Shown here piece by piece: positions 1-39,348 of a stretch of 39,348 bases of DNA. The DNA is from Thermoplasmata archaeon (GTDB lineage: Archaea > Thermoplasmatota > Thermoplasmata > Lutacidiplasmatales > UBA184). The stretch spans positions 1 through 39,348 of the forward strand of contig JAKIVT010000007.1 in NCBI GenBank assembly GCA_022750415.1, given 5' to 3'. How positions within the stretch are numbered: position 1 is the first letter of the stretch; each line of letters starts with the position of its first letter. Position numbers and translations under genes: made by a program. Below the pieces are notes generated by a model. That model searched no databases. It saw only the letters and a list, made by a program, of their open reading frames with translations, and had not been told where the DNA came from.

Positions 1-2
1 CC

Positions 3-1301
3 GGCGGAGAGGGGCGGCGGGTTGCCGGTCCACGCGTACGAGTACGGCGGGGTCCCTCCGACGGGGACCGCCGAGAAGGTCACGTTCTGGAGGAGGTCCA
101 CTCCCTCCCGACTCGGCGCGACGAAGACCCCCACGATCGACTCGCTCCCGAAGATCCAGGTGTCGTTGGAGAGGCTCGCGTTCGTGGGGGACCCGCCGAA
201 CAGCAGGACGAACGACGTCGCCGGCGTGGGTCCCGCGTAGGCAACGAGCGCAGCACCCGTCCGGGGATTCGGCGCTGGTCCCGAGGTGGCAATGGGCCCG
301 CTCCAATTCCCATTCGCGTACGTCCACGCATCGTTCAGGGGGGCCGCACCCGAGGGCTGGCCGCCGAACAGCACGAGGGAAGCTTCGGACGCATCGAACG
401 CGATGGCGGATCCGGTTCGGGCCGCCGGAGCGCTCGCGGTGGTCGGGAGTACCCAGTGACCGCTGCGGAACCACCACGTGTCCCCCAGGAGTCCCCCCGT
501 CGCAGCGATGGTCCCGTCCCCCCCGAAGAGCACGACGGCGTCGTCCGAGTAGTCGAACCCGAACGACGCCGAGTATCGCTGACTCGGCGTCCCATTCGCC
601 CCCGCCGCCGAGGCGGTGCGGTTGACCCACGTTCCGTTGGCGTAGGCCCAGGTGTCGTTCAGAACCCCCAGGTAGTTCCGGCCGCCGAAGAGCACGGCCA
701 TTTGGTCCGCCACATCCCACGCGAACGACGCGTCGTACCGCTTGGGGGGCGACGCCGCTGTCGTGGGTGTGATGTTGGTCCAGTTCCCGTTGGAGAACGT
801 CCACGTGTCCGCGAGAGGGCCGGAAGCGCCGTGACCGCCGAAGAGAACGACCTGGTTGCTCACGGCGTCGTACGCCATCGCCGCTGCCGCTCGCGCGGGG
901 GGACTTGCGTTCGTCCGGGTATGGGTCCAACTCCCGTTGGCGTAGGTCCACGTTCCGGAGAGCGGCTGCGAGCCCGCCCCGAATCCTCCGAACAACACGA
1001 CCTCTTCGTCCCGGACGTCGAACGCCATGGCCGCCCCGGACCGGGCTGGGGGAGCGTTGGCCACGTCGGCCGTGAGATTCTGCCAGGTCGGAGCTCGAAG
1101 GGCCGCGGGGGAAACGGCGGAATGCGGGTCCGCGCGACTCGAGCTCGTGGACGAACTGTGGATCCGAGGGGTCCCCACCGAAGTCGCCGGCGGGAGGGCC
1201 GGGATGGCCAGGAGGGCCACCGTCACGACGACCAGAAATCGACCCCAAGGGAGCGAAGCGAGGCGCGGAGCTCCCTCGCCCCAACGGCGTCTCGGAACCA
1301 T
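3..1301 (-). CDS. Kelch-repeat surface protein, 3' end outside window
   Basis: This gene is absent from the ORF track because it has no stop inside the window. Reading the minus strand from an ATG at 1301 gives a basic N-terminus, a hydrophobic segment at about residues 22-38 (FLVVVTVALLAIPALPP) and then kelch/galactose-oxidase-type blades. Blades contain 'PPARSGAAMAFD', 'EEVVLFGGFG' and 'LNDTWAYANGTW', repeated about every 50-60 residues. The expected product is an exported beta-propeller held by an N-terminal anchor or released after signal cleavage; ligand unknown. It is divergent from another kelch gene at 1603. A weak TATA-like stretch (GGCTTACC on the minus strand, near 1329) lies about 28 nt upstream. 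The C-terminus, and hence any membrane anchor, cannot be seen. Confidence 0.8.
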   Translation of the reverse strand, partial: MVPRRRWGEGAPRLASLPWGRFLVVVTVALLAIPALPPATSVGTPRIHSSSTSSSRADPHSAVSPAALRAPTWQNLTADVANAPPARSGAAMAFDVRDEEVVLFGGFGAGSQPLSGTWTYANGSWTHTRTNASPPARAAAAMAYDAVSNQVVLFGGHGASGPLADTWTFSNGNWTNITPTTAASPPKRYDASFAWDVADQMAVLFGGRNYLGVLNDTWAYANGTWVNRTASAAGANGTPSQRYSASFGFDYSDDAVVLFGGDGTIAATGGLLGDTWWFRSGHWVLPTTASAPAARTGSAIAFDASEASLVLFGGQPSGAAPLNDAWTYANGNWSGPIATSGPAPNPRTGAALVAYAGPTPATSFVLLFGGSPTNASLSNDTWIFGSESIVGVFVAPSREGVDLLQNVTFSAVPVGGTPPYSYAWTGNPPPLSA

Positions 1302-1602
1302 GGCTCCGCCGTTCCCAGAGCGAAGGGCAGGTAAGCCTGTCCATCGTCCCGACGTGACGGGGGAATTCGGACCCGGGGCCGTGGAATGGCGCAGCCGCCC
1401 AGTCGGTCCCCGCCGTGGGACCCCGCTCTCCTCGAGCCCCACCTCAAGCCCCCGTCCCAGGTTTCCCGCGGATTCTGGGCATCGGAGAAGTGCCCACCGG
1501 GCGACTGCTGCGCCCGAGTTCACACCGGGTCGCCGGGGGTGAGACACCGCCCGATTTCGACCGCCTTCTGAAGTACCGGGACCCGGTCGGCGCCGTGCAG
1601 GG
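1302..1602. other. Divergent intergenic region between two kelch genes
   Basis: About 300 nt separate the two divergently transcribed kelch genes, so both promoters should lie here. I see only a weak minus-strand TATA-like stretch near 1329 and nothing convincing about 27 nt upstream of the plus-strand GTG at 1603. No RNA gene or repeat was recognised. Confidence 0.5.
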
Positions 1603-2811
1603 GTGGCATCGTCGACCGACCGTACTCTCCTCCAGAACCGAACCCCGCGGGGAGCACCCCCGACGGGCAGCCGACACCGGGCCCAACGGGCGGCCCTTGC
1701 GGTCGCCCTCGGCTTCGTCGCGATTCTGCTGGCGAGTTCGTTCGGGGAAGCGAGCATCGCGGCGCGACCCCCACCCTGGCCCCACGCGAGCCCCATCGCG
1801 AACTCGCCGAGCGCCGCCTGGGTCGACCTCAATCTGAGCGGGCCGACCAACCGGAGCGAGTTCGGCTTCGTTTGGGCGAACCCCTCGACCGGAACCCCGT
1901 TCGGCGTTCTGTTCGGGGGACGGCGAGGCCATTCGTCGCTCAACGACACTTGGTTGTTCACCAACTCCAGCTGGACGCAGATCTTTCCGTCGGCCCATCC
2001 CGGACCAACCCGCAATGGAATGATGGCATGGGACCCCGTCGACCAAGAGGTGGTTCTCTTTGGCGGGTCGAACGCCACCGCCTACCTCAACGCCACGTGG
2101 GTGTTCCATATGGGGCACGGCTGGCGACAACTCACCCCAACGGTCTCCCCACCGGCGCGTCGCTCCGGAGGGATGGCGTATGACGGAGCCGACCACTACG
2201 TCGTGATGTGGGGCGGGCACAATGGCACGGCGCCCAACGGCTCGATCAACTACCAGCCGGATTACACGATGTTGAACGACACGTGGTCGTTCTCGGGCGG
2301 GGCCTGGACCCAGGTGGTGACGGCGAACGCGCCGCCCCCCTCCTCCGAACCCAGCCTCCAGTACGATCCGACGACCGGGGTCGTGATCGAATTCGGCGGG
2401 TACGACCAGCACGGCGTGGGAGGGTACCTCGCCTTCAACCAAACGTGGGCGTACTCCGCGGGTCTCTGGACCAACCTCGGACTCGTCCACTCCCCGTACG
2501 CCCGTGACGGCGCCGCTTCGACGTTCGACGCGAGCCGGGGCGTGGTCCTCACCGCCGGCCAGGACGAGGGGGTCCACGGACGGTGCCTGATGAACGACAC
2601 CTGGGTGTTGAGTGGACCGTCGGCCTCGGCGCTCCACTGGCACAAGGTGTTCACGACCGCCCAGTTCCCGCCGATGGATTCGGCGTCGGCGGTCTACGAT
2701 TCCGCGCTCCACGCCAACCTCCTGTTCGGGGGCACGGGGACCAACGCCCGCCTCTGCGGTTCCGTCAAGACGCAGACGTGGCTCGGCGCGACCTGGGAGC
2801 TCGCCCCGTAA
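1603..2811 (+). CDS. Kelch-repeat surface protein, 402 aa
   Basis: The product has a basic N-terminus, a hydrophobic segment at about residues 29-47 (RAALAVALGFVAILLASSF) and then six or so kelch-type blades carrying 'GVLFGGRRG..LNDTWLF', 'EVVLFGGSNA..LNATWVF', 'YVVMWGGHNG..LNDTWSF', 'VVIEFGGY', and 'MNDTWVLSG'. The blades are rich in N-X-S/T sequons, consistent with an N-glycosylated extracellular beta-propeller. It ends directly after the last blade ('TWLGATWELAP') with no C-terminal membrane span, unlike the kelch protein at 34258. The start is a GTG; no better in-frame start precedes the hydrophobic segment. The binding partner is unknown; a carbohydrate-binding role is a guess from the neighbouring glycosidases. 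Confidence 0.85.
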   Translation: MASSTDRTLLQNRTPRGAPPTGSRHRAQRAALAVALGFVAILLASSFGEASIAARPPPWPHASPIANSPSAAWVDLNLSGPTNRSEFGFVWANPSTGTPFGVLFGGRRGHSSLNDTWLFTNSSWTQIFPSAHPGPTRNGMMAWDPVDQEVVLFGGSNATAYLNATWVFHMGHGWRQLTPTVSPPARRSGGMAYDGADHYVVMWGGHNGTAPNGSINYQPDYTMLNDTWSFSGGAWTQVVTANAPPPSSEPSLQYDPTTGVVIEFGGYDQHGVGGYLAFNQTWAYSAGLWTNLGLVHSPYARDGAASTFDASRGVVLTAGQDEGVHGRCLMNDTWVLSGPSASALHWHKVFTTAQFPPMDSASAVYDSALHANLLFGGTGTNARLCGSVKTQTWLGATWELAP

Positions 2812-2925
2812 GGCCGGCCTCGCTCGGACGCACGAACTCCCCGGCTTCGAGACTTGGGTCCCGCTCCCACGCATTCCGGGCGAGAGATTGGGCCGGCCCG
2901 GCGATCCGGGCCTCCGAATTGGAAT

Positions 2926-2939
2926 GGGTATTAATACCC
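2926..2939. promoter_or_regulatory. 14-bp perfect palindrome GGGTATTAATACCC
   Basis: GGGTATTAATACCC equals its own reverse complement. It sits one base upstream of the putative TATA element of the glycosidase gene starting at 2991. AT-rich palindromes are conspicuous in this GC-rich sequence. Overlapping the archaeal BRE/TATA zone, it is a candidate activator or repressor operator. The function is inferred from position only. Confidence 0.5.
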
Positions 2940-2941
2940 CC

Positions 2942-2951
2942 TTATACGTAT
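2942..2951 (+). promoter_or_regulatory. TATA-like box (TTATACGTAT) for the 2991 glycosidase gene
   Basis: This AT-rich element lies about 44 nt upstream of the ATG at 2991. With the usual archaeal TATA-to-start spacing of about 26 nt, transcription would begin near 2973 and leave an 18-nt leader without an obvious Shine-Dalgarno. It includes the palindrome ATACGTAT, which recurs at 24706-24713. Confidence 0.5.
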
Positions 2952-2990
2952 TCAATTTAGTTCCCTCGCCGCTGGGAACGGCTTCCCTCC

Positions 2991-5378
2991 ATGATGCTCT
3001 TCCGTCGGCACGCTCCGCTCACCGTTGGAGTCCTCGCGGTCCTCGGTGTGCTGCTGCTGACCGGGTTGGTCTCCGCCGCGGCCCCTGGGTCGCAGGCGAC
3101 GGGCCGGACGGCGTTTCCGGTCTCTTCTGGGTCCGCCGGGTCGTCGCACTCGGCCCCCACCACCGTCCTCGCCGATGACACCACCGTCCTCGGGGGAGCC
3201 TCCGGCGTCGACCCGATCGGCGACCTCGTCCAACCGGGGATCGTCGGCCCGACGTTCCGGTCGTACACCATCGAGGTCCGGGTGAGCGCTCCGCAATCCG
3301 GCCAATCCGTGTTGCTGGAGACCAGTCCCATCGTCGACTGGTCGTCGCCTTCGCAGCTTCCCGGGGGGCCCGACGCCCTCCCCCCGCTCGCCGAGTGGTC
3401 CTGGTCGGTGAGTTCCTCCGGCAGGTCCGACTCGGCGAACTGGACGGTGAACCCCGCCACCCAGGCACTCGAGAGCACGGTGGCGTGGCAGAACGCCACG
3501 TACATGGTGAACGGCACCTTCGTCGGTACGGAAACCGTCACCGTGTCCCCCGGCACCCGCGACGGGACGACGCCCACCTCCCTCTCGGTCTCCCTCAATG
3601 GGTGGTCGCCGGGGGCGGGCAAGTCCTCGAGCACCACCAACCTCACGGCCGCGGCGGCCGCGCTCCACCCGACGATCGTCCGGTTCGGAATGACGTCGAG
3701 CGGGATCGCGGCGAGCTGGAACACGACCAGCGGAACTCCGACGTTCGACTTCGCCCACTTCGATTCGGTCGTCCGCTTCATCTCCTCCCTCGGCGCCGTC
3801 CCGCTCCTCAGCCTACCGGCCGGCACCTGGGGGGACGGCAACGTCCTGCCGTCGGGGATGCCCCTCAACCCCGGCACCCCGATTCCCTTCAACGGGACCA
3901 ACGGCTACTTCGCCGACCCGACGGCCTTCTCCGCGTACGTCGAGGCATTGGCCGTCCACATCGCGGCGACCGGCGAGTCGGTGCCCTATTGGGAGGTCGG
4001 GAACGAGGTCCCCCTGCTCAACGCGTCGGAGGTGGCCACGTTCGCCGACCTGATCACGGTGGCCGCGACGACGATCCACGCCTTGCTTCCGAACGCCCGG
4101 GTCAGCGCGGACACCATCACGAGCAAGCCGTACCTTGGGGAATTCGCGAATACCACGTCGGGAGTGGGGTTCCTGTCGTTCCACTACTACGCCTCGAACT
4201 CCTTGTGCAGCTCGAACGGGTCGTACTGCGCGCCGGGAACGTTCGGGCTCGGAGACACCGACGCCGACCTGTTGGCCCCGTCGTCCAACATTTCCCACGC
4301 TCCCTTCCTTGCCCCGCCCGCGGCCCAGGCGGAATGGTTTGCGTTGACGGGTACGCACCTTCCGATCCTCGACACCGAGTCGAACTTGAATGCGGCCGGC
4401 GGGAACGGTGGATCCGGCGGCACCGGCAGCGACCCGCGCATCCAGACCCTGTTCGGCGCGGCGTGGCTCGGGTCGACGTTGATCGACGCGTCGCGGGCGA
4501 ACGTGTCGAGCCTCACGTACTTCCGGCTGACCAATCCGAACACCCCGAACAGCACGCAGACCGCGCCTTACGGGGGATTCGGATTCGGACTGACCACGCT
4601 GAACCTGAGCGGGCAGTTCGTGGAGTTCGCCCCGTACTGGGCGTCCTACCTGTGGGCGACGGAGGTCCAATCCGCCGGTTCCGGAGTGGCCGTCAACGTC
4701 ACGGGTGCCACCGACGTCGTCCCCTACGCGGTCCGCGACGGGACGCACGTCGCCGTGGTCCTCGTCAACCGGATGGCGACGGCGATCAATACGACCGTCG
4801 AGTTCCCCAACGCGAGCGAGTGGACCCCGACCGCGCTCACGGTCCTCGATTCCCGCGGCTACACGGAGACGTACAACGCGGCCACGAACTCGGCGAGCGT
4901 CGAGCGCTCGGGCGTCGTTTCGCTCGCCCCCCCGATGGCCGGCGGCACGGTGGCGATCGACGGGTACGGGATGGCGCTCGTGACCGGTCGGTACGCCCCG
5001 GCGAACGATTCCGACGGGTCGGGAAACTCCACGAACAGCACCAACTCGACCAACTCGACGTCCCCCGGAAACCAGACCGGGCCGAACTCGACCGAACCGA
5101 ACACGACGGGGGGACCCAACGCGCCGCTTCGCCCCCCGGCGACCGGGAACCACGGCCGCTCTCCGGCCGGTTCCGCGCCCACCGATTCCGCCCTCTCCGG
5201 CGCGGCCGTGGCGGTCCCGAAAGCCGTGCTCGGTCTGACTGGAAACCGGTGGGCCGCCCTCGGCATCTTGGGCGTGACCGTCGGCATCGCCCTCGCTGCG
5301 TGGGGGTCGTCCGCGCCCCTCCCGCCGGTCCAGCACGCGCGGGCCGTCCCGCGTCGGCGCGGGCCCTCCCGTCACTAG
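2991..5378 (+). CDS. Clan GH-A-like glycosidase, C-terminally membrane-anchored, 795 aa
   Basis: The product has a signal or anchor helix at about residues 10-28, a long ectodomain, an N-X-S/T-rich stalk (about residues 679-706: NSTNSTNSTNST...) and a C-terminal span near 754-772 followed by a basic tail. The central region has the hallmarks of a (beta/alpha)8 clan GH-A enzyme: 'YWEVGNEVP' supplies the Asn-Glu acid/base pair (Glu about 339) and 'PILDTESNLN' the candidate nucleophile (Glu about 463), with 'SLPAGTWGDGN' and 'GFLSFHYY' between. The exact GH family (GH39/GH79-like or another) cannot be fixed by eye. A paralog lies at 6252-8474 on the other strand. Likely role: cell-surface hydrolysis of a polysaccharide or glycoconjugate; substrate unknown. 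The start is the first of two adjacent ATGs. Confidence 0.75.
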   Translation: MMLFRRHAPLTVGVLAVLGVLLLTGLVSAAAPGSQATGRTAFPVSSGSAGSSHSAPTTVLADDTTVLGGASGVDPIGDLVQPGIVGPTFRSYTIEVRVSAPQSGQSVLLETSPIVDWSSPSQLPGGPDALPPLAEWSWSVSSSGRSDSANWTVNPATQALESTVAWQNATYMVNGTFVGTETVTVSPGTRDGTTPTSLSVSLNGWSPGAGKSSSTTNLTAAAAALHPTIVRFGMTSSGIAASWNTTSGTPTFDFAHFDSVVRFISSLGAVPLLSLPAGTWGDGNVLPSGMPLNPGTPIPFNGTNGYFADPTAFSAYVEALAVHIAATGESVPYWEVGNEVPLLNASEVATFADLITVAATTIHALLPNARVSADTITSKPYLGEFANTTSGVGFLSFHYYASNSLCSSNGSYCAPGTFGLGDTDADLLAPSSNISHAPFLAPPAAQAEWFALTGTHLPILDTESNLNAAGGNGGSGGTGSDPRIQTLFGAAWLGSTLIDASRANVSSLTYFRLTNPNTPNSTQTAPYGGFGFGLTTLNLSGQFVEFAPYWASYLWATEVQSAGSGVAVNVTGATDVVPYAVRDGTHVAVVLVNRMATAINTTVEFPNASEWTPTALTVLDSRGYTETYNAATNSASVERSGVVSLAPPMAGGTVAIDGYGMALVTGRYAPANDSDGSGNSTNSTNSTNSTSPGNQTGPNSTEPNTTGGPNAPLRPPATGNHGRSPAGSAPTDSALSGAAVAVPKAVLGLTGNRWAALGILGVTVGIALAAWGSSAPLPPVQHARAVPRRRGPSRH
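5025..5107 (+). repeat. N-glycosylation-sequon stalk (NST repeats)
   Basis: Within the glycosidase gene, four consecutive N-S-T triplets are followed by NQT, NST and NTT, all matching N-X-S/T sequons. This is a low-complexity coding repeat placed just before the C-terminal membrane region, as expected for a heavily glycosylated stalk lifting the catalytic domain off the membrane. Confidence 0.7.
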
Positions 5379-5392
5379 CCTCGTTCGGCGGC

Positions 5393-5418
5393 GGATTCCG
5401 CTTCCGAAGCGGAAATCC
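5393..5418 (+). terminator. Hairpin downstream of the glycosidase stop codon
   Basis: TTCCGCTT-CCG-AAGCGGAA forms a perfect 8-bp stem, extended by GGA/TCC with one bulged A, starting 15 nt after the stop at 5378. There is no clear T-tract, so it may stabilise or process the 3' end rather than terminate. Position is the only support. Confidence 0.35.
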
Positions 5419-5474
5419 ATTGGACAAGGTTCGCCGTGAACTCCCTCGAATTCGACGGCGGTCGCCGTTGGCGG

Positions 5475-5483
5475 ACTTTTATG
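5475..5483 (+). promoter_or_regulatory. TATA-like box (ACTTTTATG) upstream of the 5578 gene
   Basis: A T-rich element in otherwise GC-rich intergenic DNA, centred about 98 nt upstream of the GTG at 5578. It would place transcription start near 5506. A 21-codon GTG-started frame (5516-5581) lies between and its TGA overlaps the next start as GTGA. Confidence 0.4.
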
Positions 5484-5577
5484 CCCCCGAGGACGTCCGT
5501 CGTTCCGGCGACGTCGTGACGGAACTCGAGCGCTTCGGGGCAGCCGGACCGGGGGCTCGCCCCAAGCGGAGCGGCCC

Positions 5578-6111
5578 GTGAAACTCGTCCGGCGCCAGAA
5601 GATCGGCGTGTTCTTCGCCGTCGCGATCGCGGCCCTCGTGGGCCTCGGGTGGCTGGCGTCGCTCTCGACCTCCACGACCCCGCCCCCTTCGATCGAGATC
5701 GTGTCGACCACGAATCTCGAGGTGAGCAGCGGACTGTCCAATGCCGTCGTCTTTCCGTTCCAGCTGGCCCCGGACCAGCAGCCCGGGGAGGAAGGGACTC
5801 CGACGATCGGCTCCGCGTCCGCCTCGATCAACCTCACCGTGTCCGGATGTGCCAGCGTGGACGCCGGCGGCTGCCCGGGCGTTTCGGTGGCGATCTACAC
5901 CGGCGACGCGGTCGGCGGTGCCGGCTCCGGTGGGAACGTCTCGCCGGTCTGGTGCGCGGGGATGACCGGGGCCTCGTGCGGGACCGTCATGCAAGGAAAC
6001 TATCAGGTCGACCTGACCGCGTTCGCCGGGCAGGCGCTCGACCTCGTACTGTGGACGCCCTCCGGAACGGAGTGGGTCGACATCTCCTCCTCCGGGTCCT
6101 GGGGCGGATAG
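5578..6111 (+). CDS. Small membrane-anchored extracytoplasmic protein, 177 aa, unknown function
   Basis: I do not recognise a family. The protein has a short basic N-terminus (MKLVRRQK), one hydrophobic helix at about residues 9-27 (IGVFFAVAIAALVGLGWLA), a Pro/Thr-rich linker and then a beta-rich domain of about 130 residues. That domain has four cysteines arranged as two close pairs ('SGCASVDAGGCPG' and 'WCAGMTGASCGT'), suggesting two disulfides outside the cell. The start is a GTG; no other start lies in frame upstream of the helix. It follows the anchored glycosidase on the same strand after 199 nt and is convergent with the second glycosidase. It could be an accessory surface protein, but nothing in the sequence shows a specific role. 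Confidence 0.65.
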   Translation: MKLVRRQKIGVFFAVAIAALVGLGWLASLSTSTTPPPSIEIVSTTNLEVSSGLSNAVVFPFQLAPDQQPGEEGTPTIGSASASINLTVSGCASVDAGGCPGVSVAIYTGDAVGGAGSGGNVSPVWCAGMTGASCGTVMQGNYQVDLTAFAGQALDLVLWTPSGTEWVDISSSGSWGG

Positions 6112-6251
6112 TCGGCTCGCGTTCGACGCTCTCCGTCCCTCCGGGCACCCGAGCAACGGTCCCGCGCTTCGGGGCTTGGGCCCAATCGAGTCCGTTCGCT
6201 ACACGCTCCCGTCGACCGGGCCGGTCCCAGAGTGCTCGTCGAGCACTGGCT

Positions 6252-8474
6252 CTACGAAGCGAGACTCGGTCGGCTGGCGGCCACCACGCGCCCCTCGGTC
6301 CACGGGGTTCGGGCGGCCTCGAGGAACGCCGGGGCCGCGACACCGGCGGGGGCCGTCGCGTCCGAACCGTGGGTGGTGTTGGCCGCGGAGCAGAGGGCGG
6401 AGGGGTCGAACAGCGCCCCAAGCGCCGGGACGCTTCGGGCGGGCGCGTGGGTCCCGCTCGGCACCTCCGTGAGGACGGCGACGCCGTACCCCTGGAGGAT
6501 GAAGGTCACGGGGTTGCTGGTCCGGACCCGCGAGAGGACACCGGATTTGCCCAGGACTTCCTGGTGCGTCGCGACGTTCCAGGTCTCCGAATAGGAGCGG
6601 TGGTCGAGCAGCGTGAGGTTGCTCGGGGAGAGCGAAGCTCCGGGGAAGGAGACCGTGAACTTGACGGTCGCGTTGACGTGGTTCACGGCGACGACCGACA
6701 CCCCCGCATGGGTCCGGTACGCCTGCGCCTCCGCGAGAGCGGCGACGGAGCCGGTGGTGATCAACGCGGGGCTTTGCGAGGGAACCGCCTTCCCCCACAT
6801 CGTGGCGGCCCAGTACGGGGCATACAAGATCGCCGGGCCGCTCGCGTTCTCCCGGATCATCTCGAATCCCCATCCCCCGGCCGCCGAGGTCGGCGTGACG
6901 TTGAGCGTCTCCGGGCCCGCGAGCGTGTAGTACACAATCCCCTTCACACCCTCTTGGGTCCCGTCGATGTACAGGCCCGCGAGCCACTGGGCTCCGAACA
7001 GAGTTTCGATCCGGGGGTCGGTCCCCGAGGCGGTGGCGAGCGTCCCGCCCTCGTGATTGAGGCCGGATTCCGAGTCGATCACCGGGAGCCAGTGGCCCGT
7101 GGCATTGTACCAGTCCGACCGTGCGGAGAGAGGAGGCTCCCACGCCAGCATCGTGCCGAACTCGGTGGAACGGTCGACGAGGTTCGGGTCCGGGACCCCG
7201 TTGTTGCCGCCGGTCGGGGGACAGTAGACCCCGTTGTTGATGCACATCCCGGCGACGGCGTACATGTGGAAGGAGAGGAACCCGGTCGTGGGCGCGCCCT
7301 TGGCGAATTGGGGGAGGTACTTCGGGTCCATCATCACGTCGGTCCCGACCAGCGCACCCGGGAGGTACCGGTGGATCGCCGTGAGCGCGGTGTTGAACAC
7401 CTTGATGAACGACGCGACCTCGGAAACGTTGACGCGGGGGACTTCGTTCCCTATGTTCCAGTAGACCACGCGGGCCTTCGTGCTCTGGACGTGCTGGGCG
7501 AGGGCGCCGACGTACTTCGCGTAGGCGACGGTCGTCGGGAAGTAGCCGGTCGTCCCGTAGAACGTGACCGGCATGGTCGGGTCGAGCGGCATGCCGACCG
7601 GGAGCGTGTTGCCGTCCCCCCAACTTCCGGCGGGAAGGCTCAGCATGATGTTGGCCCCCATCGACTCCGAAAAGTTCACCATGCGGTCGAAACCGACCCA
7701 CTTGTAGCTCACCGAATGGTTCGTCACGTTCCACGTGATCGAGACGCCGATGCTCGTGATCCCGATCCGGACGATCCCCGGGTGGGTGGCGGCCGCGAGG
7801 CCGGGAAACGCCGGGTCGTTCGCGGTGCCGGACGAGGGGGAGAAGATCGAGTTGGCGACGAAGCCGCTGGCCGGGGCCGATTGTCCGCCCACCAACGTCG
7901 GCAGGACCGAGATCGAAAGGACCGGGGTGGTCCGGCCGGTGATGACGAACTGGCCGGACTGCCAAGGGACCGACCGGTAGAGCTGCCCGGTCCCGGCGTT
8001 GGCCGTCCAGTTGGCCGTGTCGTTTTGGCCCTGCGCCAGGATCGTAAACGACCACGAGGCAAACGGCGGCAGCGCGTCTTGCCCGCCGGGGAGTTGACCG
8101 GGCTGGCCCAGGACCGTCAAGGGCGACGTCACGAGCGTCACGGACACCAGGGGGACCACGAGGGCCGTGGTCACGCTCAGTTGGTACGTTCGTTGGTAGC
8201 CGGTGCTGCGCCCGGCCAGGGCCGCGTCGGTGAGCGTGCTCAGCACGTGACCGAGCTTCAGGTATTGGAGGGTCGAGTCGTCCGTCAGTTTCAGGACCCC
8301 GACCTGGAAGGACTGGGCGCTGGGAGCCGACAAACTTCCGCGGGGCGAGACCGTCCCGGAAGCGGTGACCGAAGGGACCAGGAGTACAACAAGCACCAGA
8401 GCCAGGAGGATGCCTGCCCCGAGCGGCATTTGGAGCCGGCGGGAGCGCGGGAGCGTACCCATCCAGCTCGTCAC
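6252..8474 (-). CDS. Clan GH-A-like glycosidase, paralog of the 2991 gene, 740 aa
   Basis: This protein is clearly homologous along its length to the 795-aa glycosidase: 'SLPAGSWGDGNTLPVGMPLDP', 'YWNIGNEVPRVNVSEVASF', 'GFLSFHMYAVAGMCINNGVYC', 'PVIDSESGLNHEGG' and 'DPRIETLFGAQWL'. The acid/base Glu is about residue 344 and the nucleophile Glu about residue 469. A signal or anchor helix lies at about residues 17-35. The sequon stalk and C-terminal membrane span of the paralog are missing, so this form is probably secreted or held only by its N-terminus. A GTG at 8474 gives the longest form; an ATG at 8462 (MGTLPRSRR...) is an equally good start. The two copies are opposed around the 5578 gene, suggesting an old duplication with different cell-surface deployment. 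Confidence 0.75.
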   Translation of the reverse strand: MTSWMGTLPRSRRLQMPLGAGILLALVLVVLLVPSVTASGTVSPRGSLSAPSAQSFQVGVLKLTDDSTLQYLKLGHVLSTLTDAALAGRSTGYQRTYQLSVTTALVVPLVSVTLVTSPLTVLGQPGQLPGGQDALPPFASWSFTILAQGQNDTANWTANAGTGQLYRSVPWQSGQFVITGRTTPVLSISVLPTLVGGQSAPASGFVANSIFSPSSGTANDPAFPGLAAATHPGIVRIGITSIGVSITWNVTNHSVSYKWVGFDRMVNFSESMGANIMLSLPAGSWGDGNTLPVGMPLDPTMPVTFYGTTGYFPTTVAYAKYVGALAQHVQSTKARVVYWNIGNEVPRVNVSEVASFIKVFNTALTAIHRYLPGALVGTDVMMDPKYLPQFAKGAPTTGFLSFHMYAVAGMCINNGVYCPPTGGNNGVPDPNLVDRSTEFGTMLAWEPPLSARSDWYNATGHWLPVIDSESGLNHEGGTLATASGTDPRIETLFGAQWLAGLYIDGTQEGVKGIVYYTLAGPETLNVTPTSAAGGWGFEMIRENASGPAILYAPYWAATMWGKAVPSQSPALITTGSVAALAEAQAYRTHAGVSVVAVNHVNATVKFTVSFPGASLSPSNLTLLDHRSYSETWNVATHQEVLGKSGVLSRVRTSNPVTFILQGYGVAVLTEVPSGTHAPARSVPALGALFDPSALCSAANTTHGSDATAPAGVAAPAFLEAARTPWTEGRVVAASRPSLAS

Positions 8475-8486
8475 CGGCGGCTCCGT

Positions 8487-8573
8487 TTAGGGTGCAACTC
8501 GAAGGGAGGGAGGCAATGCAGAGGAGCGGGGGGACCAAATTCGAGCGACGGTGCTAGTGACCGTGCCCTCCAT
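8487..8573 (-). other. Possible 28-codon upstream ORF
   Basis: An ATG just downstream of the predicted transcription start opens a short frame (MEGTVTSTVARIW...) that stops 12 nt before the glycosidase GTG. It resembles no family. Short open frames are common by chance at this GC content, so coding is speculative. Confidence 0.2.
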
Positions 8574-8602
8574 CCCGTTCCTCAACCCGGTTTCACCACT
8601 GT

Positions 8603-8610
8603 CGTATATC
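8603..8610 (-). promoter_or_regulatory. TATA-like box (GATATACG) for the minus-strand glycosidase
   Basis: This is the most AT-rich stretch in the 310-nt gap. It predicts a transcription start near 8580 on the minus strand, leaving a leader of about 105 nt before the GTG at 8474, or a short leader before the 28-codon ORF starting at 8573. Confidence 0.45.
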
Positions 8611-8785
8611 CCTCTTGAAGCTTTGGCCCCGAAACCGCCGGAAACTTGGAAACGAGACGGCCGGGCGACACTCCGCCCGTTCGGACCCGCCCGAGCTCGG
8701 CGTTCGGGTGTCCATCGACCATGGGGACTCCCGGAACGATTCCCGGACCGCCGTGTTCCGGTTCCTCGGCATCCGGGGGACCGGA

Positions 8786-11356
8786 TCAGCCGCTCGGAGC
8801 GGGCAAGAGCAGGACCGTCCACGTTCCTTCGACTCCGAGGACCCGGGCTCCGTACTCCCCCTGGAGATAGGTGGCCACCCAGAGGATCGCGCTGGGGTGG
8901 CTGAAGATGAGTTGGGACTCGTTGGTCGCGAGGACGAACCGGACCCCCCACTGCGCCCAGATCGTGGGGGCGTCCAGCGCATTCGGGAGACCGCTGACGA
9001 GGTTCTGGGCCCTCGGGGTGGAAAAGGCGAGGGTAAAATTCACCTCGGGGACGCCGCCCGGTCCGGCGGTGACGTTCAGCGGGACGCGGGCCACCGTTCG
9101 GATCGCCGGGCGGTTGAGCGACTGGGGTCGGCCGACGGAGCTCGTGGGAGTCACGTTCACAAACGTTCGGAGGTTGGCCGAGGTCGAGGCGGGGGTGAGC
9201 ACCACCTCCCCGAGCGTCGTTCCGGTTTGGAAGTTCGTGGCCCCGACCCCGAACGCCGGCCCGGTCATGTTGCCCCGCACCGCGAGGATCGCCCACCCAG
9301 GGTCCGCCGCGAAGACGAGGGAGAACCGGGCTTGGGGGGACACGGAAGGGATCGTGACCGTTACGTTGAGGTCGAACCCGGTCTCGACGTAGAGCATCGA
9401 CATCGTCGTGACGGCCGGGCTCGTCGCCCCGGCCACCGTGGAGGAGGGCGCGAAGATCGTGGGGGAGGCCCGCACGGATTCCGTCTGGTTGGCGCTCCCA
9501 TTGGAGACCGTGACGTTGAAGTTGTCCGCGGCGAGGGAGGCCACCGACAGGAAGACCCCGTTCGCCGACGCCTCGTAGTCCGGCGTCTCGTTGTCGAGGG
9601 TGCCGTTCGTTCCCGCGATCGTGGCGGCCACAAGGCTGTTGGTGACCGCATCGCGCGCCACCATCGCGAAGTAGGTGACCTCCTCGTCGGTCAGGTGACC
9701 CGGGTCGAAGGTGAATCGGGGGGCGACGAACGGCGTGTAGGCCTCGCGGTCGAGAAGGGCCCGGGTCCACTTGGCGGCCCCTCCCGGCGCGAAGACGTTC
9801 CCCGAAACCCCGGAGTGCTGAATGTCGCCGAGGGCGGCCAAGAACGTCGAGTCGTGGAACAGCGAGGAGTTCTGTTGTTCATCCGCGGCGAGGCTCGGTT
9901 CGGTCACGGCCCCGGCGCCGATGATCAAGAGGACAACCGCGAGGGCGAAGGCCGCGGTGCCGAGCGCGGTCCACCCGGGGGGTACTCCGACCCAAGTCGG
10001 GGCGGCCGGGCGCGGCGGAGTGCGAGCCGCTCCCCCGCTCCTTCGCCGGCCGGCCGCCGACGGCGGGCCGACCGGACGCGTGGGGAGGACACGCGTCAGG
10101 AAGGCCGGCGTCCAGTGCAGGAAGGCGTCGAAGACCAGGCCGAGACCGAGACCGAGCGGGACGACGAGGTAGAGCGGAAACCGGACGTAGTCGGTGACGA
10201 TCGAGAGTTTCCAGCCGACGATCGCGCCGCCGATCACCGCGAGCAACATGGTGAGGACCGTCACCATCCCCAACGTGAGCCGCTCGGGGGCGAGGAGTCG
10301 AACTCCCACGAGAACCAGGGCGAGGAAGAGGGCGGAGACCAGGGAGATGAGCTCGGCGTTGGGCAACGACGGCTTCGTCGACGCGAAGTACGGGTTGAGG
10401 AGAACGTAGTACAGACTGCCGAGCCCATTCCGGACGTACGAGAAGGCGTTCGCCGCGATGAAGTGCGGCTGCGGGACCTTCACGAGGTACGCCAGTCCGT
10501 AGAACCCACCGACGGAGAGGAGGAACACTGCAAAACCGGCAAGCGCCACCGGTCCCCGGTAGAAGCTCCGCGGGATCCGCCGCTGCGAGACCAGGAATCC
10601 GCCGAGAAGGACGAGGGTCACCGTCAGGAGGGTGGCGCTCAGCGGATGGCTGAGGACCGTCGCGGCCGTGGCGACCCAGAACAAGAAGGCGTGGGTCTCG
10701 GACCCGGAGCGGGCGAATCGGACCAAGAACGCGACCGCGAGCCCGAGGAACATCAGGCCCAGCAGGTTCGGGTAGATCCCGGAGAAGTACGCCTGAACGA
10801 GCGTGGGGCTGAATACCACGAACGTTTCGACGGCCAGGGCGACCGACCGGGAGCGCAAGACCGACCGGGCGAGGTAGTACGTGCCGAGCCCGATGCCGAT
10901 CCCGCAAAATGCCACGAACAATCGACCGGCCTGCAGCGGCCCGACCAACCGGAGGAACCCCCCGAGGATCGGGAATACCAACGGCGGGTACTGGCCCGGG
11001 AGCAGCCACGTGGGATACGGAAGGCCCACAAACGCGTACGACCCCGCGATCCATTGCCCCGGGTCCCCCCCCGAAGGGATGGGGTAGACCGCCATCGCGC
11101 GCTCCACGAGATACACCGCGAACAGGGCGATGGCGAGCGCGAGCAGGTACCCGTACACCTCGGTCTTGCCCGGCTCGCGAACGCCGCTCCGATTTGCCGG
11201 GTCCACGTCCCGCGCCGGAAAGTACTCGGCCTCCGTGTGGGCGAAGGCGGCGCGAGCTCGGGCCATCGCCCCCGGCTTGGGTCCCTCCACCGCGTGGTCC
11301 GCTGGGGGGGGCGGCGACGCGACCGGGACCGGGGCGCCGGCGTCGGTCGCCGTCAC
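8786..11356 (-). CDS. GT-C-like polytopic membrane protein with large outer domain, about 856 aa
   Basis: After a Pro/Ala-rich N-terminus come roughly ten hydrophobic segments and then an outer beta-rich domain of about 350 residues. The first loop carries an acidic motif 'SGGDPGQWIAGSYAFVGLPYPTW', as expected of GT-C lipid-linked-sugar transferases, but there is no WWDYG motif, so it is not AglB. It is paralogous to the 13255 gene in both halves ('HDSTF', 'GGAAKWTRALL', 'FTFDPGHLTDEE', 'GTWTVLLLPAP'). Donor and acceptor are unknown. The ORF-track start at 11659 adds about 100 residues of low-complexity Arg/Pro sequence and is unlikely. I prefer the GTG at 11356 because 'VTATDAGAPVP' resembles the paralog's N-terminus; an ATG at 11266 is an alternative. 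Confidence 0.7.
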   Translation of the reverse strand: MTATDAGAPVPVASPPPPADHAVEGPKPGAMARARAAFAHTEAEYFPARDVDPANRSGVREPGKTEVYGYLLALAIALFAVYLVERAMAVYPIPSGGDPGQWIAGSYAFVGLPYPTWLLPGQYPPLVFPILGGFLRLVGPLQAGRLFVAFCGIGIGLGTYYLARSVLRSRSVALAVETFVVFSPTLVQAYFSGIYPNLLGLMFLGLAVAFLVRFARSGSETHAFLFWVATAATVLSHPLSATLLTVTLVLLGGFLVSQRRIPRSFYRGPVALAGFAVFLLSVGGFYGLAYLVKVPQPHFIAANAFSYVRNGLGSLYYVLLNPYFASTKPSLPNAELISLVSALFLALVLVGVRLLAPERLTLGMVTVLTMLLAVIGGAIVGWKLSIVTDYVRFPLYLVVPLGLGLGLVFDAFLHWTPAFLTRVLPTRPVGPPSAAGRRRSGGAARTPPRPAAPTWVGVPPGWTALGTAAFALAVVLLIIGAGAVTEPSLAADEQQNSSLFHDSTFLAALGDIQHSGVSGNVFAPGGAAKWTRALLDREAYTPFVAPRFTFDPGHLTDEEVTYFAMVARDAVTNSLVAATIAGTNGTLDNETPDYEASANGVFLSVASLAADNFNVTVSNGSANQTESVRASPTIFAPSSTVAGATSPAVTTMSMLYVETGFDLNVTVTIPSVSPQARFSLVFAADPGWAILAVRGNMTGPAFGVGATNFQTGTTLGEVVLTPASTSANLRTFVNVTPTSSVGRPQSLNRPAIRTVARVPLNVTAGPGGVPEVNFTLAFSTPRAQNLVSGLPNALDAPTIWAQWGVRFVLATNESQLIFSHPSAILWVATYLQGEYGARVLGVEGTWTVLLLPAPSG

Positions 11357-11478
11357 CGTCCACCGCGGACGGCCCAACTCGCGATTTCCGGGCGACCGGG
11401 CGTAGGCGGACCTCGCCCCTCGAGGGCGTCGGAGACCCGCGGACCGGACCCTGGCCGTGCCGGGCGCCCCTCGAGCAT
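11353..11478 (-). other. Possible leaderless 41-codon ORF overlapping the GT-C-like start
   Basis: An ATG at 11478 lies about 29 nt downstream of the centre of a minus-strand TATA-like box. The frame (MLEGRPARPG...) ends in a TGA that overlaps the GT-C-like gene's GTG as GTGA. This arrangement would suit translational coupling. The peptide resembles nothing known to me, and GC bias makes chance plausible. Confidence 0.25.
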
Positions 11479-11501
11479 GGCGAGGTCGCGGACTCTGGGG
11501 C

Positions 11502-11512
11502 GGGATAAAGCC
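11502..11512 (-). promoter_or_regulatory. TATA-like box (GGCTTTATCCC), minus strand
   Basis: Read on the minus strand, GCTTTATCC stands out from its GC-rich surroundings and would start transcription near 11480, in front of the GT-C-like gene. Confidence 0.45.
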
Positions 11513-11707
11513 ATCCCGGTCTCGCCGGTCGCGGGGTGGTGCGTCGCTCCCCGAGTCCTCTCCGAACGCCCGGGTCGGGCCGGGGCCATCGTCCCCCTTC
11601 GCACCCTCCTCCCCCGCGGCCGAGGATTTCTCGCGGCGGTTCGGTCGGCCATGTCGCACCGCCCCGACGCTGCGCCGGCGGTTGGACGGTTTGATTTCGT
11701 TCGTGAG

Positions 11708-11716
11708 GCTTTAAGA
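11708..11716 (+). promoter_or_regulatory. TATA-like box (GCTTTAAGA) for the 11739 gene
   Basis: The box is centred about 26 nt upstream of the ATG at 11739, the spacing expected if transcription starts at the start codon itself (leaderless mRNA). There is no Shine-Dalgarno. Confidence 0.6.
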
Positions 11717-11738
11717 AGAGGAGTGGGTCGGGCGGTGG

Positions 11739-13244
11739 ATGCCATCGTCGACCGGTCGGGACCGACCGAACCTCCTGCTGGTCGTCCTCGATTGCGTCCG
11801 GGCCTCGGACTTTCCGGGGGGCGCTCAGGCGGTCGGACCGACCCCGTTCCTCGACCGGCTCCGGGCGGAGTCGGTCGATTATCCGAAGGCCGCCAGCGTG
11901 GCCCATTGGACCGTGCCCGCCCACGCCAGCATGTTCACCGGGCTCTATCCTTGGGAGCACGGAGTCCACGCGAAGGGTCTCCTCAAGCTCGACGCGCGAG
12001 GCGAGTCCGTCGGCGCGCTCCTGAGGTCCTCGGGGTACCATACACTGTCGATCTCGGCGAACGGTCTGATCAGCCCCGCCCTCGGCCTCGTCGACGGCAT
12101 CGACCGGAGCGCCTGGGGCGTTTCGCTTTTCAACCGATTCGGCACCGGCGCGCTTCCCCCGAAGCGGTCGGACAACGGCCACGGACCGCCCCCGCAGCCC
12201 GTGGGCCGGGGCCCGCTCTCGAATCTCTCCTACTGGGCCGCCGTCATGCTCGCTCGCTACCCCGGCACGTGGGACTTTCCGACTCGACTCGCGATGCGCT
12301 TGCGGCACCGGTCCGACGGGGCCCGGGCCCGATTGGCGAACTGGCTCGAGCCGACCGCCGGGCGGTGGCTCAAGGAGGCTCCGGCCGACCGCCCCGTGTA
12401 CTGCTTCGTGAACCTGCTCGATGCCCACGAGCCGTACCTCGCCGAACCGGAGGTGGTCCATTCCCTCCGAAGCTGGTGGGAGTACGCGCGGACCCGGCAA
12501 GACCGGCTGGGATGGGTGACCGGAAAATGGAAGCCGACGGCGCGGGAGTATGAGCTCCTCCACGAACTCTACCGGACGATGGTCCAATCGCTCGACCGGC
12601 GGGTCGAGGGTGTGGTGAACGCGTTCCGGGATTCCGGCCGGTGGGAAAACACGACCATGATCCTGACGAGCGACCACGGCCAGGCGTTCGGCGAGCACTC
12701 GGCGCTGTTCCACATCGTCGGGGTCGACGAGCCGGAGCTCCGGGTCCCCTTGAGCGTGCGATTCGCGGGCCGACGCCACGCCGGGACGACCGCGCAGGGC
12801 TGGGCCAGCTTGATCGATGTGTACGCGACCCTCCTCGGCGAGGCGGGCGTACCGCTCCCCGACCGACCGTCCCGACCCGTTTCCCTCGAGCAGCTTCTCG
12901 ACCGGCCCCGGTCCGACCCCGTGTACGCGATGTCGGATGGACTGGTCCACGCGGCCGACCGCAACCAGGTTCCCGGGCCGCGCCGGGAGATGATCGACCG
13001 TCTCTTGGTGGCGGGGTACGAGGGGGAGTACAAGATCGTCCACGACCCGGTGACCGACGGGATCCGGGCCTTCCGACCGGACGGAGACCCCGCCGAGGCT
13101 CTCGACGTCTCGACCACGCACGGACCGGAACTCGCGGCCCTCGCCGAGGGGGTTCGGGAGATCGGCCGACGGATCCTCACCGGCCCGGAGTCCCAACTTC
13201 CGTCCGATGTGGAGGAACGGCTCCGGTCGTGGGGCTACATCTAG
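11739..13244 (+). CDS. Sulfatase-superfamily enzyme with Thr in place of the formylglycine Cys/Ser, 501 aa
   Basis: The alkaline-phosphatase/sulfatase fold is indicated by 'NLLLVVLDCVRASDF' (metal Asp18), 'HWTVPAHASMFTGLYPWEHGVH' and 'TMILTSDHGQAFGEHSALFH' (metal Asp/His). True sulfatases carry C/S-x-P-x-R at the second motif; here it is T-V-P-A-H with Thr58 as candidate nucleophile, so formylglycine chemistry is ruled out. A phospho- or alkyl-transferase or phosphodiesterase activity, as in LtaS-type members, is more likely than sulfate hydrolysis. No signal peptide or membrane span is evident. The C-terminus ends 'EERLRSWGYI', matching the paralog's 'DDVRMKSWGYD'. The next gene starts 10 nt downstream, so the two are probably cotranscribed. 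The start is set by the leaderless TATA spacing. Confidence 0.8.
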   Translation: MPSSTGRDRPNLLLVVLDCVRASDFPGGAQAVGPTPFLDRLRAESVDYPKAASVAHWTVPAHASMFTGLYPWEHGVHAKGLLKLDARGESVGALLRSSGYHTLSISANGLISPALGLVDGIDRSAWGVSLFNRFGTGALPPKRSDNGHGPPPQPVGRGPLSNLSYWAAVMLARYPGTWDFPTRLAMRLRHRSDGARARLANWLEPTAGRWLKEAPADRPVYCFVNLLDAHEPYLAEPEVVHSLRSWWEYARTRQDRLGWVTGKWKPTAREYELLHELYRTMVQSLDRRVEGVVNAFRDSGRWENTTMILTSDHGQAFGEHSALFHIVGVDEPELRVPLSVRFAGRRHAGTTAQGWASLIDVYATLLGEAGVPLPDRPSRPVSLEQLLDRPRSDPVYAMSDGLVHAADRNQVPGPRREMIDRLLVAGYEGEYKIVHDPVTDGIRAFRPDGDPAEALDVSTTHGPELAALAEGVREIGRRILTGPESQLPSDVEERLRSWGYI

Positions 13245-13254
13245 GCTCGGCGAC

Positions 13255-15735
13255 ATGGTTGGGTCCGTGACCGCGGCGACGCCGGCCCCCCCGGGTGCGC
13301 TCGCGGAACTCCGAGCGCTCGTCCGACGGGCGGAGAACCTCCTGTTCCCGCCGGCCGCGGGGCCATCGCAGAACCCGCGTGGCGTCCTCGCGGCGGCGCT
13401 CCCCGAATGGCCGGGTCTCCTGCTGGCGTTCCTCGTCGCCATCTCCGTCGCGGTCCTGCTGGAGCAGATCATCTCCGTCCAGCCGATCCCCCCGGGCGGG
13501 GATCCGGGCGAGTGGACCTCGACCTCGTTCGCCTACGCGGGGCTGCCGTATCCTTCCTGGATCATCCCCGGCCAGTACCCGCCCCTCCTGTTCCCGCTCC
13601 TCGGACTGTTGGTCCGGCTCGCCGGGGGGGCGGCCGGCGGCGCGAAGGCGTATGTCGGCGTCGTCGCCGTGCTGATCGGACTCTCGACCTACTTCCTCGC
13701 GCGGGGGCTGACCCGTCGGCGATCGACCGCGCTGGTCGCCGAGGCGCTCGTGCTGCTGAACCCCTCGTTCCTCCAGATGTTCTTCTGGGGCGCGTATCCG
13801 AATCTACTGGGGTTCGTCTTCCTGAACCTCTCGCTCGCGTTCCACGTCCGGTACATCCGGTCCCGTCGGCCGCTCCATCTCCTGCTGTTCTGGGCCGCCG
13901 CGGCCGCCGGGGTCCTGACCCACAGCCTGGTCGGTGCCATCGAACTCGGCACGATCGGACTCGTGCTGCTCATGGCGCTCTCCATCCGAGTCCTTCCCCG
14001 GGCGATCGTACGGAGCCGGGCCGGACTGGCCGGCATCGGGCTGTTCGTCGGGTCGATCGGGACGTACTACGGCCTCACGTACCTCCTCAAGATCCACCAC
14101 CCGAACTACTTCCAGAGCGGAGCGTTCGCCTACGTGAAGAACGGGCTCGGGGCGATCTTCTACCTGCTCGCCCGACCGTTCGTGCCGGCGTTCCGGGTCC
14201 CGATCACCACCGCCCTGCCCCTGATCCTGATCATCGTCGGGGTCCTGACGTTGTACATTCTCGGCATGCGAATGTTCTGGAAGAATCGGATGACCCTGGG
14301 GACGATGGTCACCGTCTCGCTCGCGCTCGCCCCGACCGGTCTCGCGGCCGTCGGGTGGGAACTCTCCGTGGTCACCGACTACGTCCGGTTCGGCTACTTC
14401 CTCGTCACACCGGTGGCCATCGGTCTTGCCCTGTTCCTGGACTGGTTCATGTCCGGTCTCGCCCGGCGCGCCGCCCGGGCGGTGGCGGCCCCGGGAGCTC
14501 CCTCCCATCCACCGAGGACGAGTTGGCACGCTCCCGGGATCGTGGCGGACCCTCCGGCCGCCAACGCGCTGTTCGCCTTCGCGGTGGTCATCGTGTTCGG
14601 CGTCTCGGCGCTGGTGACGGTACCGGCGCTGCCGATGTACGAGGCGAACAACACGAAGGAAGCTCACGATTCCACGTTCATCCACGCCCTCGACCTCATC
14701 CGAGGCACGGGGGTCCACGGAAGCCTGCTCACGGTGCCGGGGGCCGCCAAATGGTCGCGCTCGCTGTTGGTCCGGAACGCGTACTCGCCAAATTTACCGG
14801 CCCGCTACACCTTCGACGCGAGCCACTTGGTGGACGAGGAGAGCGCCTACTTCGCGCTGACGAGCCGGTTCGCCGTGACGAACGGTGTGGTCGCCGTCTC
14901 CGGCCTCGGCACCAACCTCTCGGCAGGGAATGCGACGTTCGAGTTCCAGGCCGCGTACTTCGGCGTCTTCACGCCCGTGGCGGCCTTGCCGATCGGCAAC
15001 CTCAGCGTCGTCGTGGATACGGGCGGCGTGACGCGCGCCGAACCCGTGACGGAGGTCACGAACGTTCTGCTCGGACCGCCCGGCAAGGCGTGGTTCGAGG
15101 TCGAGTACGCCGGCGCCGGCTTCACGCTCGCCGTTCGGGCGAGCGTCGCTCCGGGCACGACCTCGGCCACGATCGCCGTCCGCGCCAATGCCACTGCCGG
15201 ATCGACCCTACTCGCTCTGAACGGGAACGTGACGGGCCCCTCGGTCGGATTCACCCACTTTTCCCGGGGACCCACCCCCGGATCGCTCAATCTGACCCCG
15301 GGGACCTTCGCCGGCCGGCTGGCGACCCTGACGCAGCTGGTCCCATCGAGCGCGCTCCTCGGGCTGTTCCAGTACAACCACTTGGGTGCTCCGGCCCACG
15401 GGAGCTTCGTCCTCAACTCCACCACGGGGTCTCCGGAACTGAATCTCTCGATCCTGCTCTCGACCCCGGGCGCCTCCAATCTGATCCGCGGCTTGCCGCC
15501 CCTCCTGTCGACGTCGGCGACCTGGGAGAACTGGTCGATCCGGTTCGTGCTCTACACGAGTTCGACGCAACCGGGGAGCGCCCAGGGAAATCTGCTGCCG
15601 AACGAGGTCGCCTACCTGGAGGCCGAGTATGGGGCGACGGTGATCGGCGTGTCCGGTCGGTGGACGGTTCTCCTGCTCCCCTCTCCGGACCAGCTGCCCG
15701 GGTCTCCGGTCTCGCTCGTCGGAGCCGGCCGATGA
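13255..15735 (+). CDS. GT-C-like polytopic membrane protein with large outer domain, about 826 aa
   Basis: This is the second copy of the GT-C-like family. About ten hydrophobic segments begin with 'WPGLLLAFLVAISVAVLLEQII' and an acidic first loop 'PPGGDPGEWTSTSFAYAGLPYPSW'. A final span near 'LFAFAVVIVFGVSALVTVP' precedes an outer domain of about 350 residues containing 'HDSTFIHALD', 'GAAKWSRSLLVRNAYSPNLPARYTFDASHLVDEES' and a terminal 'GRWTVLLLPSP'. The ORF-track start at 13207 overlaps the previous gene; the ATG at 13255 (MVGSVTAATPAPPG), 10 nt after that stop, fits an operon. Probable role: transfer of a lipid-linked sugar on the outer membrane face, inferred from topology and neighbours. 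Divergence from the 8786 copy suggests a different donor or acceptor. Confidence 0.75.
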   Translation: MVGSVTAATPAPPGALAELRALVRRAENLLFPPAAGPSQNPRGVLAAALPEWPGLLLAFLVAISVAVLLEQIISVQPIPPGGDPGEWTSTSFAYAGLPYPSWIIPGQYPPLLFPLLGLLVRLAGGAAGGAKAYVGVVAVLIGLSTYFLARGLTRRRSTALVAEALVLLNPSFLQMFFWGAYPNLLGFVFLNLSLAFHVRYIRSRRPLHLLLFWAAAAAGVLTHSLVGAIELGTIGLVLLMALSIRVLPRAIVRSRAGLAGIGLFVGSIGTYYGLTYLLKIHHPNYFQSGAFAYVKNGLGAIFYLLARPFVPAFRVPITTALPLILIIVGVLTLYILGMRMFWKNRMTLGTMVTVSLALAPTGLAAVGWELSVVTDYVRFGYFLVTPVAIGLALFLDWFMSGLARRAARAVAAPGAPSHPPRTSWHAPGIVADPPAANALFAFAVVIVFGVSALVTVPALPMYEANNTKEAHDSTFIHALDLIRGTGVHGSLLTVPGAAKWSRSLLVRNAYSPNLPARYTFDASHLVDEESAYFALTSRFAVTNGVVAVSGLGTNLSAGNATFEFQAAYFGVFTPVAALPIGNLSVVVDTGGVTRAEPVTEVTNVLLGPPGKAWFEVEYAGAGFTLAVRASVAPGTTSATIAVRANATAGSTLLALNGNVTGPSVGFTHFSRGPTPGSLNLTPGTFAGRLATLTQLVPSSALLGLFQYNHLGAPAHGSFVLNSTTGSPELNLSILLSTPGASNLIRGLPPLLSTSATWENWSIRFVLYTSSTQPGSAQGNLLPNEVAYLEAEYGATVIGVSGRWTVLLLPSPDQLPGSPVSLVGAGR

Positions 15736-15793
15736 GCGTGGGCGTCCTTCTCGGAGTCCCACCCGTGTGCGCCGATAGCGCCGCGATAGCCTT

Positions 15794-18700
15794 ATGAAAC
15801 GTCGCTCTGCCTTTCTCGACCACGCCGGGCCTGCTCACGCGGGGTTCGGCCGCACGATGCAGAAGGGAACTTCCCGCCCCGAAACTGGACGCCTCGACCG
15901 TTCCACGGCGATCGGAATCGCGCTGGTCCTCGGGGTTCTCCTCGGACCCGGGGCCCTGCTCCCTCTCGGGATCGGCGCCGCCGGCCCGTCCGCCGACACG
16001 TCGAAAACCGGGCCGAGCGCGCCGACCGTTGCTCCGCCCGCTCCTCCGTCCCAGCTTGCGGGGCCGTCGGTGCTGCCGGCCCCCTGCGACGGCCCTTGGC
16101 CCGCCTTCGCCGGGCCGCTCCCGAACTCGTCCGGATGCGACGGTCGGGACCAGGCGGTCGCCGGCTTCTACTCCAGCGTCGCCGGAGGGGCCGGAAACGT
16201 TTCGATGCAACTTACGCTCCCCGTCGACCGGACCCCAACGGCGAACCAATCCGACCTGTACCGCGCGATCTGGGTCGGTCTCGTCCTGTCCGAACCGGCC
16301 GCCTGGATGGGGGAGTGTTTCGTCCAAATCCGCTTCCAACCCGACGCCAACTGGACGCCGACCCTCGGGGGGCCAGCGACCTCGACGAACAACTGGACCG
16401 GAGCCGTCGTGGGCTGGGAATTCGACCGGGCGACCGGGTCCGTGGACGATTGCGTCGACCAACCGCTCTACTCCTCCGTGGCCTCCAACTCGACGTACTT
16501 GGCGCTCGCCGGTGGCGACGTGCTCAACCTCACGACGAACGGCTGGGCCGGCGGAGCGTCCGGGGAGTCCATCTCGGTGGCCGACACGACCAGCGGGGCG
16601 GTCGCCACGATCAACGGGCTGAACGACCACGGCGCGCCCCTCGAGCCTGCCTACGCTACGGCGAACGTCCTCAACGGCCTCTCCGGCTCGGCGGCCGAGA
16701 TTCCCTCGGTCTCGGTCGGGGTCGAACTCGCGGGTGGCGCCAATCCCTCCATCCCATCGAACTCGAGCTTCGGCGGATGTACGCCCGGGGTGTCCCCCGC
16801 CACCCCCGCCAACCCTTCGATCCCGTGCCCGAGCTACGACCCGACGTCGTGGATCAACGACACGGCGTCTCCCCTCCGGTTCACGCCACCGGTCTTCACC
16901 GCGACGACGACGGCTCGGAGCAGCGAGGTGTTGTTCTCCAGCAGCGTCGGCGGGACGGCGGGGGTGACCTCGCTCAGCAACAAGACGTGCACGGGACGGA
17001 TCGGTTCCGCCTACTGCACCTATCCTTGGTACAGCTACTCCTGCGGCGCCGGGTCGTTCGAGTTCGGCGCCACCGATTACTCCGGCGTCACCTCGGATTT
17101 CGGGGAGCAAAACCAGTTCGGCTCGACCGCCACCCCGAATCTTCTCGGGTATTCGCAGTTCGCCGCGAACCCCTTCGCGGTGCCGGGCTGCGGGGCCGGC
17201 AGCCAGAACGTCTCCGTCGGCGTTCGGGCCGGTTCCGGACTCGTCCAACTCCTCGGCAGCAACTACACCATTCCTACGGCCGTTTCCCTGACCTCGGGTG
17301 CGTTCGAGCTGACCGGGCTCCCGACGGGGGGCCAGTCGTTCGGGGGTTGGACCGTCACGGGCGGGTGCGCGGTCGGGAACGCGGCGAGCGCCTCCACGAC
17401 GTTGGTCGTGACCGGCGCCGGGACGGTCGTGGCCCAGTTCACCGCGACCCCGACGCTCACCAACGTCACGTTCGATTCCACGGGGGCGTCCGGGTCGATC
17501 GTGCTCGGGTCGGTGGCGACCCTCGGGCCTTCCGGCCCGCTCGCCACGGAAGGGAACCTCACCTCGGTCCTCCTCGCCTCCGGCTCCTATCCCATCCAGT
17601 CCGCGCCACCCCCCGGTTGGGCATTTGCCTCCTGGTCGGCCACGGGCCCGGCCTACGTGGTGGAATCCGCCGCCGCCGCGAGTTGGCTCGTCGTCTCGAG
17701 CGCGGGCGGGGTGGCCACCGTGACGGCCGAGCTCACCCCCGACGGGACGAACGTCACCGTCGTGGCCCAGGTGGTGGGCGCGGGGACCGTGAGTATCGGC
17801 GGCACCGCCATTCCCTACAATGCCACGAGCCGAACGTCGATCGGTGCCGTGAACCTGAGCGCGGGGACCATCTCTCTCGTCGCCAACGCTTCTCCGGGCT
17901 GGCGATTCCTCAGCTGGTCGGTCCTTCCGGGCGGGGTGTCCCTCCCCGGCAATTCGACGGAAGCGAACGTAACCCTCGCGAACGGGACCGCCTACGTGTT
18001 CGGAGAGTTCGCCGCTCTGGTGACCGTCCTCTCCCAGCCCTCCGCGGGAGGGCAGGTGGTGTTCGACGGAGGCCCACCGCAATCGAACGGGAGTTCCGTC
18101 CCCCTGACGCCCGGGCTCCACGCCCTGGGAGCTGCCCCCTTCGGGGGATACGCGTTCCAGCGCTGGACCGTCTCGAACTCCTCGGCGCTCTGGGTCTCGA
18201 AGCCGTTGCAAGCCCTGACCCACGTCACGGTCAACACGACGGGAACCTTGACCGCGGTGTTCGCGAGCACCACGAACGAGACCCTGACCCTGCAAGCCGC
18301 GCCGGCGGCCGGCGGGTTCATCCAGTTCAACTTCGACAATTTGTCCGCCAACCCGACGATCAACACCTCCGTCGCCGCCAGCACCTTCCAACTGCACGCC
18401 GTCGCAAATTACGGGTACCGATTCCTTGGCTGGAACGTCACGGGCCCGGCGAGCGTCCTCCCTGGCGAACTCACCGTCACGGGAACGGGGGCCGTGGTCA
18501 CGGCGCGCTTCGGCGCCCGATTCTTCCCGGTGACGTTCGTCGTCACCCGGCCAGGGACGGTCGCGCTCACGGTGAACGGCGTGGCCGAGCCGAGCGGCGT
18601 GACGCTCGGCCTCGCGCGCGGCGTCTACCCGCTGTCCGCGACCGTCACGGCCCCCAACACCACGTTCCTCGGTTGGTCGACGTCCCTCGTGATCGGGAAC

Positions 18701-19996
18701 GTCTCGCCGAGCCACACGAGCGCGACCGTCACCGTCGACGGCTCGGGGACCGTGTTCGGGATCGTCGCCGGGTTCGTCCTCTCCGGATTCGTGGTGAGTC
18801 CCTTGACCACCGACGTGGGCGCGCTCGTCCACATCAACGTCACCGCGAACGGCACCGGTCCGCTGAGCTACAAGTACCTCGGACTCCCGGTGAACTGCAA
18901 CTCGGTCAACCGGGCGAACGCCTCCTGCCGACCGGGGGCGTCGGGAACGTACCCGATCCACGCCGCCGTCACGGACTCGGGCGGCGCCGTCGAGATGACC
19001 CCCACCCTCCTCCTCAACGTCGTCGGGGACCCCCTCGTCGCCGCGTTCAGTGCGACCCCCGCCGTCGTGGATCTTGGGATCCACGTCGCGTTCTCGGTCA
19101 CCGTCCAACAGGGACTCGGGCCGTACACGTTCCTCTACACGAGCCTCCCACCCGGTTGCGCGACCACCAACGGCCCGACGCTTTCGTGCTCGCCCGGCAT
19201 GGTCGGCCCGTTCCTCGTCAAGGTGACCGTGACCGACTCCGTCGGGCTGGTCACCTCGTCCACGACGTCCCTTACCGTTGAGGCGAACCCGAAGGTGACC
19301 GGAGTCTCCGTCAGCCGCTCGACCCTCGATGTCGGCGCGACCACCTACCTCAACGTCAGCTCGACGGGCGGAACCGGACCCTTCTCGTTCACCTACGCGG
19401 GCCTCCCGGCCGGATGCGCGGCGACGACCGGTCCGAACCTGACGTGCAATCCGACGGTCGCCGGGACGGCGAACGTGACGGCGACGGTCCACGACACCTT
19501 CGGCAGGATCTCGACGAGCTCCGTCGTGACGCTCACGGTACATCCCCGCCCGTCCGTTGCCGCGTTCACCGCCTCCCCGTCCACGATCCACCTGGGGCAA
19601 ATCACCGTGTTTCTCGTGACCACGGCGGGGGGGACCGGCGCCCCGGACTTCGCCTACGCGAGCCTGCCGCCGGGCTGCCCGCCGGGGATCGGACTCCAGA
19701 CGTTCAGTTGCACGCCGAGCGCGACGGGGACGTACTCGGTCACGGTGACGATCGTCGATGCGGACTCGGAGAAGGCGAACGGGACGACCACGCTCACGGT
19801 GGTCCCCGTGGCGGCCGGGAACCCGTCGCCGAACGGCCCGTCCCCGGGTTCCGACATCCAGTGGAAGTACGTCGCGCTCATCGGCGCCATCGCGCTCGTC
19901 ATCGCCGTCGTCCTCGTTTGGCGCTTCGGCCGACCCCCCGAGCCCGTGGTTCCCCCCGCGGAACCCGAGACGGCCCCTCCGGGCGCTCCCCCTTGA
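15794..19996 (+). CDS. Giant multidomain surface protein with Ig-like repeats and C-terminal anchor, 1400 aa
   Basis: A hydrophobic export segment at about residues 38-62 (STAIGIALVLGVLL...) is followed by: a Cys-containing region of about 400 residues unlike any family I know; roughly five InlB-B-like units with 'FGGWTVTGG', 'FASWSATGP', 'FLSWSVLPG', 'FQRWTVSNS', 'FLGWNVTGP' and 'FLGWSTS' (about residues 500-1000); four tandem Ig-like repeats of about 86 residues (about 1000-1340); a membrane span (about 1357-1376) and a Pro/Glu-rich tail. The architecture suggests a rod projecting from the cell surface, perhaps an adhesin or S-layer-associated protein. Sequons are abundant. It follows the GT-C-like gene by 58 nt and may be cotranscribed. 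An ATG at 15857 (MQKGTSRP) is an alternative start. Confidence 0.8.
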   Translation: MKRRSAFLDHAGPAHAGFGRTMQKGTSRPETGRLDRSTAIGIALVLGVLLGPGALLPLGIGAAGPSADTSKTGPSAPTVAPPAPPSQLAGPSVLPAPCDGPWPAFAGPLPNSSGCDGRDQAVAGFYSSVAGGAGNVSMQLTLPVDRTPTANQSDLYRAIWVGLVLSEPAAWMGECFVQIRFQPDANWTPTLGGPATSTNNWTGAVVGWEFDRATGSVDDCVDQPLYSSVASNSTYLALAGGDVLNLTTNGWAGGASGESISVADTTSGAVATINGLNDHGAPLEPAYATANVLNGLSGSAAEIPSVSVGVELAGGANPSIPSNSSFGGCTPGVSPATPANPSIPCPSYDPTSWINDTASPLRFTPPVFTATTTARSSEVLFSSSVGGTAGVTSLSNKTCTGRIGSAYCTYPWYSYSCGAGSFEFGATDYSGVTSDFGEQNQFGSTATPNLLGYSQFAANPFAVPGCGAGSQNVSVGVRAGSGLVQLLGSNYTIPTAVSLTSGAFELTGLPTGGQSFGGWTVTGGCAVGNAASASTTLVVTGAGTVVAQFTATPTLTNVTFDSTGASGSIVLGSVATLGPSGPLATEGNLTSVLLASGSYPIQSAPPPGWAFASWSATGPAYVVESAAAASWLVVSSAGGVATVTAELTPDGTNVTVVAQVVGAGTVSIGGTAIPYNATSRTSIGAVNLSAGTISLVANASPGWRFLSWSVLPGGVSLPGNSTEANVTLANGTAYVFGEFAALVTVLSQPSAGGQVVFDGGPPQSNGSSVPLTPGLHALGAAPFGGYAFQRWTVSNSSALWVSKPLQALTHVTVNTTGTLTAVFASTTNETLTLQAAPAAGGFIQFNFDNLSANPTINTSVAASTFQLHAVANYGYRFLGWNVTGPASVLPGELTVTGTGAVVTARFGARFFPVTFVVTRPGTVALTVNGVAEPSGVTLGLARGVYPLSATVTAPNTTFLGWSTSLVIGNVSPSHTSATVTVDGSGTVFGIVAGFVLSGFVVSPLTTDVGALVHINVTANGTGPLSYKYLGLPVNCNSVNRANASCRPGASGTYPIHAAVTDSGGAVEMTPTLLLNVVGDPLVAAFSATPAVVDLGIHVAFSVTVQQGLGPYTFLYTSLPPGCATTNGPTLSCSPGMVGPFLVKVTVTDSVGLVTSSTTSLTVEANPKVTGVSVSRSTLDVGATTYLNVSSTGGTGPFSFTYAGLPAGCAATTGPNLTCNPTVAGTANVTATVHDTFGRISTSSVVTLTVHPRPSVAAFTASPSTIHLGQITVFLVTTAGGTGAPDFAYASLPPGCPPGIGLQTFSCTPSATGTYSVTVTIVDADSEKANGTTTLTVVPVAAGNPSPNGPSPGSDIQWKYVALIGAIALVIAVVLVWRFGRPPEPVVPPAEPETAPPGAPP
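18790..19805 (+). repeat. Four tandem Ig-like coding repeats of about 86 codons with paired cysteines
   Basis: Units begin near 18790, 19046, 19304 and 19565. Each carries a 'D-V/L-G' start, a 'Y-x-x-L-P-x-G-C' turn, a second Cys 8-11 residues later followed by x-P, then 'G-x-Y/F-x-V-x-V-T-V-x-D'. The two cysteines are conserved in every unit, suggesting one internal disulfide each. Confidence 0.75.
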
Positions 19997-20012
19997 ACCC
20001 CGCCGGCGAATC

Positions 20013-20020
20013 GCTTATCG
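20013..20020 (+). promoter_or_regulatory. Weak TATA-like box (GCTTATCG)
   Basis: This element follows the stop of the giant surface protein gene and predicts transcription near 20043, just upstream of the conserved region of the second sulfatase-fold gene. Confidence 0.35.
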
Positions 20021-20054
20021 TCGTCCCCGGCTGGGTCCGCGCTCGGGGGGTTCC

Positions 20055-21536
20055 GTAGCGACGGTCGCGGCGGAATCCGCCGGTCGGGGGCCGCCCCCGA
20101 ACCTGGTCACGATCGTCCTCGACTGTGTTCGTGCGGAGAGCGTGGCCGCTTTCTCCGGCGGGGCCGGGGCGCCGACCCCCGAGCTCGACCGGCTGGTCTC
20201 GCGCGGGGCGACCCTCTTCTCCCATGCGATTGCGCCGGGGAACTGGACCGTCCCCTCCCACATGTCGATCATGACGGGGACGTACCCGTGGGTCCATCGG
20301 CGACGGACCTTCGAGCGGGGCGACCCGCCGATGGAGACGATCGCCATGTGGCTGCGCCGGCGCGGTTACGCGACCGCGTTGCTGAGCGAGGAAGCTCACC
20401 TCACCGGAGGGTACGGCCTCGAGGCGGGGTACGACGAGAAGTTCAGCCGGCGGATCGGCACCTCCGACGAGAACCGGACGACGGTGAACCGAACCCTCGG
20501 CCACGCGAAGTTCCTCTACTCCGACCCGTTCCGCAACCTCCTCGCGGGGGTCCCGCCGCTCGCCGTGCCGCTGACGACCCTCAACTTCGCGCAGGAGACC
20601 GCCTACAAACGCGACGTCTGCGGCGACTACCTGCTCGGCGATTGGGGTCGGTGGCTCGCCCGCCGACCGAAGGACCAGCCGTTCCACGCCTTCTTCAACT
20701 TCGTCGACGGACACGAGCCGTACCCCGAGCTCGCGGAAGGGCTCATGGACCGATTCTCTCGCCGCGGGTATGCCCAGATCCCGCGGTTCTACCTCCTCTC
20801 CGTACCCGGCTTGAAGGACCGGGTTCCTTGGGACCGGGTCCGTGCCGCCTATCAGAGGGCGATCACCGAAGCCGACCGGAAGGTCGGCCAGGTGATGGCG
20901 CTCCTCGAGAGCGCCGGGGAGCGCGACCGGACCTGGGTCATGGTCACGAGCGACCACGGCCAGTCCTTCGGGGAGGGCGGCAACATTTACCACGGGTGCG
21001 GCGCGAGTGACTCCGTCCTTCGAGTCCCGCTCTGGGTCGTCCCCCCCGGCAGCGTCGATGTTCCGAAGCGGGTCGACCGTTGGGTGACGCTGTGCGACGT
21101 TTCCTCCTGGATGAAATCCGCGGCACTCGGCCGCGTCCCCTACGACGCCGAGGGCCGGCCGGCCCTCCCTTTCCCGGTCTCGCCCCCCGACCGGACCACG
21201 ATCCTCGCGGAGGGCGGGCCGGCTTCCGACCCCAATCGCTCCCTCCTCGGGATCCGGGGGGAGGAAGCGTGGAACCGCCGCCAGATCGCGGCGTACCGGG
21301 GCCGGGAGAAATGGACGGTCGACCTCGTCAACGGGGACGTCCGGCATTGGCCGAACGGGGATGCCGGGGCGGCGGCGCTTCCTCCGCCGCTCGAGGGACA
21401 CGAGGCCACCGAGGCCAAGCACGCGGTGTTCGGAATCTTCAGCGCCGCCGACGTCGTTCGGTACGCCGGGGACGGACGGGAGCTCGTGCGCGACAGTCTC
21501 GACGACGTCCGGATGAAATCGTGGGGGTACGACTAG
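20055..21536 (+). CDS. Sulfatase-superfamily enzyme with Thr nucleophile, second copy, about 493 aa, start unresolved
   Basis: This is a paralog of the 11739 product: 'NLVTIVLDCVRAESV', 'NWTVPSHMSIMTGTYPWVHRR' (Thr replaces the sulfatase Cys/Ser), 'HAFFNFVDGHEPYPE', 'WVMVTSDHGQSFGEGGNIYHG' and a final 'DDVRMKSWGYD'. It should bind two metals and act on a phosphoester or similar group rather than a sulfate ester. The frame is open back to an ATG at 19758, but that start lies 239 nt inside the preceding gene. Between it and the first conserved residues there is no in-frame ATG, GTG or TTG. The nominal start given is a GTA codon that would be an ideal GTG if one base were misread; a CTG at 20031 is another option. 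It is convergent with the phosphohydrolase pair downstream. Confidence 0.75.
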   Translation, partial: VATVAAESAGRGPPPNLVTIVLDCVRAESVAAFSGGAGAPTPELDRLVSRGATLFSHAIAPGNWTVPSHMSIMTGTYPWVHRRRTFERGDPPMETIAMWLRRRGYATALLSEEAHLTGGYGLEAGYDEKFSRRIGTSDENRTTVNRTLGHAKFLYSDPFRNLLAGVPPLAVPLTTLNFAQETAYKRDVCGDYLLGDWGRWLARRPKDQPFHAFFNFVDGHEPYPELAEGLMDRFSRRGYAQIPRFYLLSVPGLKDRVPWDRVRAAYQRAITEADRKVGQVMALLESAGERDRTWVMVTSDHGQSFGEGGNIYHGCGASDSVLRVPLWVVPPGSVDVPKRVDRWVTLCDVSSWMKSAALGRVPYDAEGRPALPFPVSPPDRTTILAEGGPASDPNRSLLGIRGEEAWNRRQIAAYRGREKWTVDLVNGDVRHWPNGDAGAAALPPPLEGHEATEAKHAVFGIFSAADVVRYAGDGRELVRDSLDDVRMKSWGYD

Positions 21537-21542
21537 GCCCTT

Positions 21543-21578
21543 CCGCTCCGGGGATTGGAGCGGCCCTCCCTTCGGGCC
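21543..21578. terminator. Two adjacent hairpins between convergent genes
   Basis: CCGCTCC-7 nt-GGAGCGG is followed by an overlapping GGCCC-7 nt-GGGCC, within the 84 nt separating the stops at 21536 (+) and 21621 (-). They may mark transcript ends from both sides. No T-tract is present. Confidence 0.35.
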
Positions 21579-21620
21579 AACGAGAGCTCCTCGGGATCCG
21601 AGTTCCCGGGAGGGACCGAA

Positions 21621-23051
21621 TCAGGACGGTCCAGCCGCCGGCGGCACGCCGGCACCGATGGTCCGCCCTTGGACATGGGCGGGGATCGCGAGACCCCCGA
21701 GGGCGAGCAGGGTCGGGGCCACATCCCGGATCGCCTGCGGGGGAAGTTCCGTCCCCGTGGCCGCCCGGGGGTCCGAGATGAGGAGGACACCGTCGTACGA
21801 ATGGACGGCGTCGTCCGGGCCAGTGTCGTTTTCCTTGAGGTACAGACCCGGGTGTCCGACCGAGCCGGCCGACCGCCACTTCAGGTTCCCAAAGTAGGCC
21901 ATCAGGTCCGGAGGGTCGCCGGTAACGGATTCGTACATCGTCGCCGGATCGAGGAATCGCACGGGCATCGGGGACCCGTCCGGTCCGGACAATCCGGCCA
22001 GCTCCTCGACCAATCGGTCCCGAAGCGCGGCGACGTCCTGGGGCGCCACCACTCCCTGCGCTTCCCGCCCTCGGACGTTGAAGAACAACCGGGCGTAGTA
22101 TCCGCCGGCGCCCCAGACGGTCGTGTGGGCCCAGTCGACGTCGGTCTTCTCGAACGGAGTGGGGGCGGTGGGGGCCGTGCGAAACTTCAGGTAACCGTGT
22201 TCGGCCAACCAGCCGTTGATGCAGAAGCATCCGGCCATCGGCATGCTGCCGTGGTCGGAGGCGACCACGACGATCGCGTCCGCGGGGACATGGGCGAGAA
22301 GTCGCCCCATGCACTCGTCGACGATGGCGTAGTACTCCTCCACGACGTGCTCGAAGGGGTTTCCGGGCACGAAGCCGGGATGGGCCGGGTCAAAGTACTT
22401 CGTGTAGGCGTGGTGGAGCCGGTCGACCCCGATCTCGTGGATGGCGAAGACGTCCCACGGTTCGCGTTGGTACAGCTCCTCCGCGATCGCCCAGCGCTGT
22501 TGGGTCATCTGGACGATGTCCCGGTAGAGCTGCCGTCGCTCGGTGGCGCGGAAGGTGACGTCAAACCGGTAGTGGCCGAACCGAGCGTCGAGCTCGGCGG
22601 CGAGGGCCGCGGGGTAGGTCCAGTCGGTCGCGCCGGACGGGGTCAGGAAGTCCGAAATCGCGATCCCGTTCAGGTGGAGGGGCGGGTACCCCGGCGGCAT
22701 CCCGATCGCGCAGACCCGCCGTCCGGCATCGGAGAACAGCTCCCAGACCGAGGGGACGGGGAGCTTCGAGGTCGGCCCGTAGGTTTCCGTGTAGGAGAAA
22801 TTCTTCCGGTGGCGGAATCCGTAGAGCCCGAGGGTACCGGGGTCGACCCCGGTGAGCATGACCGGCCAGGAGGGGATCGAAATCGGTGGGTCGGTACTGC
22901 GAAGGACCGAATGGACGCCGCGCTGGAGCAGCTTCTGGACGTTGGGCATCCTCGGGAGGCATTGACCGAAGAGGTGTTCCGGGGTGGCCGAGTCGAGACC
23001 GATGACCACGAGGGGTCGCCGACCGCCCACCACCCGCCCGGCTCCCTTCAT
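21621..23051 (-). CDS. AP-superfamily phosphohydrolase (COG3379-like), Ser-nucleophile copy, about 476 aa
   Basis: Type I phosphodiesterase/nucleotide pyrophosphatase-like protein. Visible motifs are 'PLVVIGLDSATPEHLF' (metal Asp), 'DPPISIPSWPVMLTGVDPGTLGLYGFRHR' (nucleophile position is Ser), 'HEIGVDRLHHAY' and 'IVVVASDHGSMPMAGCFCINGWL' (metal ligands), and 'WGAGGYYARLFFNVRGREAQGVV'. No membrane span is evident. The tracked start at 23246 reads through a low-complexity Ser/Arg stretch overlapping the upstream gene; the ATG at 23051 (MKGAGRVVGGRRPLVV) lies 43 nt after the upstream stop and begins just before the first strand, so I chose it. It is the second gene of a tandem pair with 23095-24492. 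The substrate is unknown; glycan or lipid phosphodiesters are plausible from the neighbours. Confidence 0.8.
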   Translation of the reverse strand: MKGAGRVVGGRRPLVVIGLDSATPEHLFGQCLPRMPNVQKLLQRGVHSVLRSTDPPISIPSWPVMLTGVDPGTLGLYGFRHRKNFSYTETYGPTSKLPVPSVWELFSDAGRRVCAIGMPPGYPPLHLNGIAISDFLTPSGATDWTYPAALAAELDARFGHYRFDVTFRATERRQLYRDIVQMTQQRWAIAEELYQREPWDVFAIHEIGVDRLHHAYTKYFDPAHPGFVPGNPFEHVVEEYYAIVDECMGRLLAHVPADAIVVVASDHGSMPMAGCFCINGWLAEHGYLKFRTAPTAPTPFEKTDVDWAHTTVWGAGGYYARLFFNVRGREAQGVVAPQDVAALRDRLVEELAGLSGPDGSPMPVRFLDPATMYESVTGDPPDLMAYFGNLKWRSAGSVGHPGLYLKENDTGPDDAVHSYDGVLLISDPRAATGTELPPQAIRDVAPTLLALGGLAIPAHVQGRTIGAGVPPAAGPS

Positions 23052-23094
23052 TCGGGGACGTTCGCTCCCGACCCAGCTGGTCCGGGCCGCCGGA

Positions 23095-24492
23095 CTACAG
23101 GAGCTCCGGGATGGGTTTCCCCTGGACGTTGGCCGCCGGCTCGATGCCCATGCGCTTGAGGATCGTCGGCCCGATGTCGATGCCGACCTTCGGTTCGAGG
23201 TGGACCGAACCGGTCGTGCCGGGCGTTCGCACCGCGAAGATGCCATCGAACGAGTGGACCGAGTCGTCCGGACCGGTGTCGTTCTCCTCGAGGAAGAGAC
23301 CGCCGTATCCGATCGTCCCGGCCGATCGCCAGCGAAGGTCGCCGAAGTAGATCATCAGGTCGGGCGCGTCGCCCCGCACCTGTCGGTAGATCTTCGCCGG
23401 GATCTTGACATCCGGCTGGAGCGGTTGACCGTCCGGCCGACGGACCTCCGCGAGTTCGCGGGACATCCGTTCGATGGTCGCGGGCACGTCGGCGGGAGCG
23501 AGAATTCCCTCGGGTTCCCGGCCTTTGACGTTGAAGAAGATCCGGGCGTAGTAGCCGCCCGCCCCCCACGCCGTGGTCTTCGACCAGTCGATGGGGTACT
23601 TCTCGATCGCCGTGCCGCGCTTTTCCGGAGGACTCTTCAGGGTGAGGTACCCTTTCTGGATGAGCCACTCGTTGATGCAGAAGCAACCGTCCATCCCCTG
23701 GCTTCCATGGTCGGAGAGGACCATGACGGTGACGTCGTCCGGCACGAGCGCCATGAATTGCCCGATCTCTTCGTCCATCAACCGGTAGTAGTCGTCCACC
23801 AGCTTCGCGAACGCGGGATGCTTCTCGAACCTCGGATGCTTCTCGTCGAAGAATTTCCAGAACGTGTGATGGAGCCGGTCCGGGCCGATCTCGTGGAGCG
23901 CGAAGAAGTCCCACTTCTCTTTCTTCCAGAAGTGGCGCGCGACGGCCCAGCGCTTCCTCGTCATCTCGAACAACTCGACCCCGATCCGCTCCCGGTCCTC
24001 GGCCCGGAACGTGACGTCGAACTCGTAGCCGCCGGCGACCGCGAGGACCTCCGGGGCGAGGGACGCGGGGTGGACGAAGTCCTTCGCTTTCTGGGGGGTG
24101 AGGAAGTCGGAGATGTAGATCCCGTTGATCTTCGGCGGGGGGTACCCCGGCGGCATCCCGATCACGGCGCACCGCTTGCCGAGGCGCGTGAGCACCTCCC
24201 AAACCGGAGGGTGCGGGAGCATCTGGGGGCTGGGGGAGTACGTGTCCCAGTAGGTTCGGGGGCGCCGGTGCCGGAACCCGTAGATCCCGAGGGACCCCGG
24301 ATCCATGCCGGTGAACATCACGGCCCACGACGGGACGGTGATCGGTGGGTCGCACGCTTTGAGCGTCCCCCACTGGCACCGGGCGAGCAACTTTTGTAGG
24401 TTCGGCATTAGGCTTCGGAACCGGTCGAACAGAAGTTCGGGCGGAACCGAATCGAGGCCAAGAACGAGGACGCGTTCCGACGGAGGACCCAT
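23095..24492 (-). CDS. AP-superfamily phosphohydrolase (COG3379-like), Thr-nucleophile copy, 465 aa
   Basis: Same family as the adjacent downstream gene: 'RVLVLGLDSVPPELLFDRF', 'DPPITVPSWAVMFTGMDPGSLGIYGFRHR' (Thr nucleophile), 'HEIGPDRLHHTFWKFFDEKHPRF', 'VMVLSDHGSQGMDGCFCINEWLIQKGYL', 'WGAGGYYARIFFNVKGREPEGIL' and 'ENDTGPDDSVHSFDGIFAV'. The length is typical of the family. Two divalent metals and a covalent phospho-Thr intermediate are expected from the superfamily. A TATA-like box 27 nt upstream of the ATG suggests a leaderless transcript that also carries the 21621 gene. It is divergent from the glycan-assembly run, with which it shares a 220-nt promoter region. It is probably cytoplasmic, since no signal is visible. 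Confidence 0.83.
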   Translation of the reverse strand: MGPPSERVLVLGLDSVPPELLFDRFRSLMPNLQKLLARCQWGTLKACDPPITVPSWAVMFTGMDPGSLGIYGFRHRRPRTYWDTYSPSPQMLPHPPVWEVLTRLGKRCAVIGMPPGYPPPKINGIYISDFLTPQKAKDFVHPASLAPEVLAVAGGYEFDVTFRAEDRERIGVELFEMTRKRWAVARHFWKKEKWDFFALHEIGPDRLHHTFWKFFDEKHPRFEKHPAFAKLVDDYYRLMDEEIGQFMALVPDDVTVMVLSDHGSQGMDGCFCINEWLIQKGYLTLKSPPEKRGTAIEKYPIDWSKTTAWGAGGYYARIFFNVKGREPEGILAPADVPATIERMSRELAEVRRPDGQPLQPDVKIPAKIYRQVRGDAPDLMIYFGDLRWRSAGTIGYGGLFLEENDTGPDDSVHSFDGIFAVRTPGTTGSVHLEPKVGIDIGPTILKRMGIEPAANVQGKPIPELL

Positions 24493-24514
24493 AGGAGCGG
24501 CGCGGAGGACCGGT

Positions 24515-24524
24515 GAATAAAAGG
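24515..24524 (-). promoter_or_regulatory. TATA box (CCTTTTATTC) for the phosphohydrolase pair
   Basis: The clearest TATA element in the window, centred 27 nt upstream of the minus-strand ATG at 24492, so the mRNA is expected to be leaderless. Confidence 0.65.
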
Positions 24525-24670
24525 TTGACCGCCGACCGTCGATGGAACTCGGGGGACGAGACCCGGTCGGGAGCCCCGTTCTTCGGGGATTCCGGCCACC
24601 GCCGACCGAAACGGTGAGTACGTATGCGTGTGTCTCACATAGACACGCGATTTCGGAACCGGGGATAAGG

Positions 24671-24678
24671 CATTAAGA
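24671..24678 (+). promoter_or_regulatory. TATA-like box (CATTAAGA) upstream of the GT2 gene
   Basis: Centred about 25 nt upstream of an ATG at 24699 that opens a five-codon frame. The predicted transcription start abuts the 18-bp palindrome at 24701-24718. Confidence 0.5.
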
Positions 24679-24698
24679 AGGGGACTTCCGTCGAGAAG

Positions 24699-24716
24699 AT
24701 GCTCAATACGTATTGA
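24699..24716 (+). other. Possible five-codon leaderless ORF (MLNTY)
   Basis: ATG CTC AAT ACG TAT TGA lies at the spacing expected for a leaderless start. Its TGA overlaps the TTG at 24713 that opens the GT2 frame. It also coincides with a perfect palindrome, so the bases may be constrained by DNA binding rather than coding. Confidence 0.25.
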
Positions 24717-24718
24717 GC
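24701..24718. promoter_or_regulatory. 18-bp perfect palindrome GCTCAATACGTATTGAGC
   Basis: The 18 bases equal their own reverse complement and lie at the predicted transcription start of the GT2/phosphohexomutase/flippase run. This is a classic position and symmetry for a dimeric repressor operator. The core AATACGTATT shares ATACGTATT with the promoter at 2944-2952. Confidence 0.6.
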
Positions 24719-26119
24719 GAAACCGGGAACGAGGAGAACGCGACGACCACCATGAACGAGCCCAGCGACCTGCACTCCCCGACCCCGGGGTCCGTACCGG
24801 TCGCCATTCTCCTTCCGACGCTCAACGAAGAGGAGGGGCTCGCCCGGACCCTCGACGACATTCCGGTCGACCACCTTCGGTCCGCCGGGTTCGACCCGAC
24901 GTTCGTGGTGGTCGACGGCCACTCCACCGACCGCACGCTCGAGGTCGCCCGCAAATACGGCGCGACGATCCTTGTTCAGACCTCGAAGGGCAAGGGCGGG
25001 GCGACGCGGGAGGGGCTCGCGTGGGCCCAGGCGCACGGGATGCGGTACGCCGTCCTCATCGACGCCGACTTCACCTATCCCGGAACCGGGATCGCCTCGC
25101 TGCTCTCGCTGCTCGAGGCCGGCTCGGACTTGGTCATCGGCGTCCGCCGCCCGGAGTTCAACCCGCTCGGGGTCGTCCGCGCCGCGATCCACCGACTCGG
25201 GGATGGCCTCCTCAACTACATCGCCGCTCAGCTGAGCCACTCCCCCATCCTCGACATCTGCAGCGGCCTCTGGGGAATCCGTACCTCGGTCGTGGAGGGG
25301 CTCGAGCTCGAGTCGACCGGATTCGAGATCGAGGCCGAGGTGTTCCTCAAGTCGTTCCGCTCCGGTCTCCGCGTCTCCCAGATCCCGATCTCCTACCGCA
25401 ACCGAGTCGGCGTGGCGAAGCTCCACGCGGTGCAGGACGGGGCCAAGATCCTTCTCGGCATCGTCCGCCACTCCGGTGCCGCCCAGATTCGCGCCGACCC
25501 GCTCCGGTCCCACCGGCAGGCCCCCCGCCAGCCGTTGCGGGACCTCCAGGCGATCTGCCTGGCCACCGACTCCCATGACCTCGTCATTTTCAGCCCTCTC
25601 GCGCGCGTCGCCGAGGCGAACGACCTCTCCCGGCGGCTCAGCGCGGGCAAGATCGGCGTCAAGATCACGATCATCCCGTACGACCCGCTGAAGCAGTCGG
25701 TGGTCGGCCCGCCGTCGCCGCTCCCCCTCGCCGCCGCCGTGTCAATCGACGGGCGTGTCCCCATCGTCGTGTCGCTGCCGGGCGAGTCGTCCGATTCGGA
25801 CCCGATGTCGGTCGCGGTCGTCGGTCTTCCCAACAGCCGGCGGCTGGTGTGCGTGCCGATCGGGGCCGACCAGTTCGGCGACGACCCATTCGCCCTCCCG
25901 GAGCACATGACCCGCTCGGGAGGCTACCAGCTCGAACCGGCCGCCCGCGCCCGGTTCCGCTCGCTTTCCATCCTGACCTCGTCGTTCAACGGCTCGGTCC
26001 AGCAGAAGGAGCTCGCCCTGCTCCGCGCGAACGCCGACTCGCTCCGGGTGTACCGCGAGACCGCGCGGGGCGAGACCTCCTCGAGCGTCGTCCCGACGGG
26101 CGTCGAATCCTCGGCGTAA
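24713..26119 (+). CDS. AglJ-like dolichyl-phosphate hexose synthase (GT2) with extra C-terminal domain, 468 aa
   Basis: Residues about 28-260 are a GT2 fold: 'VAILLPTLNEEEGLARTLDDIP', 'VVVDGHSTDRTLEVARKYGATILVQTSKGKGGATREGL', 'AVLIDADFTYPG' (DxD-type metal/nucleotide site), 'DICSGLWGIRTSVVEGL', 'GFEIEAEVFLKS' and 'KLHAVQDGAKILLGIVRHS'. This matches archaeal AglJ/DPM1-type enzymes that load a sugar from a nucleotide donor onto dolichol phosphate at the inner membrane face. Residues about 270-455 form a second alpha/beta-looking domain ('LVIFSPLARVAEANDLSRRLSAGKIGVKITIIPYDPL') that I do not recognise. No C-terminal membrane helices are visible. The start is either the TTG at 24713, inside the palindrome, or more conventionally the ATG at 24752. 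It leads the glycan-assembly run. Confidence 0.8.
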   Translation: MSETGNEENATTTMNEPSDLHSPTPGSVPVAILLPTLNEEEGLARTLDDIPVDHLRSAGFDPTFVVVDGHSTDRTLEVARKYGATILVQTSKGKGGATREGLAWAQAHGMRYAVLIDADFTYPGTGIASLLSLLEAGSDLVIGVRRPEFNPLGVVRAAIHRLGDGLLNYIAAQLSHSPILDICSGLWGIRTSVVEGLELESTGFEIEAEVFLKSFRSGLRVSQIPISYRNRVGVAKLHAVQDGAKILLGIVRHSGAAQIRADPLRSHRQAPRQPLRDLQAICLATDSHDLVIFSPLARVAEANDLSRRLSAGKIGVKITIIPYDPLKQSVVGPPSPLPLAAAVSIDGRVPIVVSLPGESSDSDPMSVAVVGLPNSRRLVCVPIGADQFGDDPFALPEHMTRSGGYQLEPAARARFRSLSILTSSFNGSVQQKELALLRANADSLRVYRETARGETSSSVVPTGVESSA

Positions 26120-26176
26120 GGTCCGCTCCCGTCGGTCCGATTCGCGACTCCGACCCTCGGTGGTCCGCCGCAACGG

Positions 26177-26183
26177 TTTTAGA
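26177..26183 (+). promoter_or_regulatory. TATA-like box (TTTTAGA) for the phosphohexomutase gene
   Basis: Centred 27 nt upstream of the ATG at 26207, again predicting a leaderless message and an independent promoter within the glycan run. Confidence 0.55.
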
Positions 26184-26206
26184 CGGGGGGGGCCCCGCCG
26201 ACGCCA

Positions 26207-27598
26207 ATGGCGGACGAACCAATCCCCCGACTGTTCGGGACGGACGGGATCCGCCGGGTCGTCAACGCCGAGTTCTCCCCGGTGTTCATCGCGGAGGTCG
26301 CCGCCGCAACCGCCGAATTCCTGCAGGGGGAAAGCCCGGTGCTCATCGCCCAGGACTACCGGACGACGAGCCCGGGAATCGCCCGAATCCTCGCGGGGGT
26401 CCTCGCCATGGACGGGATCGACGTCGTGGAACTCGGGGCCATGCCGACGCCGTGCTTGCAGTACAACGTCCGCGCCCTCCACGCCCGACTGGGATTGATG
26501 GTCACGGCCTCCCACAATCCGACCGATTTCAACGGGATCAAGTTCTCCGGCCCGGAAGGGATGGAGATCACGCCGGAAGAGGAGCACACCATCGAGCGGA
26601 ACGTCCACCGCCGCCAATTCGCGGTGCCGAAGTGGGACCGGGCCCTTCCCGTCCGCCGCGACACGGACGGGGTCGCTCGGTACCTCCGTTCGATCGTTGG
26701 CCTCGTGGACCGCCCACGCATCGCTGCGCGCAAGTTCCGCGTCGTCCTGGACTGCGGGAACGGGACCAGCGCAGCCACCAGCCCCGAACTCCTCCGTTCC
26801 CTGGGGTGCCGGTTGACCACCCTCAACGCGAGCCCCGACGGCCACTTCCCCGGTCACCCCTCCGAACCGACGGAGGCGAACCTCTCGGACCTCCGCCAGG
26901 CCGTGGTCGCGTTCGGCGCCGACTTCGGCGTCGCGCACGACGGGGACTCCGACCGGGTCGCGTTCGTGGACGAGACGGGCCGCTACATTCCCGGTGAGGA
27001 AGCGCTCGGGCTGTTCGCGCGTGAAATGCTCCGGCGCAACGGGGGCGGAACGATCGTCACGAGCGTCACCTCGACGCGGTGCGTCGAGGAGGTCGTCCGG
27101 CAGGGCGGCGGCAAGCTCGTCATCACCCGCTCCGGGTCCTTGCCGGTCGCGCGGGGCATTTCGGACGAGCAGGCCGTCTTCGGGGGAGAAGAGAACGGCG
27201 GGTTCTACTGGCCGAAACACCAGGTCGCCCGGGATGGACCGGCGAGCTCCGCGATGCTGCTCGACCTCCTCGCCGAAACCGGGCGATCGCTCGGCCAGCT
27301 GCTCGCCGACCTCCCGAAGTACCACGTGGTCAAACGGAACGTTCCCCTCCCCGGCGTCGCCAAGGCGCGGGTCATGGAGCGGGTCCAGAAAACTCTCGGA
27401 GGTGACGCGGACCACCTCGTCACGCTCGACGGGGTGAAGGCGTTCTACAAGGACGGTTGGATCCTCGTTCGACCGTCCGGCACCGAGCCGGTTTGCCGCG
27501 TCTACGCCGAGAGCCAGGACGGCGCGAAGGCGAAGGCGATGTGCGAGCGGGCCGTCGACCTCGTCGCGTCGCTCGTCCAGGAAGCGACCGCCGCGTAG
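26207..27598 (+). CDS. glmM: Phosphohexomutase, GlmM-like (phosphoglucosamine/phosphomannomutase), 463 aa
   Basis: All four alpha-D-phosphohexomutase signatures are present: 'FGTDGIR' near the N-terminus, the phosphoserine loop 'TASHNP' with Ser102, the Mg2+ loop 'DGDSDR', the sugar-specificity loop 'GGEENGG' and the phosphate-binding 'RPSGTEP' near the C-terminus. The length matches the family. It interconverts hexose 6- and 1-phosphates to provide sugar-1-phosphate for nucleotide-sugar synthesis in the cytoplasm. FGTDGIR favours a GlmM-type glucosamine enzyme, but archaeal members can be bifunctional with mannose or glucose phosphates, so the exact substrate is uncertain. The flippase gene starts 28 nt downstream, indicating cotranscription. 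Confidence 0.88.
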   Translation: MADEPIPRLFGTDGIRRVVNAEFSPVFIAEVAAATAEFLQGESPVLIAQDYRTTSPGIARILAGVLAMDGIDVVELGAMPTPCLQYNVRALHARLGLMVTASHNPTDFNGIKFSGPEGMEITPEEEHTIERNVHRRQFAVPKWDRALPVRRDTDGVARYLRSIVGLVDRPRIAARKFRVVLDCGNGTSAATSPELLRSLGCRLTTLNASPDGHFPGHPSEPTEANLSDLRQAVVAFGADFGVAHDGDSDRVAFVDETGRYIPGEEALGLFAREMLRRNGGGTIVTSVTSTRCVEEVVRQGGGKLVITRSGSLPVARGISDEQAVFGGEENGGFYWPKHQVARDGPASSAMLLDLLAETGRSLGQLLADLPKYHVVKRNVPLPGVAKARVMERVQKTLGGDADHLVTLDGVKAFYKDGWILVRPSGTEPVCRVYAESQDGAKAKAMCERAVDLVASLVQEATAA

Positions 27599-27626
27599 GC
27601 GGGCGCGGACCACCCGGAGAACAGCC

Positions 27627-29255
27627 ATGGAATTCGCCCCACCTCCCCCCCTGGGTCCAGCCCGGTCGGACGTCGCGAAGCGCGACGACGCCTACCACCA
27701 CTCGCTCCACATCGTCGGCAAGGGGACGGCCGTCATGGCCGCGAGCACCGTCCTCCTGCTGGTTTTCAGCTTCTTCGGGCGGGTCGGATTGGCCCGGGCC
27801 TTCGGCGTCGACGCGTGGGGGCAGTTCTCCATCGGCCTCGCGCTCACCGGCCTCCTCTCGCTGGTCGCCCTTCTCGGGCTGAATCAGGCGATTGCCCGCT
27901 CGATCTCGTACGAGCGGGACCCCGCCGAGCGCCGCGCTCTGATTCGCTGGGGGCTGCTGATCACCGGCATCGCCTCCATCGTGATCTCGACTCTGGTCTA
28001 CCTCGCCGCCCCCGACCTCGCCGCGCTCTTCCACAACTCGTCGCTGACGATCGTCTTCCAACTGTTCAGCATCACCATCGGATTCCAAATGATGGCCGCG
28101 ATGCTTGCGTCCATCTTCCAGGGATTCGAGGACAGCGCCCCGAACGCCTGGTTCAACGGGGTCGCGGCCCCCGCCTTGTTTGTCCTTTTCCTCGGCGCCG
28201 TGCTCCTCCTCCACCTCGGGTTCACGGCCGCCCTGCTCGGTTACACGGCGAGTCAGGCGGTGACCCTCGGTCTCCTGGTCGCCTACACGGTGCGGAAGCT
28301 CCCCAACCACCTCCCCCCGGTCGACCACGTCCCGTCTCGCCCCCGCTCCCAGCTTTGGACCCTCTCGGTCGCCCTCTGGGGGGTGGCCTCCCTTCAGTTC
28401 GTCACCGCGTACGTCGACACGCTCATCCTCGGCGTCTTCCGGGACACCGCCACGGTCGGGCTCTACTCGACCGCGATGATCCTCGGCCGCCTCTTGCTCG
28501 TCGGCAACGGCGCGCTGACGTACATCTACATGCCCACGGCGGCCCGGCTGACGGCCCAGAACGACCGCGAAACGATCCGGCGCACCTTCGTGACCTCGAC
28601 CCGCTGGACCCTCGCGATCACTGTGCCGATGTTCCTGCTCTTTGTCTGCCTCCCGTCCCAGTCGATCAACACCGTCTTCGGCCCGAAATTCCTCGGCGCG
28701 ACCGGCGCGCTCGAGATCCTCGTCCTCGGTTCGTTCTTCTCGGTCACCCTCGGACCCGTCAACGCGTGCATGGCCGGGATGGGGTACGCACGTCCGCTGC
28801 TCGTCACCACGGGGATCGCCGCCGCGTCGAACCTGATCCTCAGCTTCGGACTCATCCCCTTCTACGGGCTGATCGGGGCGGCCGTGGCCTGGACCGTCGC
28901 GCGGTGCCTCTACCCCGGCGTCGGGCTTCTGTACCTGTACCGGACCGACCGGATCACTCCGTACCGGCGCATCCTCGTCGTCCCGGTCCTCGTGACCCTC
29001 GCGGTCGGGCTTCCCCTGTTCCTCTTCGTCGGGACCCTGCCGGTCTCCAAGTTCGTGGTGTTCCCGCTGTACTTCGTCGGCGTCGGCCTGTTCCTCGCCG
29101 CGCTCGTCCTCACCCGGAGCCTCGACCCGGGCGACGCGGTCGCGGCCTCGGTCCTCGAGAAGCTGACCGGACGGCCGATGCCGGCGCTTCGCCGGCTCAT
29201 CCGCCGATACTCGCTGCGCCCAGCCGCTCCCCCGTTGCCGGAGACCTTCGCGTGA
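27627..29255 (+). CDS. Wzx/MATE-type polysaccharide flippase, 542 aa
   Basis: The protein is almost entirely hydrophobic, with about 12-14 membrane segments separated by short loops. The N-terminal stretch 'YHHSLHIVGKGTAVMAASTVLLLVFSFFGRVGLARAFGVDAWGQFSIGLAL' is typical of the MOP-superfamily polysaccharide exporters (polysaccharide_synt family), as are 'VDTLILGVFRDTATVGLYSTAMILGRLL' and 'FGLIPFYGLIGAAVAW'. It should move lipid-linked oligosaccharides from the cytoplasmic to the outer face. A weak GGAG lies 9 nt before the ATG. Its TGA overlaps the next gene's GTG as GTGA, so translation of flippase and GT4 is probably coupled. The C-terminal tail of about 40 residues is polar. Confidence 0.88.
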   Translation: MEFAPPPPLGPARSDVAKRDDAYHHSLHIVGKGTAVMAASTVLLLVFSFFGRVGLARAFGVDAWGQFSIGLALTGLLSLVALLGLNQAIARSISYERDPAERRALIRWGLLITGIASIVISTLVYLAAPDLAALFHNSSLTIVFQLFSITIGFQMMAAMLASIFQGFEDSAPNAWFNGVAAPALFVLFLGAVLLLHLGFTAALLGYTASQAVTLGLLVAYTVRKLPNHLPPVDHVPSRPRSQLWTLSVALWGVASLQFVTAYVDTLILGVFRDTATVGLYSTAMILGRLLLVGNGALTYIYMPTAARLTAQNDRETIRRTFVTSTRWTLAITVPMFLLFVCLPSQSINTVFGPKFLGATGALEILVLGSFFSVTLGPVNACMAGMGYARPLLVTTGIAAASNLILSFGLIPFYGLIGAAVAWTVARCLYPGVGLLYLYRTDRITPYRRILVVPVLVTLAVGLPLFLFVGTLPVSKFVVFPLYFVGVGLFLAALVLTRSLDPGDAVAASVLEKLTGRPMPALRRLIRRYSLRPAAPPLPETFA

Positions 29256-30415
29256 CGGCACGGACCGGACCGGTGACGGTGGTCGTCCCCCTTCCCCCGA
29301 CGTACCGGGGAGGGACGGAGGAGTACGCCTACCAGCTCGTGCGACGGTACGCCGAGCACCGCCCGGTCCTTGCGCTCGCGACGACCGCCCGCTACACCCC
29401 GGAGACCGGCTCGATCGATATCGGCAAGGCCCGGCTCGAACTCCTCGCGGCCCGGGAAACGATGGAGCGCCCGCTCCTCCTGGGACGCGCACCCCGGCGC
29501 CGTCTTCGGGACGCGGTGGGCGCCGCCTCCGTGGTCCAACTCCATATGCCGTTCCCGATGGTCGAGGGACCGGTCGTCAAATGGGCCCGTCGGGCCGGCG
29601 TCCCCACGGTCCTGACGTACCACATGGACGCCGACCTCGCCGGGGCGTCCAGCACGCCTGGCGCCGGGCTCGTGACCCCAGCCTACCGTCGGATCTCGGC
29701 GTTTCCCGCCCTGGCGGGGTGCGATATCGTGGTCTCGAACAGCCGCGGATATGCGGAGGCGTCGCCCGTACTTTCTCGCTACCTTCCGAAGGTGCGGGTC
29801 ATCCCCAAGGGAGCGGACCTCGACCGCCTCGGCGTCGGCCGAACGAACTCCCGCTCCCGCCCACCTTCGGTCCCTTCGGATGTCCAGGGTCCGACCGTGG
29901 CGTTCGTCGGTCGATTGGTCCCGTACAAGGGCATCTCCGTCCTCCTCGAGGCGACGGAACGTTTGCTTCGCGAGGGAGAGAAGCTCACGGTGATGATCGC
30001 GGGCCGGGGCCCGCTTCTGGAAGAATTGAAGAACGACGTCGGGCGGCGGAAGCTCGAGACAGCGGTCCGCTTCCTCGGGTTCGTCCCCGATGAGCAGATC
30101 GGTGACCTGTACCGGTTTGCCGACGTGGTCTGTTGTCCGTCGATCGGGACCTTGGAGTCGTCGGCCACGACCCTCGAGGAGGCGGCCATGTGCGGGACCC
30201 CCGTGGTGGGCTCCGACTTGCCGGGCGCCTCCGAGTCCATCCCCCACGACGGTACGCGGGGCTTGTTGGTGCCCGCGAACGACGCGGGAGCCTTGGGCCA
30301 CGCGCTCCGGAGGCTCCTCGGTCAGGAACGACCGAGCGGGTCGCCCCCGGTTCGGACCTGGGACGACGTAGCGCGAGACTACGAGCGTCTCTTCGACGAG
30401 CTCGGCGGGCGCTGA
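29252..30415 (+). CDS. GT4 family glycosyltransferase, 387 aa
   Basis: The GT-B fold is shown by 'VVVPLPPTYRGGTEEYAYQLVRRY' at the N-terminus, 'TVAFVGRLVPYKGISVLLEA' at the start of the donor domain, 'IAGRGPLLEELKN' and the E-x7-E motif in 'ESSATTLEEAAMCGTPVVGSDLPGASE'. It is a retaining, nucleotide-sugar-dependent transferase acting at the cytoplasmic membrane face, probably extending the lipid-linked glycan. The ORF-track line beginning at 27815 is a frame extension over the flippase; the GTG at 29252, which overlaps the flippase stop by four bases, is the natural start (VTARTGPVTVVVPLPP). The gene ends 35 nt before a convergent surface-protein gene. Confidence 0.87.
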   Translation: MTARTGPVTVVVPLPPTYRGGTEEYAYQLVRRYAEHRPVLALATTARYTPETGSIDIGKARLELLAARETMERPLLLGRAPRRRLRDAVGAASVVQLHMPFPMVEGPVVKWARRAGVPTVLTYHMDADLAGASSTPGAGLVTPAYRRISAFPALAGCDIVVSNSRGYAEASPVLSRYLPKVRVIPKGADLDRLGVGRTNSRSRPPSVPSDVQGPTVAFVGRLVPYKGISVLLEATERLLREGEKLTVMIAGRGPLLEELKNDVGRRKLETAVRFLGFVPDEQIGDLYRFADVVCCPSIGTLESSATTLEEAAMCGTPVVGSDLPGASESIPHDGTRGLLVPANDAGALGHALRRLLGQERPSGSPPVRTWDDVARDYERLFDELGGR

Positions 30416-30417
30416 TC

Positions 30418-30432
30418 CGACCCGCTGGGTCG
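30418..30432. terminator. Short hairpin between convergent genes
   Basis: CGACCC-GCT-GGGTCG, a 6-bp stem and 3-nt loop, directly follows the GT4 stop codon and precedes the stop of the opposing gene. There is no T-tract, so the role is uncertain. Confidence 0.3.
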
Positions 30433-30449
30433 TCGTTCCCGGGGGGAGT

Positions 30450-32099
30450 CTACGACTCGACCGTGGCGGCTGGCGGACGTCTCCGGCGCCACCACGCGAT
30501 AGCGAATACCAGGGCGATTGCAACGCCGAGACCGGCGAGGAGGTAGCCGTCCTCCGTCGCAAGCCCGGACCCGAGAACGCCATGGTTCGAGGAGGTTCCG
30601 CCGGTCGAGGAGGGGGTGACGGTGACGGTCACGTGGGCGCCCGAGGATTCTCCTTGAGCGTCGGTGACGGTCACCTCGATGTGGAACGCGCCGACTTGTT
30701 CGGGAACGCACGCCAACGCGGAGACATTCTGACTCGCGCAAGGGGGTGGAAGTCCCGAGTAGGAGAACTCCAGCGGGCCACCTCCTGCCCCCGAAACTTC
30801 GGTGGTGATCTCGAACGAGTTTCCGACCCGAACGGAGTCGGGGGTGGCGGTGAACGAGACAATCACCGGCGGGGGTGGTGGGAAAGGAACTGCGGAAAAC
30901 GCAATCCAAACCGTGGTCGGAGCGCCGGGCGTCGGCATGGCAAAGGAGCCCGACGTTCGGTCGGCGCGGTACCCCGACGGGACTTGCAGAGTGTAGTTTC
31001 CTCGAACCCCGGCGACGACGTCGTACTCCACCGACGTGTTCGCGACGTGGCTCGGTGTCAGGTTTTGGCCGTCGGATCCGTTCACGGCCGTGACGCCCCA
31101 GGGGACCGACCCCGGCAAGCCGGTTTCATTGAACCAAAGGGGAAAGACTGGAGGAGGCAAGTCGGATCGGAAGGAGACCGGTTGCGTGATCCCGGCACCG
31201 GAGATGCCCAGTTGGCCGCTCGACGGGCTCGCGACATACCCGATCGGCGAGGTCACTTCGAACGGGTACCCGGAGCCGTTGGGCAACGAGAAGCCGATCG
31301 AACGATTCTCGGACACATTCGTCCACGTCTCGATGGAGACGGACCACGACGTGTTGGGAGGAAGTCCGCTCTCGTTGAAATCGAGCAGGTAGCGCGGGTC
31401 CGTGGTATCGACCGAGAACTGGAGGTTGGAGGTGGAGCCCTTACCGGCGACCGAGACGTTGCCGCTCGGCGGACTCGAAACGTAGCCGGGGGGCGGCATG
31501 ACAACGTACGAGTAGGCGGTCCCGTTCGGCCGGAGGAACGACACGGTGGTGTTCTGGGACGAGTGCGTGAACCCATCGAGCGTCACCGACCACGCCCCAC
31601 CGGGTGGTCCCCCGGTCTCATTGAACACGAGGGGGAATGTCGGAACGAAGGACATCGGCACCGAGAAGTTCGCGCCTTGGATGGTTAGGGTTCCCTCGTT
31701 GTTGGTGCCCTGATACGTCTGGTTTCCGAACGTGAATCCGGAATAGTAGTCCGTCCCATTCGGTAGGCAGATCGTTCCATTGTCCGAGTACACATCGATT
31801 TGGAAATTCCAGCTACTGTTCAGAATCTGGAGCCCCCAAATCGTCCCGGTCGGCAGTCCGGTCTCGGTGAAATTGATCGCGTAGTAGACGCTCGTGTACG
31901 GCACCGGGTAGGGCGGTGGGCACCAATCCGTGGTGAGGGCCGGAGCGGTCGAGTCGATCCCGAGAGCGGGCTGGGCGGAATTCGCCGGGGCTCCGACCAC
32001 AACCCCGGACGCGACGAGCGTCAAAACGACGACCGCACACGCGACTCGGAGGGCGCCTCGTGGGACGTGCGAGGCGGGGTGGCCCGTGTGAAGGCTCAC
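30450..32099 (-). CDS. GLP-repeat surface protein with Ig-like domain and C-terminal anchor, 549 aa
   Basis: The export helix lies at about residues 16-36. Four repeats of about 82 residues follow, each opened by a variant of F-N-E-T-G-L-P-x-G-T-x-W-x-V ('FTETGLPTGTIWGL', 'FNETGGPPGGAWSV', 'FNESGLPPNTSWSV', 'FNETGLPGSVPWGV'). I associate this repeat with thermopsins and surface proteins of Thermoplasmata. One Ig-like unit then carries the two-Cys turn 'LPPPCASQNVSALACVP', like those in the 1400-aa protein. A membrane span (about 518-537) and the tail WWRRRRPP close the protein, giving an outside-facing anchored topology. No protease motif was seen, so it is probably a structural or binding protein. 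The GTG start at 32099 is placed by a TATA box 28 nt upstream. Confidence 0.8.
   Translation of the reverse strand: MSLHTGHPASHVPRGALRVACAVVVLTLVASGVVVGAPANSAQPALGIDSTAPALTTDWCPPPYPVPYTSVYYAINFTETGLPTGTIWGLQILNSSWNFQIDVYSDNGTICLPNGTDYYSGFTFGNQTYQGTNNEGTLTIQGANFSVPMSFVPTFPLVFNETGGPPGGAWSVTLDGFTHSSQNTTVSFLRPNGTAYSYVVMPPPGYVSSPPSGNVSVAGKGSTSNLQFSVDTTDPRYLLDFNESGLPPNTSWSVSIETWTNVSENRSIGFSLPNGSGYPFEVTSPIGYVASPSSGQLGISGAGITQPVSFRSDLPPPVFPLWFNETGLPGSVPWGVTAVNGSDGQNLTPSHVANTSVEYDVVAGVRGNYTLQVPSGYRADRTSGSFAMPTPGAPTTVWIAFSAVPFPPPPPVIVSFTATPDSVRVGNSFEITTEVSGAGGGPLEFSYSGLPPPCASQNVSALACVPEQVGAFHIEVTVTDAQGESSGAHVTVTVTPSSTGGTSSNHGVLGSGLATEDGYLLAGLGVAIALVFAIAWWRRRRPPAATVES
31110..31885 (-). repeat. Four 'FNETGLP' coding repeats, about 82 codons each
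   Basis: Minus-strand units open near 31865, 31620, 31373 and 31127, a spacing of about 246 nt. Outside the opening motif and a 'P.GY..SP.SG...V.G.G' segment the units are well diverged, so this is an old domain repeat rather than recent DNA duplication. Confidence 0.7.
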
Positions 32100-32122
32100 G
32101 GCGGGGTGAGGACGCGAATGGG

Positions 32123-32131
32123 GGTAAAACG
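32123..32131 (-). promoter_or_regulatory. TATA-like box (CGTTTTACC) for the GLP-repeat protein gene
   Basis: Centred 28 nt upstream of the minus-strand GTG at 32099, consistent with a leaderless GTG start. Confidence 0.55.
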
Positions 32132-32252
32132 GCTCCGGAAGCTACCCGGGCCCCTCACGCAAGCCGACCACCAATCGGTCCCGATTTCGGACCGACGTGC
32201 GCGGCCCCGACGTTCGTCTCACTCCTCGACGGGCGCCTCCGGGCGCGCAACG

Positions 32253-32260
32253 TTCTTAAG
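32253..32260 (+). promoter_or_regulatory. TATA-like box (TTCTTAAG) for the APS kinase gene
   Basis: It predicts transcription near 32282, leaving a leader of about 20 nt that includes GGTGG (32290-32294), a candidate ribosome-binding site 7 nt before the ATG. Unlike most genes here, this message appears to be leadered. Confidence 0.5.
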
Positions 32261-32264
32261 CCGA

Positions 32265-32280
32265 GGCGGGTCCGCCCGCC
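32265..32280. promoter_or_regulatory. Inverted repeat GGCGGG-TCCG-CCCGCC between TATA and RBS of APS kinase
   Basis: A perfect 6-bp inverted repeat with a 4-nt spacer ends just before the predicted transcription start. It could be an operator for sulfur-responsive control. GC-rich inverted repeats arise easily here, so support is positional only. Confidence 0.3.
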
Positions 32281-32301
32281 GTCGAACACGGTGGACCAAC
32301 G

Positions 32302-32838
32302 ATGAAAGAACGGGGATTCTGCATCTGGCTGACGGGACTGCCGAGCGCCGGAAAGACGACGATCGCAAAGGAGCTCACGCCGCGGCTCCAGGCGATGGGT
32401 CGGTACACCGAACTGCTGGACGGGGACGAGGTCCGCAAGGGGATCAGTTCCGACCTCGGATTCGACCGGAAGGCGCGCGAGATGCACGCCGGCCGGGTCA
32501 CGTACGTGGCCAAGGTCCTCGCCCGCAACGGGGTCATCCCCGTCGTCGCCCTGATCAGCCCCTACCGTTCCTCCCGCGCCAAGGCCCGCAGCGAGATCGG
32601 CAGCTTCGTCGAGGTGTACGTCGACACCCCGCTCGACCTCTGCGAACAGCGGGACGTCAAGGGACTCTACAAGAAGGCCCGTGCCGGCGAGATCAAGGAG
32701 ATGACCGGCGTGGACGACCCGTACGAACCGCCCGAGCACCCGGAGATCCTGGTGGACACCCGCTCTTCGACGCCGGCCCAATCGGCGGAGCGGATCATCG
32801 GGGAGCTCCGGCGGCTCGGTTGGCTCCCCGCCGCGTAG
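32302..32838 (+). CDS. cysC: Adenylylsulfate (APS) kinase, 178 aa
   Basis: Single-domain APS kinase of normal length. The Walker A P-loop 'GLPSAGKTT' spans residues 12-20, followed by 'LLDGDEVRKGISSDLGF', 'VVALISPYRSSR' and the family signature 'CEQRDVKGLYKKARAGEIKEMTGVDDPYEPPEHPEI'. It phosphorylates APS at the 3' position to give PAPS in the cytoplasm. It is convergent with the ATP sulfurylase gene 35 nt away. The two enzymes make PAPS in sequence, and with no APS or PAPS reductase in the window, supply of a sulfate donor for sulfated glycans or lipids is a reasonable reading. Confidence 0.93.
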   Translation: MKERGFCIWLTGLPSAGKTTIAKELTPRLQAMGRYTELLDGDEVRKGISSDLGFDRKAREMHAGRVTYVAKVLARNGVIPVVALISPYRSSRAKARSEIGSFVEVYVDTPLDLCEQRDVKGLYKKARAGEIKEMTGVDDPYEPPEHPEILVDTRSSTPAQSAERIIGELRRLGWLPAA

Positions 32839-32846
32839 CGGCCCAG

Positions 32847-32871
32847 GGGGCGGGCGGTGCCCGCTCGCCCC
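32847..32871. terminator. Hairpin between convergent cysC and sat
   Basis: GGGGCG ... CGCCCC encloses an inner GGGC-GGT-GCCC. It fills nearly all of the 35 nt between the stop codons at 32838 (+) and 32874 (-), so it probably lies at the 3' ends of both messages. Confidence 0.4.
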
Positions 32872-32873
32872 TC

Positions 32874-34037
32874 TCAGCCCTGTGTGACGTTGGGCTGACG
32901 GAGGATCTCGGCGACTTCCGGGCGGAGGATCTCGCCCGGGAGCGGCTGGCCCTCGGCGAGCGCCTTGCGGATTCTCGTCTGGCTCGTGTCCACGCGGTCG
33001 GACGCCGGATGGGGGCACGTCTTCATCGTCGCCATCCACCCGCACTTGCGGCACAGCCAGGCTTCGTCGTAGCAGAGCGCCTGGATGCCGATGTCGTACT
33101 CCTCGAAGATCCGTTGGCAGGCGTACGGGTCGTAGTACTTCCCGACCCCCGCCTGGTCGCGACCGACGATGTAGGACGAGCACCCGAAGTTCTTCCGAAC
33201 GATCGCGAGGAACAACGCCGCCTTGGGGCCGGCGTAGCGCATCGCGATCGAGAACGCCGCCAGATGGACCCGGTTGGCGGGAATGTAATTTTGAACCAGG
33301 GCCCGGTACGCTTGCAGGATGATGTCCGGTCGGTAGTCGCCCGCTTTCAGCCGGCCGACGACCGGGTGGATCAGCAGTGCATCGACGTCCTGGCGCTCGA
33401 GGGTGAGCCGCTGCAGGTACTCGTGGGCGGTGTGCGGCGGGTTACGGCATTGGTAGGCCGAGACGCGCTTCCACCCGTTCTTCTCGAAGAGGGCGCGGGT
33501 CTCCGTCGGGGTCATCTCGTCGGGGCCGGTCGGTAGGTCGAGCCGCCGGACCAGGTCGACCTTGCCCGCGAGCGCGACGTCGCCGGTCGCTTGAATGTCG
33601 GCGACGTTGGGATGTTGGACCTCCGTGGTGCCGTACGTCGACTGCGCCCAGACCTTCCGGTCGGGGGAGAACTTCTCTTCGAGATGCAGGAGGGCGAACA
33701 ACCGACCGGACCCGTCCAGGAGCCCGACCTCATCGCCCGGCGAGAGGGCTCGGATCGTCGCGGCGTTCTCCGGCCCGGGCGGCGTGAGGAGAATCGGCAT
33801 CGACCAGGGAAGGTCGTTCGGCAGGCGGTTCCCGGAGAGCACGCCCTCGAACGTGGCGCGGTTCATGAACCCCTCGAGGGGGCTGTACGCCCCGACCCCG
33901 ATCTTCTCGGCGTCGTAGACATCGTCGATGAACGGGCGGAGCTCCGGGAGGTCGTCGACCTCCGCTTCCCGCCGGGCCCGGTCGGAATCGGAGAGTTCTC
34001 GGCGGATGAGGCGGCCGCCGTGCGGCGGGATCGTCAC
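32874..34037 (-). CDS. sat: ATP sulfurylase (sulfate adenylyltransferase), 387 aa
   Basis: Single-domain ATP sulfurylase. The catalytic motifs are 'QCRNPPHTAHEYLQR' (Q196 onward), 'IHPVVGRLKAGD' and 'RYAGPKAALFLAIVRKNFGCSSYIVGRDQAGVG'. The last normally reads GRDHAG; here His is replaced by Gln. 'LCRKCGWMATMKTCPH' supplies a zinc-binding Cys/His set as in other prokaryotic single-domain enzymes. It forms APS and pyrophosphate from ATP and sulfate. The tracked ATG at 34184 adds a low-complexity Pro-rich leader; the GTG at 34037 (VTIPPHGGRLIRRELS) is preceded by a strong GGAGGT and matches the usual family N-terminus. The product feeds the convergent APS kinase. Confidence 0.92.
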   Translation of the reverse strand: MTIPPHGGRLIRRELSDSDRARREAEVDDLPELRPFIDDVYDAEKIGVGAYSPLEGFMNRATFEGVLSGNRLPNDLPWSMPILLTPPGPENAATIRALSPGDEVGLLDGSGRLFALLHLEEKFSPDRKVWAQSTYGTTEVQHPNVADIQATGDVALAGKVDLVRRLDLPTGPDEMTPTETRALFEKNGWKRVSAYQCRNPPHTAHEYLQRLTLERQDVDALLIHPVVGRLKAGDYRPDIILQAYRALVQNYIPANRVHLAAFSIAMRYAGPKAALFLAIVRKNFGCSSYIVGRDQAGVGKYYDPYACQRIFEEYDIGIQALCYDEAWLCRKCGWMATMKTCPHPASDRVDTSQTRIRKALAEGQPLPGEILRPEVAEILRQPNVTQG

Positions 34038-34040
34038 AGG

Positions 34041-34046
34041 ACCTCC
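34041..34046 (-). promoter_or_regulatory. Shine-Dalgarno GGAGGT deciding the sat start
   Basis: On the minus strand GGAGGTCCT immediately precedes the GTG at 34037. It is the best ribosome-binding site noted in the window, with a short spacer, and it argues against the ORF-track start at 34184. Confidence 0.65.
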
Positions 34047-34257
34047 AGGGTGGGGGGGGGCACCGTTGGGACCGAGAGGAGGGCCGGCCGCCGAAGGATT
34101 CGAGGCATCGGCGTCGCGCTGGGTCGGGCGTTGATACCCTTTGCGGCGGTCCGACCTTTCGTCGCACCGGCCGGTTCTTCCCACCGTCTCCGGCCCAACC
34201 GGACAACCGCCGCCGTTTCTTCTGCCCGCTGGGAAACGCCCCGGGGCGGACGCCCGG

Positions 34258-36123
34258 CTACTTCGACGGGGGCGGGGGCCAGGCTTTCGGAGGGGGCCGC
34301 GGCGCGGTGACGGCTCGATTTCGGGACCACAGGGCGATGGCGAGCACCACCGCCAGAACCACGACGACCCCGGCCGCGAAGATCCACACCGGGAACTTCG
34401 ACCCCGACGTCGCGGTCGTTGGGCCCGGCGAGGAGCTCCCGCGGAGGACCGTCAGATTCTGGACGGCGCTCGAGGTCGCGTTCGACGCGTCGGTCACGAC
34501 GACCTGGATCGAATAGTTGCCGGGAGCAGTGGGCCAACATGTCATCTGGCTCACGTTCGCCGCCGGGCACCCCGGAGGGAGCTGCGGCCAGGCATACTCC
34601 AGGACCCCAATCCCACCTCGCGTCGAGACCGTAAGGTCCACCGACGAGCCGTTCTTGATGGTCGCCGCGCTTTCGTTCAGCGTCGCGACCAGCCGTCGGT
34701 ACGCGGTCAAGTTGAACTCGGCCATCGCCCGGCTTCCGAGCGAGTCGGTCGTGTTGAGCCAGACCGTGTAGTTCCCCCGCTTCGCGTACACGTGGAGCGG
34801 GTTGGCGCGCGTCGAGATCGCCGAGTCCCCAAAGTTCCAATGGTAGGAGAAGGGCCCGAGGCCGCCAAACGTCGAGGAAGTGAAGTTGAAGCTCAGCGGC
34901 GAGCCGCCCGGCGTCGGGTTCGCGGTGCCGTTCACCGAGTACGGGAACACGAAGGCCGCGGTCGAGTTGTACCACACGACCGCGTGGTCCCCGCTGTGTC
35001 CCCCAAAGACGACGACGGTGCCGAGGTCCGGGTCGAAGACCATGGCGCCCGAGTCGGCGGGCAACAACCTCGTAGCGACGGTCACGGGGTCCCACGATAG
35101 GTTCGCGACGCTGGTTCCTTCGAGAACCCACGTGTCGTTGAGCTCGAGCGTGCTCAGATTCCCGGATTCGTTCTGGCCGCCTTCCAGGACCGCCGCCCCC
35201 ACCGCCGGGTCGAACGCCATCGGCGCTCCGTCCCGGGGCGAGGGCGCCGTGGTCAGCGACACCGGCGTCCACTTCCCTGCCCGGAAGGTCCACGTGTCGT
35301 TGTAGGCGAGGTAGCTCGGCTGGGTCGTGTACCCTCCGAAGACGACGATGGCCCCTACGGCCGGGTCGTAGATCTCGGACGGCTCCGACCGCCCGAGGGG
35401 CTGCACGCTCGGGAACAGCTCGGTCCACCGTCCGTGGAGGAACTTCCACGTGTCGTCGATCGTGGTGAAGTTCGCATTCACGCCGAGGCTGGTGCCGTTG
35501 TGGCCGCTGAACAGGAGGAGGTACCCGTCGGCCGCATCGAAGGCGAACCCCCCGACCCTCCGGGCGGGCGGCGAGTGGGGTACGGTGAGCTGGGACCACG
35601 CGGTCCCGTTGAACACCCACGTGTCGTTCTCGTACGCATTCAGGCTCGAACCGCCGAACAGGACGACGTACCCGTCCACCGGGTCGAAGGCGGCCATCGC
35701 CCCGCGTCGCCCCGTCGGGTGGACCGCGAGGTTGAGTTGGTGCCACGTGCCGTTCTGAAACAACCACGTGTCATTGTCGAGCGCCGAAAAGTTCCCCCGA
35801 CCGCCGAACAAGACCCCGACCTGCTTCCCGCCGAACGTGGCCCAGGTGAACGTTCCCTCTCCGCGGGGCGGCGGGGCGACCGGTTCCGACAGGGTCGACC
35901 AGCTCCCGGTGGTCAGAGGGTCCGCAGCGGCGAGTCCGGCCTCCGGCAGGAGCAGCGGAGAGGCGACCGGGGCGGCGGCGGACCCGTCCATCGGTCCCGA
36001 CCCGGAGATCCCTACCAACGCAATGGCGATCCAGACCCCGAGGTGGACCACCATGGCAACGCGGTCGCGGGACTTCGGAGGAACCCGCCGCTCCGGAGCA
36101 TGCCCCGATAGGGCACCCCGCAT
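34258..36123 (-). CDS. Kelch-PKD-Ig surface protein with C-terminal anchor, about 621 aa
   Basis: The export helix is at about residues 23-40 (VAMVVHLGVWIAIALVGI). About six kelch blades follow ('GVLFGGRGNFSALDNDTWLF', 'YVVLFGGSSLNAYENDTWVF', 'YLLLFSGHNGT', 'AIVVFGGYTT..YNDTWTF', 'LNDTWVLEG', 'TVVVFGGHSG'). Next come a PKD domain ('FSYHWNFGDSAISTRANPLHVYAKRGNYTVWLNTTD') and an Ig-like unit with the two-Cys turn 'LPPGCPAANVSQMTCWP'. A membrane span (about 577-598) and Pro-rich tail end the protein. It is the anchored relative of the kelch proteins at 3-1301 and 1603-2811. The tracked start at 36615 overlaps the upstream gene; the ATG at 36123 has a TATA-like box about 25 nt upstream. The ligand is unknown. 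Confidence 0.83.
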   Translation of the reverse strand: MRGALSGHAPERRVPPKSRDRVAMVVHLGVWIAIALVGISGSGPMDGSAAAPVASPLLLPEAGLAAADPLTTGSWSTLSEPVAPPPRGEGTFTWATFGGKQVGVLFGGRGNFSALDNDTWLFQNGTWHQLNLAVHPTGRRGAMAAFDPVDGYVVLFGGSSLNAYENDTWVFNGTAWSQLTVPHSPPARRVGGFAFDAADGYLLLFSGHNGTSLGVNANFTTIDDTWKFLHGRWTELFPSVQPLGRSEPSEIYDPAVGAIVVFGGYTTQPSYLAYNDTWTFRAGKWTPVSLTTAPSPRDGAPMAFDPAVGAAVLEGGQNESGNLSTLELNDTWVLEGTSVANLSWDPVTVATRLLPADSGAMVFDPDLGTVVVFGGHSGDHAVVWYNSTAAFVFPYSVNGTANPTPGGSPLSFNFTSSTFGGLGPFSYHWNFGDSAISTRANPLHVYAKRGNYTVWLNTTDSLGSRAMAEFNLTAYRRLVATLNESAATIKNGSSVDLTVSTRGGIGVLEYAWPQLPPGCPAANVSQMTCWPTAPGNYSIQVVVTDASNATSSAVQNLTVLRGSSSPGPTTATSGSKFPVWIFAAGVVVVLAVVLAIALWSRNRAVTAPRPPPKAWPPPPSK

Positions 36124-36144
36124 GCCCAAAGAATCGGTCGGGTC

Positions 36145-36152
36145 GATATGGA
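36145..36152 (-). promoter_or_regulatory. TATA-like box (TCCATATC) for the kelch-PKD gene
   Basis: Centred about 25 nt upstream of the minus-strand ATG at 36123; a leaderless start is again predicted. Confidence 0.45.
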
Positions 36153-36308
36153 GTACCGCGCGCTCCCCCGATCGCGGGAGTGCGGACCCCGAAGTCGCCA
36201 GGCCGTCGGACAGCGTGCCCGGTCCCGGTCGCGTGCACGGCATCGGCGGGCCCTGGACCCACAACCGGACCGGGACCAGATCGGTCGGGCGTGCGAGGGT
36301 CAAGGTTC

Positions 36309-37067
36309 CTACGCGGCCGCGTACCGTTCGCGGGAGATCGGGCACGGGGAGGCGGCGAGGCCGAGTCGCCGGGGCTTGGGAAGGGGCTCCCCATCCTCCA
36401 GCCATCGACGGACCTGCTCCGTGACCGGTCCGAAATCCTCGAACGGGTAGTGGGGGATCCCCGACTGTTCGCAGTAGTTCTTGAGCCGGCGGCGCGCGAA
36501 CACGATGTCGGCGACCTCGGCGGCGAACTTGTCGGTGCTCCCGTCGCCGGCGAAGACGGACCGACGTCCGTCGACCGCCTGTTCCCGGACGGTCTGTGCC
36601 TTGCAGATTCCGCACAGCCGGCAGGTGGCGTGGCCGTACGGATGGGAGAGGGCCAGTCCGTCGGGGGGGACCAGCGTGAGGACGTCGGAGTACACCGGGA
36701 GGTCGATGCCCGCGTGCTTCAGGATCGGTGTGATGTAGAAGTCGAGTCCGCCGGAGACGATCGCCGTCGGGACCTTGTGGCGGTGGAGCAGTCGGAGCAG
36801 GTCATCGGCACCGCTCCGGAAGGGGGTGTTCCGGACCGACCATTGGGCCATCTCTTCCATCCGGTCACCGGGGAGCAGGGCGACCTGACGTTCCCACGCT
36901 TCCCGAAGGGTGATCTTCCCCGAATGGAGCTCCTCGTCGATCTCGTGCGCGACCCGCTTCCCGTCCCGAGCGAATTCCTCGACCAGGATGATCGCCACGT
37001 TCGGCTCGACGAGCGTGCCGTCGAAGTCGATCCACATTCGGAGGGCGTTCGCCGCGTCGGTCGTCAT
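36309..37067 (-). CDS. HAD-superfamily phosphatase, phosphoserine phosphatase/MtnX-like, 252 aa
   Basis: HAD motif I is 'WIDFDGTLVEP' (nucleophile Asp14, acid Asp16). Motif II is 'AIVSGGLDFYITPIL' and motif IV is 'VFAGDGSTDKFAAEVADIVFAR'. The all-alpha cap between motifs I and II ('GKRVAHEIDEELHSGKITLREAWERQVALL') places it in the PSPase/MtnX branch, which acts on small phosphometabolites in the cytoplasm. A cysteine cluster 'CRLCGICKA' in the region before motif IV could bind a metal, as seen in MtnX-like sequences. Phosphoserine phosphatase and the methionine-salvage enzyme are both possible; neighbours do not decide. A T-rich stretch (GTGTTTTGAGG, minus strand) lies about 31 nt upstream of the ATG. 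Confidence 0.78.
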   Translation of the reverse strand: MTTDAANALRMWIDFDGTLVEPNVAIILVEEFARDGKRVAHEIDEELHSGKITLREAWERQVALLPGDRMEEMAQWSVRNTPFRSGADDLLRLLHRHKVPTAIVSGGLDFYITPILKHAGIDLPVYSDVLTLVPPDGLALSHPYGHATCRLCGICKAQTVREQAVDGRRSVFAGDGSTDKFAAEVADIVFARRRLKNYCEQSGIPHYPFEDFGPVTEQVRRWLEDGEPLPKPRRLGLAASPCPISRERYAAA

Positions 37068-37201
37068 CGGGAGTTGTCATTGGCCCCGGCATCCCTCAAA
37101 ACACTAGCGGGCGGTCGCAACCCCCTCCGGAGTCGGGACATCCCGACGGACGCGCCCGGTACCGGACGCCCCGAGAGGTCGGGCGGGACGGGGCGACCGG
37201 G

Positions 37202-39348
37202 TCAGAGAACACGGACCGAACGGTTGGATCCTTCCCAGGCGTCGCGACCGGTCCAGTAGAACGTGAACTCGAACACCGTATCGACGGGAACCGGGAACGG
37301 GAGGTCGACGAAGTCGATCCCCAGCCCCGTCCCCGAGGAGGTCGTCTCCTCGGTCTGGGTCCAGTCGTCCATCGTCCAGCGGAGCCGGAACGGTTCGGGG
37401 GCCATCACCCGGAGCCGCTCGCTGCGGTCGACGAAACCGGGTTGGCGGTTCGGCTTCCAGACCTCCCACGCGGTTCGCGTCGGGTCGCGATTTCGGTAGC
37501 GGGCCTCGACGGTCGGGATCCGGTCGAACACCTCTCCGTCTTCGGCGGACCGGAGCAACTTCAGGAACTCCGCGTGGGCCCAGGCGAGCGGCATCGCGGC
37601 CCCGGTCGGTTTCCCGGCCACGAGGTGTTGGCTGGCCAGCTCCGGGGCATCCCAAACCTGTTCGGAGAGGAGTCCGGTCGACGAGGCGAATCGGGCCATG
37701 GCGTCGAGGAAGGGCGCCACTGGACGGCCGGCGGCCAACTCGTAGTGGCCGCGTTCCCCCGTCAGAAGGGGCCAGGCCCGGCCGGTGCCCCACTCCTCGA
37801 ACGGCCCCCCGTCGTCCCGCTGCCCGTACCCGTCGTGGTTGTACCGGTGCCAGCAGGGACCCTCGGGGGTATCGACCCGGAGGACCCGGTCGACGAGCTT
37901 CACCGATTCAACGATGAGCGGGTCGTTGGCCCGGCGGACCCCGTGCCGGACGAGCTCGAGGAAACCGGCGTCCACCACCTCTTTGGCCGGAAACGTCTGC
38001 GGGGCTCCGGGCGGTTGGTTCGCGAGGGTGAGAACCCCGTTCTCGGGGTTCTCGTCCGGCATCGTCTCCCCGACGGGAACCGGATGGATTCGGATGTAAT
38101 GCTGGGGTATCGATGCGTCGAGGGTGCCGTGGCGCGTGACGGTCCAGCGCTCGAGGTGACCCTCGAGGAAATCGGCGTAGGCCAGGAGGAAGTCGGAGGT
38201 TCCGCGGTCCCCCCGTTCCGCCGCGAACTCGGCGGCGACGACGCACGCGGCGATCGTGACGGCGAGCGTCGAGGGGGAGTACCCCGATGCCTCCTCCCAC
38301 CGCTCCTGTTGGGTGGCCGGTCCGTTCTCCACGAGGTAGCGCGCGGCGGCGAGGACCATCGGGTAGGGGTCGAACGCGGCCAACGCATCCTCCCGTCGAA
38401 GCTTGTCCGCAAGGAGGATCGGGAAGGCGACCTCATCGAGCTGGAGGCCGCCCCAGTACGCCGTCCCGTCGACCCAGAAGTTCTGCGGAAATCCCCCGTC
38501 GGGCAGTTGGCTCGCGGCGAGGTAGATGAGGGTCCGAAGCGGGGTCCGGTGGTCCCCGGAAGCGAGGAGTCCGCCCGCGATCTGCACCAAGTCCCGGGTC
38601 CAGACGAGATGGTAGCCGCCGCGGTCCTGGTCCCCCTTCGCGTACCCCCACGGGATCGACAACGACGCGACGAAGGCGCCGGGGAACGTCTTGTCCTCGT
38701 GGGCGAGGAGCGTGCAATAGCTGGTCTGCTGGAGGTCGCGGAGCCTCGCCGACCGATGGGCGAAGGGCCGCAGGTGCGCCGCCGCCCGTCCCCACTGCTT
38801 CCCAAATCGCACCCGATGGAGCTCGTAGGGGGTGCTGAGGGACTGGAGGAGCGCCGCGAGCGCGTGCTGGCGTCCCCGGCCGAAGGCGAGCCCGAGCGTG
38901 AATTCCGAGCGTCCCGCCAGGTTGAGCGCCCCGGTGAGGGCCACGTTGCCGTTGGTCGCCCGGTCGAACTCCCACGTCATCCCGAGATGCTCGTGGACGT
39001 CGGTCCAGCCGTCGCTGGCGCCGACGAACCCGCAGGAGAGCTTGGAGAACGGCGCGGTGGCGCCGAGCGCGAGCCACGTGCCGTTCCGCTCTGCGAGCAA
39101 CACCTCCCGGCCCGCCATCCGGCCGACGTAGGCGTTGTTCCCCCAACCGCTCCCGTCCAGATGCGGGGCGCCCAGCACGTAGATCGAGAGGTCGCTCGCC
39201 GCCACCGATCTCGGCTCCACCCGAACGTGCTGCAGCAGGACCGGCAGATGGGGGTCGGCGATGACCTCCTTGTGGAGCGCGTACCGACCCTCGGGGTCGG
39301 TGTTGACGATCCGGTACCCGAGCGCCGGTCCCACCGTCCGCTCGGTGA
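37202..39348 (-). CDS. GH15 glucoamylase-like glycosidase, 5' end outside window
   Basis: The frame stays open to the window edge; the GTG shown at 39334 in the track is internal, so the N-terminus is missing. The visible 715 residues include the end of the N-terminal beta-sandwich domain and the (alpha/alpha)6 barrel: 'GYHLVWTRDLVQIAGGLLASGD', 'LPDGGFPQNFWVDGTAYWGGLQLDEVAFPILLA', 'RWEEASGYSPSTLAV' (general acid Glu of the WEE motif) and 'TGLLSEQVWDAPEL' (general base Glu). A short C-terminal beta domain ('PFRLRWTMDDWTQTEE') follows, as in prokaryotic glucoamylases and glucodextranases. It should release glucose from the non-reducing ends of alpha-glucans. Whether it is secreted cannot be judged. 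It may serve storage or exopolysaccharide turnover. Confidence 0.9.
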   Translation of the reverse strand, partial: TERTVGPALGYRIVNTDPEGRYALHKEVIADPHLPVLLQHVRVEPRSVAASDLSIYVLGAPHLDGSGWGNNAYVGRMAGREVLLAERNGTWLALGATAPFSKLSCGFVGASDGWTDVHEHLGMTWEFDRATNGNVALTGALNLAGRSEFTLGLAFGRGRQHALAALLQSLSTPYELHRVRFGKQWGRAAAHLRPFAHRSARLRDLQQTSYCTLLAHEDKTFPGAFVASLSIPWGYAKGDQDRGGYHLVWTRDLVQIAGGLLASGDHRTPLRTLIYLAASQLPDGGFPQNFWVDGTAYWGGLQLDEVAFPILLADKLRREDALAAFDPYPMVLAAARYLVENGPATQQERWEEASGYSPSTLAVTIAACVVAAEFAAERGDRGTSDFLLAYADFLEGHLERWTVTRHGTLDASIPQHYIRIHPVPVGETMPDENPENGVLTLANQPPGAPQTFPAKEVVDAGFLELVRHGVRRANDPLIVESVKLVDRVLRVDTPEGPCWHRYNHDGYGQRDDGGPFEEWGTGRAWPLLTGERGHYELAAGRPVAPFLDAMARFASSTGLLSEQVWDAPELASQHLVAGKPTGAAMPLAWAHAEFLKLLRSAEDGEVFDRIPTVEARYRNRDPTRTAWEVWKPNRQPGFVDRSERLRVMAPEPFRLRWTMDDWTQTEETTSSGTGLGIDFVDLPFPVPVDTVFEFTFYWTGRDAWEGSNRSVRVL

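Follow-up and report, generated by a model that had tools for sequence, protein, structure and literature searches.

A candidate start-site operator and a better conserved upstream dyad at the promoter of a glycan-assembly operon in a Thermoplasmata archaeon

What is a perfect inverted repeat doing at the point where transcription of a glycan-assembly operon is predicted to begin, and is it the element that controls this operon? The window, that is the whole stretch of 39,348 nucleotides analysed here, contains at positions 24701-24718 the exact 18-bp palindrome GCTCAATACGTATTGAGC, which is symmetric and so assigned to neither strand, lies at the predicted promoter (predicted +1 to +18), and is a candidate operator or a candidate leader hairpin with a 7-bp stem and an ACGU loop. 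The host is a Thermoplasmata archaeon, and very probably one of the Ca. Lutacidiplasmatales, a group of Thermoplasmatota from acid soils with about 69% GC, under which the metagenome-assembled genomes AcS1-3 and AcS5-58 are listed (PMC9287336); these two and SubAcS9-61 are its closest relatives with a name. Its genome (G000) falls in the same genus as the sister species G010 and as G061, which is compared here together with G041 as a further congener. A preliminary description of the locus gave the palindrome correctly as sequence, overstated its significance, placed the start codon wrongly, and missed a second dyad further upstream.

The operon concerned runs on the plus strand and begins with a family 2 glycosyltransferase (GT2) gene (24752-26119; PF00535), followed by genes for an archaeal phosphoglucosamine mutase, GlmM (26207-27598; TIGR03990, 494 bits for a cutoff of 439), a MOP-type, Wzx-like polysaccharide flippase (27627-29255; PF01943), and a family 4 glycosyltransferase (GT4) whose GTG start is approximate (29252-30415; PF00534/PF13692 on the frame 27815-30415). 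The GT2 protein scores 144 bits against the AglJ model TIGR04182, below its curated cutoff of 325, so that the AglJ label is approximate and only "AglJ-like" is used here. On the minus strand, a type I phosphodiesterase/nucleotide pyrophosphatase gene (23095-24492; PF01663) diverges from the operon, and is likewise adjacent in G010, G041 and G061, where the order of GT2, GlmM and flippase genes and of the divergent phosphodiesterase is the same. This phosphodiesterase gene forms a tandem with a paralogue at 21621-23246, and both are conserved. In line with the preliminary description, no regulator gene was found among the proteins of the window scanned against Pfam, a set that covers some of the small open reading frames.

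Where does transcription of this operon start? A promoter motif learned de novo by expectation-maximisation on 241 upstream regions is TATA-like, cGAAccTTTAtatc, and lies most often about 37 bases ahead of the start codon, the spacing that leaderless genes should show. In the intergenic region, its best match is the predicted TATA element AACCTTTTATTC of the divergent phosphodiesterase gene (24526-24515, minus strand), in which ATAAAAG is kept in four species, and whose position is consistent with a leaderless start at the ATG at 24492. The plus-strand match at 24666-24679 is weaker than the latter, and its conservation in four species lends it support (GGCATTAAGAAGGGG / GGCCTTAAGAGGGGG); it constitutes the BRE/TATA predicted for the glycan operon, with the sequence TAAGGCATTAAGAA here and AAAAAGGCCTTAAGAG in G041 and G061, from which a start at about 24699-24706, probably near 24701, is predicted. 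The placing of the palindrome at the transcription start is thus supported by the de novo motif, the start itself being a prediction. In contrast, the TTG at 24713, which the palindrome was said to overlap as the start codon of the GT2 gene, can be discarded: it reads TTC in G010, and the stretch between it and the ATG at 24752 contains both a +1 and a -1 indel that break the frame. The aligned start is the ATG at 24752, so that the palindrome would occupy positions +1 to +18 of a leader of about 52 nt.

Is the palindrome itself remarkable? At a GC content of 68-69%, as in this genome, self-complementary stretches are frequent, and the statistics, drawn from 246 kb of G000 and from 400 kb of the sister genome G010, show how little its length means: perfect 18-bp palindromes number 3 in the window (0.7 expected from first-order shuffles), 6 in the 246 kb of G000 (3.0 expected from shuffles) and 8 in the 400 kb of G010 (8.3 expected). 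Palindromes this long are therefore common by chance in this genome, length by itself is no evidence, and rarity as an argument for function is ruled out by the shuffles. The first rival explanation is that the palindrome is a stretch of ordinary leader, symmetric by accident and devoid of function, which the sister species still has because the two diverged a short time ago, or which owes its symmetry to a template-switch mutation, with only the upstream block being functional. The two other 18-bp palindromes of the window, both within coding sequence, speak for such an accident. Position and composition are better evidence than length, and the placement is better than chance: the palindrome at 24701-24718 is intergenic and AT-rich in a 69% GC genome, and with one 18-bp palindrome per about 40-50 kb, simple arithmetic puts the number expected within a 20-bp zone at any given start site at about 0.0005. 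Elsewhere in the window (2926-2939), a 14-bp palindrome, GGGTATTAATACCC, which precedes the ATG at 2991 by about 50 bp, is probably a symmetric TATA-type element, and its copy in G010 is degraded (GAGTATAAATACCA).

The comparison with related species bears on the same question. The four congeners G000, G010, G041 and G061 share a common syntenic operon, and all keep the upstream block described below. The orthologous site of G010, GCTGAATACGTATTCGGC, has an unchanged 10-bp core, one C/G pair has been swapped symmetrically to G/C, and one A has become G, a change that gives a T-G mismatch as far as DNA symmetry is concerned, or a U-G pair at the RNA level; this promoter thereby keeps AATACGTATT, with 8 of 9 symmetric pairs after three changes. 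How much weight can these changes bear? Identity between G000 and G010 is 15/18 (83%) across the palindrome versus about 65% in flanking noncoding DNA (P about 0.07), three random changes include a compensated pair with a probability of 0.066 in simulation, and for random changes the probability that all seven stem pairs are kept with every change in the arms is 0.017. Of 13 aligned palindromes, all 14 bp or longer and differing at two or more positions, this one retains the largest share of its symmetric pairs, which tells against chance, whereas a compensated pair is also found in 2 of the 12 others used as a control set, which tells for it, as does a P value for conservation in the sister species of about 0.07 only. 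The support that the sister species provides is real but modest. At the orthologous promoters of G061 (CTAGTCAGGACGTCCGACT) and G041 (TTGCTCAAACGGACCG) the palindrome is not kept, though the upstream block is, and this loss in two of three orthologous promoters again favours an accidental origin. In a more distant orthologue from SubAcS9-61 (L072, about 3880-3950), unrelated GC-rich inverted repeats, GGGTCGTCCTGCGACCC and GGGTCAGTGACCC, lie directly downstream of a TATA-like element (fold z -2.1).

The preliminary description proposed a search for the palindrome and its near matches. This search shows that GCTCAATACGTATTGAGC is present in a single copy in the 2.0-Mb genome and that coding sequence of the same genome contains no copy at up to 3 mismatches, but it yields no second site marking a regulon: with 2-3 mismatches allowed, the own genome and 78 congeners return only the orthologous site of G010 and unrelated weak matches. 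The sole other site of the host genome within 3 mismatches, GCTCAATTCGAATTCAGC at C154:47192-47209, immediately precedes a gene for a small membrane protein, and was rejected as a second target because its counterpart in G010, GCTCAAATTGAACCCAGC, is not symmetric. Of the two findings that the preliminary description named as arguing against an operator, lack of conservation at orthologous promoters is thus observed in G061 and G041, while copies within coding sequence are absent. Taken together, an operator that overlies the start of the glycan-assembly operon is plausible and the leading reading, partly supported by its position and by the symmetric double change in the sister species, and weakened by its absence from G061 and G041, by the lack of a regulon in the genomes searched and by that of a linked regulator among the window proteins scanned; binding by a dimeric regulator, as first suggested, stays putative. 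Chance is a serious alternative for the palindrome, if a less likely one, but not for the upstream block.

This block covers 81 bp of the plus strand (24614-24694), from the dyad to just before the predicted start. Its profile (R1) matches a single site in each of G000, G010, G041 and G061 (E about 1e-25), and gives no credible match in the other 74 of the 78 congeners. Between the two closest species, G000 and G010, identity reaches 95% on the dyad side and 92% on the TATA side, compared with about 65% for the noncoding DNA on its flanks and 83% for a wider alignment including genes; the block stands above coding-level identity. Within it, the dyad TGTGTCTCACATAGACAC (24629-24646, no strand assigned), with arms GTGTCT/AGACAC and a 5-bp spacer, lies at about -63 from the predicted start and is a candidate activator-type site. 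Its spacing to the TATA element is exactly the same in all four species, whereas the divergent gene lies at differing distances from it, which indicates that the dyad belongs to the glycan operon. Pattern and profile searches of the own genome and the congeners reveal no second copy and hence no regulon motif. A short open reading frame across the dyad, MRVSHIDTRFRNRG*, is probably noncoding, as its stop is lost in G061 and G041 and the differences are not codon-like. As judged from the alignments, the conserved upstream block and its dyad, about 60 bases upstream of the start, are the better conserved control element and a better lead than the palindrome.

A hairpin right at the 5' terminus of the mRNA, with a 7-bp stem and an ACGU loop, acting on mRNA stability or translation, is improbable. 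In its favour, the local fold is stable (-8.2 kcal/mol, z -4.1), the third change in G010 (A to G) keeps a G-U pair while breaking the DNA symmetry, leaving 7 of 7 stem pairs, and in G061 a bulged stem is possible whose ACGU loop is identical and equally far from TATA. Against it, neither G010 nor G061 has this hairpin in the minimum-energy fold of its complete leader, whole-leader z-scores are only -1.6, -1.2, 0.0 and -2.3, the G061 version is no better than shuffles (z -0.36), and there is no Rfam match up to an E value of 1.

How could two dissimilar dyads serve one promoter? The explanation we favour, tentatively and with confidence just short of even, is a two-element archaeal promoter that combines an upstream activator-type site with a lineage-specific repressor-type operator over the start. 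The TATA/BRE at 24666-24679 would set the start near 24701, and the palindrome would cover the initially transcribed DNA, where a dimeric repressor of the winged-HTH type would block the recruitment or the escape of RNA polymerase. Control would come mainly, and probably as activation, from the second dyad at 24629-24646, which is conserved upstream of BRE in four species with its spacing fixed. That proteins bind at palindrome and dyad, and with which sign, we infer by analogy with published site positions, as archaeal sites upstream of BRE/TATA activate and those at the start repress (PMC4158304). Such an architecture follows known archaeal rules and would be ordinary in kind. A bolder version, which we consider unlikely, is that one glycan promoter carries a deeply conserved gene-specific activator site together with a fast-turnover start-site operator, each served by a dedicated single-target regulator. 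We know of no regulator-site pair for surface glycans in this uncultured order; if the two-element reading is right, the synthesis of surface glycans in uncultured archaea of acid soils would have two concrete control sites open to testing, with the conserved 81-bp block as bait for regulator discovery.

Known systems offer partial parallels. In Sulfolobus acidocaldarius, the GntR-type regulator YtrASa binds a semi-palindrome covering the start, and has only two targets (PMC6746942). The palindrome resembles these start-site operators in being a (semi-)palindromic site downstream of BRE/TATA over the predicted start, with a very small target set (PMC6746942), and differs from them in that the motif is unrelated by eye, a second target was not found, and the start is predicted. 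TrmB, TrmBL1 and Tgr of Thermococcales likewise activate sugar-related genes from palindromic sites that precede BRE/TATA and repress them from sites at the start (PMC4158304); unlike in those systems, two unlike dyads here occupy both positions of one promoter, no TrmB gene was located, and, on reading the sequences, neither dyad has the form of the TrmB motif TACT-N3-AGTA (PMC4158304). As for the genes, the locus recalls haloarchaeal AglJ/dolichyl-phosphate hexose transferase loci, since the best NCBIfam match of the first gene is AglJ (TIGR04182), but its context of GlmM, Wzx-like flippase, GT4 and divergent phosphodiesterases is different. Convergent genes for APS kinase and ATP sulfurylase (32302-34184) neighbour the glycan operon, the pair being syntenic in three congeners, and sulfatase-like genes are found elsewhere in the window (11739-13244 and 19758-21536); this setting suggests that the glycans may be sulfated.
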